Shown piece by piece: positions 1 through 64,000 of a stretch of 64,000 nucleotides of DNA. Origin of the DNA: Tranzscheliella williamsii (Eukaryota; Basidiomycota; Ustilaginomycetes; Ustilaginales; Ustilaginaceae); contig JALBYF010000031.1 of assembly GCA_023212725.1 (NCBI GenBank), forward strand, positions 146,369 to 210,368. Reading direction: 5' to 3'. The translations under genes were made by a program, and so were the position numbers. The notes beneath the pieces were generated by a model. The model worked only from the letters and a program-made list of their open reading frames with translations. It was not told the origin of the DNA and did not search any database. Numbering within the stretch: the first letter of the stretch is position 1; each line of letters starts with the position of its first letter.

Positions 1-1090
1 GGTATTGCGCCGCCAGGGCACCACCGCTGGGCAAGAGTCCGACGCCGTGCTGCCCTTGGAAGCCGTGGGACCAGCCTCGCCAGCCGGTGCCCGTGGCACC
101 CGCGGCTCGGTCGGTGCCAAAGATGGCAGGATGGGCGTAGCCTGAGCCTGACCACGAGATGCCGTTGGTGCGCACGTTGGACGAGGCGATCGGCGTGCAC
201 CAAAACAGATACGATGTCAGTGCACCGCTCACCACGGCGGCCACGAAGCCCGCGACCGACTTGCGCGACGCAAACGGCGGCGAGGCGAGACGAGGCGTGT
301 ATCGACCAAACGCCCTGCCAAACGTGGTAGCGCATGTGTCGGACCACGAAAGGATCATCACGGCAACACATGCAATGTCCTCGGGGAAGAAGTGGAGAGA
401 GCTGATGACGCCCACCAGATACCACGCCACGCCGGTCACCTTGTCCTTCTCAGACTCCCTCATGAGGAAGCCGAGTACCTTTTCGTAGATCCGTTCAAAG
501 CCGGCGTTGTTGAGGCGGATGACATCGGCGGTCACCACGATGCCGAGGAAGTAGGAGAGATTGCGCACAACGGCTCGGTACTCGGTGTTGGACAGGTAGA
601 GGTAGAGCACCAGGAAGCCGATCGAGCTGTGGAAGATCTTTCTAGGGATCTCCCAGCTCTTGTTGCTCGTCGGTATAATGGGGCCCACCTTGTCGGCCGC
701 CTTTGAGACTGATGATTTCTTCGATGCGGCCGGCCGGCGCTGTCTTAGGTCGCCGTTCGCCTCTGCGTGACTGGCAGCACCGTTGGGGGAGGTGCTTGCT
801 GAGTTGGCAGCGCCCGCCTCGTCCTGGACGGGCATGGTGAGGGCGGCAGGCTCGGACGCGGCTGCGTTTCGTTGCAGCATCTCGCGGTCGAAGTCAGACT
901 CGGCGCGAGAGAGGGCCCTCAACACAGCGACGCCCTTTTGCAAAGAGGAGGAGCGCGACCGGTTCGAACGTTTCTGGGAGGCCGAAGGCGGAGAAGCAGC
1001 GGGGTCGGTAGGCTGAGGAGAGGAAGAGCGCGGCCAGGCGGCCTGCGGCTTGTCGTGCGCCGCGGACGGCGAGGAGGGCTGGGTTGGCAT
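1..1090 (-). CDS. DGK1: CTP-dependent diacylglycerol kinase, C-terminally truncated by the window edge
   Basis: Reading leftwards from an ATG at 1090, one frame stays open for 363 codons to the window edge, so the 3' end is missing. The first ~140 residues are Ser/Pro/Ala-rich and probably disordered. Residues ~147-270 carry the SEC59/DGK1/VTE5-type core: EIPRKIFHSSIGF (the Arg-Lys pair at 150-151), then hydrophobic segments, then a WSDTCATTFGRAFGRY stretch with Asp251 and a GR-x2-GRY end. In yeast Dgk1 the equivalent RK and D..GR residues are needed for activity. The family is an ER and nuclear membrane enzyme that makes phosphatidic acid from diacylglycerol using CTP, opposing the lipin Pah1 in lipid synthesis and nuclear membrane growth. 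The ~140-residue tail before the core is longer than in yeast. A general cytidylyltransferase-like membrane protein is the alternative. Confidence 0.85.
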   Translation of the reverse strand, partial: MPTQPSSPSAAHDKPQAAWPRSSSPQPTDPAASPPSASQKRSNRSRSSSLQKGVAVLRALSRAESDFDREMLQRNAAASEPAALTMPVQDEAGAANSASTSPNGAASHAEANGDLRQRRPAASKKSSVSKAADKVGPIIPTSNKSWEIPRKIFHSSIGFLVLYLYLSNTEYRAVVRNLSYFLGIVVTADVIRLNNAGFERIYEKVLGFLMRESEKDKVTGVAWYLVGVISSLHFFPEDIACVAVMILSWSDTCATTFGRAFGRYTPRLASPPFASRKSVAGFVAAVVSGALTSYLFWCTPIASSNVRTNGISWSGSGYAHPAIFGTDRAAGATGTGWRGWSHGFQGQHGVGLLPSGGALAAQY

Positions 1091-1634
1091 GGCTGCAATC
1101 TCTCGCCCGTATGGCAGTGGCTTTGGCGGATGAGAAGAGAATGTGCGGGTAACGGCTGCGCTGATGATCAATGCAGGAAGCTAGGCTATTTTGCAACTTG
1201 CACAGACGCAGGCGCTGCTGATTGGATAGCAATGGCGAGCAAAATCAAGAAAGCCAGCTCGCGCGTGTGCATGGCGCGGCATCTGTGAGCCGCCATCACG
1301 TCCGCACAAACGAATCAGCAGGCGAAACCAACAACCTAACAACGCCAGCTCGACGTTCAGCAACACAGCCGATCCTCGATCCAGTTGAGGTCCAGCGGTC
1401 ATGTCTGTCCCTTTCACTGATCGCTGTTTCCGCCCTCTCACAGATAGTCGATTCGACGGAAGCGAAGCGAGAGAGTTTCAGAGCGGAATCTCTTTGCTCC
1501 GATGACTGTACACGCATAGCCCCTGCCACAGACGTGGATGCGGAGGGCAAGGTGCCGTCAATGCACACGTCAAGATGCGGTCTGATTTTGTAGTAGAGAT
1601 GTATATACATTACTCGACCCTACCATCCATCAAG
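1091..1634. other. Intergenic region between DGK1 and tRNA-Met
   Basis: This is the upstream region of the leftward DGK1 gene. Short open frames on both strands show no recognisable protein signature. I see no convincing TATA box or repeat. Confidence 0.6.
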
Positions 1635-1737
1635 AGCTTCTTAGCGCAGTAGGTAGCGCGTTGGGCTCATACCATTAACCTTTCCACTGCGAAGTGGTGT
1701 AACCCAAAGGTCGTCGGATCGAAACCGACAGAAGCTA
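1635..1737 (+). tRNA. Elongator tRNA-Met (anticodon CAT) with intron
   Basis: The acceptor stem pairs AGCTTCT (1635-1641) with AGAAGCT (1730-1736), with discriminator A at 1737. The D arm carries TAGCGCAGTAGG, the anticodon stem pairs TTGGG (1661-1665) with CCCAA (1703-1707), and the T arm reads GTCGG-ATCGAAA-CCGAC. The anticodon CAT lies at 1668-1670. An intron of about 30 nt (approximately 1672-1701) sits one base 3' of the anticodon, the canonical place for nuclear tRNA introns removed by the tRNA-splicing endonuclease. The A1-U72 type end could suggest initiator tRNA, but the T-arm ATCGAAA and the loop favour the elongator form. Confidence 0.93.
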
Positions 1738-1744
1738 CTTTTTT
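1738..1744 (+). terminator. RNA polymerase III T-run terminator
   Basis: Six T residues (1739-1744) begin two bases after the mature tRNA 3' end, as expected for a Pol III terminator. A second T-run near 1759 could be a back-up. Confidence 0.8.
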
Positions 1745-2050
1745 CGCACCGAAAGTCCTTTTTTGCGATTAAACCGACCGAAGCCCTTTTTTGTCATTTC
1801 TTGTCGTGACATTATTACTCGCAGCCTGCATTGACCTTGGATTTGCATAAGGACGACCACAATGGTGCCGGTGCTGGAGCTGGTGCCGGTGTTGTGAAAC
1901 TATTGGACGTGGGAGCTGGCGCCGTTTGGCACAGCCAGCGATAGAAGAAGCGCACTACACAGCACAGCTCCGATACACGATGGCACTGAAATGTAGAATT
2001 CAGAATGAACTGGAAACGGTATACACGGGAAAGGGGGGTGGGGGATGCGT
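1745..2050. other. Intergenic region downstream of tRNA-Met and HOM2
   Basis: This holds the 3' flank of the leftward HOM2 gene. A simple GGTGCYGGTGCTGGAG-type GC-rich repeat lies around 1862-1895. The long leftward frame crossing this area is an antisense/out-of-frame shadow of HOM2, not a gene. Confidence 0.6.
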
Positions 2051-3151
2051 CTATGCGAGGTAGCCCTTCTTGAGCGCGATTTCGGCGTTCATGACAGAGC
2101 TGGTGGCGGCGCCGATCATGACGTTGTTGGAGAGGACGACGAACTTGATGTCGAAGACGGGGCAGGGGCGGATGCGGCCTACGTTGACGCCTGCGCCGTT
2201 CTGCCAGTCGCGGTCGAGTTTGGGCTGCGGGCGGTCTTCTTCGTCGTGGACGGTGATGGCTTGGGCGGGGGCAGAGTGGACGCCGAGCTTCTGCGCCTCG
2301 GGGATGTAGTCGCGGAAGCACTGGGCGACCTGTTCGGGCGAGGGGGGCGGCTGGTTGCGGAACGAGACCGAGACACACTCGGTGTGGCCGTCGATGACGG
2401 GCACGCGGTTGCAGTGTGCCGAGACGCGGAGTGGCTCTGCCTGGTGGTAGTCGAATGCGGTCTTGTCCGCGTGGATTCCGCCGAGGATCTTGGCCGTCTC
2501 CCACTCGATCTTCTCCTCCTCGCCGCTGATGTACGGCACCACGTTGTCCAGGATGTCCAGCGACGAGACGCCCGGGTATCCCGCGCCAGAGATCGCCTGC
2601 ATCGTGCTGACCAGCACACGGTCCAGCGCGCCGAACCGCGCCTCGAGCGCCTTGAGCGGCACCACGATGCCCGTCGTCGAGCAGTTGGCGTTTGTGACGA
2701 TAAAGCCCGTCTGCGTGCCCACCTGCTGCCGCTGGTACGGCAGAATCTCCATGTGCTCCGGGTTGACCAGCGGCACCACCAGCGGGCACAGCGCGTCCGT
2801 CCGGTAGTTCTTCGCATTCGAAAAGACGCGTAGCTCCGCAGCACGGAACGCCGCCTCGACCACCCCCGCCGGCCCCGAGTCCAACCCGGAGAAGACCACC
2901 TGACACCCCGCAAAGTGCTCCGGCACACACTCGTGCACTTGCATCTGCGCAATCTGCGCAGGCACGCGCCTCACCTGCTTCCACCGCCCCTCCACCGCCT
3001 TGGCATACGTCTTGCCCGCCGACGACGACGACGCCCCCAGCGCCGCCAGCTCGAACTGCGGATGCTCTGCCAGCTGCAAGATGAATCGCTGCCCCACCGT
3101 GCCTGTAGCACCCAGCACGCCGACCTTGAGCTTCTGTGATGGCGAAGTCAT
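2051..3151 (-). CDS. HOM2: Aspartate-semialdehyde dehydrogenase
   Basis: A 366-residue, intron-free protein, about the size of yeast Hom2. It reduces aspartyl-phosphate to aspartate-4-semialdehyde with NADPH, the second step of the threonine/methionine branch from aspartate, in the cytosol. The N-terminal Rossmann motif GVLGATGTVGQRF starts at residue ~11. The catalytic cysteine is Cys157 in TNANCSTTG, and a SAHCNRVPVIDGHTE segment near residue 250 supplies the conserved Arg/His region. The frame is open upstream to ~3211 without another ATG, so the ATG at 3151 is chosen. The next gene upstream is the ABC transporter, read in the same direction but 434 bases away, so HOM2 has its own promoter. 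This pathway is absent from animals. Confidence 0.96.
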   Translation of the reverse strand: MTSPSQKLKVGVLGATGTVGQRFILQLAEHPQFELAALGASSSSAGKTYAKAVEGRWKQVRRVPAQIAQMQVHECVPEHFAGCQVVFSGLDSGPAGVVEAAFRAAELRVFSNAKNYRTDALCPLVVPLVNPEHMEILPYQRQQVGTQTGFIVTNANCSTTGIVVPLKALEARFGALDRVLVSTMQAISGAGYPGVSSLDILDNVVPYISGEEEKIEWETAKILGGIHADKTAFDYHQAEPLRVSAHCNRVPVIDGHTECVSVSFRNQPPPSPEQVAQCFRDYIPEAQKLGVHSAPAQAITVHDEEDRPQPKLDRDWQNGAGVNVGRIRPCPVFDIKFVVLSNNVMIGAATSSVMNAEIALKKGYLA

Positions 3152-3585
3152 GATATCGTTGATGCAGGTGTGATGCGTTAAGTGGCAAACAGGAGATCGT
3201 CGCTGCAGCAATTGTGAATGTCGACTTCTTTTTAATTTGTGGGTCGACTTCTTCTCATTTTGCCAGAGTGTGAGTCATAAGTCAACACCTAACCGGATTT
3301 CGAGGAAGTGGCAATGTTAGACTCGTTCGAAATCACAATCACAGATGTACAGACAACCTTTTCTCGCCGTGCAACAACCTCCTCCCGTTTCGTGCGTGCT
3401 GTTGCCAGTGCGCAGACAATCCTCCTCGCGCGTTCTTTTCCGTGCACAATGCCTCGACGCGGCCAGGTTCACGCCACGCCGAAGGTGGTAGAGGTGACCA
3501 GTCAAAGAATGTATTAAAGGGATAGGACCGACAAGCAAAGCCAAGGGGTAGATACAATCAAGGGCGGCACGATGCACGCGGACGC
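3152..3585. other. HOM2 promoter and ABC transporter 3' flank
   Basis: A 434-base spacer between two leftward genes. It must hold the HOM2 promoter and the 3' end of the ABC transporter transcript. I see a direct GTCGACTTCTT repeat at about 3219-3250 but no clear TATA box and no coding signature. Confidence 0.55.
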
Positions 3586-6500
3586 TTAGCGGTTGCTGAA
3601 GCGGAAGAACTTGGTGAAGACGACCGTGGCAATGCAGTTGAAAGCGATAAAGGCAATCAGGATGCCGATGTCGCGGCCGCGCTCGCCAAACGTGATGCCA
3701 AAGGCCGCGTAGAACTCCTCGCCGGACTTGTAGGGGCAGTAGAGACAATCCGTAAACGCCGACCCATTGTCAAGGTAGCCGCCGGCCCGGGCAACATAGT
3801 CGCCCGCCCAGGCTTCGCACGACTGTCCCGCGGGCGGGTTGAATCGGCTAAACTCGGTGGGGGCGCAACGGATGTCGAGACCGGTCAGCTCGTTTGCGAT
3901 CAACGGCGAGATAGTGAACCGGATCGGGTTGACGTTGTACAGGAACTTGCTGTACAGCGTACTGGACATCGACTGCGGCGGCGACAGGATACCACAGGTC
4001 AAGTTGAGGATGATCGTCAGGAACGGAACGAAAAGCGAGGCGAAGTAGGCCGACTTGGAGAACGAGGCAATCATGGTACCAATCGAAATGGCGAACAGCT
4101 CCAGCAGGAACGTCATGATCCAGAAGTAGCCAGCTCGGTTGGAATCCGTTTGGAAACCAGCAAGGTAGTAGATCAAGACAAAGAAGACCGTACCGCAAAC
4201 TAGCGCATAGGGCACCTCCGAGATGAGCTGGGTCGTAGCGAACACGGTTCCAGCGAACGTCTTGGATGTCTCTTCTCGGATCCAGATCGATCTCGACATG
4301 ATCCAGAAAGGCATGATCTGCGCCATAATGATGGCGGGAATGATGGCCAGCATAAAGATAACAAAGAGTCGATACTGCAGCGAGGCAACGTTGTTGCCAA
4401 GCTGCAAAAAGAGCAGTCCGGTGAGCAGGGCAAAGGCCAGATGCTGGAAGAATCGCGTGTACTGGTAAGCGGGCTGTCGCCAGGTGCTGAGCATAGTTCG
4501 GCGGAGGACCACCTGGAATTGGTACAACCAAGGTGCTGCGTACTCGGTGGTCCGGCCCTCGGTCTTGGGCTTAGCAGCCCCTTCCCTGTTGATCTCTTCG
4601 ATCGTGGCTAGGTTGTTTCGGTGCAGGTCGGATTCCAGGTACCAGTCCGCCCAGTCTCGGTCGCCGACACGAGGCTGACTTCCGGCTCCAATGGCGTCGA
4701 GCATGTATTCGGCAGGGTTGACACCGGCAGGGCAGTGGGCGCCACGTGCACCAAAGTAGTCAATGACGTGCTTGCCATCGCGGCCAATCGGGCCAAAGTA
4801 GACAGTCTTGCCGCCACGCTCGAGTAGCAAAAGTCGGTCGAAGGTCTCAAACAGAAGCGCAGAAGGCTGGTGGATGGTGCAGAGGATGGTCTGCCCATTG
4901 TCGGCAAGCTTTCGCAGCAGTCGGCAGATGGTGAAGGCGGACTGTCCGTCGAGACCAGAAGTGGGTTCGTCAAGGAAGAGCAACATGGAGGGCTTGGCGG
5001 CCAGCTCGACACCGATGGTGACACGCTTGCGATCGCCAACACCAAGGCCAAAGGCAGGGTAGCCAATGATGGCGTCGGCGAGGTCGTGAAGTTCAAGTAG
5101 CTCGATAATGTCCTCGACGTATTGATCCTTCTCCTCCTTGGACACTTCGTGGCTCTGACGCAGGTAAGCAGAGAATCGCAGCGCCTCGCGAACACTGCAC
5201 ATGGGCTCGTGAATGTCCTGCTGCTCGGCATAACCACACTGTCGCTGGAAGCTCATGTCAATCTTCTTGCCTTGAATCAGTCGGTCTCCTTCAATGACAC
5301 CAATGCTCTTCCGGTCGGCGAGGACGTCGAGCAAGGTGGTTTTGCCGGCACCACTGCTACCCATCAAGGCGGTCATGGTGCCGGGTTTGACGTAGCCGAA
5401 AACGTTGTCCAGGAGCTTGCGGTGTCCGCCGGGCACGGGAACAGTATATTCAAGGTTGGACCAGGTGAAAGGCTCTCCGACTACCTCCAGCTTGGCTTCC
5501 GTCTTTTCCGTGGCACCTGATCGTCTGTCCTTAAGAATGTCATCCAGTTTCTTCTCCTCCTTGTTCGGTGGCTTCTTGACCACCATAGCGGAGGCGAAAG
5601 CGCCCTGATCCTGGGTCTCGACGCTGAAAGCGGTCATGGCAATAAATCCGAGAAGGAAGGCGATGAGAATGCCGACGTTGCGCCAGAGGTGACTCTCTTC
5701 GTAGGCAAAGTTGGCCGAGAGGTAGGCGCTTCCGCTGATCTGGTCCGATCCGGGTGTAGCGCCGAGAAGCGTGCAGATTTGGTTTGGCCCGAGACCCGCG
5801 GGATAAGTGGGACCACTGGGTAGGATCTGAGCACCCTCGCAAGTGAACGTGACACGCTTGAACTCGTTGACCATGAGCGCTTCGAAGGCGTAGAAGACGG
5901 GGTTGATGTAACTAACCCAGAAGAGCCAGCGTCGCATGGCAGCCTGCGGAATAACGTAGCCTGCCCAGAGAACAAGAGCAGCCATGACAATCGCAGCCAG
6001 TCGAGCAGCCGAATAGAAGTTGGTCGTGATTGCGCCGAAGAAGGCGAACAAGGCTCGGAAACTGTAGTAAGCGATGATGACGATGAACCAGGCGGTGAAG
6101 AAGGCCGAAGCGGATCGTTCAAGACCAGCCATAAAGTAGAGGATGATGGCAAAGATGGTCGAACGTGGCACACCGAACGGCAAATCGGCAAGAAGCTGAG
6201 CAAGGATCAAGGCGGATGGACGGTAGAAGGCGAAGCTGGTCTGTCGAGCGAGGATGGGACGGCCCATCATCTGAGTAGGCAACTCGGCAAATGCACTGAG
6301 AGAGCTGAAGAGGAGCAAGATAAAGAGACAACCTCCACGGGTAAAGACACCGGCCGAGGTGGTGGGTAGGTGGAAGAAGATACCACCGGTGAGCATAGCG
6401 ACAACAATAGCAGTGACATAGGACATGAAAAGATCAAACTTGTCGCCCAACAGCATCTGCATCTGTCGAAGCCAGAGAGCGTAAACTTGAGCGGGGAAGG

Positions 6501-7950
6501 AAACCTGGTACTGTGACTTGGCACGCACACCGTGGTGCTTGGCCTCGATCACGGCAGCTCGGAAGTCCTCGGTAGCCTTGGCGTCGGCGGTGGCAACTGC
6601 ATCAAAGTCAGCCTTGTCTTGAATAGCGGCCTTGTAATAGGGGCTGTTTCGGTAGGCCTCTTCCAGCTGTTCGGGGGTGCTGGGGACGTTGGAAGCATCT
6701 CGGCCTTCCTGGAAGATCCTCTCGTACTGATCGGTGCATCCGGTGATGTAATCGGCCGAGGTCTGCCGAGGGCGGTCAGCGAAACCTAGATTGAGGAAAT
6801 ACTGACGAGCTTCGGTTCGAGGACCAAAGTAGATGCATCGGCCCTGTTCGACGACGAGAACCTTGTCAAACTGCTCCCAGATACCCTCAGAAGCCTGGTA
6901 GAGCGAGACGAACATGGTGGCCTCGAGAAGATTGGTGAGGATGCGCATACTCTTGACATAGTCGAGGGCGGTACTGGCATCGAGACCTCGAGTGGAGTTG
7001 TCCCAGGAAAAGACGCTGGCGCCCGAGGCGAGGCCTTCGAGGATGGAGACACGCTTACGTTCACCACCGGATACACCACGAACGGTCGCGCTTCCGACGA
7101 GGGTGTGCTTAGTGTGCTCGATGTTGACCATCTTGAGGAAGGTGTCACGGATGAGCTTGCGGTACGACTTGTTGGTGTGCTCGGGCAGCTTCTTGGCGCT
7201 GGCTTTGAGCCTGAGAGCAAAGTCGATGGTGCGAGCGACGGTGAGGGTGGCGTGGTGCTGGTCGTCTTCCTCGCAGTAAACCACTTCGCCCATGTAGCGT
7301 TTGCCCATCTCGTGGGCATCGATACCACCGTAGTGAACCTTGCCCTTTGTCTCGATAAAGCCGTTGCGCTTGTTAGCGATGGTCTTGAGGAAAGTACTGC
7401 AGCCTGAACCCGGACGGCCAATGACGAGAACCATCTCTCCGGGCTTAGCGGAGCCGTTGAAGCCCTGAAGGAGGTTTCTGGTTTTGGGCTTCATTGGCTT
7501 GATGCCGAAGAGGCCGAGAATGCCGAAAATGGGGCCGATAACCTCAAAGAGGGCCATCGAGGGGATGGTGGGCACATTGAGATCCAACGAGGCAGTGCCG
7601 ATGACTTGGAGATCCTCCCAGCTGACGCCGAGCTTCTTGCGCTTGACGTCCATCTGGTTCTCCTGCTCCTGGACGCCGGAAAGCCAGGCGTGGAGGTCAA
7701 AGGCTTCTTGCTGCTTCTCGACATCGCTGTCCTTACCGTTGGCGGAGGAAAGCTGTCGCTCGAGCCTCTTGAACTCACTCTCAGCCTCGGCGACGTCGAC
7801 GTGTCGCTCGCTGCTCTCTGCGCTGCTGGGAGCTTTGGTGGACTGGCCGGTTACATTGGCCTCGTCATTCTGGGTCTGCGAGGTATGGTTCGTGGCTATA
7901 AAGTTGTCGGTGCCGGTAGCACCTGCGTGCTGGGGCCCTAAACCTGACAT
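3586..7950 (-). CDS. PDR-type full-size ABC exporter (ABCG, AtrB/Snq2-like)
   Basis: 1454 residues without an intron, the usual length of fungal pleiotropic drug resistance pumps, with the [NBD-TMD]x2 order. NBD1 has the fungal degenerate Walker A GRPGSGCST (about residue 178), the signature VSGGERKR and the NSTRGLDAST D-loop. NBD2 has a canonical Walker A GSSGAGKTT (about residue 862), a divergent signature LGVGDRKRVTIG and Walker B LLFLDEPTSGLDG. Each half ends in a six-helix membrane domain. The NBD1 segment running to ITGCTD resembles the AtrB/Snq2 group rather than the Pdr5/Cdr1 group. It probably sits in the plasma membrane and exports hydrophobic toxicants; the substrate cannot be read from sequence. 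The first in-frame ATG is at 7950. As usual for the family, only one of the two ATP sites looks fully catalytic. Confidence 0.93.
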   Translation of the reverse strand: MSGLGPQHAGATGTDNFIATNHTSQTQNDEANVTGQSTKAPSSAESSERHVDVAEAESEFKRLERQLSSANGKDSDVEKQQEAFDLHAWLSGVQEQENQMDVKRKKLGVSWEDLQVIGTASLDLNVPTIPSMALFEVIGPIFGILGLFGIKPMKPKTRNLLQGFNGSAKPGEMVLVIGRPGSGCSTFLKTIANKRNGFIETKGKVHYGGIDAHEMGKRYMGEVVYCEEDDQHHATLTVARTIDFALRLKASAKKLPEHTNKSYRKLIRDTFLKMVNIEHTKHTLVGSATVRGVSGGERKRVSILEGLASGASVFSWDNSTRGLDASTALDYVKSMRILTNLLEATMFVSLYQASEGIWEQFDKVLVVEQGRCIYFGPRTEARQYFLNLGFADRPRQTSADYITGCTDQYERIFQEGRDASNVPSTPEQLEEAYRNSPYYKAAIQDKADFDAVATADAKATEDFRAAVIEAKHHGVRAKSQYQVSFPAQVYALWLRQMQMLLGDKFDLFMSYVTAIVVAMLTGGIFFHLPTTSAGVFTRGGCLFILLLFSSLSAFAELPTQMMGRPILARQTSFAFYRPSALILAQLLADLPFGVPRSTIFAIILYFMAGLERSASAFFTAWFIVIIAYYSFRALFAFFGAITTNFYSAARLAAIVMAALVLWAGYVIPQAAMRRWLFWVSYINPVFYAFEALMVNEFKRVTFTCEGAQILPSGPTYPAGLGPNQICTLLGATPGSDQISGSAYLSANFAYEESHLWRNVGILIAFLLGFIAMTAFSVETQDQGAFASAMVVKKPPNKEEKKLDDILKDRRSGATEKTEAKLEVVGEPFTWSNLEYTVPVPGGHRKLLDNVFGYVKPGTMTALMGSSGAGKTTLLDVLADRKSIGVIEGDRLIQGKKIDMSFQRQCGYAEQQDIHEPMCSVREALRFSAYLRQSHEVSKEEKDQYVEDIIELLELHDLADAIIGYPAFGLGVGDRKRVTIGVELAAKPSMLLFLDEPTSGLDGQSAFTICRLLRKLADNGQTILCTIHQPSALLFETFDRLLLLERGGKTVYFGPIGRDGKHVIDYFGARGAHCPAGVNPAEYMLDAIGAGSQPRVGDRDWADWYLESDLHRNNLATIEEINREGAAKPKTEGRTTEYAAPWLYQFQVVLRRTMLSTWRQPAYQYTRFFQHLAFALLTGLLFLQLGNNVASLQYRLFVIFMLAIIPAIIMAQIMPFWIMSRSIWIREETSKTFAGTVFATTQLISEVPYALVCGTVFFVLIYYLAGFQTDSNRAGYFWIMTFLLELFAISIGTMIASFSKSAYFASLFVPFLTIILNLTCGILSPPQSMSSTLYSKFLYNVNPIRFTISPLIANELTGLDIRCAPTEFSRFNPPAGQSCEAWAGDYVARAGGYLDNGSAFTDCLYCPYKSGEEFYAAFGITFGERGRDIGILIAFIAFNCIATVVFTKFFRFSNR

Positions 7951-9507
7951 GGTCAGTGGCGGGGGGCGGGAGGAAGTACGGGAAAAGGGAAGCACACGGT
8001 ACAAACGGTCATTCACACAGGAAACCAAGCAGACAGAGAAGGGAATATATACGATCTATCCGGCTGGGCTTTCAATCTCGCCTCACAGCGGAAGGTGGCA
8101 TCCGGCTGAGCTCAGACGGAGCAAGTGAGCGATCGTCGGAAGAGCGGCATCAACAGGCGTGGGGGGGAGCCGACCAGGCGCTCAGGCAGAGAAACGCAAG
8201 AAGGAAACAGGCGAGCCGAAAATGTTTGGACGCGGAGGAAGATTCCGAGTGAGCATCGTATCGCCATGGAGTTGCGACTGCAGGTGGCGAGCAGCGGAAC
8301 TGGTGCCGGCTGGGGCGAAGGCAGTCAAGGCAGCCTACCCAAGGCGAGCAAGGCATGCAGGGAGCCCTGAAAGAGATGCGGAATCGAACGGATTTCGGAT
8401 GCCGTTTTCCACTTGACTCGTCCGCCTCTGGTGCCTTGACACACGCGTGCACAATTGATACCCCCCGAGTACAGTCAACGCCGAGTCACCGTCCCAACAC
8501 AGTCAGTATCATACCATTTGAGTTAGGTTTCTCGCCACACTGCAACGGACAAGGTTCGCGCGCACTTTCACTGCCAGTCACACTCCCACGGCCAAAAGGA
8601 AAAGCACGTCGGCTACCATGATCAGATGTTCATCACAACCACCCAGTGACTGTGACTACCTTGAGATTCTGATCGTGTTGTGGTGGGATTTGCAAGGGAG
8701 ATAACCAATTAAGACGCCTGCACAAGGGTGGTGTAAGCACTGGCTTCCGTAAACGGAACATGGCGGAGCTGGAAGTGGCACCGACGCACGCCGTCCCACT
8801 CATGCCCTGGCCGCACTGCGTTTGGGCAGCGTTCCGCGACTCGACTCCCTGGGAAATCGCTAATGCGTCAACTAAGGCCAGGTTCGAGACAGGAGACCGG
8901 AATACGGTGCTAAAGAGCAGTAGTGCGGTTGCGTAATGCTGCTAAGCTGGGTAGTGCGTGTACGAGATAATAGGATGGTCCGGTAAGTTCAAAATTTGGC
9001 AGGCGCACCTGCGGGCGAATGGCCAGTTTTGGCGATTACAGAACAAAACATGCGTGAACGAACGCATGCAGCTTGGCAAATCCCAGTCCGAAATTCACGC
9101 GCAACGTCCAGGTCCGGAAGGCTTCCGTCTCGCGCTTCCCATTTCCGCGGAGTCCCCGCTCAGTTCGGAACCGCCCTGCCGCTTCCCCGGCGCACCCGTC
9201 CGACGCAACCTAACATGTTTCCCCATCCAATCACATTGTGATCGTGATGAGTTGTACCAGTTGACTGTGACTTCAGTCGCTAAGCTGCATCAAGGCACGA
9301 AGTGAAACTCGACTGCCATGTCACAGTGACTTGTAATGGCTGAGTCCATCAGACGCTTCTAGTCGCATCAACGTTGGGAGCTTTAGACAGAGGCTGTTCT
9401 GGTAGTGCATGGGTATCACATAGCATTGCGTTCTAAAAATGGATATCGTGTGTACATCGGTAGTGGAAGGGTCATATCACATGGGGTGCTTCTACTGGTG
9501 AAGAGTG
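7951..9507. other. Long ABC transporter promoter region and CSC1 3' flank
   Basis: About 1.56 kb without a supported gene. The long 5' region suits a stress-regulated exporter. TGACTGTGAC-like elements recur: near 8648-8657, near 9262-9271 and, in inverted form, near 9321-9331. They resemble AP-1/Yap half-sites, but this is only suggestive. The open frames at 8.1-8.6 kb and 8.96-9.3 kb show no known protein signature. Confidence 0.5.
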
Positions 9508-12500
9508 TTACAACGCACTGGCCTCATCCTGTTCATGACTGCGCCGGCGAAGCTGTTCTTGAAGTGTGGCAGTGCTCGGGTTGTCGGTGCAAGGCGGGAA
9601 GGGTGTCGACTGTGGGTGGGCATGTGCGTGATCCAGTGTGGTGAGTTGTGTGGGCGCGGCCGAGACGGCGATGCTGGCCATCGAGTCGCTGGGTAGGATG
9701 GTGGATGGGGCGGCCACGTTGGCCGACGACGTGGAACGCGATGGGTTGGAGGCGCCGGGTGGGGTCACGTCGGGGCCGGGCTGGCGGGGGTGGACGTGCG
9801 TCTCGCCTGGCGAGCGAGGTGGCGAGTGCCTGAGCTCGTGCATCGGCATTGCGGTGGGGGCGGTGGCGGCCTCATCGCCGCGGTTCTTCTTCGCTACGCG
9901 CCCAGTGCGTGACAGGCTCAGCGCACCGAGCGCCGCCGAGCGGAATCGGCCCCCAAGCGGCGTGCTCCCCTGGCGGCCAAGCAGCATTCCCGAACCGCTC
10001 GACGCATTCCGCGCGAGCGAACCGTCGCCGCGCGAGCCGACACGTACCGCCATAGGATTCATCGACCCAAACTCGCTTCCCTCCCTCCGTCGATGCAGCG
10101 CTTCGTACCTCCCCATGATGGTGTTTTCGTTCTCCATCCTCGTCCCCTCGGCTCCGTCGTTCCTATCCTCCATTCCTTCCTCTAGCTCGTTCAGGTGCGT
10201 CGACGCGTTGCGAGATGCTTCCCGCCTGCGTTGCTTGGCAGCAGCGAGCCGCTCTCGGAGCGTGATCCTTCTCTCTTCTTCCAGCGCTTCTGCCCGCAGC
10301 GCTGCGCGTAGCGTCACTGTACGCTGCACCGTGTTGCCCGACATGCCGCTAGCTCGGCTGACCGCTCCCGAAGCCTCTCGGCGCTTTGATGCGTTTCGCT
10401 CGTGCAACGCAGCCCTCGAAGGCATCGTGGTCGTCATCGCTGCGTCCGAGTCGCCGTCAGGTGCAAAGGAGATAGCCGGATGCGAGCCTGCCGGCATGCC
10501 GGGCGTGGCCGACCCTTCCGCATCCTCTTGTTCTGATACGGGAGGATTGCGAACATCCGCATAATGCTTTCCTCGGCTTGTGCTGCGAACTGGGATCATC
10601 AGATTGCTATCGGATACGCTTCGCGCCTGGTCAGGCTGGACGGTTCCTAGCTTCCTATCAGATACGCTTCGCACAGGGTCCAGATGGACCGCCCCTAGCC
10701 CTTCGCCCGAGCGTATCGACGTCGCGCTGGCTGTCGGTAGAACCGTCATGATGCTGCGTACGGAGTCTCGCGAAGGGATCTCCAGCACATCGGGGCCGTG
10801 ATAACCTTGGCCTGAGCGACTCGCCGAGACGGTGCTCATCCTCCTTGCCGGACTGCTGAATGACGGCCATGCACTCGGGCTGGTGTCGTTCGAGTCCGGG
10901 GTGTTGCGGCGGAGCGCACGTTTGTAGTCGTCCATTAAGTGGCGCGGGACGCTAGCAGCTGGGTCGGCCGCTTCCTCGACTCCTTCGACCTCTTCAAGGT
11001 GGCGAGCTAGGCCGTCTGGCAAAGCGATGCCTTCGGTACCTGCCAAGGGCTCGTCAACATGTGGCCTCACCATGTCCGCAGCCTCGCCACCGAACGGTAT
11101 GTCATCGTCGGCCGTAATATCTTTCTCTCCGTCATACGCTCCGGCATCGAAGGCGGTTTCCTGTTCGTCGTCCCAGTCTCCGACCAGGCCGCGTCCACCT
11201 TGCGAGCTGACAAGCGCAGGTCCGAACCAGTCAATGGTGTCGCAGAGGTCCAAAGGGGCCAGCGGATTACGTGGAAGCCACAAAAACTCGTCCACCTCTT
11301 GGTTGTAGAACGGATTGTTGTAGCGGGCCGAGTTGTTTGGTGTATCGTCCCAGCATACAGGAGGATGTGGCCGTACCAACTCTCGTCCATACAGTTTCTC
11401 GTCATCCTCATCCTGATAATCTTCGCAGATGCCAGAGGAGACTTGTCCGCTTGCAGACGTGTGTCTGCCATTATCCCCTGCCTGGGCATTATATCGTCGT
11501 TCAGCTTCCTGCGATCCGTCATCACTATGATGTTGCCTACTGAAGCCGCCGGAAGCATCGACACTTTCGTCTTTCACAGTGGTAAGCTGGCTGCGCTTTC
11601 GCATGATGGTGCCCTCGCTTCGGCTAAAGTGTCGACGGTCACGGCGGGGTGGCGCTGTCCAGTGATCCTCAAAGCGAGCAGAGAAAAGCACGTCGCCGTC
11701 CTCGAAGCTCTGGTCGTAGTCGCCCTCGCTCGGCACTGGAGCATGTGCAGAAATAGCATCGATTCCGGACAGGAATGGACGCTCTTCACTTCGAACGCTG
11801 CTTCTCCGCCGGTGACCGACGTGGGACAGCTTTGATCGGCCGTAATCTCCTTTCCTTCGCCTCGTCAGAGCTGTCTGTTTCAAACCTTGTTCCCCTTCGA
11901 CGTTCTCAGCCTGAGCTGCGTCCGAGGCGCCGTTGAAGCGGTGGTGGATGTGGACATGGCTGGTGGATGGTAATCCAGAGATGCCATCGGGTGCTGATCT
12001 GCGGTCGGTGCTCGCCCGCGGCGAATCCACGGAGACCGCATGTAATCCCAGTGTCGCTTTCGCCGCCGAGCGATAGTGCAAGGCGTGCTTAGCCGTCTCT
12101 CTGATGATGAATCGGGGTGTCTTGGCAATGCCCTTGGCGCCAAGTTCTACCGCATTGGATGGGAGCTTACCCTTGGCGTGTGCAGAAGCAAGGTAGCTTG
12201 GTTTATCGAGGCCATTCGCATTGAAAGAATCATGCAGCTTCTGCCACGCACGATGAAAGGCAGAACCGGTGAGAGGGGGCCGCAGCACCGAAGGGTACCT
12301 GCCTGAAGCTCGGACGTCGAGCGGACTGAGGGTATCGTTGGCCTCCTCTGCCGAACTTGGGCCGTAGTCACGCTTCTCTGTTCCTCCACGCGTCGGTCGT
12401 GAATCGATCCCGCACAGAGCTTCGGCTTCTTCGTCATCGACAGCTCTGCACTGAGACTTCCAGAGCCGGGTTGCCATCAGCTTGACAATCACGGTCAATG

Positions 12501-15402
12501 GGATGAGCAAGGCGGTCATGCCAATGTACACCGAGCCGATACGGATGACAGCAAAGAGAATGAGCAGGACTGCCTGCATCACCATAATGGCATCGAGGCT
12601 GAATCGCAATATTCTGGTAAAATAAACGACACCTTCCATCTCGTTGAACCGCCGATAATAGTGGTATGCGAAGTTTTTCTTGAAGACCACCAGGGCACCT
12701 GCACTATAGACCAGAGCAAAAGGAATGACGAGCGGGTTGAGGAGGGCAAAAATGAAAACGATAGCCATAATGTTGAGATGCAAAGGAAGCCAATAGTACC
12801 TGTTGAAGTTTCGCGGTAGGGTTTTGATGGCGCGGGTGCGTGGCGTGATTGCCTTTCTCGCTCCTAAGTGCTGAAGGAGAGCAATCATGAATCCGACATG
12901 CTCAAAGCCTGACTGCAAGGCCAGCTGAAGAATCAAGTACGAAACAAAGAAGGGTGCGGCAGTCGGAAAGGAGAAGCCAATGGTGTCTAAAATCTTCTCC
13001 GGCTTACCAATCTTTGTCAAGATGGTCTGAACGGCAACCGATCCAACGCAGAAAAAGATGACAACGTTGCAGATGACAAACTTCCAGTACCTCACGAGGC
13101 AAGCGTCGTAGAGAGAGCTGAAGGTGACGAAACCTTGTGCTCGCTTGCTGACTTGAAAGATGAGCTCGGGAATGGACATGAGAATCAGTGAGACGATAAG
13201 AGGCGGGAGGGTGATGTGGACGAAACTTTCGAGCTTGGGATTGTTGTCAAAGAAGTCGCTCAATCCAGGCAGTTTCTTGAGACTTTCGACGCTGAAAATA
13301 CCAACGGTGATAAAGTTGATGATGATGACCCAAAAGATCGTGAAGGCCCAGGTAGCAATGTTAACACCAAAACCTCGCACCACATCTCCGGTAAAGGAGG
13401 TTTTCATGAGTCGATCCCAATCAAGATCCTTGACTTCAGGAGCAAGTTGAACTTTGACAACGATCTGATCCTTGAGCTCACGCCAGACCATCCTTGCTTG
13501 ACGAGGATCACGAAAAGTGACGAAAGCGGTCGAGGTGGACTCGTAGCTCGACGGTGGTCGAGAACGCATCTCGGTGACCAGGGCCGTTAGGAGATTGAGT
13601 TTGGTCAGAAGGTAATCAATTGTCGGAACTGTTTGCCCTCGAAAAAGGGCAGATAGCCTCGTGGCTGGTTGGAATGGGTCGAGAAGCTCCCTCGGAAGTT
13701 CATGCAGCGCCTCCCAGATTGTCTCAGGCATCTCGTGCTCTGCATCGCTGTTGACCGTTTCGATGGCCTGCGTTTGCTGTGAATGCATACCACGATTGGA
13801 GGGAGAAAAGCGTGCTAGACGGCGTGCAAGCTCTTCCTCTTTGGCTTTGGCGGCATGCGTAGGTCTAGTAGGCCCAAGCTTCTCTAGATCCGGGTCGAGG
13901 GATTCAAGAGGCGTACAGGTACCCGATTTAGCATCGCCATTCGTGACCCCAAAAGGAGAGCGCCACAAATGGAGAAGCTGTCTGACTTTGCTCGGCGATG
14001 CAGTGGGGGCGGACACAAAAGTTCGATTAGGGTCATCGCTATCGCGTCGCCTCATTTTGGTCGTTCGCCTCCCGACGGCGACCAAGACATCCTGGGCGAG
14101 CTTGACATGGGCAGCCTCGAGCTTATTAAGAATGGCCTGCCTTCGGGAGAGCATGGAAGCAAGCTCGTTCATCTTTCGGACCAAGACAACAGTCTGGATG
14201 GGACTCTTGAGATGCCGACCAGGGTAGAGATCAGGCTGCGGCCCCACGGGTCCGTCGCTTTCGGATGACTGATGTGCTGGATAAGGCGCATCTTTTGTGT
14301 CACGATGCGAAAAGGTTGGAGGTTCAGTAGTACCAGTGTGGAGCTGCTCGTCTTCTGACAAAGGATGAATATGATTATCGTCAGTGGTAGATGCGATGCT
14401 GGCATCATCAGGACGTAAAAACTCCTCAAAGTAACGGCGGATGCTAGCCTCATCTCGCATAGTACCTGGAAGGTTCATCACCATGAGGGTTCTCTGGCGC
14501 CAACCTTGGCTGCTGTCTCCGTCTGCCGGGGGAATGCGATGAGCGGAAGTAAAATATTGTTGCGGGTCATCTGGGGCGTAGGCGGAAGAGGGGGCTGTAA
14601 CAGGGGCCGGACCATCCTCTGAAGCATGAGACTCGGCATGCGATTGGCAAAGTCTCTCTCTCGTTTTCTGAATCTGAGACTTTCGGATCTTGAGCGAGCC
14701 AAATCCGACCCACCATAGGGTGAGGATCCAAGTGATGCTAAGATACCAAAGCAAGACAAGATGAATCCAGAGGAGCGAGCGACCGCGTTGGTTCGGGATG
14801 GTGTTGCATTTGTCACGTTCTTCTTCATCTTGGCTAAAGCATGTGGGGTCCTTTGGGTCTGGCTGATTGACGAGGTAGGAAAGCGAGGCTCTGGCCATGT
14901 CAGTGGGATCTACACCTCGACTAAACACGATGTGGATGGCGAGCAGGAGGGGCGCCGTGGTAAGGGTTTGGAGGAGAATCCAATAGAAGCAGGCGCGGAG
15001 AAAGCGGACATAGACGACAGTGTCCATACCGGTATGCTCAGCGTAAAACTGATCGGTGAAGCTGATGGCCTGTTTGATCCAAGCAAATGGCCAACGGGGC
15101 AAAGGCGGGGAGGGAGTGGAAGCATGGAAAACCCTTGAATAGTAAAAGTGGCCCATCTCCCAATCCTCAGAGGTGTCCTTAGAGCGGACATGTATGGCAG
15201 TATCATGGACACCTCCGAGCGGATGCCTGAGACGCGGATCGTTCCTCCAGAATCTTGAAAAGCGGGTGGTAGGAAGGCGGCGAAGCTGACGTAAAACCTC
15301 GAAACCGAGAATGGTTGTGCCTCCGACCGCAGCAAAGATGGCAGTGGTGGTTACCAGACCCTGGAAGCTGGAGTTGACAGTGCGGCTTTCTACGTCACCC
15401 AT
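9508..15402 (-). CDS. CSC1/OSCA/RSN1-family (DUF221) ion channel with very long C-terminal tail
   Basis: 1964 residues, about twice the usual ~800-1000 for the family. Three N-terminal membrane segments (about residues 14-36, 128-155 and 215-240) are followed by a large cytosolic RRM-like domain (about 245-670) that ends in the conserved AFVTFRDPRQA and PEVKDLDW elements. A seven-or-more-helix channel core spans about 675-985, starting at the GDVVRGFGVN region. The family forms osmo- or mechanosensitive, calcium-permeable channels and includes fungal Csc1 and Rsn1. The remaining ~980 residues are low-complexity, Ser/Arg/Asp-rich and probably a disordered cytoplasmic regulatory tail, with a 16-residue tandem duplication. 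The cytosolic domain also has acidic and Ser-rich inserts. The start is ATG 15402. Whether the channel is plasma-membrane or endomembrane cannot be told. Confidence 0.9.
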   Translation of the reverse strand: MGDVESRTVNSSFQGLVTTTAIFAAVGGTTILGFEVLRQLRRLPTTRFSRFWRNDPRLRHPLGGVHDTAIHVRSKDTSEDWEMGHFYYSRVFHASTPSPPLPRWPFAWIKQAISFTDQFYAEHTGMDTVVYVRFLRACFYWILLQTLTTAPLLLAIHIVFSRGVDPTDMARASLSYLVNQPDPKDPTCFSQDEEERDKCNTIPNQRGRSLLWIHLVLLWYLSITWILTLWWVGFGSLKIRKSQIQKTRERLCQSHAESHASEDGPAPVTAPSSAYAPDDPQQYFTSAHRIPPADGDSSQGWRQRTLMVMNLPGTMRDEASIRRYFEEFLRPDDASIASTTDDNHIHPLSEDEQLHTGTTEPPTFSHRDTKDAPYPAHQSSESDGPVGPQPDLYPGRHLKSPIQTVVLVRKMNELASMLSRRQAILNKLEAAHVKLAQDVLVAVGRRTTKMRRRDSDDPNRTFVSAPTASPSKVRQLLHLWRSPFGVTNGDAKSGTCTPLESLDPDLEKLGPTRPTHAAKAKEEELARRLARFSPSNRGMHSQQTQAIETVNSDAEHEMPETIWEALHELPRELLDPFQPATRLSALFRGQTVPTIDYLLTKLNLLTALVTEMRSRPPSSYESTSTAFVTFRDPRQARMVWRELKDQIVVKVQLAPEVKDLDWDRLMKTSFTGDVVRGFGVNIATWAFTIFWVIIINFITVGIFSVESLKKLPGLSDFFDNNPKLESFVHITLPPLIVSLILMSIPELIFQVSKRAQGFVTFSSLYDACLVRYWKFVICNVVIFFCVGSVAVQTILTKIGKPEKILDTIGFSFPTAAPFFVSYLILQLALQSGFEHVGFMIALLQHLGARKAITPRTRAIKTLPRNFNRYYWLPLHLNIMAIVFIFALLNPLVIPFALVYSAGALVVFKKNFAYHYYRRFNEMEGVVYFTRILRFSLDAIMVMQAVLLILFAVIRIGSVYIGMTALLIPLTVIVKLMATRLWKSQCRAVDDEEAEALCGIDSRPTRGGTEKRDYGPSSAEEANDTLSPLDVRASGRYPSVLRPPLTGSAFHRAWQKLHDSFNANGLDKPSYLASAHAKGKLPSNAVELGAKGIAKTPRFIIRETAKHALHYRSAAKATLGLHAVSVDSPRASTDRRSAPDGISGLPSTSHVHIHHRFNGASDAAQAENVEGEQGLKQTALTRRRKGDYGRSKLSHVGHRRRSSVRSEERPFLSGIDAISAHAPVPSEGDYDQSFEDGDVLFSARFEDHWTAPPRRDRRHFSRSEGTIMRKRSQLTTVKDESVDASGGFSRQHHSDDGSQEAERRYNAQAGDNGRHTSASGQVSSGICEDYQDEDDEKLYGRELVRPHPPVCWDDTPNNSARYNNPFYNQEVDEFLWLPRNPLAPLDLCDTIDWFGPALVSSQGGRGLVGDWDDEQETAFDAGAYDGEKDITADDDIPFGGEAADMVRPHVDEPLAGTEGIALPDGLARHLEEVEGVEEAADPAASVPRHLMDDYKRALRRNTPDSNDTSPSAWPSFSSPARRMSTVSASRSGQGYHGPDVLEIPSRDSVRSIMTVLPTASATSIRSGEGLGAVHLDPVRSVSDRKLGTVQPDQARSVSDSNLMIPVRSTSRGKHYADVRNPPVSEQEDAEGSATPGMPAGSHPAISFAPDGDSDAAMTTTMPSRAALHERNASKRREASGAVSRASGMSGNTVQRTVTLRAALRAEALEEERRITLRERLAAAKQRRREASRNASTHLNELEEGMEDRNDGAEGTRMENENTIMGRYEALHRRREGSEFGSMNPMAVRVGSRGDGSLARNASSGSGMLLGRQGSTPLGGRFRSAALGALSLSRTGRVAKKNRGDEAATAPTAMPMHELRHSPPRSPGETHVHPRQPGPDVTPPGASNPSRSTSSANVAAPSTILPSDSMASIAVSAAPTQLTTLDHAHAHPQSTPFPPCTDNPSTATLQEQLRRRSHEQDEASAL
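10607..10702 (-). repeat. 48-bp tandem duplication inside the CSC1-like tail
   Basis: Two adjacent imperfect 48-base units begin at 10607 and 10655, both opening with CTATCRGATACGCTTCGC on the + strand. They encode two 16-residue units ending in RSVSDRK and RSVSDSN, so the duplication keeps frame. Ser residues within RSVSD could be phosphorylation sites. Confidence 0.8.
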
Positions 15403-17025
15403 CTTGTGTCAGTATGGCGTGGATCAAGGGGGGAGTGCAGGCTTCAGATTCTACCAAGTCGTAAGGATCGGTGACGGGAACGATTAGACAATCATGACCA
15501 ACGAAGGCGGCTATTGCCGACTAGGAATGGGGGAGCGACAGCAGCAGCTCGGGTCCACAAAAGCAATGAAAGCGAAGCGTTGACGTCCAATCCAAGCAGG
15601 ATCAATGCTGGAGTTGTTGTGTGGGTGAAGGGACGACGGTGTGAAGGGCGAAGGGGTAAACGTTATGGGAAAGATGGAGGCGAAGCAGAAGGTTGGATTA
15701 GATGATAAGGCACCTTGGACATGCATGACCGGCAGGCGGACAAACTACAACGTCTGCCCTCACGACCACAAATAGCATCACAATCGCAGTCACGACCTAC
15801 ATCATCATTCTATTCATCGATGCGTACGTCGGTGGCGGATACATGCGTCGTTGCTTGATGTTGGCTTTGTCTTCGCTTCTCAAAAGGGGTTCTCAATATG
15901 TAGTCCGAATTCCAACTTTCATGCACTTACATGCAACGTACATATATCGAAAACCAACTCCTATCTTACAGGTCTTCAACAACTTGCAGAAATCATTTGA
16001 ACGATATGGTCATCTTCTGTATCAGTACTCGTCCCAGTGTGACGCGTTTCGCTACGGACCCCATTAATAGGTGTGACTGGAGAGAGGATCGACATAGACC
16101 CTAGCATGCAAACCACACGCATCACATATCCGCTCTCCGTCCATTATACTTATTCATGTGACGACGTCGTTGTGCGTATCAACCCAACTCTCTCTGCTGT
16201 GCTATTTTTACTCGTACGGGTATGTCGCCCTCCGTATCGCCACCAGTAGGCGCGCTGAGGACTTCGAAGCTGTCTGGCTTGTGGCTTGCTGTTTGTCACC
16301 CTTGCTTGCCGGATAAGGATGTAGGCCCCTACGGTCAACAGAATGCGAAGGAGTTTACAACTAGATGCTTTCGAAGGCTCCATGGTTGTCTGTCTGTCTC
16401 TCTGTATTGGGTAGTTCCGTCGCGTGGCTGATTGTTAGAGTGCCAAGGTGGAGCTGGACGCGTAAATGGCGTTGGTGTTGCGAAGGCAATAAATTGTGAT
16501 TGCTTTGACTCTTTGCTTAGCCTCCGTTGATTCCGCTGATTGAGTGGCCAAAAGATTCTCCAACGTTGCCGGCTCAGCCATCACGATTGCTCTTTGGCTA
16601 TCGACCAACCCATAGGCGACAACGAGGGCCACCATCACAAGCAGCCGACTCGAACTGTGCCGCTGTTCTCACGGCATACCACCACTGGAGTCGAAAAATC
16701 AGCATCTGCCTCATCCCTTTCTTCCGGTTGTACGGTCTTAGCTACCGGCGGCTGCTTCCAACCATCTTTGCGCAGCACTGCCAGCTTCATCTCATCTTGT
16801 CTGCCGTCCACTGCCGCTTCAAGGTATTATTGTCCATTCTTACACAGCCAACATTCTCTCACACTGAGCTGAGTCCATTGCGCTCACATACGCTTGACCT
16901 TATCACGATTGTGCGGCAATCGCTTCGTTTATGGTCCCCAGCTGCTCCGCTTCCGCTGTATATGATCCCCTAGTTCCGGTCGGATAGCTCGTCGCTTCCT
17001 CCAACATGCCATCTAGTAGCATCAC
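15403..17025. other. Divergent promoter region CSC1-like / SEN1
   Basis: 1.6 kb between divergent genes. No convincing gene. Two leftward frames (16435-16638 and 16150-16383, the latter from a true ATG at 16383) contain short hydrophobic stretches but no recognisable family. The stretch 16,500-17,000 is pyrimidine-rich and is probably SEN1 promoter and 5' leader. Confidence 0.5.
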
Positions 17026-20000
17026 ATGACTTCTACCGCAACCCCACCGTCGGCCACAACGCCTCTCAAACAGGCTCCTACTCTATCCAGCCGTCTTCAG
17101 CGCTGTCTCGACGATGTCCGTCAGCGTCAGTCCGACGTTCAAGCTTTTGCCCACCTTCTTTCCGCAGCTACTCACTACGTACAGTCAGGTTATGCCAAGC
17201 AGTCCCATATATACTGTTCGATAGGCAGGCCATGCGACTTTGAGCTAGAGAGTTGCATGCTCCGCATCTTCGGCTTCCGCGCCAAAGAAGAAATCGAGAT
17301 ATGGAGAAGCAGAATAACCAAGGCAATCTATGCCAACTGCATCGAATGCTATAAAGGTTTCCTCAGGGCGAAACATCATCTCCGCCAAGCGTAAGTCCCA
17401 CCCAAGTGCTGCTGCTCTGTCCCACCGTTGACACGATCTCGTTCCTCGTTTTGGCGGCCAACACATCCTGACCTGCTATTTCTTGCACCACTTTCCCACC
17501 ATAGTTATCTCAACTCCTTCCCGCAGGATCAACTCGATGCCTTCTTCGCATATCTTGACTCTTGCGAAGAGCAGCTCGCCATCGAAGTCCTCGAGAAGGC
17601 CAAGTCAACGCCCGGCGACACCCTCAAGAAGCTGTCTCGTGCCGAGATTTATGCCGTCCTCTCCCTCGCCGCATCTCCTACGGTTGCCAAGCTGCCTGCG
17701 CTACTCAAAAGTGTTATTGTACTCGAGCAGCTTCAAAACATACAGGAGCTTCCCGCCGGTCTCTTAATATTGTGCATTGACGATGAGCCCACTGTCCGAG
17801 CTTTCGCAGCAAGGCAAATGGTTCTACTTCGCCCCTTGGCTCCGGAAATGGCCTCGCTCGGCATTTTTGCTCAAGCCATCGACAGGGTGGTTCAGCGATA
17901 CCATCAGTCTGGCGCTCCGGCTGATTGGTCGCTGCTTTCCATCTTGCTCAATGCAGCTCCATCCGCTGCACCTTCACTTACATCTGCTGTCCTCAACCAC
18001 ATCCACGACCGCGGCCAGCACTTCGCGGATGTACTCAAGGCCTACGCCACCCTTCTCAAGCTACGCGGGCCCGCCATATGGCCTGCAGCCAACAACGATA
18101 GCGATCAGGAGTATTCAACCGTGATCCTCTCTGGTATCCTCGACAATCCTTTCTTCACCGATCCGCTCTTTGATCCGCAGCGGTCCGTGAGTAATCCGAG
18201 GGAGAAGGCTCTCTTCTTCGGTTGGATGCGACTGCATCTTGACTCTCTAGCCGTGCACGGCGGTGATCCTTTCAGTGAAGCTATCAAGCGCATTGCCAAC
18301 TTCCTCTTCGAGCGTATGCAGCAAGGACATGTCCCAAGCGAGTCTCGCGCGATCGCATTCACCGAGGCCATTGATCTGGTTTTGCATCATGCAGACGAGC
18401 CAAACAGTCGGCAGGTCGTCGACTTGTACGCTGCGCCCATTGTCAGCATCGCCCTCTCGCAGGACAGCAAGGTGGACCTTCCCACAAGGCGAGCGGCGCA
18501 GGATCTCATCGCACAGGCTCTTGAGAGGGACTCACAGAGTCTCTGTCGTGCCCTCGAACAGCTCTCTTCCACGTCCACTCGCAACAATGCCATGTGGAAG
18601 GCTCGTGTCAAGGCAAGTCGTGATCCCCAACTAGCCAAAGACCCGGTCAAAGTACCATCGCTGGACTTTGTCTATGAGCAGGCTGCAAAGGAAAATTTCC
18701 CGTCCGCTGAGATCTGTAACGAGTTGTGGCGTGAGGTCTACAGTGCCACCGCCTCCAACGCAAGTAAGGACGGCATCGCTCTCATCTTGGCGGCCTTGGC
18801 GTCCACCGCTGCCTACACTCCACCATCCATCCAGACGCATGCGCTCAAACAGGCTGCCGGGGATACGAGTCAAGCCTACGGAGCGTATCTCGGTCGAGTA
18901 CGTCAGTCCATAACCTCTATTACAAAGGGCTTCAAGGTCATGCGATCCGATTTTGTCGAAACGATTACTGACTACGGGGAGCTGGCTCCAGAGAATGAGA
19001 TACAGGAGCTTTGTACCGCCAATGCTTACAGTCTCCTCCTGCTCAACCTGTGCCCCGAACCGGACGTTTACAGACCAGCTCAAAATCTTCTGCGCCAGGC
19101 CTTTAGCAGTGTCGAGGACCGTTCCGACTGTTTCCGCATCCTTTTCCAGATCAATCATTCGGCCACTTTTAGAGCATTATCCGACTATCTCCAGATGTTC
19201 CTCAGTGCTACCGAACGTCTTATTGAGGCCAACGATCTTGCCAAGTGGATGGTGCGCAGCTTTGCCGACATTGTCAACCTTCTCGCTGGCAGCACCGATG
19301 GCATTCTAAGGCCAGGCACAACCTGGACCTTGGTGGAGGACAGATCCACACTGCAGGCCGTTGCCCTCAAAGCCCCTCTGATCTGGAGACTCATGTGCGA
19401 GAGCGTCGCCTCCATTTTTAAGCGTACGCCGAGCTGGTCTACACTGCTTGCGAGGGAGGAAATGGTCGCCTGGTTTCGCGACGTGACGATCTTCGCGACA
19501 GAGATGGTCGACGCGCTTGCTGTTTTCCGCAACGTCGTGCGCATGGCGACAGAAGCACCGTCCAAATGGACCGGAAAACAGAGGCAAGAAGACGAGAACA
19601 ATGACATTGAGTCTGCGGAGGACGAGATGATGGTACAGGCGCTGGCCTTGCCCATTGAAAGTGCAACAAGTTGGCTCCGCATGAATGAGGAAGATATCCT
19701 CAGGGAGACACAGTCTTTCATTCTGAAGGCCCTTGACCAGTTTGGTATCGATCATGAGCTCCCCTCCAGAGCAAAAAACAAAATGCTTGCTTTCATTAAC
19801 GAACAGATGTCGATCAAAGACGCCCAAGTCCGTCTAACGCTTCTAACTCTGGATGAACTTGCCGACCTCAAAGACCGTCTTGACCCGGATTCAGGCATAA
19901 TTGAAATCAGCGACGAGGATCACGCAAAAGAAAGCGTCGCAACAGATGCAAAGACAACGAAGACGATAACGTCTACTCAAACCACGGACGGTGTCGTTAC

Positions 20001-23000
20001 TGATCGCAATGTTACTACGGCACGGCCCAGTTCGGCAACAAGTCTCAAGGCAGAGTCTGATAATTCTCACTGGTGGGCTGGCGTAGGTCACTCTAATATG
20101 CTTAGTAGCCAGGAGAGGCGGAAGCGCAAGATGAAGCAAACAAAGCTTAGTTTTTCGCAAGTGGATCCACGAGATATCATCGATATAGACAAAGCGGAGG
20201 ATGCGTCGAATGCAAAAAAACCGATCACGCTCGACTTTACCCGGCCCAAGGCAGTGTATGCGCCTCCCTCAGCGCCCATCAATGCGTACAAAGGAGCTTC
20301 TTCCAGGGGCGTTTCCTCCTCAACCGCGCGCGCTGGAATCTCAAAATCCGGCACAGGCAAACTAGCGCAGCTTAGGCAAGAGTTGAGCGGTAGCCGCAAC
20401 TTTAGGCCACAGAACGTCAATGTGCGTGCCAATGACTCGAGATGGGGTAGGAATCACGAAGACGAAGTCCCAGTCAAGGCTCCAGCGGCCGTCAGCTCTG
20501 TCACTGGTGCGCTCATCAACAAAATGTCAGCACCGACGACAGAGGCTGCCAAGGCTGCTGCTAGGAGGGCAGCAGGTGCTGCTAGCGACTCCACATCTTC
20601 CTCTTCGTCGTCGTCTGAAAGTAGTGACGATGAGAGTGAGGCCAAAGGGCTGGCTGCACTCCGTGGAGCAAAGGCGGACGGTTCACGGACGATCAAGCCT
20701 GCTCAACCACAACGCCGGCAGATCAAGGTCATGGAAGACCCGCATCTTGCCAAAGCAAGGCGGGAAAGAGCAGATGCTGAGCGTAAGCGCATCCTCCGAA
20801 GCCCTCCGGACTATGCAGCCCTTCATCGAAGCATTCTTGCCTGGAGTTACTTTTATACCGGAGAACGTCCCCCTGCTCTTTCCGGTAAAGAACCCGACTA
20901 CCGTCGCGTGCTACCTTATTTCAGCAACGCCAACGAGTATGGGTCGGTCTTTGGGCCCTTGCTCCTGCTAGAATGCTGGTCGCAGTTTCAACAAGCACGA
21001 GAAGAGGCGGACGTCTCGTCAGAGCCAAGTATCCCAATTGAGGTGGCAGGCAGATCGACCGTCGACCAGTTCGTCGATGTCAACGTCACGATCTCGCCAG
21101 AGTTGCTCCCTCCCAAGGTGAACTTTGGCGACACGGAGATCGTCCGTCTAAAAGAAAAGGTCCCGGCCGTATCGGGAGCGCAGCCGCGGATCGTACTGGC
21201 CAAAGTGGAGGCATTCAAGCGTCATCCCCAAGGCCATCAAGCAACTCTGCGTTGCTGCCTCGCCGAGGACCGGCAAGGGGTGAATGCTGCCCTTGTCAAC
21301 CGGTCCAGATGGGAGGTGAAGAAGCTCTTTTCCCTGACAACGCTGCACCGGGAATTTGCTGCTTTGATGGCAGCTCCGTACTTTGACTTATTCGGAGATA
21401 TTCTTAAAGCCAGAGTGGCGCCCAAGGTGACTCTAGCCAGCGACGAGGTCAGGAAGGCAATGCAAGGGTATCAGGTGAACGAACCTCAAGCCAGAGCTAT
21501 CCTGGGCTCTCTTGCCACGGAAGGCTTCTCTCTCATTCAAGGGCCTCCAGGAACAGGAAAAACCAAAACCATCTGCGCACTCATTGGTGCTTTCGTAACG
21601 AATCGCAAGGGACCAGCTACCTCGGTCCAAGCGGGTCAGATCAACGGGAAAGTGGGTGCCACCAAAAAGATCCTCCTGTGTGCACCTAGCAACGCTGCCA
21701 TTGATGAAGTGGCGAAGCGAGCAAGGGCCGGCATACGGCTGCTGGATGGCAAGATGATTTATCCCAAACTTGTTCGATTAGGGCGAGATGACAGCATCAA
21801 TGTCAGCGTCAAGGAAGTTTCTCTCGAATTCCTGATTGAGCAAAAACTGGAGGGAGGCACAGCGTTCGACGCCAGCAAAGGTGCGGGAGCCTCCGGAGTG
21901 GATCCAAGCGCCCTGCACGCCGAGATCCATAGTCTCAAGGTGCAGCGAGAACAGAAGCAGATGGAGCTTTCGCAGGCCAGGGCCAACAAACCACTGGCCA
22001 CGCAACTCGAAGCCGAAATCCGAAACCTCTCAGCGAAGCGGTTGGCTGTCATGTCTCGCCTCGACGAAGCCAAAGATAAGGCACAAAGCCAGTATCGACA
22101 GCGAGAGGCGGACCGCCGGCGAGCTCGGTTGGAGATCCTTGGCGATGCCGACGTCATCTGCACGACGCTCTCCGGAGCAGGCCACGAGATGCTCAATGGC
22201 GTTGCGTTCGATTTTGAGACGGTGGTCATCGACGAAGCTGCTCAGGCGGTAGAGCTGAGCAGCGTCATCCCGCTGCGTTATGGATGCAAGCAGTGCATCA
22301 TGGTCGGAGATCCTAATCAGCTGCCGCCGACAGTGATCTCTCAGCAAGCCGAGAAGCTTGGCTATTCGCAGTCGCTCTTCGTGCGAATGTTCGAGCGCTC
22401 GCCTTCGGCTGTCCATCTGCTGAGCATTCAGTACCGAATGCATCCCGAGATCTCTCTCTTCCCCTCGCGAACATTTTACGATTCAAAGCTGCTGGACGGC
22501 CCGAATATGGCCGAGCTGACTCGCCAGCCGTGGCACAAATTTGAATTGACAAGACCCTTCAAGTTCTTCTCTACCAAGGCGCTGGAGTCGCCGGGGCGCA
22601 TGCACTCGGTTGCCAATAGGGAGGAGGCCAACATCGCACTGGCGCTCTACGAGCGAATGCGATTAGACTATCCGTCGGAGAACTTCGACTACCGGATCGG
22701 CATCGTGACCATGTACAAAGCGCAGGTATTCGAGCTAAGAAGGACCTTCCAGAACCGCTACGGCCACGACATTGTAGAACGGATCGACTTCAACACGGTG
22801 GATGGTTTCCAGGGACAGGAGAAGGACATTATCATCCTCAGCTGTGTCCGTTCCTCGGCAGAGCCACGGAGCATCGGCTTCTTGAGCGACCGCCGCCGTC
22901 TCAATGTCGCAGTGACACGGGCTAAGAGCAATCTCTTCATCATTGGTAATGCCGAGCATCTCAAGCGCAGCGACGCGCTCTGGCGCAGTCTGGTGACTAC

Positions 23001-23700
23001 GGCGGAACAATGCGGCGCCGTCCAGCCCGTTACGGTTCAGCTACTACAGCGCGGAGACAAGACCCTCGCCAAGAATCACGCAAGTATGCCCACTCTCCCC
23101 CCCCAGCCCAGGAAGGAAGCAATCAAGGGGGAGGCGGGTCCGGTCACGCCTCCCAAACCTATAAGCGCTCCCGCTCCTGCGCTGGCCCGACCCGCAAAGC
23201 CGGCCAAACCGGCGCTGTCTCCCCAACTCGTGGGACCTCCTAATCGACCGCCTGGGCTTCGAGCACTGGCGTCTGGCGCCGCGCCTGCGCCGCCCTCGCT
23301 TCCAGCCAGCACCAAAGCCCGCGAAGATGCGAAGCGCAAGTCTGTTATCGTTCGTGACGAGCCGCTGCAACGCAAGCGGCCCAAGACGGAGGGAACCCCG
23401 TTGCCGTCCGGTCCACCTCGGGAGGCGGGCGGAGGAGGGCAGGCGTTGGTGCCGCCAGCGCCGCACGGGCCTGGACCGGCCGGCGCCAGGGCGACACGGC
23501 CGCCGATGCGCCCCCCGCGCGCGCCCACAGGCGCCAACGACATCCCTGTGGGCCGGATCCGCACACAGCCGGCGTCCGCCCCGCGGCCACCGCCGTCGGC
23601 CACCGGCCTGGCAGCCCTCCCTCCCCGCCCACCCCCCGCCAGCCCGCCAAAACCATCCAGCGCCGCGCTTAACGCCTTGTTCGTCCGCAAACGCAAGTAA
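17026..23700 (+). CDS. SEN1: Sen1-type superfamily 1 RNA/DNA helicase (transcription termination)
   Basis: Two exons, 17026-17390 and 17505-23700. The intron has donor GTAAGT and acceptor ATAG, 114 nt, phase 2, and its removal gives LRQ-AYLNSFPQDQL, which continues the Sen1 N-terminal helical domain. The protein has 2186 residues, close to yeast Sen1. SF1B helicase motifs are: Walker A GPPGTGKTKT (about residue 1467), motif II VIDEAAQ (about 1696), GDPNQLPPTV, QYRMHPEIS, TVDGFQGQEKD and RRLNVAVTRAK (about 1918). A Ser-rich acidic linker lies near residues 1140-1160. Residues from ~1975 on form a Pro/Ala-rich basic tail. Sen1 unwinds RNA and RNA:DNA hybrids in the nucleus, ends non-coding transcription and resolves R-loops. 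The ATG at 17026 starts the first exon. Confidence 0.95.
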
Positions 23701-24003
23701 ACCCCCACCCTTCCCCCTTTCCCCTTCCCACCTTTCTCTACTCCCCGCCGGCGCGCCAACCTGCAGCATCATCCCCCGCCTAGACCACGCACAGCATGTT
23801 TCTACCCACCATGTCCGCTCTAATCGCAGCCTCGGTAGCATCGCCCCGTGTTCGCGGCTGGCTGGGGCGGCAGCTCTTCTGACGGGCTTCGTGGAGCGGT
23901 CCTATCACAGGCGCGACGAGCAGGCACAGGCACAGGGACGGGGATGCGAACGAATGGTTGCGGTATAGACAGTGCGCTGGGGCGAGGGCGAGGGCGAGGG
24001 GGG
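23701..24003. other. Convergent spacer SEN1 / VMA6
   Basis: A 303-base spacer holding the 3' ends of two converging genes. It has C-rich stretches just after SEN1 and a GAGGGC repeat next to the VMA6 stop. No gene is visible. Confidence 0.6.
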
Positions 24004-25062
24004 TTAGAGCGGGGGGATAAAGTCGGAGATGCGGTCGCGCGCGTTCTGAGCGATGCACTCTGCGACCCAGGTAATGCTGCGGATCTCCTGCTCCTTGAGC
24101 TTGAGCCAGGCGTAGAAGATGCCGAACTGGAACTGGGTGATGGTGAGGATGCGGTTCAGCTGGACCTCGAGCTTGAACATCTTGTCCTCGAGCATGTCGG
24201 CGCTCGCCTCGCCGCCCGCGACGCCGCCCGCCGCGTCAAAGAAGCCGCGATACTCGGGCACGGCATCGCAGACCGCCTTGACCTGGTCCAGCTCGTCCGC
24301 CTTGGCCAGCACATTGTTGCCCGCCGGAAACAGCTTGCCGATGCTCGGGAAGAGCCGGGCGCGGTCCTCCTTGCTGAGCGACGTGCCAAAGGAGTTGATG
24401 GTGATGTTGATCGTCCGCCGGTCCGCCTCAAAAGCGAGCAGCTCGGTCATGGTCACGGAAGTGGTCCCGCCGAGCGACTGGCAGAACTGGTAAAAGTCTT
24501 CGAGGTAGGCCTTGTAGAGCGTATTGCGAATAATCTCAATGTTGAGATCGTCCAGATCCGAGGCAGAGATGCAGTCGCGGAAGTAGGGAGCCAAAGGGGT
24601 CTCTACGAGCACGCTGTTGTAGAGCTCCTCGACGGTGCTGGCGACGCAGAGCGCAGGCATGGTTTCAAAGACGCCGAGCGGGTGGCAGCGCTCGAGAAGC
24701 TCATGTGTATCCCTCTCGTGAAGGGTACCGGTAATGAGGAGGATGACGTTGTCGATCATGTAGGCGTAGGTGAGGTAGTCGAGGAACTGGGAGAGAGGCG
24801 CAGTGGCGTTGGTGCGGAGGTACTCGAACTCGGCAACGAGCTTCCTCGTTGCTTTTTCGGCAATGGTCGAGGTAGAGATGGGGCTGGGCTCGTTCTGCAG
24901 AAAGTTACCGTAATCCGTCGCCTGGAGCTGCATCTTGAAATCGTCGAGCGTCTCGCACTGGGTCAGAGACTGGTAGTGATTCGCCTGAAGGAGCGAGCCC
25001 TTGTACCCGCGGACGACCCCCTCGAGGAATCCGTGGTCGACATTGAAAGACAGCAGCTCCAT
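24004..25062 (-). CDS. VMA6: V-type proton ATPase subunit d (Vo sector)
   Basis: 352 residues, intron-free, the typical length of subunit d. The N-terminus has FNVDHGFLEGVVRGYK, then LTQCETLDDFKMQLQATDYG, YMIDNVILLITGTLHERD, the RCHPLG motif, TPLAPYFRDC, NIEIIRNTLYKAYLEDFY, GFEADRR-like LLAFEADRRTINI, IGKLFPAG and the terminal KEQEIRSITWVAECIAQN. All are hallmarks of Vma6. The protein caps the proteolipid ring on the cytosolic side and couples it to the central stalk in vacuolar, endosomal and Golgi membranes. A short Ala/Gly-rich insertion near residue 275 is the only unusual feature. The ATG at 25062 starts directly at the conserved N-terminus. Confidence 0.97.
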   Translation of the reverse strand: MELLSFNVDHGFLEGVVRGYKGSLLQANHYQSLTQCETLDDFKMQLQATDYGNFLQNEPSPISTSTIAEKATRKLVAEFEYLRTNATAPLSQFLDYLTYAYMIDNVILLITGTLHERDTHELLERCHPLGVFETMPALCVASTVEELYNSVLVETPLAPYFRDCISASDLDDLNIEIIRNTLYKAYLEDFYQFCQSLGGTTSVTMTELLAFEADRRTINITINSFGTSLSKEDRARLFPSIGKLFPAGNNVLAKADELDQVKAVCDAVPEYRGFFDAAGGVAGGEASADMLEDKMFKLEVQLNRILTITQFQFGIFYAWLKLKEQEIRSITWVAECIAQNARDRISDFIPPL

Positions 25063-25706
25063 GATGGACGTCTAGGCTCCGCTCGGCGGCAGTGGCACAC
25101 GCTCAGCCACGTCCGAAAGGGTCGCGTCAAAGGAACCTTGTCGAGAGACAACCAAGCCGTGAGTAGCTTCGACGTAAAACCGGGCAGCGCAGGGGAGCCG
25201 GGATGAGTGGCGGTGCGAAGTAGAATCAGCGGTGGCGGGGAAGGAAGCGCTCCATGTAGGAGAGCGACTTGGCCAAGGCGCAGCAGCTGCCAACCCACGC
25301 AGGGGCTCCTCCCCATCCCGGCACGTGACAAGAAGCGTGGTTACTAGAAATCTAACATGTCTAATCAACATCGACGCACTCAACAGCAAAAGCTCGGATC
25401 AAGCCAAAGACACACCGATGGAAAGCAGATAGGCAACAGCCGGCCCAGAACACCACCAGTAGGGAGCCAACTCCGTGTTGTTGCGCTGAAGGTCTGATTC
25501 ATTACTGATCAGAAGCCAGGCTGTTCCGTCGTGACGGTGACTGAACGTTGTGCATAGGTGCAACCACATGCCTTGGCATGCGGATTAGGCGTATGTCACA
25601 TGTATGGTGTTGCACTGCTTTCGAAAATGTGCAGCGTTGTGAGGTTGTCCTATGAGATTGTGAGGGTGGGAAGTGCGTTGCATTGTCGTACGGCCTGTTT
25701 GCTCGC
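25063..25706. other. VMA6 promoter and aminotransferase 3' flank
   Basis: 644 bases between two leftward genes. No TATA box or gene could be assigned with confidence. Confidence 0.5.
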
Positions 25707-27227
25707 TCAGCGGCTCAGGTCGGCGTCTTCGGCAACAATGCCTTCGGCGGGCCAGAGCCATCCGAACCGGTCCGGCTGATCACCACACTGGTACGACGTC
25801 ACTGTAACAAGTCACGGAGAGGCGGGGAGGGCAGAAGAGTGCTTGTCAGCAGGCGAGGTCGTGGCAGAGAGGACAGTTCTACGGAAAGGGACTTCCAGAA
25901 CCGCATGCGACGGGCTGCGGCATCACTTACACTCGTGGAAGAGGCGCTGGGCGCACTCGCCGACGGTCTTGCCATCGCCAAAGTCGATGCGCAGCACCTT
26001 GTTGTCCGCCGGAAGCTCGAACTGTGGGCCGTCGGGCGAGAGGGGGTCGTGATGGAGGATTGGCTTGGCAGAGTTGTAAGAGATAGAACGGACCGGAGTG
26101 ATGCCCTACAAGATGCCACAACATCACAGCTTACGTCAGCCTTGACCCTCTATACACCTACAGGGCATGGCTAGGCAGGCACTTACCGCGGCGGTTCCAG
26201 CAGCCATAAGCTCTTGGAACTGGTTTTGTTTGAGCTGCTCGAAGGGCACCGGGCGCAGTTCGACCTTCCATCCGCAGAGCTTCTCGGCCAACTCGGCGAC
26301 GCTGATCTTGGTGACGGAACGTAGGATGGAGGTGCTCTCGGGGATGACCAAGTGAATCTGGTCCGCCTCTTTCTTGATCAGGAGCACGTTCGAGGTGGAG
26401 AACTCGTCGATCATGGTGTGCGTAGCCGAGTCGAGATGGAGTGTGATCGGATAGCCTTTCTTCTTGGCCTCGGCCGTGGGTCCAAAGACGGGCGCGTAGT
26501 TTCCTCCGAGTTTGGTGTGGCCGGTGCCCATGGGGGCGGATCGGTCGAACGTGTCCAGCACGATGCCATCAACGGCAGGAATCGCATCTCCGCTTCCGTA
26601 GAGCGAGCCGACGGGCGTCACCCTGCGAGAGCGCAAGTGAACCGATGGCAGCAGCAGCAGAAGCAGAAGCAAGGAAGAAGGTCAGCCTCGGTTTGTACGG
26701 GTCAGGCGCGCGCCAGTTGTCTGCTGCATGATAACATACCAGACAACGAAAGTGAACTCATCGGGGCTACCAAGCATGAGGCTGGGGCCGGTGGCTATCA
26801 GAAGCGGTCGGATATAGAGAGCGCCATTCGAGGCGTTCTTCTTGTACGGCGGGACGAACTCGAGGTTGAAGGCGACGGCGGCCTTGACAGCGTCGAGGAA
26901 GAGTTGTTCTGGCAGCTCGGGCATGGAGGCCATCCTGGCGCTCAGATTCATCCGCTTCCAGTTCTGTTGCGGACGAAAGATGCGGACGGAACCAGAGGCG
27001 GATCGGAAGGCCTTGATGCCTTCGAAAGCCTGCTGACCATAGTTGAGGCACGGCGCGGCAGCATGGATCTGGAGCTTGCTCTCTTTGTGGATCTCCAGCT
27101 GTCCCCACTTGCCATCCTTCCATGTGACTTGAACGTTGCCGTTCACTTCGCGCTCCTTGAAGCCGATCTTGGTCCAGTCGACCTGTGCTGAGGGCGGCGT
27201 GGCAATGCGGCCTTGAGTGTCAGCCAT
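25707..27227 (-). CDS. PLP-dependent class IV aminotransferase, branched-chain (BCAT/ToxF-like)
   Basis: Four exons read leftwards: 27227-26740, 26622-26187, 26105-25931 and 25801-25707, giving 397 residues. Introns of 117, 81 and 129 nt have donors GTATGT, GTAAGT and GTAAGT and end in AG. Every junction keeps the frame and restores conserved sequence: FVVW-VTPVGSLYG, MAAGTAA-GITPVRS and a final exon with RFGW, the tail seen in this subgroup. The N-terminal YGQQAFEGIKAFR and the PLP lysine Lys200 in TKLGGNYAPV fit class IV fold-type IV transaminases. The LPxITR-like region is replaced by ILRSVTKISV, and MAAGTAA is intact, which points to the fungal ToxF-like branch rather than to Bat1/Bat2. 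Likely substrates are branched-chain amino or keto acids; the exact specificity is unknown. No mitochondrial leader is obvious. It shares a 477-base divergent promoter with the Trs65-like gene. Confidence 0.88.
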
Positions 27228-27704
27228 GGCTAGTCTTGATCACTATGTGGATACCTTGGGCGAGTAGAAACAGCTCAGGAAGACGGCAACAAGGTGTATG
27301 GCGGAAGAAGAACCCTCGTCGGCCTTATCGTGGAAGAGGAAGACGGGCAAGCGAATCACAGAACCATATGGATGTGACTCACAACATAAAAGCTCAGCTT
27401 CTAGAAAGTCAGCCAGACGTCAAAGCAGCACCACTGGTATAAACTGGCTGGCAGAAGCTAAAGCCCGAAGACACGCAGATGCTAAGCAGGATCGCAACAG
27501 CCAACTTGCAAGACCGAAATCAAAGCAGTGCTGCTGCTTTAACCACGCCAGAAGCTGAGTTTTTACGTTGAGAGGGTGACTCGAGTGGGATTGGTGTTAG
27601 ATTCTTGTTTTCTCTCCGCACTACGCTTAGGCCACTCCGATTCACGCATTCACATTCGCCTCCTCACCTTATCCGTTACTAGCCCTCTCGCTCTTGATGA
27701 TACC
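27228..27704. other. Divergent promoter aminotransferase / TRS65-like
   Basis: 477 bases between two divergently read ATGs (27227 and 27705). No repeat or TATA box stands out. Confidence 0.55.
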
Positions 27705-30398
27705 ATGGCCCATCAGGCGACGGCGCTGGTGCAGCTCTTCTCCCAAGCCAGCCTCTGTGTAGAACTTCCGGCCGCGTCGTCATCAGCTGCCAGGTCGACC
27801 GTCTTCTTCGATGAGCTGCTGAAGATCCACGTCCGTCTAACTCTCCCTTCGCACTCCTCAATACCGGTGCCGCCTTCGGAGCCGGCCGCAGAGCTGCCAC
27901 AAGCAAAGATCCACCTCCCCCTCCAAGCCGACAGCGAGCAGCATCTCTCTCTGGCGGTGCCTCCTCTTCTCTACTGCTTCCTCTCCTTTCTCCATGTCGG
28001 CCTCCAGGCTGATTACGTGCCCCAGCTCGACGACCCCTCAGCTCCGCCATTATCGAAAGCGTCGAATCCATACGAGCCTCTTTCCTCCATCCAGCAGCAG
28101 TATGCTCGGCTCCAACTTCTCCCCTCGCACAATCCTCCACCGCAGCCTTCCCACGCTCCCCAGACCTCCGTCCGCGCCTACTCCGCCTCCTGGTCCGGGA
28201 ATCATCCTCCAGAGCCAACCAAGCTAGCACAACGCGAGGCAAATGCAGCTACACTCCACCACCATGCGGGGTGCTGGGTCGTCGAGTGGCAGGCTGTCGT
28301 GCCCGTCCACTTTCTGGCAACGCCTTTCCAGCCTCTGCTATCCGTCACCGCTGCGCTCACCCTGCGCCTCCATCCCGTCCTTCTGGACGAGATGCTTCCG
28401 GCTTCCCGCCCTCGTACCCAGCACCTCAGGTCCGGTTTCTCTCACTCTCTCCTCACCCCGCTCCATGAAGGCCCCATCTACCCGGACGAGTCTCCTTCGC
28501 AAAGTCTGGCACGGGCCAATGCCGCGTCCGCGCTGGGCCTCGACGGGCCGAACAGTCTGGGCTTCTACCTTGCCCATCTTCCCCGGGAGGTCGTCGGCGG
28601 CAACAGCGCCATTGTAACTCCGCGCTCAGGCGTGCGCGGCCTCGAAGCCATCCAGCAGCGCCGCCACAACATCCTCAGTGAGGCCGATACCGACTCTGCC
28701 TCAGCAGCACTTCCCACCTCTAGGCCGGAGAGCAACGGAGACCTTGCAGCGCAGGTTCCTTCGCCCCGCCCTTCGGCCGCCCCTTCTCCCGACGCGTTAG
28801 CCGCATTGGGGGAGGACGTCAAGGACACAGAAGTGAGTATGTCAGCGCTTCAGGTGTTCAAGCGCAGCGCACGCTGCGTTGCCGCCCTCAAGACGGGCGT
28901 CCATGTCCGCATGCGCACGCTCTACACCGCACATCCACCTGCGCTCCCAACCTCCCCCGTCCCGCGAGGCCGCCAAGCAGTGCAGTCCACGTCGCTCATC
29001 CTGTGCGTCGAGCTCGAGAATCCCTTCCACTCGGATATTGTCTTTGTCGTCAACGCGATCAGCATCAAGATCCGCGACGGCCCAGCGGACACAGGCGAGC
29101 CCCCGCAGCTTGAAGCCAAGCCGCTGCAGCGCGACGCGGATGTCTTTCCCATAGAGCTCCTGCAGGGCGAGCAGTACAATGTGCTCTACTCGCTCGAGGC
29201 GAGCAGCAAGCGCACCAGCGCTTCGCCCTCCGACCACGCTGACGCTGCCACGGCCGCGCTCCGGAACGTCAACATTGTCGTGTCCGGACATCCACGCGCC
29301 AGGGATGCGGGCGAGGGCGCCGTGGCGGAGGTGGAAGACTTTGAGTCGCAGTGGAACTGTCAGCTGGACCTCCGCCCGGTGCTGTCCAGTGCGCTCAGGG
29401 ATGCGATCATCACCCACAGCCACGGTCCGGCGGCGGCGCGCGCGCCGGCCGCGAGCAGGACGCTCGCCGTGGCCGGCAATCCGCAGTACTCGGCTTCGGC
29501 GCTTGCGGGTGTCCGCCACGGCGAGCGGGTCTCCTCGTTCGAGACGCGCTCGGTCCAGAGCAGTGACTGGGCGCTGCAACGGTCCGAGTCCGTGGGATCC
29601 TCGCTCCTGGCGTCCAAGAACAGGATGTCCGACGCTCGATCCGCCGTGTCGGGTCTAGGGCGGGCGTTTCCAGCTGGGGTCAACGGCGGGGCGTCGCTTC
29701 TGGCGGCGCTTCCTGAGACTGCGGGCTGGGCGCAGAGCTCGGTGGGTGGTGGGCTGGATGTGGGCAAGGGCTATCTGCGGCGCGCGCAGGAGAGGGCGCG
29801 GTGCGCTGGCACCGAGGCGCGCGAGCGCGGGTCGTCGGAGGTGGCGGAGCAGGTGGTGGGGCCGTGGATGCCGGGCGTGCGCGAGCCGGCGCGGTCGCGT
29901 CCCGCTTCGTTCCAGACCGGCGCCGCACTCGGCGCGGGCGGGCTGGTGGTGCTTGTTGCGCTCCGCCCTCACGCCGAGCCGGGCGGTCGTGTCCGCGCCG
30001 GCGATATCGTCGCTGTCGACGTGGTAGTAATCCATCCCGACCAGGCCGCCGCAGCCGTAACCGGCCTTTGCCTCTCCTGGGCAACGCCCCACCGCAGCCC
30101 CAACCCCCCCGCCCCCACCCGCCTCCTCGACGCCGACGCCGCCCGCAACCGCATAGCCACCCCCCCACCTCCCGCTCTCGTTCCCCTAGACATCCACCAC
30201 CCCCTCCCTCCCCTCGAGCCCGCCCACTCCCGCTCCGCCTCCCTCCAACTCCGCTGCCTCGCCCCCGGTCACCACCCCCTCCCCCCCCTCCGCCTCCGCT
30301 TCACACACCACCCCCCAGCCCCCGCTCCCCCCACCCCCGTCGCCGCCCGCCTTACAGGCCTCGGCCTCGTCCCCGTAGCTCCCGCCCTCACCACTTGA
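27705..30398 (+). CDS. TRS65: TRAPPII complex subunit Trs65-like protein
   Basis: 897 residues, no intron seen. The frame is open from 27576, but the first ATG is at 27705. Recognisable Trs65-type elements are an Ig/adaptin-like beta region containing ILCVELENPFHSDIVFVVN and ISIKIRD, then FPIELLQGEQYNVLYSLE, and a C-terminal beta domain starting at LVVLVALRPHAEPG with GDIVAVDVVVIHP. Trs65 helps assemble TRAPPII, the exchange factor for Rab11-type GTPases at the late Golgi. Much of the rest is Ser/Pro/Ala-rich and poorly conserved in appearance. GC content is very high near the 3' end, with poly-C runs encoding Pro. The assignment rests on pattern memory of the family, so it is less certain than for neighbouring genes. 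Confidence 0.7.
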   Translation: MAHQATALVQLFSQASLCVELPAASSSAARSTVFFDELLKIHVRLTLPSHSSIPVPPSEPAAELPQAKIHLPLQADSEQHLSLAVPPLLYCFLSFLHVGLQADYVPQLDDPSAPPLSKASNPYEPLSSIQQQYARLQLLPSHNPPPQPSHAPQTSVRAYSASWSGNHPPEPTKLAQREANAATLHHHAGCWVVEWQAVVPVHFLATPFQPLLSVTAALTLRLHPVLLDEMLPASRPRTQHLRSGFSHSLLTPLHEGPIYPDESPSQSLARANAASALGLDGPNSLGFYLAHLPREVVGGNSAIVTPRSGVRGLEAIQQRRHNILSEADTDSASAALPTSRPESNGDLAAQVPSPRPSAAPSPDALAALGEDVKDTEVSMSALQVFKRSARCVAALKTGVHVRMRTLYTAHPPALPTSPVPRGRQAVQSTSLILCVELENPFHSDIVFVVNAISIKIRDGPADTGEPPQLEAKPLQRDADVFPIELLQGEQYNVLYSLEASSKRTSASPSDHADAATAALRNVNIVVSGHPRARDAGEGAVAEVEDFESQWNCQLDLRPVLSSALRDAIITHSHGPAAARAPAASRTLAVAGNPQYSASALAGVRHGERVSSFETRSVQSSDWALQRSESVGSSLLASKNRMSDARSAVSGLGRAFPAGVNGGASLLAALPETAGWAQSSVGGGLDVGKGYLRRAQERARCAGTEARERGSSEVAEQVVGPWMPGVREPARSRPASFQTGAALGAGGLVVLVALRPHAEPGGRVRAGDIVAVDVVVIHPDQAAAAVTGLCLSWATPHRSPNPPAPTRLLDADAARNRIATPPPPALVPLDIHHPLPPLEPAHSRSASLQLRCLAPGHHPLPPLRLRFTHHPPAPAPPTPVAARLTGLGLVPVAPALTT

Positions 30399-30598
30399 AT
30401 AGCATCCCCTTTTCCGTCAGCACACGCCCACAGCCAACGTGCTCATAACGAGAACCTCGCGCTTTGGCTTTCAGCCGTCCATCTCTGTCCTGACGTGAAT
30501 TTTGCGAACGAGTGGGTCGCCAGCAAGGCTGCGAAGCGGAATACAGAGGTGTGATATGAGCTTCCAGCGGATTGACGACGGGGGTTCGGGGCGCACAG

Positions 30599-33500
30599 CT
30601 ACGACGGGGACGAGGCGCGGCCGATGCCCATGCCGACCCGCACCAGTGTCTCGATGGCGGCGCGCGAGTTGTCGAGAATGTCGCGGTCAAAGACGAGCCG
30701 GTCCTTCTCAAAGACGAGGACGATGGTGGAGCCGCCGAATTTGAAGTAGCCAAACTCCTGGCCGCGCTTCACCTCTTCGCCCTCCTTCACGGTGAGCACG
30801 GTGCTGCCCACCATCATCGCGCCGATGCAGACCGCGTAGAACGTGCCAAAGGCCTCCGAGTGGAACGGTACAATCACGCGGATGTTCTCGCCGTACACGT
30901 CAATCCCCGAGCGGATCGCCATCGGATTGACCGTGTAGTACTGCCCGTCGATCCAGGTGAACTTGCCCACTGTGGCATCCGCGGGACTGTGGAACCGGTG
31001 GTAGTCCTGCGGCGCCAGACGGAAGATCGCCAGAGAGCCGCCGTTTTGGTAGGCATCTAGCGACCTGACCTCGTTGCCCGCGTCGCCGAGCAGCCGCTCC
31101 ACGGTGAAATCTCGCCCCTTGATCCAGATTCGCGTCGCCTCACTGATGCTCTCAAACGCCATCATCCGGCAGTCGGCGCCGCTAACCAGACGCCCCGGAT
31201 TGTCCGGCTCGTCGTTCGGACGAGCGTCGCTCTTCAGCTTGCGGTAGAAGAATTCGTTGAACGTCTTGAAGCTGTCGAGTGGCTCCCTAATCTCGGTCGT
31301 GTCGAGATTGTGGAAAGCAATGAACGCTGGGATCTCGCGAGCGCTCGAAGGACTGTCGAACTTGACGCCTTGCTTGACACTCATGTTCTTGAGCATCCGC
31401 TTGATTCTTGCCCCCTCCATCCTGGATCGGGCGCCCTGGTAGAGCAGGCGGATGCCGAGCCGTACATACACCTGCATCTTCTCTTCCATTAGTTCTCCTG
31501 AAATACGGTCTTGGACAATGATGTTGGCACTGTTGGCCCCCAATTGGTAGTTGCCCTGACTGATCTTGTTGACGACCTTGGTATACCACTTGCGATGAGC
31601 TTGGCTGGCAGTGACGTAGTTTCGCACCGTCAGGCTCTCTACTCGTCTCCAGTCCTGCGAGGCGCAGACGGCCAGATGCGTGATGATGTCCATTTCCCCT
31701 TTTTTAGAGAGTCTCGGCATGTGGCAAAGCGGACATGATCGTAGCCGTACCACTTGCTCAATCGTCTGGGTGTCATCGTTCGAGGACTCGTCGCCTTCCA
31801 CTTTGATGATGGGAGGTGTCTGGACCGCCGATAGCTTGTCCGAACTTGATCCGGATACCGTTCGTATCTTGTGGGACATAGAGGTTTCGCTGCTCGGCGC
31901 CGTGTCGGATCTGGCGTGAGCCTTTGCTTCGGCATTAAAACTGGCTGAGCTGGAGGAAGACGAGATGGACAAAGCTGATAGATCTCGGTGGAGTTGCCGA
32001 GAAGCACCGGGAACGACGACAGAGGCTCCAGACAATGACTTATCCTTAGGCTCATTGGCGGCTGCATCTATCGGGGGCGGCACAGGTCGACCAGACTGTC
32101 CATGTGACTCTTCGTCCAAGGCTGGCGCATTACTGCCACTAAGGTCGAAGGGCTGATTGACTTCGGTACCGATGTCAGCAACGGACCCAAGAAGCGCTGG
32201 CGTTTCTGAGCCGCTGTCCGGTGCCGACTGCGGTACCGCCTTCCTCTTGAGTTCCCATGGCTTCTTGACTTCGGCTTCTAAAGCCATAATGGTTTCGCTG
32301 AAGGTCAGCTCGTCCTCTTCCGGATCTTTCCCGAGCTCGATAAAGAAGGACTCAAGCGTCTTGTGGCTCAGGGTGCTGCCAAGACTGTCGAGCATGCTGG
32401 ACAATTCCAGGCGGGAAAGCGTTCCGCTGTCGTTCGTGTCGAACTGCTGAGCCAGTTGGCGCCAGAACCGCTGGCGCAAGGCTTCGTAAGGTGTGAATTT
32501 GGCCTGAAGGACGACGGTGGGAGGCTTACCGGTGCCCTTAAATTTGACCTCCTCGTCCTTCTCGATACGAGATAGAGGAAGGGTAAACTCTTTCATGCTG
32601 TGAGCGCCTTCCTCATCTGGATTATAAAGACCTGTGTTGGGATCTGGCTTGGGCGCGGCGTCAACAAGATCAGCGACAGCAAGCTGAGCCCCGCCCACGT
32701 AGTCATTGGAGGACATTCGATCCCAATCGTAGATCATAAATTTGGCCTGATAGTTGATCTCGTGTCGTCGAACATGGAAAAGAAGCTTTTCATTCCAGGT
32801 GGGATTAAGCGTATGGCGTACAACCCGAGTACGAAAGATTTTCTGACCGAAGCTGATGATGGCGAAAGGATCCATATCGAATCCGGTTCGAGTGACATTG
32901 GACCACCTGGGAAGATGGGTGGCGCCTTTGATCTCCATCATGACAATGCCGATGATGTCCATGCCCATCTCGGCTTTGAAGGCATAGTCTCCCGGGTCGC
33001 GCCTGGCACGACGTTTGCGGACCTTGGGATGTCGAGCCCTGGGTACAGACGCGGAGGGGTCGCCTCCATCCGCCACTGCTTTGCGACGACGAACGCCGGG
33101 TAGCCTTCTTCGCCGTCTTGCGGCTTTAGTGTTCTCGACGAGCGAGGTCTCAAGGGGTGTTATGGCGCCTGAGCGATCCAGCTCGGAGCCCGAAGCCGTA
33201 TAGGGTGTGTTGCTGCCGGAAGTTTGAGAAGACCGAAGACCTTTTTTACGCAGGAAGATGCGCCTATACTTGCCGCCACTCTGCTGGGTCGCGCTGGGCA
33301 GAGGCAGATTAGCTGCTTCAGCACTGGTACTGCTGGGCTGAGAAGGGACTCCAGCGATAGACTGATAATGTTGATCGTAAATGCCGCCGTCATCGAGATC
33401 AGACTCCAGGTCGTCGATGTCATTATCATTGAGATCGCTAGTTACACTTGCGGTGTCATCCTCTGACGCTGTGTCATCATCTTCGTCGTCCTCTTCCTCC

Positions 33501-34660
33501 TCACTGTTGCTGCTTAGACCGTCGTCAAGGAAGGCGTCAGCAGCGCCGGTCATACCTACTGACTGGGAAGCAGGGACTGCACGGACAGCAGCGCCGGTGG
33601 TATCGAGCGTGGCGAGAACGAGCCGGTGATAGACCTGGTCGACAGTCCATGTATGTGCGGCAGTGCTGCGCGAGGTGGCCGGGGCAGGGATCGGTGCGCC
33701 GGCGTTGGGTACAAAACCGATCTTGACCTGCAGCTCACCGCTGATCTTGGTGTCAGGCCTGGACGACTCGATGGGCAACCATCGTGGTTGGACTTTGGAC
33801 CATTCTACTTGTGACTCGGAGCACCACTGAGGAACAAGAAGAGAACACTCGCCCATGTAATCGTTACCGGAAAATTTGTCCTTGTCCCAGATGACGAACT
33901 CGAGACTAGAGACGGTAGCGTTGGAGGCGTCCAGCTGGATAGAACCGCGATTGGGTCTGTCGGCGCCAGTTGTGTCCGGTGAGCGATCCAAATCGAGGCC
34001 AGAGTGAGGACGGGAGCTGTGTGAGGCAGCGGAGAGAGCGTTACGCCGCCTGATGCGCATGGGGCGAGGCATCTGCCTACCGACGACACGAGCGCCAGCG
34101 GCTCCGAGCTTGACGGGAGCCACGAGGATCCTGGAAGCAGCGCCCGAGATCATTCTGCTTGAGGCGGAGCGTAAGTTGAGACGTGGCCGCGTTTTGCTAG
34201 CGGAGGCAGCGAGCGCATCGACTTGCTCGTCATGGCCGGCGGCATTTTGGAGGGCAGCACGTACGCGATCAGAATCGATTTGGTGGGTAGCTACAGCAGC
34301 AAAGTTGGGACCAAACCAGTCGGGTAGTACAGGATACTCGAACGTTGCTTCCTCGGCATTCCAGACGGGCTCGAGGGTCTTCGGCTTGACGGTGGTGATG
34401 CTTCGATGGCTGTCTGCGCTCGAGGTGCTGGACACAGCGGAACCGGGGAGACTGACGACGACGAACGGGTCGGATTTGCCATTGCGATCCTTGGGAGCAA
34501 GGCGCTTGGCAGAAAGAACCTGGACACGAAGGGTACATAGCGCACGAACAGGGGTTGCTTCGTGGGGAGCAGTTGCATGCTGGAGGCTGCCACTTGCACC
34601 GCCGCTGCTGGGCGTGACAGCGGCAGCGGCAGCTGGATTGGCGGTGAACGTGTCCTCCAT
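30599..34660 (-). CDS. PSD2: C2-domain phosphatidylserine decarboxylase (Golgi/endosomal type)
   Basis: 1353 residues, intron-free. Order: a first C2 domain starting LRVQVLSAKRLAPKD near residue 40 and interrupted by a Ser/Arg-rich insert; a very acidic Asp/Glu stretch near residues 375-425; a second C2 domain (about 570-690, with RTGFDMDPFAIISF); an EF-hand-like FDTNDSGTLSRLE; a Ser-rich linker; and the decarboxylase domain (about 1000-1350). The pyruvoyl self-cleavage motif is GGST with Ser at about residue 1311, leaving a 43-residue alpha chain; yeast Psd2 also uses GGST. The enzyme makes phosphatidylethanolamine from phosphatidylserine. The C2 domains suggest recruitment to membranes or contact sites. 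The frame is open to 34759, but 34660 is the first ATG. The 3' end converges with the Trs65-like gene 200 bases away. Confidence 0.94.
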   Translation of the reverse strand: MEDTFTANPAAAAAVTPSSGGASGSLQHATAPHEATPVRALCTLRVQVLSAKRLAPKDRNGKSDPFVVVSLPGSAVSSTSSADSHRSITTVKPKTLEPVWNAEEATFEYPVLPDWFGPNFAAVATHQIDSDRVRAALQNAAGHDEQVDALAASASKTRPRLNLRSASSRMISGAASRILVAPVKLGAAGARVVGRQMPRPMRIRRRNALSAASHSSRPHSGLDLDRSPDTTGADRPNRGSIQLDASNATVSSLEFVIWDKDKFSGNDYMGECSLLVPQWCSESQVEWSKVQPRWLPIESSRPDTKISGELQVKIGFVPNAGAPIPAPATSRSTAAHTWTVDQVYHRLVLATLDTTGAAVRAVPASQSVGMTGAADAFLDDGLSSNSEEEEDDEDDDTASEDDTASVTSDLNDNDIDDLESDLDDGGIYDQHYQSIAGVPSQPSSTSAEAANLPLPSATQQSGGKYRRIFLRKKGLRSSQTSGSNTPYTASGSELDRSGAITPLETSLVENTKAARRRRRLPGVRRRKAVADGGDPSASVPRARHPKVRKRRARRDPGDYAFKAEMGMDIIGIVMMEIKGATHLPRWSNVTRTGFDMDPFAIISFGQKIFRTRVVRHTLNPTWNEKLLFHVRRHEINYQAKFMIYDWDRMSSNDYVGGAQLAVADLVDAAPKPDPNTGLYNPDEEGAHSMKEFTLPLSRIEKDEEVKFKGTGKPPTVVLQAKFTPYEALRQRFWRQLAQQFDTNDSGTLSRLELSSMLDSLGSTLSHKTLESFFIELGKDPEEDELTFSETIMALEAEVKKPWELKRKAVPQSAPDSGSETPALLGSVADIGTEVNQPFDLSGSNAPALDEESHGQSGRPVPPPIDAAANEPKDKSLSGASVVVPGASRQLHRDLSALSISSSSSSASFNAEAKAHARSDTAPSSETSMSHKIRTVSGSSSDKLSAVQTPPIIKVEGDESSNDDTQTIEQVVRLRSCPLCHMPRLSKKGEMDIITHLAVCASQDWRRVESLTVRNYVTASQAHRKWYTKVVNKISQGNYQLGANSANIIVQDRISGELMEEKMQVYVRLGIRLLYQGARSRMEGARIKRMLKNMSVKQGVKFDSPSSAREIPAFIAFHNLDTTEIREPLDSFKTFNEFFYRKLKSDARPNDEPDNPGRLVSGADCRMMAFESISEATRIWIKGRDFTVERLLGDAGNEVRSLDAYQNGGSLAIFRLAPQDYHRFHSPADATVGKFTWIDGQYYTVNPMAIRSGIDVYGENIRVIVPFHSEAFGTFYAVCIGAMMVGSTVLTVKEGEEVKRGQEFGYFKFGGSTIVLVFEKDRLVFDRDILDNSRAAIETLVRVGMGIGRASSPS

Positions 34661-35693
34661 CTTGATGACAAGGGGTGGAGGATGTGGGGAAAGGTGAGGA
34701 TGGCGCGCAGCCTTGGTCCGCCGTTGTAGGAGATCCGTTAGAACGCGCCATAGGCGCACGACACAGCCCCAACACCCAACAGCCTAGCATATCCAATGCA
34801 TGTAATCACGCTCCTATCCTTCTGCTCGTCACGCTAAGAGCGGCTGTGCTGCAAGTGGAAGTGTTGCGTGTTACATTCGAGCATTTCGCTCGGCTTTGCC
34901 TTTCTACCCGCAACCACACTCAAATCACTCCTACAGACGGTACGCCAACATACGCTTCTCCCTTTTTCAGCCACTAATTGGCCAGATGCGCTAGCGACGT
35001 GACCTCATTCAATCCAATGTGAATCGTGCATGCCATTCATAAGCTCACCGTTTCCAGGTAGCGGCCTGGCCAACCCTAAAGTCTACCGATGCACCGCGAA
35101 AGTAGGCCCGGGCACGTTCCTGTCACTTTTCTCGATTACGGCTTCTGCGTTCCGCTTGCAATAGACACTGGCTTCTCCCTGATCTAACACTTCGTCCTCT
35201 TCCTTCTCCTTAAGTGTAGGCCCCATCCCACAACATCCTTTTCGCTCATCTCTTTCTCTCTTGCGCTGAGCTTGCCCCCGGGGATGAAAGCATGACTTAT
35301 GCCGGCGCGACCTTGCGGACTAGGAGCGATTTCTCGCCGTACTGTAGTGGCGTAGCGAGGTAGGCGCTTTCGGATCCGAGATCGATCACGGCGGCTTCCG
35401 AACGTTGTTCAGCGTCAAAAAGGCGCCTCCCGACTTCCAGTACTGTTGTATTCGCCCTGCGAGAGGCTGAACACAAACGGATGAATATATCCGCTTTCAA
35501 ATTCATCCCGTTAGTAATCGTCAATAATGCGTAGCTACCTCAGGTGATTAGAAATGGTCTTCATATGATTAATTGGGCGGCAGCGTCGGTGGATTTGGAC
35601 ATTTTCAATCGTTCATCATCTCCTCGCCATCGTCGTCCATCATCCGATCTTGTCCAGTCACTCTAGGCCGCCGACGCATAGCTCACGTACAAC
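34661..35693. other. Divergent promoter region PSD2 / NDUFA4-like
   Basis: 1.03 kb. It contains a leftward 69-codon frame with a true ATG (35506 to 35297) that reads protein-like but matches no family I know. It could be a small gene or a relic. The rest shows pyrimidine-rich tracts typical of promoters and 5' leaders. Confidence 0.5.
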
Positions 35694-36366
35694 ATGGCAG
35701 GTCCGGCAGCTCAGGCCGCCAAGAACAAGGCGCGACAGCTCTTCATGAAGCACTGGTTCGTATCCCTAGCCAGCCGTATCCTACCCCCTGACCCGTCCCG
35801 TAGCCGTCATACGTACTTCGCATCGCCGGCTGCGTGATGCATCTTACCAGTCTATGCTGTTTGTCAAGCCACTTACGCGGTCTCTACTCTCTCGTGCTCC
35901 CTGCACCGTCTCAGGTATGCCCCAGAGGTTCTTCCCATCTACGTTATCACTGGTCTTGCCGCTGGAGGTGCCACCTGGTAAGTGATCGCTGCTCTGGCCG
36001 CCCCCTTCTATTTTGCCGTCCCGCCGTCTCGCCTGGGCGAGCAGAAGACCCACGAGCAGTCGTTCTCAAGATGTCAGTGGCATGGCAGCCCCTCCCCGCC
36101 TCCAACGGGCATTTGTGATGTCAATGCCTATCTCGACCCTCTCTTCGTTACAACCAGCTTGACTAACTCATCTGCTCATCCTGCTTTGCGTACCTCCCTC
36201 TTTAACGTCGTGAAGGTACCTCACCCGCTTGGCCCGAGGCCCTGATGTCATCTGGGACAGGAAGAACAACCCTACCCCTTGGAACAATGTTGAGCCAGGT
36301 ACTCAGACCAAGATGATGACTGTCAACCAGCAGTTCGACAAGCAGTACAAACGAGACCGATTCTAA
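35694..36366 (+). CDS. NDUFA4/MLRQ-family mitochondrial respiratory subunit
   Basis: Three small exons, 35694-35755, 35915-35977 and 36216-36366, give 91 residues. It is too fragmented to appear as one open frame. Joining restores MKHW-YAPEVLPIYVITG and GGATW-YLTRLARGPDVIWD, followed by RKNNPTPWNNVEPG and a basic tail. This pattern is the NDUFA4/B12D-type family (PF06522-like): one membrane helix with the conserved WDRKNNPxPWN motif. In mammals NDUFA4 is now assigned to cytochrome c oxidase rather than complex I. It should be an inner mitochondrial membrane protein. Intron 2 is 238 nt with donor GTAAGT. Intron 1 is 159 nt with an unusual donor GTTCGT. That donor is the only one near there that keeps the frame. 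Confidence 0.88.
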
Positions 36367-36773
36367 AGATTTTCACCTCTCCCGCTCTGTCACTCTACGC
36401 TCGATCTTGCGCTCCCAATGTATTGGCTCATTGCTTGCTCCCAACGCTCGTTGAACTCGGTAAGCGACAGCGGTTCCGACCAGGCAGATCTAAGGCTTCC
36501 GCGCTGCTCGCTTGGCCAGCCCTGTTACCTGGATGCCATGAGTCCCAATCTCGCATGAACATACGTGTCCGCCGGATGCTTGTCCTCATATGCGGCCGAG
36601 CGCAATACGCATATCTAAGAGGCGCACGCTGCGAGAAAGGGGCAGTGGAACTCGGTATCTATGAAAGCGGTGCGATGGTGGTACAAGGTGGGAAGCAGCC
36701 TGGACGGTCTTGGGGCCAGGTTATGGATTTTTCAAAGGGGAGGGACAGCGGGCTATGCGGCGCAAAGACCGAG
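36367..36773. other. Convergent spacer NDUFA4-like / GDH
   Basis: 407 bases holding the 3' ends of two converging genes. The rightward 591-codon open frame starting here is antisense to GDH and is not a gene. Confidence 0.6.
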
Positions 36774-38246
36774 TTAGAACCAGTCGCCGTGCTCCTTCAT
36801 GGCGTCGGCCACCTTTTTGAAGCCGGCAATGTTGGCACCTGCGACGAGCGAAGGAAGCGAGTCCGAGACCGTGTCGCCCTCGGCAGGGTAGGCCTTGCCT
36901 GTGGAGAAGCAGTTGTCGTAGCAATTCTTCATAATGTCCTTGAGCTTCTGATCGACCTCCTCGGGAGACCAGGTGAGACGCGCCGAGTTCTGAGCCATCT
37001 CGAGGCCGCTAACAGCGACACCGCCCGAGTTGGCCGCCTTGCCGGGGCCGTACCAGCAGCAGCCAGCCTGGGTGGCGTTCTTGCCGTTCGAGATTCGCGA
37101 CTTCTCAAGCACGTTGATGGCTTCTTGGGTGAGACCCATGTTGCTGCCTTCGGCGACATATCGGCATCCGCGCTTGAGCGCCTCGGCCGCCTCCTTGTCA
37201 TCCATCTCGTTCTGAGTCGCACAGGGCAGCGCGACATCGTACGATTCGACCAGCGTCCAGGGTCGTGCGCCATCGGCGTGGTAGGCAAGCTGGCCTTGCT
37301 CGTCGCCCAAAGTGGAGAGCTCCTTTCGGTTGTACTTGATCTGGGCAATCTTGTCGATCATCTCCTTGGTGAATCCCTTTTCGGACTTGGCGATCAGGCT
37401 GCCCTTGGAATCCGAGAGCGAGAGGACAATGCCGCCGAGCTCGAGCACCTTGAGCGCGGCGAACTGGGCCACGTTGCCGGATCCAGAGATGACGACCTTC
37501 TTGCCCTTGAAGCTGGTGCCCTCGCCCTCAACAAAGTTGATCATGTGCTCGACATAGTAAATAAGACCGTAGCCGGTAGCCTCGGGACGAATCCAGGATC
37601 CTCCCCAGTCCATGGCCTTGCCGGTGAGAATACCGGTCCACTCGTTGCGGATCTGCTTGTAAGTGCCAAAGACGAAGCCGCCCTCTCGGGTAGAAAAGCC
37701 AATGTCGCCGGCGGGCACATCGGTGTTGGGGCCGATGTGACGCTGGAGCTCGGTGGCAAAGGCCTTGCAGAACCGACGCACCTCGCCATCGCTCTTGCCC
37801 TTGGGGGAGAAATCGGAACCACCCTTGCCGCCGCCAATGTTGAGGCCGGTCAGGGCATTCTTAAAGATCTGCTCAAAGCCGAGGAACTTGAGCACGGACA
37901 GATTGACCGTCTCATGCAGACGCAGACCGCCCTTGTACGGCCCAAGGGCAGAGTTGAACTGGACACGGTAGCCGCGGTTCACCTGGGCAACGTGGTTGTC
38001 GTCCTCCCACACAACGCGGAACTGAATCACTCGCTCAGGGACCTGTACAATGGCGAAGGCCTTCTTGTACTCGGGATACTTCTTCAAGAACGGCTGCAGC
38101 GTCGATCCGAGTTCGCCGAGCGCCTAGCAAAACAAAATCGTCGTATGCATAGGCACAAGTGTCAACACCAATGTTCCTGCTCATTGGTCATGCAATGAAC
38201 CTGGACTTACCTGCTCGAATTCGGGCTCGGAAGGCAAGTTGGACAT
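36774..38246 (-). CDS. GDH1: NADP-specific glutamate dehydrogenase
   Basis: Two exons read leftwards, 38246-38211 (12 codons) and 38123-36774, with an 87-nt intron (GTAAGT...CTAG, phase 0). The 461-residue product begins [21 protein letters not shown], the classic fungal GDH start, which settles the short first exon. Motifs are [18 protein letters not shown] (catalytic Lys region), [10 protein letters not shown] and a Rossmann [13 protein letters not shown]; length and order fit the hexameric NADP form. The enzyme fixes ammonium onto 2-oxoglutarate in the cytosol and is a main route of nitrogen assimilation. A TATA box lies about 130 bases upstream, suggesting strong expression. The long 2.1-kb divergent promoter shared with NAR1 may carry nitrogen control sites, but I could not identify specific ones. 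Confidence 0.97.
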
Positions 38247-38373
38247 CTTCAGCGTATCGCTCGCTTTTGGTTACTTTTGGTGCGTTGCGGAGGGTGGAAT
38301 GAAAGGGTATGCGCTGCAAGGAGAAAGCTGAGAGAGACTCTTGGAGGTGGGAAAGGAAAGAATACAATGCCGG

Positions 38374-38381
38374 CTATATAC
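38374..38381 (-). promoter_or_regulatory. TATA box of GDH
   Basis: GTATATAG on the minus strand, about 130 bases upstream of the GDH ATG. Distance and sequence suit a TATA element for a highly expressed gene. Confidence 0.5.
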
Positions 38382-40281
38382 TCTCCAGCAGACGGGGCAG
38401 GCGGAGAAGACACTTGACTGACACACTTGGCAACAATGTGACTCGTATGGCAGGCAGCGAGCTAGCTGTCCAAGAGCATCGATGGCCCGCTAAGGGCCGA
38501 TGGCCAGCGACAGTTAGTGAGGGGCAGGCTTCTCGGTGTAATTGGCACCGCAACACCGTGAGCCTTGTGAAAGGAGAAACAGGCCTCGCAGCGGTCCGAA
38601 GCTGGGAAGAAAGGTTGGGGGGGAGGCCATCCGGCACTGATGATTCGTCACCATATCGCAGAGATAAGGACGGTGGCCCATCTAAGATCGCAACCAAATT
38701 GGATTGGCTAAGAAGATCTTCCCGCCCTGACTCAATACGGCCAAACAACCGCTACTGTAGCGGGTCTTCGCGAAAGGTGCCAATTCAGAAGCGAGCGCCG
38801 TGTCCTAGATATCCGGGCAAAATATCCTCCAAATTCTTCCGTCATTGAACACTGCACGCGGGAAAGTCATTGTTATCAGTCCAATCAGCGCTCGCCATCG
38901 CGGCCCCGATCTCATCCCCCACCTGCCAACCACACTCGAATTTCATAGCCTGCCATGCAGTCTTTTCCTGGCATACAACTGAGCATACACAAATACGGCC
39001 CCACCGCAAACCGACTTGGCTGAATAGAAGTCTCACCTTACAGCGAAGTGCTTCGTTTAGACGCGGGTCCGCATGGCGCATCACTGCCGTGCTAGAGAGC
39101 GAGAGATCGTTAATAGCGCTGCATTATCTGATCTACAAGCCGCACCCGCCACACGCACTCCAACTCGCCACCCCACCGGGATGTTCCGCGATCTTTTCGC
39201 ACTGTCAAGGGTGGTGGACGCAGGGATGTCACAAGCAGCCGCAGCGACTGCACGTATCGCATGCTGAGGGCTGTTGCGATAATTATGGCTGCGCCCACCC
39301 TCCGTCCGTGGTGCCGCTCGCCAGTGTAAAACGATCATCGCTCCGCAATGCGATCGCATACATATTCACAGCAATCCAGCCTGAAAGTTCAACGTCCACG
39401 CCGCAGGACTGTGCGCTATAACCGCGTGTTATGACCGCGCGGCAGTTCAGCCGCTCACGAGCTGATCCACCAGCTAGTAAAAGGCGACGGCAAGCTGAGC
39501 TTGCACAACGGAAAGGTCGGGATCTGTTCACCGTAATCATCAAGCCGGTGCATTTGTTTTGAATTGGATTATCGCTGTTTGTCGGAACGCTACGTTTTAT
39601 TCACAATTTCTTCGGTTTTTTGATTGACAATTTCGGTGCTTTCGGTGATTTGCTCGGGAAATGGCAGACAATTCCAGCCCGCCCAATTTCTTCTGAACGG
39701 GCGGTAACACGGAGCAAGCATGGGATTGGCCGTTGATGGCGTGCCGGCCTATCTGCTGTGCACTGAGTTGTACCCGCCAATGCGCTGGAACGGAAGAGTC
39801 TCTGGCACCGTCGGCAGCTGTACTGCGAAGCCAGTCACTCGATCTTCACAGCGCTGACCTCACAGAACTGCGACACAACATCTCTGTGGTGTAGACAAAC
39901 CGTGGTGCTCATTAACAGTCGATGGCACTGCTGCCTACGAAGAAGGAAACGGCGGCGGAGGTACAGGATCTCGCCAGCGTAGCCCGGTTGTCGAGCAGGC
40001 ATCTTGTCTTTTGCCGCTGAAGTTTCGGTTCAGAAGGGACGACCCGGAGCGGTAGCCGTGGGTTCCTTTTGCCCACTCACTTGTTGTACGAGTCACATAT
40101 ATGCATGCCGACTCAGCCAAGCTGTGTAAGCAAGGAGGGATGTTAAATCGCTTTCTGTGGCGAAGCTAACGCCGAAACCTCACAATGGAATAATCTCGGT
40201 CGGCGTTTTGCGCTGGGATTTTTGATGATTTGGGATATGTGGTTTGTGATTCGTCCGCCTCCACAAATCATACTCGCCAAT

Positions 40282-40298
40282 CCTCTATAGAATAGAGG
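40282..40298. repeat. 7-bp-arm palindrome upstream of NAR1
   Basis: CCTCTAT, a 3-base spacer AGA, then ATAGAGG: perfect inverted arms centred ~109 bases before the NAR1 ATG. It could be a protein-binding site or chance. Confidence 0.45.
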
Positions 40299-40398
40299 AG
40301 GCCTTTCGGCTCAGCTCGCTGTTGCTTTCTTCTCAACCGGCTCCCATCATTCTTGCGGCCGTCCACCAGCGTATTCTACCATCTTCGTCTCTGGAAGC

Positions 40399-43008
40399 AT
40401 GGCGTTCTCCGGTGCGCTGACCCTCACCGACCTGAACGACTTTCTTGGCCCATCTCAGGCTTGCATCAAGCCGGTGGAAGGCGGTTCTACAGCCAAGGAC
40501 GAACCACAGCCGGAAGACGCAGCTGCGTCCGCCTCGACCCAAATCGCCATCGATAAGGATGGCTCCTACTACGAGTCTGCGCACGGCGATGCCTCTTCCT
40601 CCCTGGGCCACGCCTCACATAGCACCACCGCCAACAATGGCTCGGGCAGCTCCAAGCCCAGAGCGCGTACCAAGCTCGAGACGGCCGAGATTTCGCTCAA
40701 CGACTGCCTCGCCTGCAGTGGATGCGTCACCAGCGCGGAAAGCGTACTGATCACCATGCAGAGTCAGGAAGAGCTTCGTAGAGCCGTTCAAGAGATCCAC
40801 GACTCGCATCGCCCCAAGTTGCTTGTGGCATCCATCAGCCCGCAGTCCCTTGCGTCCCTCTCGGCAAAGTATTCATTCCAGACAGAGCAGCAGCAACTTG
40901 ACCCAGCATCTCCTGCAACCCACCCTTTATCTCATTTCGCCGGATCTGGACCCACCCTGCCTTTGCCGACACTCCTCCACAGGATCTCGCATTTCCTCAA
41001 GACCACGTTCGGGTTTGACCACGTTTTCGACACCAGCTTTGCCCGCCACATCGCGCTCAAGGAGCATGAGCAAGAGTTTTTCCAGCGCCGCAACACCTCG
41101 TTGAAGCGAAAGAGAGGGCCCAGCAAGGTAGGCGCTGCCGGATCCCCGGCCTCGTCTTTCGCGACTCCTGGGCTTCCCATGCTGGCGAGCGCGTGTCCCG
41201 GCTGGATCTGTTACGCGGAAAAGACGCATGCCGAGCTGCTTCCCTATATATCTACTACAAAGTCTCCGCAGCAGGTTGCCGGTGTGTTAGCGAAGAAGTT
41301 CTTGCCAGAGCGCTTGGGGTTGCCGTCCTCGTCGGCGGGACGTGCTTCGGACCGAGCTCAGAGCCCATCTGAAGAGCCTCAAGCAGACGCATTGTCACCA
41401 GCCATCTACCACGCCACCATCATGCCATGTTATGACAAGAAGCTCGAGGCGAGCCGGCCTGACTTCTTCGATGAGCTCACCAGCACCAAGGAAGTAGATT
41501 GCGTGCTCACCACGGGTGAGCTGGACAAGCTGATGCTCGACGAAGGCTTCGACATCCTGGAGCCTGTGCCCGGCGAGGACGTCGCACTGCGGCATTCCCT
41601 AGCTGAGCTCACTTTGCAACAAGCGCTCAACGGGGCTGCCACGGCAGCAGGTTCGCCGGACAACGGTCAAGATGCTCACATTCTTCCTCACTTTCCCCAG
41701 CTCATCGATCAACCGGGCAGCAGCAGCGGAGGTTATCTTTTCAGCCTGATGCGCGCTGTCTGGCTCGATTGGATCTCTGACAACTGGGACTCGTTCCCTG
41801 ACGCGGTGAAAGCGAACGGCGTGCTTCCCAAACTCGATGTCAGGATCATCCGTACCGCCGACTTTACGGAGTTTGTGCTTCGGGCGCCCAGCACTGAAAG
41901 CGGCTTGCTCGACGACGGAAGCAGCGTTGCAGACGCGCCGATTCTTTTCCGAGGCGCTCACTGCTATGGCTTCCGAAACCTTCAAAACCTCGTGCGGAAG
42001 CTGCACAAGCAGACAGGCGCCCGCAACGGGCGCGGGGGTGCGGGTCGCCTGGTGGATGCTGCAGGCAATCCGATCGCCAACAACGGCGTCTCCAGTAGTC
42101 CACGCGGAGGAAGGGGACGTGGCAGGGGCATGGTTCGACGCGGCCGAGGTGCCGGCGTCGGTAGTGTGGCAAGGAGCAGTCCGCTCAACCCGGCATCGGA
42201 AGAAGCCGGAGAGGTTCCTTCGACAGCGCTCGCTGCAGGACGAGGACGGGAGGAAGAAGAAGAGCATGGCTACGACTACGTGGAAGTGATGGCCTGTCCA
42301 AGCGGATGCGTCAATGGAGGGGGTCAAATCCGACCCCCCACCGGTGCTGAGCTAGGGTCGGCGGTGACGGCGGCTGAGGTTCCGACCAGCAATCAGGATC
42401 CAGAGGGTTATACCAACGGCGGCTGGGTGGAGGACCAGAGCCACGCCTCTGAGAAAGCGATGGAGGACATTTCGATGCTCAACCTCACCTGCAGCAAAAA
42501 GGGCCAGGAGGACGGGGACGGCACCGATGCGTCCGGAGAGAAGGAGGTGCAAGGCTGGAAGGGAACCAGCAAGGAATGGGTGCGGCGCGTCGAGCAGGCC
42601 TATTGGCAGGGATCGCCAGTGGCGCATACTCCCGCTTCAATGCTGGCGACATCTGGCTCGGTCAGTGGTGCCTCCACACCAGCGCAGGCATTCGCGAGCG
42701 GGACAAGCACTCCCGTCGGTGCGGCCAAGGTGGCGCGTTTGGAAGACCACGAGAGGCTGCTCCAAGCACTGCCCAGGCGGCGACCAGAGACTCGATCGGC
42801 CGCGGATGCCCTGAACGCCGTCACCGTGGGGAGCGACTCGGTGGTCTATGCGGATCTGCTGGCTACCTGCATCGTGCGCGAGCTCTCCATGCTTGCCGCC
42901 GCGTCCGACGCTGAGGATGCCATGGAACAGGCCAGAGCCTCGCTCTTCCGAACACAGTACAGAGCCATCCAGGACGACGCGGTGAACGGCCTCGCCGTTC
43001 AATGGTAG
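40399..43008 (+). CDS. NAR1: Cytosolic iron-sulfur assembly factor Nar1 (iron-only hydrogenase-like)
   Basis: 869 residues, intron-free, against about 490 in yeast. N-terminal Fe-S cysteines are Cys22 (ACIKPVE) and Cys103/106/109 in NDCLACSGCVTSAE. Later family elements are LASACPGWICYAEK, the TKSPQQ segment, MPCYDKKLEASR, a TTGEL region, SGGYLFSLMRAV and EVMACPSGCVNGGGQIRPP. The protein carries two Fe-S clusters and links the early Nbp35/Cfd1 scaffold to the CIA targeting complex, maturing cytosolic and nuclear Fe-S proteins. The extra length comes from inserts: Ser/Ala-rich segments after Cys22 and around 300, an Arg-Gly-rich stretch near residues 570-590 and a C-terminal Ser/Ala-rich region. 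All signature cysteines I looked for are present, so it should be functional. The ATG at 40399 begins at the conserved N-terminus. Confidence 0.95.
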   Translation: MAFSGALTLTDLNDFLGPSQACIKPVEGGSTAKDEPQPEDAAASASTQIAIDKDGSYYESAHGDASSSLGHASHSTTANNGSGSSKPRARTKLETAEISLNDCLACSGCVTSAESVLITMQSQEELRRAVQEIHDSHRPKLLVASISPQSLASLSAKYSFQTEQQQLDPASPATHPLSHFAGSGPTLPLPTLLHRISHFLKTTFGFDHVFDTSFARHIALKEHEQEFFQRRNTSLKRKRGPSKVGAAGSPASSFATPGLPMLASACPGWICYAEKTHAELLPYISTTKSPQQVAGVLAKKFLPERLGLPSSSAGRASDRAQSPSEEPQADALSPAIYHATIMPCYDKKLEASRPDFFDELTSTKEVDCVLTTGELDKLMLDEGFDILEPVPGEDVALRHSLAELTLQQALNGAATAAGSPDNGQDAHILPHFPQLIDQPGSSSGGYLFSLMRAVWLDWISDNWDSFPDAVKANGVLPKLDVRIIRTADFTEFVLRAPSTESGLLDDGSSVADAPILFRGAHCYGFRNLQNLVRKLHKQTGARNGRGGAGRLVDAAGNPIANNGVSSSPRGGRGRGRGMVRRGRGAGVGSVARSSPLNPASEEAGEVPSTALAAGRGREEEEEHGYDYVEVMACPSGCVNGGGQIRPPTGAELGSAVTAAEVPTSNQDPEGYTNGGWVEDQSHASEKAMEDISMLNLTCSKKGQEDGDGTDASGEKEVQGWKGTSKEWVRRVEQAYWQGSPVAHTPASMLATSGSVSGASTPAQAFASGTSTPVGAAKVARLEDHERLLQALPRRRPETRSAADALNAVTVGSDSVVYADLLATCIVRELSMLAAASDAEDAMEQARASLFRTQYRAIQDDAVNGLAVQW

Positions 43009-43246
43009 CCAAAAACACACAGCTCAGTCGGTCTATCATTACCCGCTTTCGTACATCTTCACATGCATTCATAGAGCAGAGCTACGAGCGCCAGGCAGCA
43101 TAGCAGCCAGAATCCAGAGCCGTTGCATACAAGCAGCTTTAAAGTGTGATGACAAAGGTGAACGTGAGAGTAAGGTTTAAGCGTAAGAGGTCGTTCTATG
43201 CAGCACGAACTGAAGCCCTGCCTGTGCTGCTTGTGTGATAGAAGTA

Positions 43247-43267
43247 GGGAAATGATATAAGCGCCCC
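43247..43267 (+). repeat. 21-bp word shared with the subtelomere (copy 1)
   Basis: GGGAAATGATATAAGCGCCCC here matches the segment at 63604-63624 at 20 of 21 positions, same orientation. Confidence 0.5.
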
Positions 43268-43430
43268 CTTGGTAGTGACTGAATCACAACCCACAGCGAC
43301 TTGTGCGGTTAAGGCGTATGCATGCAAATGCACGGTTGACAGGTTGCAACTTCGGGGCGTAGATTCATGATTCCCACGCTCGAACCTTCTTTTGGCGTGG
43401 CTTGTGGCTTACAACTTTGGGATTGTGACT

Positions 43431-43460
43431 GTGACTTGTGGCTACGTGACTTGTGGCTAC
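43431..43460 (+). repeat. Exact 15-bp tandem duplication
   Basis: Two head-to-tail copies of GTGACTTGTGGCTAC, preceded by a partial GTGACT. The position is about 490 bases upstream of the GMC oxidoreductase ATG. Confidence 0.8.
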
Positions 43461-43946
43461 GCGAGCGTTGCCTGGCTGCTTTGGGTTCGCCTCCGACGGG
43501 CTTCTTCACCGATCGCATTGGAGGCCAGGCTCGTGTGCTCTTATACCATGCGTGTGTTGCATTCGGATCGAGCCAACCCTTGCAGACGCTTCATTGGGGG
43601 TTCACATCCGAAGGAAGCATAAAGCGCAGGTCGGTGGGCCATGTCGAGCCCAGCTCAGTTCAATTCTTGCTGGATCCTTTCCGAATCTGTTTGCTTTTGC
43701 CGTCGTCGCTTTCCAGTCACAGTAGATGATTGTGCAGGTAATCTGACGGTCAGCTCGCTAGCCACATTTTGCCACCCCTGTCGCTGACCAGCGCCATATC
43801 TCAACAATGTACTGGCGGTGAAAAGGCGCCATCACAACGACAAACGAAACAGGGTGAGCCTTCCCGATCCCACCTTCTCTCTAGGTCACCTTGTACCGGT
43901 ATCTATTCGTTTCTATAAACCTACACTCCAATTCCACGCTGCTGAG

Positions 43947-45761
43947 ATGGCTGCCCAACCTGAAGTATTCGACTACATCGTTGTCGGTGGAGGCACTTCT
44001 GGGCCCGTCGCAGCTCGAAGGCTCGCCGAGTATCTGCCCAAGGCGCAGATTTTGCTGCTAGAGGCTGGCCCACGGCACGAGAATATTATGGCATCTAGCA
44101 TGGCTATGGGCTGGGAAGGAATTCACCACAGCCGCTGGGATTGGAAATACACCTCCCAGCCCATGGCAGGCGCCAACCACCGCCAGATCCACCTCCCCAG
44201 AGGCCGTTTCCTAGGCGGTTCCTCCGGAGCCAACGGCACACTAATGCTCCGTGGCGTCAAGAACGACTACGACCGATATGCTGCCATGGGTAACGCCGGC
44301 TGGTCGTGGCAAGATGTGCTGCCTTTCTTCAAGGAATCAGAGTCCTTTCACGGCGACCGCGAACATCTCCCCTTCGACGCTCGCTACCACGGCGACAAGG
44401 GTGCACTGCACACTTCCTTCCACCACCTGGCACCTATCAGCCAGCGCATCGTCGACAGCTTCTTGGCCACAGGCTTGGAGTGGAAACCGGACATGTTCTC
44501 CACCGGCGAGACTCAAGGCGTCGGTCACGTGCCCAGGACTGTCTATCAAGGCAGACGCACCAGCGGCGCTGACTTTGTTTCCGGCGTTAACGTGCCTTCC
44601 AACCTCACCGTGCGATGCAACGTACAGGCGACCAGGATCGTTATTGAAAAGAGGCCGAACGGAGGAAGCGTCGCCACCGGCCTTGAAGCCAGAGACGATG
44701 ACACCGGCGCGCCGCTCCTCTTCCAAGCCAATGCCGAGGTCATCATCTCGTGTGGCGCCTATAATAGCCCTCTACTTCTCATGCATAGCGGCATTGGCCC
44801 GCGAGAGGAGTTAAACAAGTTCAACATTCCCGTCCAGGTCGAGTCGCCAGCAGTGGGTAACAACCTACAGGACCACATCATTACCTTCAATTTCTTCAAC
44901 GTTTCGCAGTCTAGGCTAACCAATGACCATCTGGTTTACGACGAAGGCGCTCTTATGACCGCCTTGACAAGCTGGATGGCGGACAAAACCGGAGTGATGG
45001 GGCGTTTCCCCTTTGGTGCCTTCGTCTTCCGTCGACTGGACAAGGAGATGGAAGCCTATCCGGAGTGGGTAGATGCGAAGAAAAAAGCGAAAGGTAAGGA
45101 CCCAGTAGGCGCTCAAAAGGGCATGCCTCATGTCGAATACTTCTTTACAGAGCTTTATGGTGGCGGTCCGCAGCATGTCCATACCCCGGGCCCGGGCCAG
45201 TCCGCCTTTGCGGTGATCACGCTCTTGCTGAATCCACAGGCGCGCGGCACTGTGAAGCTGCAGAGTCGGAACCCGCTATTCCCGCCTGCCATCGATCATG
45301 CCTATCTGTCCAATGCGCTCGACTTGGCGGTGCTCGCCGAGGCGAATCGCTTTGGCGCCCAGGTAATCCTTGAAGGGTCTGCCACCAAAGAAGTTGTCAC
45401 CGGGCCATGGCCTACCAATCGAACATTGCCCAAGTCGCAAGAAGAGTGGAAAGAGTATGCGCGCCAACAGGCCGGCACGTGCTACCATGCAAGCGGGAGC
45501 TGTGCCATGGGCGCCAGCAAGGCGCCCACCGCAGAATTGCCGTTCGGCTCCGTCGTCGATCCACGGCTTCGCGTGCACGGGGTGCAGAATCTCCGTGTTG
45601 CCGATACGTCCATCCTCCCGCTTGTGAACACGGGCCACACGCAAGCGCCCGCCTATATGATTGGAGAGAAATTGGCTTACATGGTCGCCCAAGACGCAGG
45701 CGCTCAGCATTTGCCTGCACGTCTTGGCCACAAACCCCAATTAAGTGCCGCTCACTTGTGA
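43947..45761 (+). CDS. GMC-family FAD-dependent oxidoreductase
   Basis: 604 residues, intron-free. The frame is open from 43818 but has no ATG before 43947, which also places the FAD motif near the N-terminus: YIVVGGGTSGPVAARRLAE from residue ~9, then LLLEAGP. GMC signatures are LPRGRFLGGSSGANG, an ISCGAYNSPLLLMHSGIGP-type GMC-2 motif, and the catalytic histidines His514 (CYHASGSCAMG) and His564 (NTGHTQAPAYMIGEK). The family oxidises alcohols, sugars, choline or aryl alcohols, passing electrons to O2 or a quinone. No signal peptide is seen, so it is probably intracellular, unlike secreted aryl-alcohol oxidases. Its substrate is unknown. It opens the accessory block of redox enzymes. Confidence 0.92.
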   Translation: MAAQPEVFDYIVVGGGTSGPVAARRLAEYLPKAQILLLEAGPRHENIMASSMAMGWEGIHHSRWDWKYTSQPMAGANHRQIHLPRGRFLGGSSGANGTLMLRGVKNDYDRYAAMGNAGWSWQDVLPFFKESESFHGDREHLPFDARYHGDKGALHTSFHHLAPISQRIVDSFLATGLEWKPDMFSTGETQGVGHVPRTVYQGRRTSGADFVSGVNVPSNLTVRCNVQATRIVIEKRPNGGSVATGLEARDDDTGAPLLFQANAEVIISCGAYNSPLLLMHSGIGPREELNKFNIPVQVESPAVGNNLQDHIITFNFFNVSQSRLTNDHLVYDEGALMTALTSWMADKTGVMGRFPFGAFVFRRLDKEMEAYPEWVDAKKKAKGKDPVGAQKGMPHVEYFFTELYGGGPQHVHTPGPGQSAFAVITLLLNPQARGTVKLQSRNPLFPPAIDHAYLSNALDLAVLAEANRFGAQVILEGSATKEVVTGPWPTNRTLPKSQEEWKEYARQQAGTCYHASGSCAMGASKAPTAELPFGSVVDPRLRVHGVQNLRVADTSILPLVNTGHTQAPAYMIGEKLAYMVAQDAGAQHLPARLGHKPQLSAAHL

Positions 45762-46076
45762 AGGAGGGACTACAGTCGTGCCACCACTACCCTTTTCTCT
45801 CATTGGTCCATCGAAGCTTTTATCTGGTGCGCTTGTAAAGGACAAGCTAAAAGGCTAAGCAAGCTTCAAGGAGGCCGGACTTCAACTCAGACGAGCCAAA
45901 ATCACGCCAAGACCCTGGCTGCGGTGTCTCTGCAAATCCGATCGGACTATTCCATATTGCCGACCTTCATTCACACTCTGTCGCTAACAGTCGCTCGGTG
46001 ACTTGGAGCAAATTGACATGATAGCACTAGCGCATACACAGATTTATGGCCAGAGTGCTTGGCTATTGCTTGCAGA
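45762..46076. other. Convergent spacer GMC oxidoreductase / MDR reductase
   Basis: 315 bases holding the 3' ends of two converging genes. No further feature seen. Confidence 0.6.
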
Positions 46077-47075
46077 CTAGAGGCCTCGGACAACAATCTT
46101 TCCACCAGCGTCTCCCGAGTCCAGCAATTGGTGCGCCTTGCGGATGTCTTCGTAGTCGAACACGGCCGTAGGCTGTGCCTGCCACTTGCCCTGCGCGATG
46201 CTGCGGCAGATCTCTTGGAAGGGGATGGCTGCGAGAGGGAACTTGTGGGTGCCGAGCTCCTTGCTATGAAAAAGGCTGAAGTGGACGCCAGACTCCATCT
46301 GGAGCATGGGGTTGAAGTCCTGGACGGGCGCGAGACCGCCGAGCCATCCAGCCTGGAGGATGCGCCCGCCAGTTCGAGTGAGGGCGATGGATTCCAGTAG
46401 GACGCTGTTGCCGATGAGGTTGAGCACCTTATCGAAGGGCTGCACGGACGCGCCGCTGGAAGTAAGCTGGTCCGCGAGGTGGCGCGACTCGACTTTCACG
46501 TCGACCGCGCCCATGTCGGTCAGTGCCGCGAATCGCTCCTTGCGGCGTGTGGTCGCCGTCACGCTGGCACCGGCCTGCACCGCGAGGTTCAACGCCGCTT
46601 GTCCAATGGTCGAGGTGGCACCGCGGATCAGGATCGACTCGCCGGCTCGTGTGTCCAGGATGGTGTGGATGGCCGTGTAGGCAGTTGCATATGTCTCGGG
46701 CAAGGCGGCCACCTGCTCCCACGGCAAATCGGTATCAATGGCGGCAACGTTGGAGACCGGAGCGTTGACGAACTCGCCGTAGCCGCCCGGTCTGTTACGA
46801 CCCATTCCGCCCATCACACCTATCACCTTCTGTCCTGGCGCGAACTCGCCAGAAGGGCAGGCCTCTACGACTCCGGCGCACTCGAGTCCAGTGATGGGAT
46901 TCCATTCGTCCCACTCGCCCTTGCGCATATGCAGTTCGGCGTGGTTGAGACCAAAGGCTTTAACTCTGATCAACGCAAAGCCTTCCTCCGGATGCGGCTT
47001 AGCTACCTCCTTAATCTCGAGGACGTCCGGGCCACCGAACTTGGTGATGATCACTGCTTTCATAGTCTGCGACAT
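46077..47075 (-). CDS. Zinc-free MDR-superfamily quinone oxidoreductase-like reductase
   Basis: 332 residues, intron-free, typical length for the quinone oxidoreductase (QOR) branch. The N-terminus MKAVIITKFGGPDVLEIKEV is followed by a GroES-like domain with GLNHAELHMRKG and ITGLECAGVV. The Rossmann motif is RGATSTIGQAALNLA (about residue 150). The cysteine ligands of zinc alcohol dehydrogenases are not seen at the usual places, so no zinc is expected. Such enzymes reduce quinones, enones or other activated double bonds with NADPH in the cytosol. Many fungal copies work in secondary metabolism or detoxification. The substrate is unknown. It starts at ATG 47075 and faces a 1.5-kb divergent region toward the alpha/beta hydrolase gene. 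Confidence 0.9.
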   Translation of the reverse strand: MSQTMKAVIITKFGGPDVLEIKEVAKPHPEEGFALIRVKAFGLNHAELHMRKGEWDEWNPITGLECAGVVEACPSGEFAPGQKVIGVMGGMGRNRPGGYGEFVNAPVSNVAAIDTDLPWEQVAALPETYATAYTAIHTILDTRAGESILIRGATSTIGQAALNLAVQAGASVTATTRRKERFAALTDMGAVDVKVESRHLADQLTSSGASVQPFDKVLNLIGNSVLLESIALTRTGGRILQAGWLGGLAPVQDFNPMLQMESGVHFSLFHSKELGTHKFPLAAIPFQEICRSIAQGKWQAQPTAVFDYEDIRKAHQLLDSGDAGGKIVVRGL

Positions 47076-48594
47076 GGTTGTTATGAGGCCCAGTGATGGC
47101 GTAGGCAGGCTTCCTTTCTGGAGTAATTTTGTATGAGCAGCGTTGTCTGGGACTGTTTGAGTGGCTTCCAGATTCCACTTCCCTGCTCTCGTAGCTCATT
47201 CATATACCCGTCATAGCTACAGCGGACGCCTCTGGGCGCGCTGTATGTGCTTTGCAACGCACCTCGGCCGTCAGGCCGGCGCTTGCTGTCCGGAAATATC
47301 TCCCCTGTCTAGTAGTTGCCATAGATGGTGGTGTGCACTCGGAATACTTTGGTTAGACCCGCGGACATCGATGACGCTTGCTGGTCGGTGTAGGCAGTAC
47401 AAAACCGAACAAAGCCGCATGCCGGCAAGCCAACCGTTGTTAGGCCCACTGTCGGTTAAACTCGCAGCCTGTCACAGTGTGCAGAAGCCCGTCCATGCAT
47501 AACAATGGCATCCAACTTGACTGGTTCGCATGGCATCCGCCGTGCGCATTCGGAAAATGTTTGGATGTTTTTCTTGTATGAGCCAGGCCTATATCACGAA
47601 CGCTGCTCTTGCGAGCGCCGGCGGGGCTTAGAGCTGGCTTCACCGTCGCCCGGACGCTGCAGGTACATGTCGCAGTGCGGGCGCCGTGGAAGTTGTGCCC
47701 GCGTCACGCTGTCCACCAGTCCTGAATTTCTAGCGAAGGTGAGGGCAGTCCTAAGCCCGATTACCTGCCCGTTGCTTCAGATCACCCGCAAGCAGTGGCC
47801 GGGGTTTAGGCTTGGCTTAAACAGAAAACCTCCGACAACATATTTCAATGTGATGTGCGGTTTTCTCCATCTCCGTAAAATTGCCGAACCAGCAGAAAAA
47901 ACATAACATCACCGAACCCCGCCTTTGCTCAGCAGGCGAGTGCTGGAGCTCGACAGTCGAAGTATACTCTGGGCTCCTGGCGGCGTCTACAGCTTGTTTG
48001 TGGGGATACTCACCGTCGTCTTTTTGCTGGCATCCGTACCGCTGCCATCATCTCACTCCTTTTATCAGTGATGGAGCCGGCTCCGCGTCAATAGTAAGCT
48101 TGCATTGTGCGCCGACCTCAAACCTGCACAACTTAGTTGCAGCGACTTGGTCTTTTGCTGTGTTCGAAAGCGGGACTATGGACTACAATGCCTCCCGTCC
48201 ATGACGTTGCAGGTTACGTCCGTGGCGTACACCAAGTTGAACAGCGACGACCCTATAGGCGGCATGTTGGCGCATGTTGGCACGTCACCCACGGAAATAT
48301 CTTGGTTATCTTGGATTTGGTCAATATCGCGTTAACTCCATCACTGAATTTTGCACCGACGTCACCAAGCCTTCCAGCATGAACTACATCAAGAATAACG
48401 ATGGCAAGACTCATTCGCAATGGGTATGCTGCAGGACATAACAGGACGGCGATGAGTGCATAAAAAGCAGTGACCTTGTTAGCCAGATTCGCTTCGCCAT
48501 CCGCATCCAAGCCTACATCCACCGTCGCTTCCGCACACAAGCACAATCACATAACTATCTGGCTTACTGACAGATAAGCTGCGAACCTCTTACC
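47076..48594. other. Divergent region MDR reductase / alpha-beta hydrolase
   Basis: 1.5 kb. No gene is supported. The leftward frame at 48253-48546 reads somewhat protein-like but starts with TTG and has its first ATG far inside. A CCGCGG palindrome occurs at about 47358. The rest shows no structure I can name. Confidence 0.5.
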
Positions 48595-49464
48595 ATGACA
48601 AGCCCATCGTCCATCAGCGTTAATCGGCTGGCACTTCCGGATGGCACCTCCCTCTTCTATCGGCATGCCGGCGAGACGAGCAAGCCGCCGTTCTTGCTGC
48701 TGCACGGCTATCCTGCCAGCTCGTTCCAGTTCCGCAATCTGATGCCGATTCTTGCGCAGGACTTCCACGTCATTGCACCCGACCTTCCCGGCTTTGGTTT
48801 CACAACGGTGCCACAAGGATATGAGTTCACCTTTGACAACCTGTCCAAGTCCATCGAGGCATTCGTCGATACGCTTGGCATCAAAACACCCTTCCCGGTG
48901 TATATTTTCGACTATGGTGCGCCGACGGCGTTGCGTATCATGCTGCGGAGGCCCGAGCTGTTCTCCGCCATTGTGTCGCAGAACGGCAATGCTTACGACG
49001 CAGGCTTGGGTCCAGCGTGGGAGCAGTTCGGCATTCGCGCCTATTGGCGTGATCCCTCGCCTGCGAACCGGGACGCCCTGCGTCCGCTCCTCAACCTGCA
49101 AAACACCAAGCTGCAGTACGACCTCGGCCATCCCAATCCGTCGTCCATTCCCCCCGAAACGTACACCCTAGACCACTGCATTATCAACCAGAACGTCGAC
49201 GCCATGTTGGACCTCTTCGGCGACTACAAGAATAACGTCGCGCTCTACCCGCGCTTCGCAGAAGCGTTCCGCGCCAACAAGTCACTCCGTGTTCTCGCCA
49301 TCTGGGGCAAGCACGACGTGTTCTTCATCCCACCAGGAGCACATGCCTTTACAGACGATGTCGGCTCGGACCGCAGCAAGGTGGTCGAACTGGACAGCGG
49401 ACACTTTGCGCTGGAAAGCCACAACGACGTGATAGCTGACGAGATCCGACGCTTCTTCCTGTAG
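48595..49464 (+). CDS. Alpha/beta hydrolase with aspartate nucleophile (haloalkane dehalogenase/epoxide hydrolase-like)
   Basis: 289 residues, intron-free. The oxyanion-hole motif HGYP is at residues 37-40, and APDLPGFG follows. The nucleophile elbow reads VYIFDYGAP with Asp106 where lipases and esterases have Ser, so the class is dehalogenase/epoxide hydrolase-like. The catalytic His is about His270 (DSGHFALE), and an Asp in WGKHDVFF is a candidate acid. These enzymes open carbon-halogen bonds or epoxides through an ester intermediate. The true substrate here is unknown. No signal peptide is present. The length and the LPG(F/Y)G motif match soluble bacterial relatives, and these genes are often passed between bacteria and fungi, but nothing here proves transfer. 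The start is ATG 48595. Confidence 0.9.
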   Translation: MTSPSSISVNRLALPDGTSLFYRHAGETSKPPFLLLHGYPASSFQFRNLMPILAQDFHVIAPDLPGFGFTTVPQGYEFTFDNLSKSIEAFVDTLGIKTPFPVYIFDYGAPTALRIMLRRPELFSAIVSQNGNAYDAGLGPAWEQFGIRAYWRDPSPANRDALRPLLNLQNTKLQYDLGHPNPSSIPPETYTLDHCIINQNVDAMLDLFGDYKNNVALYPRFAEAFRANKSLRVLAIWGKHDVFFIPPGAHAFTDDVGSDRSKVVELDSGHFALESHNDVIADEIRRFFL

Positions 49465-49887
49465 CATCTTGTAGCCGCATATCTAGCTGTTTTTATGTTT
49501 CGTCGTGTGCTAAAATCTGAATGTAAATGGTCCTAGCCTCTCTAATCTGCAGTACGCTTTGTGAAACGTTCCCTCAGCCGTACACTTGAGATATGCCAGG
49601 CCAATGGCAACGAAGTATAAAGGCATAGCATAAGCTGATGACAGAGGGACGCGCCTGGTTTCTTTTCGATCAAGCCAGATCATTTGACACGCAGGGCCGC
49701 TAGCACACCATTGCTCAAGCACAGAGATGGGAAAGCTGCAACACTCGATTAGAAATGCATGCCATCCTCCTATTTGATCCGCGGAGATGTAGGGTAGCGC
49801 AAGCCACCGCCATGCTCGATGGTATCTTTCACCTTGCGAGCAATTAGGTCTTGCAAAGACTCTGCCTGGTTCAAGCCTTGGTCTTGT
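49465..49887. other. Spacer downstream of hydrolase
   Basis: 423 bases between the hydrolase stop and the remains of the DUF4267 gene. The leftward frame at 49510-49722 has no recognisable product. Confidence 0.55.
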
Positions 49888-50292
49888 TCAGATTGCCAGC
49901 AACAAGGGACCGATGATGGTCTAGAGGGGCGCATAGCTCCAGTGACCCCACTCTCCTTCCCGGCCAGCCAGGGTATGACGCCATTCGCAACTGCGACTGC
50001 GCTTGCCGCCAGGTTGATGAAGTCCAAAGTGTTGGGGTCGCCAGGCCAAGCAGCGGCATACATGACTAGACCCGTGAAAATATCCCTCACGCTAGACAAC
50101 CATCAAGTTGTCAACCAGCCTCTTGTCCGCGGCAGCGGCTGGAGGCACGAACTCGTAAAAGTTGAGAACGTAATCTGGGCGGACGACGGCATTGATACCA
50201 AACCCAATATATACAGTAGATGGCTGCAACGGTGAGAATGTCACACTTTTATTTCGCCACAGCAGAAACAAGGAGTGGCACCTTACATGCAT
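49888..50292 (-). pseudogene. Degraded DUF4267-family small membrane protein gene
   Basis: Reading leftwards, family-like sequence appears in three frames. A possible 2-codon first exon (ATG 50292) and a 63-nt intron lead to VYIGFGINAVVRPDYVL and a DKRLVDNLMVV end stopped by TAG at 50094-50092. One base over, the frame continues SVRDIFTGLVMYAAAW and INLAASAVAVANGV. A second shift near 49946 is needed to reach HWSYAPL, which then meets TAG at 49923-49921 before IIGPLLLAI and a TGA at 49888. DUF4267 proteins are ~130-residue, four-helix membrane proteins that end in a similar WxYAP element. Two frameshifts plus an in-frame stop argue for a pseudogene. Short introns or sequencing errors are the alternatives. 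Confidence 0.55.
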
Positions 50293-50575
50293 TATGTGGC
50301 TTCGCTACGTGCGCGTCTGAGCCGCCTAAGCAAATTGATCAACTCAATCAGATTTCAAGAGCGTGCGACTAAATACATAACCTTTCTACTTCCTGCGAAT
50401 TGTAGTGTTGCAGTGACCTGGTATTCAAGGCGGCACTACTACTATGGTGCTTTATAAAACAAAGGTCCTGAAGATGCCTATGATCGCTGGAGTTCTATGT
50501 ACCGGCGTGAAGCTCACCAAATGGCGAAATTGAACCGGTGTCTCCGGCCCAGACGTCGTCATGTGTCATGACGAA

Positions 50576-51646
50576 TCAAGGTGCCAGTGCGGCCTCCATG
50601 GACTCAAGCAGGCTAACTTGTTTGGGCTGCCAGCCGAGGGCTTTCGCCTTCTTACTAGGCGCCAGGAAGGAGTTCCCGCCAAACATGTAGATCTCGCCTT
50701 CGCCATCGCCAATCTCAATGGCTGAAGGCTTGCTGATGTCTCCTCTGGCATGGAGCAAGTCACCCAGTGTCTTGGTGACCGACCCCCAGGTATGCTGGTC
50801 GGCACCCGAATAGATAAGTGTCTGGAAGCCATGAGAGCTGCTTGACGCTGTTGTTTGCTCAGGATGTTCCAGCGAGAACTTGATGACGGCGAGATACAAG
50901 TCGGACAGGTCCTCGACGTGGACGTTGCCCCAAATGTTCTCGCCTTTACCGATGTATGCGGCCTGGCCATTCTTCTTCGCGTACTTGACGTACGCTGGAA
51001 GCTGAAGGGAAAGCTTGTTGCCTGGTCCAGTGCCAGGTCCGTACACCGTTGGGCTGAGGATTGTGTAGGCCGAGATGACTCCCTTAAGAGCAGCAGCGGC
51101 TACCAATTTATAACCGCCATAGAAGAAGGCTTCGTTTGAAAGCGAACTCCAACGATCATACTGCTCATCTGTCCACACGTCGGTTCCCGCTTCGCCGTTG
51201 GCGCCATACATAACCGTTCCCGATCCACCAGTGTGCAAGAACAAGGGCTTGCCTCCAGTGGCTTCTGCCCGTGATTCTAAGCCCGTAATCAGAGCACCAA
51301 TGCTGGCCTCGTCTCCACCGAATGCGACAGCAAAATTGAGGACGATATCATGCTCAGAGGCAAGCTTCTGGAGTAGATCCAGATCCTCGCGAGAGCCATG
51401 TTCGGTAAGGACGCCAAGTGGCCTGAATAGCAGCTTTTGTTCTGGGTTGCGGACCAGGACGGTGATGTCACTGGCCTGGTTGGTTTTGAGGAGATTGGTA
51501 AGTACAGTCCCTAGATACCAAAGTCAGACAATTTAACGTCAAGTGTGGTCAGATCTTGCCACGGGGGATATCACTGAAACCTCTCCGTACCTACCCCCAA
51601 TGTAGCCCGTAGCGCCCAACAGCAGGATTTTGGAACTGGCAGCCAT
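50576..51646 (-). CDS. Extended short-chain dehydrogenase/epimerase-like NAD(P)-binding protein
   Basis: Two exons read leftwards, 51646-51595 and 51510-50576, with an 84-nt intron (GTAGGT...CTAG). The 328-residue product begins MAASSKILLLGATGYIGG-TVLTNLL, so the intron splits the GATGYIGG Rossmann motif. Later elements are LHTGGSGTVMYG, the active-site-like YGGYKL, SPTVYGPGTGPGN and GNVHVEDLSDLYLAVI, typical of extended SDRs (NAD-dependent epimerase/dehydratase or dihydroflavonol-reductase-like). The substrate is unknown. It shares a 419-base divergent promoter with the zinc-cluster regulator, so the two are probably controlled together. The stop lies ~280 bases from the DUF4267 remains. Confidence 0.87.
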
Positions 51647-52065
51647 CTTGGTAAGTGTAGTTCAGGGAGGGTTAGCTAGGTATGGAAAGCTTTGATGGAA
51701 TTGTGGTGATGTGGCCGCATCTTTCACTCCTCACAATCATGGTGGATTTTATAGCCTTTCTATTTGTCTCTGTAAGTGGTTCTTGCGGTTGTCTCTGGAG
51801 GAAGTTCTTTCGATGTAGGTAGGAGGAGGTTCTGGCTAGCTATGTCGCTCGGGCGCGAGTTGATTACGGTCCCTGCTAAACTGTGGGCTTGTGAGCGTGG
51901 AAATTCGCGCGAAGTGGTGCGAATTGGTGCGAATTGGTGCAAATTGGTGCGAATTGGTGCGAAATCGTCCGATGTGGTGCGGTGGGACCCTTCCACTTAA
52001 ACCGCCCGAGTTACTAACTGAGTGACGATCCATACTGCTTTATCCACCTTCTTCACTTGCCTGGC
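51647..52065. promoter_or_regulatory. Divergent promoter of epimerase-like gene and zinc-cluster regulator
   Basis: 419 bases between two ATGs (51646 leftward, 52066 rightward). It contains seven consecutive 10-bp repeats at 51911-51980, nearer the regulator. This makes autoregulation or co-regulation plausible. Confidence 0.6.
51911..51980 (+). repeat. Seven 10-bp tandem repeats, consensus GAATTGGTGC
   Basis: Units in order: GAAGTGGTGC, GAATTGGTGC, GAATTGGTGC, AAATTGGTGC, GAATTGGTGC, GAAATCGTCC, GATGTGGTGC. The core three are nearly identical and the outer ones degenerate. A 10-base period places each unit on the same face of the DNA helix. The array ends 85 bases before the regulator ATG. 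Confidence 0.9.
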
Positions 52066-54120
52066 ATGCAGAACGGTCAGCGCTATACTCCGTTGGCCAA
52101 GCGCATGCGGCTCGGAACGAGGAGCTGCGCAGAATGTAGGCGAAAGAAAGTCCGCTGTATCATCCAGCCTGGACAAACGCAATGCGATAGCTGTGTCGCT
52201 CATGGAACACCTTGCCATGCTCAGCAGCCCAAATCCTCTGGAAGCGTTGCGCCATCCAGTGGTAGCGACGATACTCTCAAATCACGGCTATCGGCAATCG
52301 AGGACCTGCTAAGCAAGCTCAATGCGCGCGAACAGGCGTCCACCCCGTCGCTGAGACCGCAGCTTGTACCCAAGACCGCATTTCTACCGAGCAAGGCGCC
52401 AATTCCAGCCCAAGACGGCAAAAGGCCTTCGCTAGCATGGAACCAGCGCTCTCTCTCGTTTCTTGTTGATGTTGCGCCTGGCCCAAACGTTGGTAATGGC
52501 AGGACCGGAGTATCATTGCTAGACCTCATCAAAGACGCCAACCTTGTTCCAAAGTTGGACAAAGGGCAGCAGCAGCATTCCCTCAACTTGTCGTCCCAAG
52601 TGAGAATACAGGAAGTGATTAGGTCACTAGCGGATCTGCTTCCTGACAAGGAGACCTTGCAAGCAGCATTCACCGAGTCCAACCCGTTCTGGAGTACCTG
52701 GCCGCCGTGTCACTATGGCAAAATCCCAGAAGAAGTTCTTGGTCTAGGTCACCAACTGCAGGCAATCGATCTTGTGTACTCTTCCTTTCAGTCACAGCAG
52801 CCAGCTTCCATTGCCAAGGCAATCCTTTTTCTATGTTTATGTCTCCAAGGACTGCGAGCAAACAGCCCGATATGGATACTCCTACCGCCCTCTGCCACCT
52901 TGCTAAACGAGTATGTCGATCTCTCGTCGACGCTCTTGAGCCTAACAGCCGATTTCAGCCAAGATCTGGATGATTTGGAAGCCCGGATGCTACTATTTAC
53001 TCTTTGTCTCAACATGGGCAAGCCTCGGCTAGCATGGACCGCAGTTAGAGGCGCCATAGATTCGGCGATGCTACAAGGCATACATCGGGTAGACAACAAC
53101 TTGGATATGACCAGAATCTGTCTCTGGGAGATGATGTGGCAGGGCGAGCGACTCTCCGCCGCTCTCTTGGGCATGCCGTGCTGCATATCAAACTCGCATC
53201 CAACCATCGCATCAGGCCCGATTGGTGACACGCTTGCTGAGACGATCAAGCATCACATATTCCGCATCAGTGGTGACGTTATAGATAGGGACCAATGTCA
53301 CTCTTCTCATCCCAACTATGCAACTACTGTCCAACTGGACCAAGAGTGCGCTGCCATACGAGCGCTCATGCCCGCGGAATGGTTCGATCCCACGCCACAG
53401 ATGGACATGTCTGTCGGCTCACTCTACTCCATGCAATGCCTGAAGATCAAGTACTCTCTCCTTGTAAAGCAAATCCACCTTCCATGGATGCTAAAATCTA
53501 CAACGGAGCCCAAGTATCAGCACAGCCGGACGATGGCTCTGAGCAGTGCACGAGATCTTATCTCTGCATACCTGCAGCTGCGAGGCAACCCCAAGACTGA
53601 ACTCATCATCTGCGAATTCATGGACTTTGAGGCCTTCAGCTCGGCCGTTAATCTCATCGTCGGCATTCTGTCAGAACCCCAAAATTCCCTTCCAACGGCT
53701 TCTGAAGTGGCAGATTGGACGCTTGTGCAGCAACTGATTCGATCGCTAGAGTATACTGCCGAGTGTCTTGGTTGCATGATCGCAGCCCAGAGCGCCCGTG
53801 TCCTTGATTATCTGATAAGGGCCTGCTACGGCGACACTAGCATTCCCAACAAGATCGAAACCTTCATCCCTTTCTTCGGCCTTGTCCGCATCAACCGAAT
53901 CGCAGCGTCCCGAACAGCAGTTTTGACTGACACCGATTCTTCCAACGCACTAAGCTCTATCGAATTCAGCGCAAATATATTTGATCCAAACTTACCGACA
54001 GGATTTGCTTTTGGTGATGAGCTCAAGGTTGACTGGACAAGTCTTGTAGATACTGATGCTACATACGACTGGTCTCAAACGTTCTGGCCGAACGGACTTG
54101 CCCATTCTGACAGCACCTAA
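52066..54120 (+). CDS. Zn(II)2Cys6 fungal transcription factor
   Basis: 684 residues, no intron. The frame is open from 52057, but its first ATG is 52066. The zinc cluster near the N-terminus reads CAECRRKKVRC followed by CDSCVAHGTPC, with six cysteines in Cx2Cx6Cx8Cx2Cx6C spacing. A basic stretch KRMRLGTR precedes it. A weak leucine-rich segment (IEDLLSKLNAREQ) near residue 85 may be a dimerisation coil. The middle has fungal-specific transcription factor domain features (LCLNMGKPRLAW, ALLGMPCCI). Such proteins bind CGG half-sites and often govern adjacent metabolic genes. This is the only regulator in the accessory block and faces the epimerase-like gene, so it is a candidate pathway-specific activator. 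Confidence 0.93.
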   Translation: MQNGQRYTPLAKRMRLGTRSCAECRRKKVRCIIQPGQTQCDSCVAHGTPCHAQQPKSSGSVAPSSGSDDTLKSRLSAIEDLLSKLNAREQASTPSLRPQLVPKTAFLPSKAPIPAQDGKRPSLAWNQRSLSFLVDVAPGPNVGNGRTGVSLLDLIKDANLVPKLDKGQQQHSLNLSSQVRIQEVIRSLADLLPDKETLQAAFTESNPFWSTWPPCHYGKIPEEVLGLGHQLQAIDLVYSSFQSQQPASIAKAILFLCLCLQGLRANSPIWILLPPSATLLNEYVDLSSTLLSLTADFSQDLDDLEARMLLFTLCLNMGKPRLAWTAVRGAIDSAMLQGIHRVDNNLDMTRICLWEMMWQGERLSAALLGMPCCISNSHPTIASGPIGDTLAETIKHHIFRISGDVIDRDQCHSSHPNYATTVQLDQECAAIRALMPAEWFDPTPQMDMSVGSLYSMQCLKIKYSLLVKQIHLPWMLKSTTEPKYQHSRTMALSSARDLISAYLQLRGNPKTELIICEFMDFEAFSSAVNLIVGILSEPQNSLPTASEVADWTLVQQLIRSLEYTAECLGCMIAAQSARVLDYLIRACYGDTSIPNKIETFIPFFGLVRINRIAASRTAVLTDTDSSNALSSIEFSANIFDPNLPTGFAFGDELKVDWTSLVDTDATYDWSQTFWPNGLAHSDST

Positions 54121-54426
54121 GGGCAACTGAAAGGGGACAATGTCGAAGTGATCTTTCCAGCAAATGGCGAGCGTGTCGAATCTGCAAGGCGCTTATCTTA
54201 TCTTTCTTTTCTTGATTCTACAAGTGGCGAAGGCTGTAGTTCTCTGCGGCTGGCCACGCAAGGAACATGCTGGTTGACACTCTGATTTCTTCTCATCGCC
54301 GCAATATCAGCACAAACCCAGAGTGCTGGTTATTGAAAGCCGTCACATGCTTAGGGTCCCAACAGGCAGTAGCTCTATGATAGAGGGGCAGAACAAGCTA
54401 GGAGTATGCAGAAAGCCGCATCACGT
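54121..54426. other. Convergent spacer regulator / DUF1772
   Basis: 306 bases holding the 3' ends of two converging genes. No further feature seen. Confidence 0.6.
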
Positions 54427-55209
54427 CTAGGGACGCACAAATGTGTAGACGGCGGTAACAAAACCGAGGAAGGCAGCAGTCACACGAACGTTGTGCAGCA
54501 CCGCCCAGTGGCGTAGTAGACCATCCACTGTGGTCTCGTCAACAGCTCCGCCGCTGTTGGCCGTGCGTCGGAGTGCCACGAGCTTGTCATTTACCGGCTT
54601 AATCACCAGCAACTGTGCACCATCGCCGCGGAAGACATCATGTAATGGCGCCAGCAGCAAATGTTATGGGACGTGGGAAGTGGAAATAGAGCGTCAAGGT
54701 CAGCAGTGGGCAACGATGGTCAGGGGTGGACAGATTCAAAAGGAGTGTTAAAGCGATATGTCACCTACCGTGAAAGGGATGTGCGTGAGCAGCAAGCCAG
54801 CAGCGGTGTACAGGAGGGTGCTGGCGCTCTCGCGCTGGCGCAGACCGACTAGAGCGGGGCCGTCCAGTCTGATAAAAGTGAAGAAACTCAGAGCGGTGAT
54901 AACGTCAAGCGCCGGGAGGCAGGCGGCGCCCAGACTGTACGAGCGATTCCACAGCGTCAGACGTTGGGCGATCTTCAGATTGGCCGTCTCGGCGGCCGGC
55001 GGAGACACCTTGATCCCCTGCTTATCCAGGAAGCTGCTACTGATAAGGAGCGGATACGCCATTGTCAAGCCTGTAACGTAATTCAGGCCGGCTGGCAAAG
55101 GTTAAGCAGTCGTCCGCGCGCGAGTGTAGCAGCGATGTTCAGCGCAATGCTTACCGCTCACGAGACCGGCACCGGTGAGGCCTACAACGGCACAGATAGG
55201 AGCCAACAT
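54427..55209 (-). CDS. DUF1772 (anthrone oxygenase-like) small membrane protein
   Basis: Three exons read leftwards, 55209-55155, 55091-54769 and 54612-54427, give 187 residues. Introns are 63 nt (GTAAGC...CCAG) and 156 nt (GTAGGT...ACAG). Joins keep frame and yield GAGLVS-AGLNYVTG and THIPFT-LLVIKPVNDKLVAL, a continuous DUF1772 pattern. Hydrophobic segments at the N-terminus, middle and C-terminus suggest four membrane helices. The tail WAVLHNVRVTAAFLGFVTAV matches the family's conserved W..HN.R element. Some DUF1772 proteins (HypC/TpcL type) oxidise anthrones to anthraquinones in polyketide pathways, while others are uncharacterised. No polyketide synthase is present here, so an anthrone substrate is not implied. 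It lies next to the regulator gene, tail to tail. Confidence 0.85.
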
Positions 55210-55742
55210 GTTGGTCAAGCGCAGAAGCTGTTGGTAGTGTACTGAAACCCTAAGGCGACGATGAGAACGAGCAAGGAGAGCGGGAGGAGCCAACCTTTAT
55301 CCACTCTCCAGTATGGTGTCCATTTCTGCGTCAAAAATTCCTGAAACATCTTTTCTTCAATAATTTGTAGGTTTTACCGAAGTCATTGACCTGTCAGCCA
55401 CGGGACTTGAGTGTCAGAGCAAATGAAGTTGCTCCGGTCTGTGGTTCCTGGCTCCTCATCTCCCGTGGAACGCTCAGCCAGTTTGTGTTAAAGCGACTCG
55501 GCTAGCTTTTCTCGCACGGTTCAACTCGAAGACGTCGGTTGTTTCCTCCTAAACCATGCGCACTGCCTTGCGAGTAAAAGGCAGACAAGCGGGCTTAGGG
55601 CTGACTTCACCTTGGCTAGGCGGAGACCAAGGGCTGGAGCGTAGCGATGGTGAAGGAAGCCCTTTTCTCGATAGGGTTACAGGAACGTTCACATACCGCT
55701 GCGGTGGTCGGATCGGCTGTTCAAGCGTGGGACTTTCTCCGT
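55210..55742. other. DUF1772 promoter and VOC gene 3' flank with hairpin
   Basis: 533 bases. An inverted repeat runs from 55598 to 55662: GGGCTGACTTCACC pairs with GGTGAAGGAAGCCC at 12 of 14 positions, and an inner CCTTGG (55610-55615) pairs with CCAAGG (55627-55632). It lies 80-145 bases past the VOC gene stop (in that gene's reading direction). It may be part of its 3' end. No other gene is visible. Confidence 0.5.
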
Positions 55743-56150
55743 TCATCCCGAGGTGCTGTGGGCATCTTGGCACACAACTTCCACATTGACGCCATCCAGG
55801 TCCAGCACATAGGCAGCATAGTAATCGGGATGATAGTGCGGGCGAACCCCAGGTGGGCCATTGTCGGTCCCACCAACCTCGAGCGCGGCTCGATGGAAGG
55901 CATCGACGATGCGTCTCTCTTTCGTAGCAAAGGCAATGTGGGTGCCGCTGCCTGGCACGTCGTTGTCATGAATCCAGAGTATAGGGTAGCCGTGCTTGCC
56001 AAAACCGTGGCGTGTTCCCGCTGTGCGGGTTCGCTCGGGCCTAACCGTGATGATCCGAACAATGTCCAAAGGTGCCAGAGCATGTTCGTAAAACCGTCTC
56101 GATGCTTCGGCGTCGCGCACGGCAAATTCAATGTGGTCGAGGATAGTCAT
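55743..56150 (-). CDS. Glyoxalase/bleomycin-resistance (VOC) superfamily protein
   Basis: 135 residues, intron-free, a single VOC domain. The frame extends to a TTG at 56171, but ATG 56150 gives MTILDHIEFAVRDAEASRRFY, the standard VOC start. Candidate metal ligands are the His of LDHIEF, the His of THIAFAT and the Glu of GVNVEVV. VOC enzymes include glyoxalase I, extradiol dioxygenases, epimerases and drug-binding proteins; small single-domain ones like this often act as isomerases, cyclases or lyases. The true reaction cannot be read. It lies in the accessory enzyme block between the DUF1772 and saccharopine-dehydrogenase-like genes, all three read leftwards but with separate promoters. Confidence 0.88.
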   Translation of the reverse strand: MTILDHIEFAVRDAEASRRFYEHALAPLDIVRIITVRPERTRTAGTRHGFGKHGYPILWIHDNDVPGSGTHIAFATKERRIVDAFHRAALEVGGTDNGPPGVRPHYHPDYYAAYVLDLDGVNVEVVCQDAHSTSG

Positions 56151-56920
56151 CGTTGTTAAGCTGCTGCCCAAGTAGTCTGAAGAAAGGTGATGTGGTTAAA
56201 TCCAGTCACAAGTGCTGCGCGAAAGTGTTGCAATAGGGGAGTTGAGCGTCTCTCCCTGCGACTCAGCCCGAACAAAAAAGCGGAGGCATAGGAATGTCAG
56301 TCCGCTGCATGTGGCGGAGATAAACCATGCATCGCCACGGTGAGTCCTAGGTGGAGCGTACCTCCGGCGAACGAATGCGCTTGACAAGCCCAGGACCTTG
56401 GCAACATGTTGCGGAAGCTTGAAGCCGTACGTGTTTTGTGTCGAAGAAGATTGTGTTGCGAGTATTCCAGTAATCCGGCTAAGCATTGGCGGAGTTAAGC
56501 GAAGCTTCGTCACCGGCCCCCGCTTCCGTTCCGAGAAATTGTGACTTGCTGCCACGCTTTTCCGTGGGATGATGGGAGCCTTCCGTCGCACTTGGCTGTA
56601 TGGCTGGCGAGTCCAGCGGCTGCATTTACAAGCGGACGCTTCTTGATGTCCAACTGGGACGTTGAGGAAATCATGGCAAAACGGGCGGAATTTGACATCG
56701 ATCCAGAACTTTGCTCAACCACGCCGAAACTCTGAACATAGGGGACGAACCACTCCTTACCTGCTACCGTGGAAGCGAATCACGATGTATAATTCCATGC
56801 GAACGTGAAGCTTGCAGAGGCGTCTAACGCTGCCATATTGACAAGGAACATACAACATTGATAGTGGTAAGTTGCGGACACCAAGGGGCGCGTGTCTGAT
56901 CTCCCGAAGGTTCATTCCGA
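56151..56920. other. VOC promoter and reductase 3' flank
   Basis: 770 bases. A leftward open frame (56196-56591) begins with GTG and encodes a possible hydrophobic stretch (about 56290-56340), but I cannot link it to a family. It could be a gene relic. No clear promoter element seen. Confidence 0.5.
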
Positions 56921-57913
56921 CTACAGGTCTTTGATATGTGAATTTGCAATGGTTTCAACAAATCCAGTCCCAAAGACAAGTACCGGCGTCTGGAAGCCAG
57001 CCCGAAAGTCGCCCGACAAGACGCGGCCCGCAGCCACGACAGACGCCATTGCCGTGAAAGTGTACCCGTTCAACGTGTGAAGTACGGCACGGCTAAGCGC
57101 CCCATCTGCCGCGGTAACGGCGACAGCAGCGTGATACGGGCTAGCCTCCCTCTGTTCCTCCGTTGGTCCGTCTGGCAAGCTAGCCAAGTCTCCGGTTGGG
57201 AAGCCATCACCAGCGGCGTGGACAAAGGTACGGATGTTGGCGACTTTGGTCGATTTCCAGATCGTGATGAGATCAGGCAGCGTCACCGGATAATTAATAA
57301 CGCTGCCTCGACCGTTGTCAAAGTCGAGCTGGATGGTATTAGCAGCGTCTTGCTCGACGAGCTCTCCGTCCAGCCGCTGCAAACATTTCGTGGACATGTT
57401 CTCCGACGCGCTGATGGCCGATCCACGCGAGATGGTTCCATCAACATATAGTGAGATATCAATGCTGACAGGATCTTCGACGCGCTCAACAACATGGCCG
57501 GCTAAGCAGCCTAGCATGACCACGCTGCCGCCGCATCCCGGCAGGAGCATCACATTGGCATCCTTCGCACTGCGGTCATTCAGCTCTGATAGCTTGTAGC
57601 TATCCAGCTCCGCGGCTGTGTCCAGGTAATGCACGCCGTTGCGGATGCAGGCTGCGATCAAAGGTTCGGCAGTGCGCATGAAGGGACCCGCACAATTGAG
57701 CAAAACGGAGACGCCATCCAAAGCCGAGTCGACCATCGGGGCTTCGCTGACGTTGAAGAGGCGATATGAGATGCCGAGCTCGGAAGCGAGCTCCTCGATT
57801 TTGCTACTTCCAGCACGTCCGGCCACAATAATATCAAGACCAAGGTGCTTGGCGTGGTAACTGGCCATGCGGCCAGTATAGCCAGCGGCGCCATAGATCA
57901 GGAGTGCAGGCAT
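56921..57913 (-). CDS. Saccharopine dehydrogenase-like NAD(P)-binding reductase
   Basis: 330 residues, intron-free, starting at ATG 57913. The N-terminus ALLIYGAAGYTGRMASYHA is a Rossmann motif typical of the saccharopine dehydrogenase/trans-acting enoyl reductase group. It is followed by LLNCAGPFMRTAEPLIAAC and NGVHYLDTAAE, strongly conserved in this group, and LLPGCGGSVVMLGCLA. The protein is shorter than the ~400 residues of many members, with an abbreviated C-terminal half. Members act on lysine intermediates or, as trans enoyl reductases, in lipid and polyketide pathways. Lys9/Lys1 housekeeping roles are unlikely because the sequence is of the divergent small type. The substrate is unknown. 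It marks the telomere-side edge of the accessory enzyme block. Confidence 0.88.
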   Translation of the reverse strand: MPALLIYGAAGYTGRMASYHAKHLGLDIIVAGRAGSSKIEELASELGISYRLFNVSEAPMVDSALDGVSVLLNCAGPFMRTAEPLIAACIRNGVHYLDTAAELDSYKLSELNDRSAKDANVMLLPGCGGSVVMLGCLAGHVVERVEDPVSIDISLYVDGTISRGSAISASENMSTKCLQRLDGELVEQDAANTIQLDFDNGRGSVINYPVTLPDLITIWKSTKVANIRTFVHAAGDGFPTGDLASLPDGPTEEQREASPYHAAVAVTAADGALSRAVLHTLNGYTFTAMASVVAAGRVLSGDFRAGFQTPVLVFGTGFVETIANSHIKDL

Positions 57914-58111
57914 GGTGCTGCTGAGGCTTCGTCTGTGTGATTATCTGGCAGCCGGTTGCTTTAATGATGTGGTAGAGGTAAAACTGCGACTTGAGAGTAC
58001 ACATAGTTATAGACAATCGTCTCCTCTCTTCCACATCTAGGTTGAGACCTAAGCTTCTCAGCATTTACGGTTGATCTTTTTCACCTAGCAGGGGCAAGGC
58101 TGCATAGAAGC

Positions 58112-58275
58112 CATACCGTAGACCTCCGCGGGGTCCAAGGGCTGTGCTCAGCTTCGTGATTTCGTGCTTTGAACCATAGCATAGATCTCCGCGGCTCATT
58201 TTATTACTTTCGTGCTTTGAGCAATCTCGACGTAGATCTGCGCGGATTACTTACACTGGTGGGCTTTGAAACAAC
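58112..58275 (+). repeat. Three degenerate repeats with CGTAGAYCTSCGCGG and CGTGCTTTGA words
   Basis: CCGCGG occurs at 58126-58131 and 58189-58194, and GCGCGG at 58240-58245, each preceded by (C/G)(G/A)TAGAYCT. CGTGCTTTGA follows at 58163 and 58211, and GGGCTTTGA at 58261. Spacing is about 63 then 51 bases, so the units have drifted. Confidence 0.6.
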
Positions 58276-60389
58276 CCAAGCGTCTTCACCAAGCGATATG
58301 GCGCCGGTTCCTGCCAAGTTGTGCCGCACCGAAGTTACTGAGCTGCGTCGCATCTACAGCTCAGTGTATACATGTTCTGGCCTCATCGATGATCGCAGGT
58401 TCTGTCCAACACTAAAGTCCATTTGGGCACAGGCCCGCAACGATGCAAGGACGGTCTTTCACCACATTTGGCTTCAAGTCAAGCATCTTTCGCGCTTGTT
58501 CACTACTATGGTACTGAATACATTGTCCGTTACTTGCCGACCGTCCATTGTGGCTTCTGGTGCAGATGAGCTATAGCTAGATGCAGCATAAAAGCTGGCT
58601 AATCCGTTGTCAGAAGAGGGGATGAGCTTCCCGGGCAAGTGACGTGGATGGCGATACCAGACAGCGAACGGCAAGTAGAGGCACTCATTTCGATCGGAGT
58701 TGAGGCAGCGGAGAAATTGCCAAGTGATGATGGATGGCGAACCAACTCCTGTCTGTCTGGCTTGCTTCCCGTTGCACTACTAATGAATGTGGGGAATGGT
58801 TTTAACACATCAGAGGTGGCTCAGCGAGGAAAGGAGACCCTGCTTTGTCGGATGCGCGTTGTTTCTCATTTACGGGGTCACAATCTGACGTCGTTTGAAT
58901 CAGGAGTTGGGCCTAGCCTGCTTCCTGTGAACTGCGCATTTGTCGGCCACACTCTGCCATTTCGGTGGCACGAAGCGGAGATGGGCATACAACTGACTCT
59001 TCGTTGCTCTGAGCACGTGAACAGTGCAACCCCTCGGAGACGCTGGCACTGAGTTCAGCATTCTATGTGGAAGGGTAGTTTGAGTTTGCTACCTTGGCGC
59101 GGGCGGAATCAAGGTGCCGTACTGGGCCGAATGATAATCATACCGCCAAAAGGATGTTTGAACCTTGGCAAGCACATCCCAGCAGTAATCCAGACTGGAC
59201 ACGGCAAGAAAGCGAGCACGTTCCATTATGGTAGAACGGGAGAATAATGTCGGCGAATGCCAAGATCCATTGCTGCGGGGTTAAAGCGGAAAGGAGGTTT
59301 CGAAATCTGCCAGAACCGTGGCGTCCTGTTCTTCATGTTACGACGGGACAACTTTCGACGCTAAAAGTGCGCGGCTTTTTCCGCCACGGGGTTGGCCGCA
59401 CATCCCATCTCGCCTTAAGCCTCGCGAGATCTCAGCAATGCTCTAACGAGCGCCACCTTCTGCAAGCGAACGGTCTTCGCTCGGAGAGTTTGAAGCGCCA
59501 CAAGATGTCCACAGCCGAGCTGACTGTCTTTGCGCTCGCTTCACCTGATTTGATTGGATGCCACCGCAATTCCCATGGCTACGCACGTCCTTGTAGGCGT
59601 GGCGATCTCTTTAGCCCTCTGCTTCCGCTTCTGAACGAGCACTGCTTCTCGTCAATGCCCAATTATGGAGAGGTTCTGAGGACCTTTACAGCTCATTTCA
59701 CAAACGGAGGAATCAGATATCGGCAGCTTCGACGAAACCCCAGCAGAACGGTAGTGGACGAGCGACGCTATGATTGCTTTCATTAGGTAAGAAATGGCGG
59801 CAGCATGCATGATATCCACTTGTGTCACACCAGCGAAATCGAGGCTTAGATCTTGATCGGATAAACGCAATTGGTTCATGCATCTGAATTGATAGCGGGC
59901 CGCTTCCTTCAGCTCCAAGCCACCTGCAACGAGCGGGGTACTGCTGTTTGGCGCATGAATGATCTGCTTGGAGCTGACCAGATGCCGTTAGCGGCGATTC
60001 GATGTCTCAGCCCCTTTCCTGCTCGTCTACGCCGCTTCCGTGTCCTCCGACAAGCTTGGCTTCTCGCCTCGACTACAGCTCGGCAATCTTCATGGGCAGC
60101 TCTCATGGAACCCAATTGTGATTGTTCAAGGGTAATCTGCCGGTAAGGGAGCGCATCGAGATGTCCGGAAGAACAAGTAGCGGTCACACGGCGCTCCAGA
60201 ATGTAGAGCCGAGCTGAGGATCTATGGGCACAACTCTGCAATCTCGTTGGTGCGGTCGGAAGAATACAGTAGGTCAAGATATTCCTCTTCTCTCGATCGC
60301 CCGCGATAGACTTGCTAGCATCTCATGAGCCAGGCGCCAGCTGCTCACACACGGGAACCTCTATGCTGCAGTGCCGGCTAGATGGCATC

Positions 60390-60398
60390 TATATATAA
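60390..60398 (+). promoter_or_regulatory. TATA box of the cutinase gene
   Basis: TATATATAA, about 125 bases upstream of the cutinase ATG. A strong TATA element suits an inducible secreted enzyme. Confidence 0.6.
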
Positions 60399-60520
60399 GA
60401 AGGGTCCGGTTCACAAAGACGATCGTGATCCCCCAGCACGCACGACCTCTCACCCTAACTCCTCCCACGGCGAACCCTTCCACCTCATCCCTACGTCTTC
60501 ATCCCCAACCTCGGCCAACA

Positions 60521-61198
60521 ATGGTTTCTGGTTTCTCCTTCTGGACTCTCCTCGTGGCTGCCCTCGGTGCCGCCACCGCCACTCCTTTACAAAAGCGGGC
60601 CCCTTGCTCTTCGTATGTCGTGATCAGCACGCGAGGCACCGGCGAGGTGCAGGGTCCTTCTGCTGGATTCCGTACCATGAATTCCCAGATCACCTCCTCC
60701 GTCTCTGGTGGCTCCGTCTACAACACTGTATACGCTGCTGGAGCCGATCAGAACTCAGCCCTTGGTACCGCCGATATCGTCAACAAGATCCAGTCCACCC
60801 TTGGCTCCAACCCCGCCACCTGCTTCATTCTTGAGGGTTACTCGCAGGGCGCTGCCGCTACCTGCAATGCCTTGCCCCGGCTCAGTGGCGACGCATTCGA
60901 CGCAGTCAAGGGAGTCGTCCTACTCGGCAATCCGGAGCACAAGCCCAACCTCGCCTGCAACGTCGACAACCGTGGCGGCTCCTCTACCATGGCCGCTTCT
61001 GGGATTTCAGCGGCCTTCAGTACCGGTGTTCCCAGTAACTGGGTCAGCAAGACGCTTGACATCTGCATTGCCGGCGATGGTATCTGCGACTCTAGACACG
61101 GCTTTGGCATCACGGCACAACATCTCGCATACCCCTCTGACAGCCAGGTACAGTCCATGGGCTCCCAGTTTGCCATCAAGGCCCTCCAAAACAACTAG
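60521..61198 (+). CDS. Secreted cutinase-like enzyme
   Basis: 225 residues, no intron. The frame extends to 60371, but the ATG at 60521 gives a clean signal peptide (hydrophobic core about residues 6-20) followed by a Lys25-Arg26 Kex2-type site, leaving ~199 mature residues. The fold signature is ISTRGTGE, then the nucleophile elbow GYSQG with Ser108, then Asp186 in GDGIC and His201 in QHLAYP. Cys182 and Cys189 should form the disulfide flanking the Asp. The sequence closely resembles the cutinase-like enzymes (CLE/PaE type) of basidiomycetous yeasts, which hydrolyse short-chain esters, plant cutin and aliphatic polyesters. It is extracellular and probably serves leaf-surface growth. A TATA box lies ~125 bases upstream. 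It sits only 2.8 kb from the telomere array. Confidence 0.95.
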   Translation: MVSGFSFWTLLVAALGAATATPLQKRAPCSSYVVISTRGTGEVQGPSAGFRTMNSQITSSVSGGSVYNTVYAAGADQNSALGTADIVNKIQSTLGSNPATCFILEGYSQGAAATCNALPRLSGDAFDAVKGVVLLGNPEHKPNLACNVDNRGGSSTMAASGISAAFSTGVPSNWVSKTLDICIAGDGICDSRHGFGITAQHLAYPSDSQVQSMGSQFAIKALQNN

Positions 61199-61745
61199 GG
61201 CAAACCTGAGCGGTTCAGGTCTAGCTGTACGCAAGGTTAAATAGTACCGAATATTGTTTGGCCCGTCCCCCCGTTCGACCCACCCTCACTTTTGCCCTGA
61301 CTCGCATGCACGCCAAGTACTCAGATTGCAAAATCCAGCGCTACCTCCGTCTCGAGTGCTTAAACTTCAAGTGACACGAGGAAGCGATAATCCCGGAGAA
61401 TATGATCTTGTACTTCCTCACTCCTTGCTACCAAGATGGGTTGCAAACAGATGTTGTCATATCTATATCGTCCTGGACCAGATCCCTTGTGTGGGAAGAG
61501 GAGCAGTGAGACGCATTAAGGCTGAAAAATTGCAGAAATGTGAATTTGATGTTGCGATCTCTCTTGAACACAAAACGTTCCACGGCCACGCCCTAACCTA
61601 ATCCCACGGCCTCTGTCTTCCATTGTCTTTGCTTTCCCGTCCGTGCACCCGACTCTTCTTGTGTCTCGCAGTAGTTGTCAAGTCTTCCGGAAGAATTAAG
61701 ATCTCGGGTTCGGTCTTGCTGCCCTAGCGCAGAAAGGTAGCAAGG
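61199..61745. other. Convergent spacer cutinase / NiCoT permease
   Basis: 547 bases holding the 3' ends of two converging genes. A rightward frame (61254-61601) has no recognisable product. Confidence 0.55.
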
Positions 61746-63347
61746 TCACGTTGGTCTTGCAGGAGCAAGTTTAGAAGTGACATCTTCAAGGCACGACAGA
61801 AGAGAGGAGCCGCGCAGGTCTGGATGGTGGCTGCGGTAAAGGCGGAGGAGGGCACGGGAGGTATACCAGAGCAGGAGAATGGCGACGAAACTGGCGACGA
61901 TGCATGCGCCAATGGTGCCAGAAGCATCATTGGCCTGTTGCCAGAAGAGCCACCAGCGACCTTCGAGCCCGGCGTTGTGCGACTGATCCTGTTGAGCGGC
62001 GGCGCGAGCACATCGGTCACAATGCTCGCCGATGAGACCCATCAACGTGATGATCGAGATGGCAAAGGCAAGCAAGATCGATAAGAAGGTTAGGAGATGC
62101 GACAGCTGTGTCGATGTCGAAAGGGTCTCACTCCCCCTCTCTACCACGTCCGTACCGGGAGCCTGCCAGACGTCGACCTGCACCTCGCCCTGCTCCTGCA
62201 TTCCTTTCGCTTCCCCATCTGCACTCGGAAGACAATCGGGCTCCAGCGGTGCAGGTGGACTGCGATTCGGCTCGACGGATTCCCAGAAACGGAAGCGATG
62301 CTTCCAACCCGAGAGGGACTTATCCCGACGTAGGATCAGCTCGCCCGGTGCGTAGGCATTAATCATAAGGACCGAATCTAGGCTATCGACCAGGGTCATT
62401 CCAGCAGTGAAGAGAAGCGCAAGAAGGATGATGCTTGCGTCGGAACGGTGTGCCTGATCGTTGGGCAAGATGGCGCCATCGGCACCCAGTTCGGTGTCTC
62501 GGACCGGTGTATTGGTAGCACCCGCAACGCCGAGCAGGGCAATCGAGGAGGCTGTATCGAAGCCTAGACCAAAGAGCACGCCGACCGGATACAGCTTGTA
62601 GGGACGATCCACGAGGCGGAAGAGCGGGTAAGCGAGACGAGTGAAAAGGCCACGAAAGCGTCTCTGCTCACCAGCATCACTGGCCTCTTGGGATTTGATT
62701 CCACGTGCCTGTTCCGCCTCTTCCTCTTTGAGTGTTTCATCAGTACGCTGCTTTGCTGGCGAGTCCATAGGCATCTCTACAGGCAGAGCAAGCTGAGACT
62801 GCCCTTGCACTTTGACTCCTTCTTGCCGTCGGGCATATTTGCGTGAAGCGATCACACTTTGTACGAGCAGAACCGAGTTGACGATGGCAAAGAGAAAGAG
62901 GGTGGAGCCGGACACGGCAGAGCCGACGGTGCCGCCCGCCGAGCTGACTTTACCCAGGCGGTTGACGACGCCAAGACTGATGGCGATGGCGCAAATGACG
63001 GCGACAACGATAGTGGAGTGACCGAGGGAGAACCAGAGGCCGCAGGTGACAGGCCTACGTTGGCGGGGAATACGGCTGCGCTTGCTGACATAAGTGGTGG
63101 AAACAATGCGGCGAGTGGCGTTGTCGATGACTGAGATGTGATCAGCGTCCAGGGCGTGTCGCAAGCCCAGCGTCCAAGCCAACAGGCAAAGGCTGAGAAA
63201 GCGGGTACGCGATCGGAAGACAATGGCGGCTACCACCCACAGCAGCACATTGCATGCCAGCTCGGCGACGATGAGTAAGATGCATCGAAGCAGCAAGGTG
63301 GGTCGGGGAGGCGGCCAAGAGCGAAGCAAACGCATCCATCGCAACAT
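61746..63347 (-). CDS. NiCoT-family nickel/cobalt transporter
   Basis: 533 residues, no intron. The frame opens at a TTG (63413); the first ATG is at 63347, and another in-frame ATG at 63335 is possible. The family signature RHALDADHI spans residues 63-71. It is followed by a WFSLGHSTIVV helix, a FLFAIVNSVLLV helix and GLGFDTASSIALL, the known order in HoxN/NixA-type permeases with eight helices. A cytosolic, charged loop around residues 195-250 and another around 370-430 are longer than in bacteria, as in fungal Nic1-type proteins. It should import Ni2+ (for urease) or Co2+ at the plasma membrane. Close telomere proximity could expose it to silencing. Confidence 0.92.
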   Translation of the reverse strand: MLRWMRLLRSWPPPRPTLLLRCILLIVAELACNVLLWVVAAIVFRSRTRFLSLCLLAWTLGLRHALDADHISVIDNATRRIVSTTYVSKRSRIPRQRRPVTCGLWFSLGHSTIVVAVICAIAISLGVVNRLGKVSSAGGTVGSAVSGSTLFLFAIVNSVLLVQSVIASRKYARRQEGVKVQGQSQLALPVEMPMDSPAKQRTDETLKEEEAEQARGIKSQEASDAGEQRRFRGLFTRLAYPLFRLVDRPYKLYPVGVLFGLGFDTASSIALLGVAGATNTPVRDTELGADGAILPNDQAHRSDASIILLALLFTAGMTLVDSLDSVLMINAYAPGELILRRDKSLSGWKHRFRFWESVEPNRSPPAPLEPDCLPSADGEAKGMQEQGEVQVDVWQAPGTDVVERGSETLSTSTQLSHLLTFLSILLAFAISIITLMGLIGEHCDRCARAAAQQDQSHNAGLEGRWWLFWQQANDASGTIGACIVASFVAILLLWYTSRALLRLYRSHHPDLRGSSLLSCLEDVTSKLAPARPT

Positions 63348-63924
63348 GAGGAGCGCTCCCAAACTCGTTCGTGACCCGGCGGTAGATCGTACCGCCTGTC
63401 TTCCTGTCACCAAAGATCGGCCTAGTGTCTTCCCGCACCGTGCAAGTGGAACGCCAGCCGCCTGTGACTATTTTCCTCCCTCTGCGTCCAGACAGTGGGT
63501 ACTATCCGGCCAAGATTCGACGAAGAGCGAGGCAGAAAGAAGGGTATGGCAGCGCCTTAGCATCCCGATTGGACAATAGTTGCTGGGTTTTCGATTGACA
63601 TTTGGGAAATGATATAGGCGCCCCTAAACTTGTTAAAGGTGCCACTCCACTCGTTGCCCAATTCATGAACATAAGGGGGTTGATATAATCACGGCATTTT
63701 TTTAGGGAAATTATACACCGACATAACTTCTTGCTAACCCGACCGAATTTCCTGATAGGCAATCTTGTGCGAAACAAAATCACACCTTCGCTTGCTAGGG
63801 TTGGGTTTGTATACCAGCCGACTGTCATTATGGGTCTGCTCAAAATACAACTTGGTGAGTGGCAGATACAAATTGACAGCGGTAGTTACAAGATCAGAGC
63901 GGTAGCCACAGTTCTGAGGCTGCA
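63348..63924. other. Subtelomeric DNA between NiCoT gene and telomere
   Basis: 577 bases. After the NiCoT 5' flank, the stretch from ~63,570 is AT-richer with T-runs (around 63,699). A leftward 113-codon frame (63502-63843) begins without clear coding features. The 21-base word shared with 43247-43267 lies at 63604-63624. No helicase or transposon remnant is recognisable. Confidence 0.55.
63604..63624 (+). repeat. 21-bp word shared with the NAR1-GMC spacer (copy 2)
   Basis: GGGAAATGATATAGGCGCCCC, 20 of 21 identical to 43247-43267, about 300 bases from the telomere array. Confidence 0.5.
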
Positions 63925-64000
63925 GGGTTAGGGTTAGGGTTAGGGTTAGGGTTAGGGTTAGGGTTAGGGTTAGGGTTAGGGTTAGGGTTAGGGTTAGGGT
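63925..64000 (+). repeat. Telomere, (GGGTTA)n tandem array
   Basis: Twelve perfect TTAGGG-type hexamers plus a partial unit run to the window edge, in the G-rich 5'-to-3' orientation toward the right, as at a right chromosome end. Fungal nuclear telomeres of this class use TTAGGG. The array starts right after CTGCAG without degenerate units. Confidence 0.98.

Follow-up and report, generated by a model that had tools for sequence, protein, structure and literature searches.

A probable patchwork of accessory metabolic genes, two of them of apparent bacterial descent, near a chromosome end of the smut fungus Tranzscheliella williamsii

Near the end of a chromosome of T. williamsii, seven genes for enzymes or enzyme-like proteins adjoin a gene for a zinc-cluster regulator. 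This stretch is probably not one conserved cluster of eight genes but a patchwork of accessory metabolic genes close to the telomere. Three parts would make it up. The first is a fungal core of a hydrolase (HYD), an extended SDR, and a Zn2Cys6 transcription factor (TF), with SDR and TF diverging from a common promoter and with HYD adjoining SDR in one other smut, to judge by locus numbers. The second would be a saccharopine-dehydrogenase-like reductase (SACC) and a VOC protein, related to genes that neighbor each other in bacteria, and the third comprises GMC, MDR, and DUF1772 genes that are possibly only neighbors. To judge from folds and families, the locus would most likely serve the fungus in hydrolyzing and reducing a small compound from plants or microbes.

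The locus and its surroundings

The genome assembly comprises 135 contigs (18.18 Mb). The window, meaning the whole stretch of 64,000 nucleotides that was analyzed, comes from a contig of 210 kb with telomere repeats at its end. A preliminary description had placed eight named enzyme and regulator genes within 14 kb (43947..57913); all eight were found there. Each passes the threshold for a Pfam family that suits it, VOC (26.1 versus 20.6 bits) and Zn_clus (22.1 versus 21) being the weakest. The features, in window coordinates, are as follows.

43947..45761, + strand: GMC oxidoreductase, aryl-alcohol-oxidase-like (PF00732, 119.7 bits; PF05199, 113.1 bits)
46077..47075, - strand: MDR, quinone-oxidoreductase-like (PF13602 and PF08240)
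48595..49464, + strand: HYD, alpha/beta-hydrolase with nucleophile Asp (FDYGAP; PF00561, 90.7 bits)
~49880..50304, - strand: DUF4267 pseudogene, broken (PF14087, 29.3 and 17.6 bits in two frames; six-frame reading)
50576..51646, - strand: SDR, extended, epimerase-like (splice model with exons 51595-51646 and 50576-51510; PF01370, 46.4 bits)
51909..51981, no strand: 10-bp tandem array with four CCAAT boxes, inside the divergent SDR/TF promoter
52066..54120, + strand: TF, Zn2Cys6 transcription factor (PF00172, 22.1 bits, cut-off 21)
54427..55209, - strand: DUF1772 / anthrone-oxygenase-family membrane protein (splice model with exons 55155-55209, 54769-55091, and 54427-54612; PF08592, 68.6 bits, cut-off 27.3)
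55743..56150, - strand: VOC protein (PF00903, 26.1 bits)
56921..57913, - strand: SACC, saccharopine-dehydrogenase-like reductase (PF03435, NADP-binding domain, 43.9 bits, cut-off 25.1)

The open frame of TF spans 52018-54120 (+), with its first ATG at 52066. The DUF4267 gene, whose pieces sit in different frames, was absent from the preliminary description. Intergenic stretches gave no Pfam match in 20 frame translations (stops read as X; a subset of the frames of all gaps). One correction concerns the telomere: the set is not directly beside it, as a cutinase (60521-61198) and then a NicO transporter (61746-63413) intervene.

The genome has no intact close paralogue of SACC, SDR (searched with its last 222 residues), HYD, TF, or VOC. 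Eleven of 13 other stretches of the genome (all but L043 on contig C48 and L026 on C62) were scanned for the genes of the locus; beyond an SDR/TF relic on C79, the only matches were on C49, to HYD and GMC at the level of the family. A separate scan of L026 gave a SACC match at 29%. To judge by the listings, a literature search found no paper on this locus.

A fungal core and its neighbors

Judged by sequence comparison, HYD-SDR-TF is a fungal core with linkage beyond this locus. HYD falls in a fungal clade of 11 rows (support 100/100), and its nearest named relative among the matches listed is from Ustilago loliicola. That species encodes a HYD relative (NDA16_002616, 63% identity) and an SDR relative (NDA16_002617, 64%) under consecutive locus numbers, each on a contig 647158 bases long, and a further SDR relative (P0051) and HYD relative (P0175) are found on equally long contigs (4064). 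In the SDR tree, the window copy falls outside the group of U. loliicola. SDR and TF are linked a second time in the T. williamsii genome itself, as a decayed relic at C79:5111-5857, near the contig start, that retains the divergent orientation. Among the 48 TF homologues listed, none comes from U. loliicola or another named smut.

At the locus, SDR and TF diverge from a common promoter with four CCAAT boxes, and we put the chance that TF controls SDR through it at about even. Control of all eight genes by TF is unlikely. The best shared gapped CGG motif occurred in four of seven upstream regions, against a mean of 3.5 and a maximum of 5 in 60 shuffles; for the best shared 8-mer, the count was three of seven (shuffles: mean 3.1, largest 4).

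Several metabolic genes do lie side by side with a local regulator here, one of the traits expected of a co-regulated fungal metabolic gene cluster. Such an arrangement, together with the linkage of HYD to SDR and of SDR to TF elsewhere and the lack of intact close paralogues for five of the genes, would suit a true eight-gene catabolic cluster acting on one aromatic or epoxide compound under TF, with foreign genes recruited into it. We regard that explanation as improbable, given that the SDR, TF, HYD, VOC, and SACC trees tell of different histories, that the upstream regions have no motif in common beyond what shuffles give, that a broken DUF4267 gene lies inside, and that none of the linkages found includes GMC, MDR, or DUF1772. 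The earlier proposal that the genes form one set is supported in part: some members are indeed linked elsewhere (HYD-SDR in U. loliicola, SDR/TF in the C79 relic, VOC-SACC in bacteria), but one cluster of all eight genes, acting on one compound, is not borne out.

The three remaining genes may be mere neighbors of the rest, as nothing was found that ties them to other genes of the locus. The best solved relative of GMC is an aryl-alcohol oxidase (5oc1); its plasmid-borne relatives reach only ~35%, and the genome has ten matches to the family. MDR has a solved relative in 2j8z and reaches up to 51% to Caballeronia/Paraburkholderia replicons, while DUF1772 has no match on plasmids.

VOC, SACC, and a bacterial gene group

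The window copy is the sole fungal sequence in both the VOC and the SACC tree. In the VOC tree it is nested within Halomonadaceae (support 98/92; 27 rows), to whose VOC genes it is 72-82% identical in amino acids and up to 78% in nucleotides; this points to bacterial descent, in which the transfer would have run from bacterium to fungus. A VOC match at E<=1e-35 was found in seven of 81 Halomonadaceae genomes, at 72-82% identity. Comparison with six Halomonadaceae genes gave a dN of 0.106-0.141 and a dS of 0.90-1.75, and this low dN/dS suggests that VOC has been kept functional.

SACC is probably of bacterial descent as well, with the same presumed direction of transfer. It lies inside a bacterial clade of 26 rows (proteobacteria and mycobacteria; support 100/100), at no resolved position within it. 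Its identity is 58-61% to Rhizobiales and Novosphingobium versus 47-54% to Halomonadaceae, and in the tree it is separate from the SACC copies of the Halomonadaceae with the closest VOC.

In bacteria, relatives of VOC and SACC belong to a gene group of the form AraC/SDR-VOC-(NTF2)-SACC plus VOC-SDR/TetR, often plasmid-borne, whose carriers include Pseudosulfitobacter pSMR1-3, Rhizobium bangladeshense p3, and Halomonadaceae. SACC is present in 15 of 275 Halomonadaceae genomes, and in 13 of these 15 a window-type VOC lies within 5 kb (<=5 kb) of it. All seven Halomonadaceae genomes with a VOC match (E<=1e-35) have SACC within 5 kb, as do seven of the nine best plasmid VOC matches looked at; among the 68 GTDB SACC loci listed, only 7 had a window-type VOC nearby. 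Fifteen queries for other members of the group in 55100-60520 returned nothing below E 0.045, except two VOCa queries that matched the window VOC.

Could the pair be bacterial sequence misjoined into a fungal contig? VOC nucleotide identities of up to 78% would fit, but we hold a misjoin to be highly improbable: the pair sits between the intron-bearing DUF1772 gene and the cutinase on a telomere-bearing contig, the GC3 of the window VOC is 0.60 versus 0.66-0.79 in nine bacterial copies, and 55100-60520 holds no trace of the TetR and SDR genes that commonly accompany SACC and VOC in bacteria.

Since the nearest bacteria differ for the two genes and SACC groups separately, two transfers are possible. 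An unlikely rival reading takes the locus for a chance gathering of unrelated accessory genes at a chromosome end, with VOC and SACC arriving separately and meeting later. In its favor are the different nearest bacteria and the relics at the locus and on C79, which show gene decay. Against it, relatives of VOC and SACC adjoin in bacteria (in 13 of the 15 Halomonadaceae genomes with SACC and at 7 of 9 plasmid matches), which makes it improbable that the two met by chance in the fungus. In Vreelandella (L097), moreover, a SACC from the wider clade of the window SACC stands beside a window-type VOC; mosaic donors therefore exist in kind. A single transfer of SACC and VOC together is, in our estimate, an evenly balanced proposition. 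A more specific scenario, a minor possibility in our view, is that one piece of a mobile bacterial gene group, with SACC and its second VOC, was taken up once at a smut chromosome end, beside a fungal HYD-SDR switch under TF, and that the resulting hybrid of fungal and bacterial genes works as a pathway maintained by selection.

Should the patchwork reading be right, the locus would offer a clearly delimited example of metabolic genes adjoining in bacteria and once more in a fungus, at a chromosome end where other patchy genes lie, and bacteria, with their easy genetics, would be a place to look for the compound handled. A literature search on the group AraC/SDR-VOC-SACC, VOC-SDR/TetR found no paper, and the present work draws attention to this widespread bacterial group.

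Likeness to known systems

HYD shares its fold, nucleophile Asp, His, and HGxP motif with haloalkane dehalogenases and epoxide hydrolases, at only 18-24% identity to the solved dehalogenases listed. Its AF2 model (pLDDT 92.7) has the dehalogenase fold, D106 aligns with the nucleophile Asp of dehalogenases, in support of the Asp-nucleophile assignment made earlier, and D106 and H270, the HGxP residues H37, G38, and P40, and the tyrosines Y175, Y211, and Y218 are all invariant in 28 sequences. Haloalkane dehalogenases have a halide-stabilizing Trp after the nucleophile and Asn or Trp after HG; epoxide hydrolases of the alpha/beta fold carry HGxP, and two cap tyrosines hold the epoxide oxygen. 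We rejected HYD as a haloalkane dehalogenase, as two alignments set DYG and HGY in HYD against DWG and HGN. With Tyr at both halide-stabilizing positions of HYD, the halogenated substrate once proposed becomes less likely.

SACC resembles carboxyspermidine dehydrogenases in fold (AF2 model, pLDDT 90.3; TM 0.75-0.80 by query length), but is only 15-16% identical to them and, at only 330 aa, differs from carboxyspermidine and saccharopine dehydrogenases; a PDB sequence search gave no match at E<=0.001. The U. loliicola pair is like the window in its adjoining HYD and SDR, by locus number, and unlike it in that no U. loliicola TF homologue is among the 48 listed. Of the bacterial group, the window has just two genes, yet the group's SACC and second VOC match them over almost their full length, and at six of the seven Halomonadaceae loci first compared the arrangement is that of the window, with SACC ahead of VOC on the same strand.

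The chromosome end and its eight genes

The contig is 210368 bp long, in a genome of 18.18 Mb in 135 contigs; the window covers positions 146369-210368, and (TTAGGG)n closes its right end. All eight genes of the preliminary description were found at the locus, with one intron in SDR (the extended, epimerase-like reductase) and two in the DUF1772 gene. To the left of the block lie genes for a PDR transporter, an RSN1-type channel, a SEN1 helicase, a phosphatidylserine decarboxylase and iron-hydrogenase-like proteins. Three further genes lie within the block or to its right, before the telomere repeat:

49880-50304, minus strand: broken DUF4267 gene between HYD (the alpha/beta-hydrolase) and SDR, in two Pfam-matching pieces in different frames
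60521-61198, plus strand: cutinase, right of the block
61746-63413, minus strand: NicO nickel/cobalt transporter, right of the block

With a GC content of 0.546, against 0.578 in the left flank and 0.543 in the right, the block does not stand out in composition within this end of the chromosome.

Bacterial relatives of VOC and SACC

The strongest new results are that VOC lies inside a bacterial clade, that SACC (the saccharopine-dehydrogenase-like reductase) is likely of bacterial descent, and that relatives of the two genes are neighbours in bacteria. In a tree of 27 rows, in which it was the sole fungal sequence, the window VOC fell within a Halomonadaceae group (branch support 98/92). Against six Halomonadaceae VOC genes dN was 0.106-0.141 and dS 0.90-1.75; against the Vreelandella locus L097 the values were 0.197 and 3.4 (saturated). 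As window-versus-bacteria dN/dS resembles that between bacteria, VOC seems to have been kept functional, although pairwise ratios also take in the bacterial branch.

The window SACC, again the sole fungal sequence in its tree, belongs to a mainly alphaproteobacterial and mycobacterial clade (100/100), separate from the SACC of the six Halomonadaceae with the closest VOC; its identity to every Halomonadaceae SACC seen is only 47-54%. VOC and SACC may have arrived by two separate transfers. L097 carries a SACC of the window's clade together with a window-type VOC, and because it joins the two, a single mosaic donor could also have supplied both genes.

SACC relatives, sought in one genome per species, numbered 71 at 69 loci, mostly proteobacterial with a few mycobacterial (identity at most 60% full-length in the scan and at most 61% in the tree alignment). 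Some kind of VOC gene was close to SACC at 65 of these 69 loci, and one at least 50% identical to the window VOC at 7 of the 68 listed. Among Halomonadaceae, a window-type VOC (72-82% identity) occurs in 7/81 genomes (E<=1e-35), every time with SACC within 5 kb; SACC occurs in 15/275 genomes (E<=1e-70), 13 of them with a window-type VOC within 5 kb. At least one of the 15 carriers (G001, the genome of L097) is also in the 69-locus set. In all five genomes picked because the pair was present, the best VOC match genome-wide was the SACC-linked copy. On plasmids, SACC lies within 5 kb in seven of the top nine VOC matches (H1-H6, H9) and about 67 kb away in H7; none was found within the 12 kb read of the unannotated H8.

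A bacterial gene group, AraC/SDR-VOC-(NTF2)-SACC plus VOC-SDR/TetR, is widespread and often plasmid-borne (loci L113-L121, L122-L135), and a literature search on it returned no paper. The order in pSMR1-3 is TetR, SDR-VOC facing SACC-NTF2-VOC-SDR, AraC. Around the window pair (55100-60520), 15 queries gave no trace of the other genes often near SACC and VOC in bacteria.

HYD, SDR and the Zn2Cys6 factor

In U. loliicola, NDA16_002616 matches HYD (63%) and NDA16_002617 matches SDR (64%); both are recorded on a 647158-base contig and are thus adjacent by locus number. The homologues P0051 (SDR) and P0175 (HYD) each lie on a 4064-base contig, probably one and the same. An SDR tree of the window and 35 of 120 listed matches, for which the tool flagged long outgroup branches, groups the window SDR with P0058 and U. 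loliicola (100/98), with Alternaria, Elasticomyces and Recurvomyces as sister (99/99). HYD falls in an 11-row clade that includes U. loliicola (100/100), nearest to P0169 (77%). For the Zn2Cys6 factor (TF), 7996 candidates were scored and 48 listed. The 23 named homologues among these, presumably all Pezizomycotina ascomycetes from their genus names, include no smut species; the nearest named is Neonectria ditissima (48%), and three others of the 48 reach 50-55%. A quick tree of 27 rows joins TF to Neonectria and these three (support 99). HYD, SDR and TF are thus patchy in distribution and may not share one history.

In the promoter between SDR and TF, a 10-bp tandem array (51909-51981) contains four CCAAT boxes at ten-base spacing. 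A genome-wide scan for its pattern, tolerating up to two mismatches, gave four matches in this promoter and two at a single site on contig C48, against one for the reversed control. The look-alike on C48 (283628-283655) is weaker.

Intact close paralogues of SACC, SDR, HYD, VOC and TF are absent from the genome, other matches being at most 33% identical or part of a relic on contig C79; for DUF1772 there is one other family match, which scores under the cut-off. The relic is a decayed divergent SDR/TF pair (5111-5857 of stretch L022), 5 kb from the contig start, where no telomere repeat was seen. It retains TF residues 577-694 (numbered from 52018) on one strand and SDR residues 112-328 on the other, with frames disrupted, divergent orientation preserved and both 5' halves absent. 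About 2.5 kb from the relic there is a glycosyltransferase-90 fragment.

Predicted chemistry

The proposal that the genes serve one pathway is partly supported at best: some are linked beyond this locus, but a search for a motif common to seven upstream regions gave nothing above shuffles. Of the chemistry, no more can be said than that a small compound would be hydrolysed and reduced with NAD(P)H. The predicted SACC fold resembles that of carboxyspermidine dehydrogenase, with a TM of 0.75-0.80 (normalised to query length) at 15-16% sequence identity, and the sole solved relatives of SDR by sequence are triphenylmethane reductases (8.5e-5 or weaker). In HYD, D106, H270 and the HGxP motif are invariant in all 28 aligned sequences, and the predicted fold is haloalkane dehalogenase-like; whereas haloalkane dehalogenases have halide-stabilising residues at two positions, the window HYD has Tyr at both.
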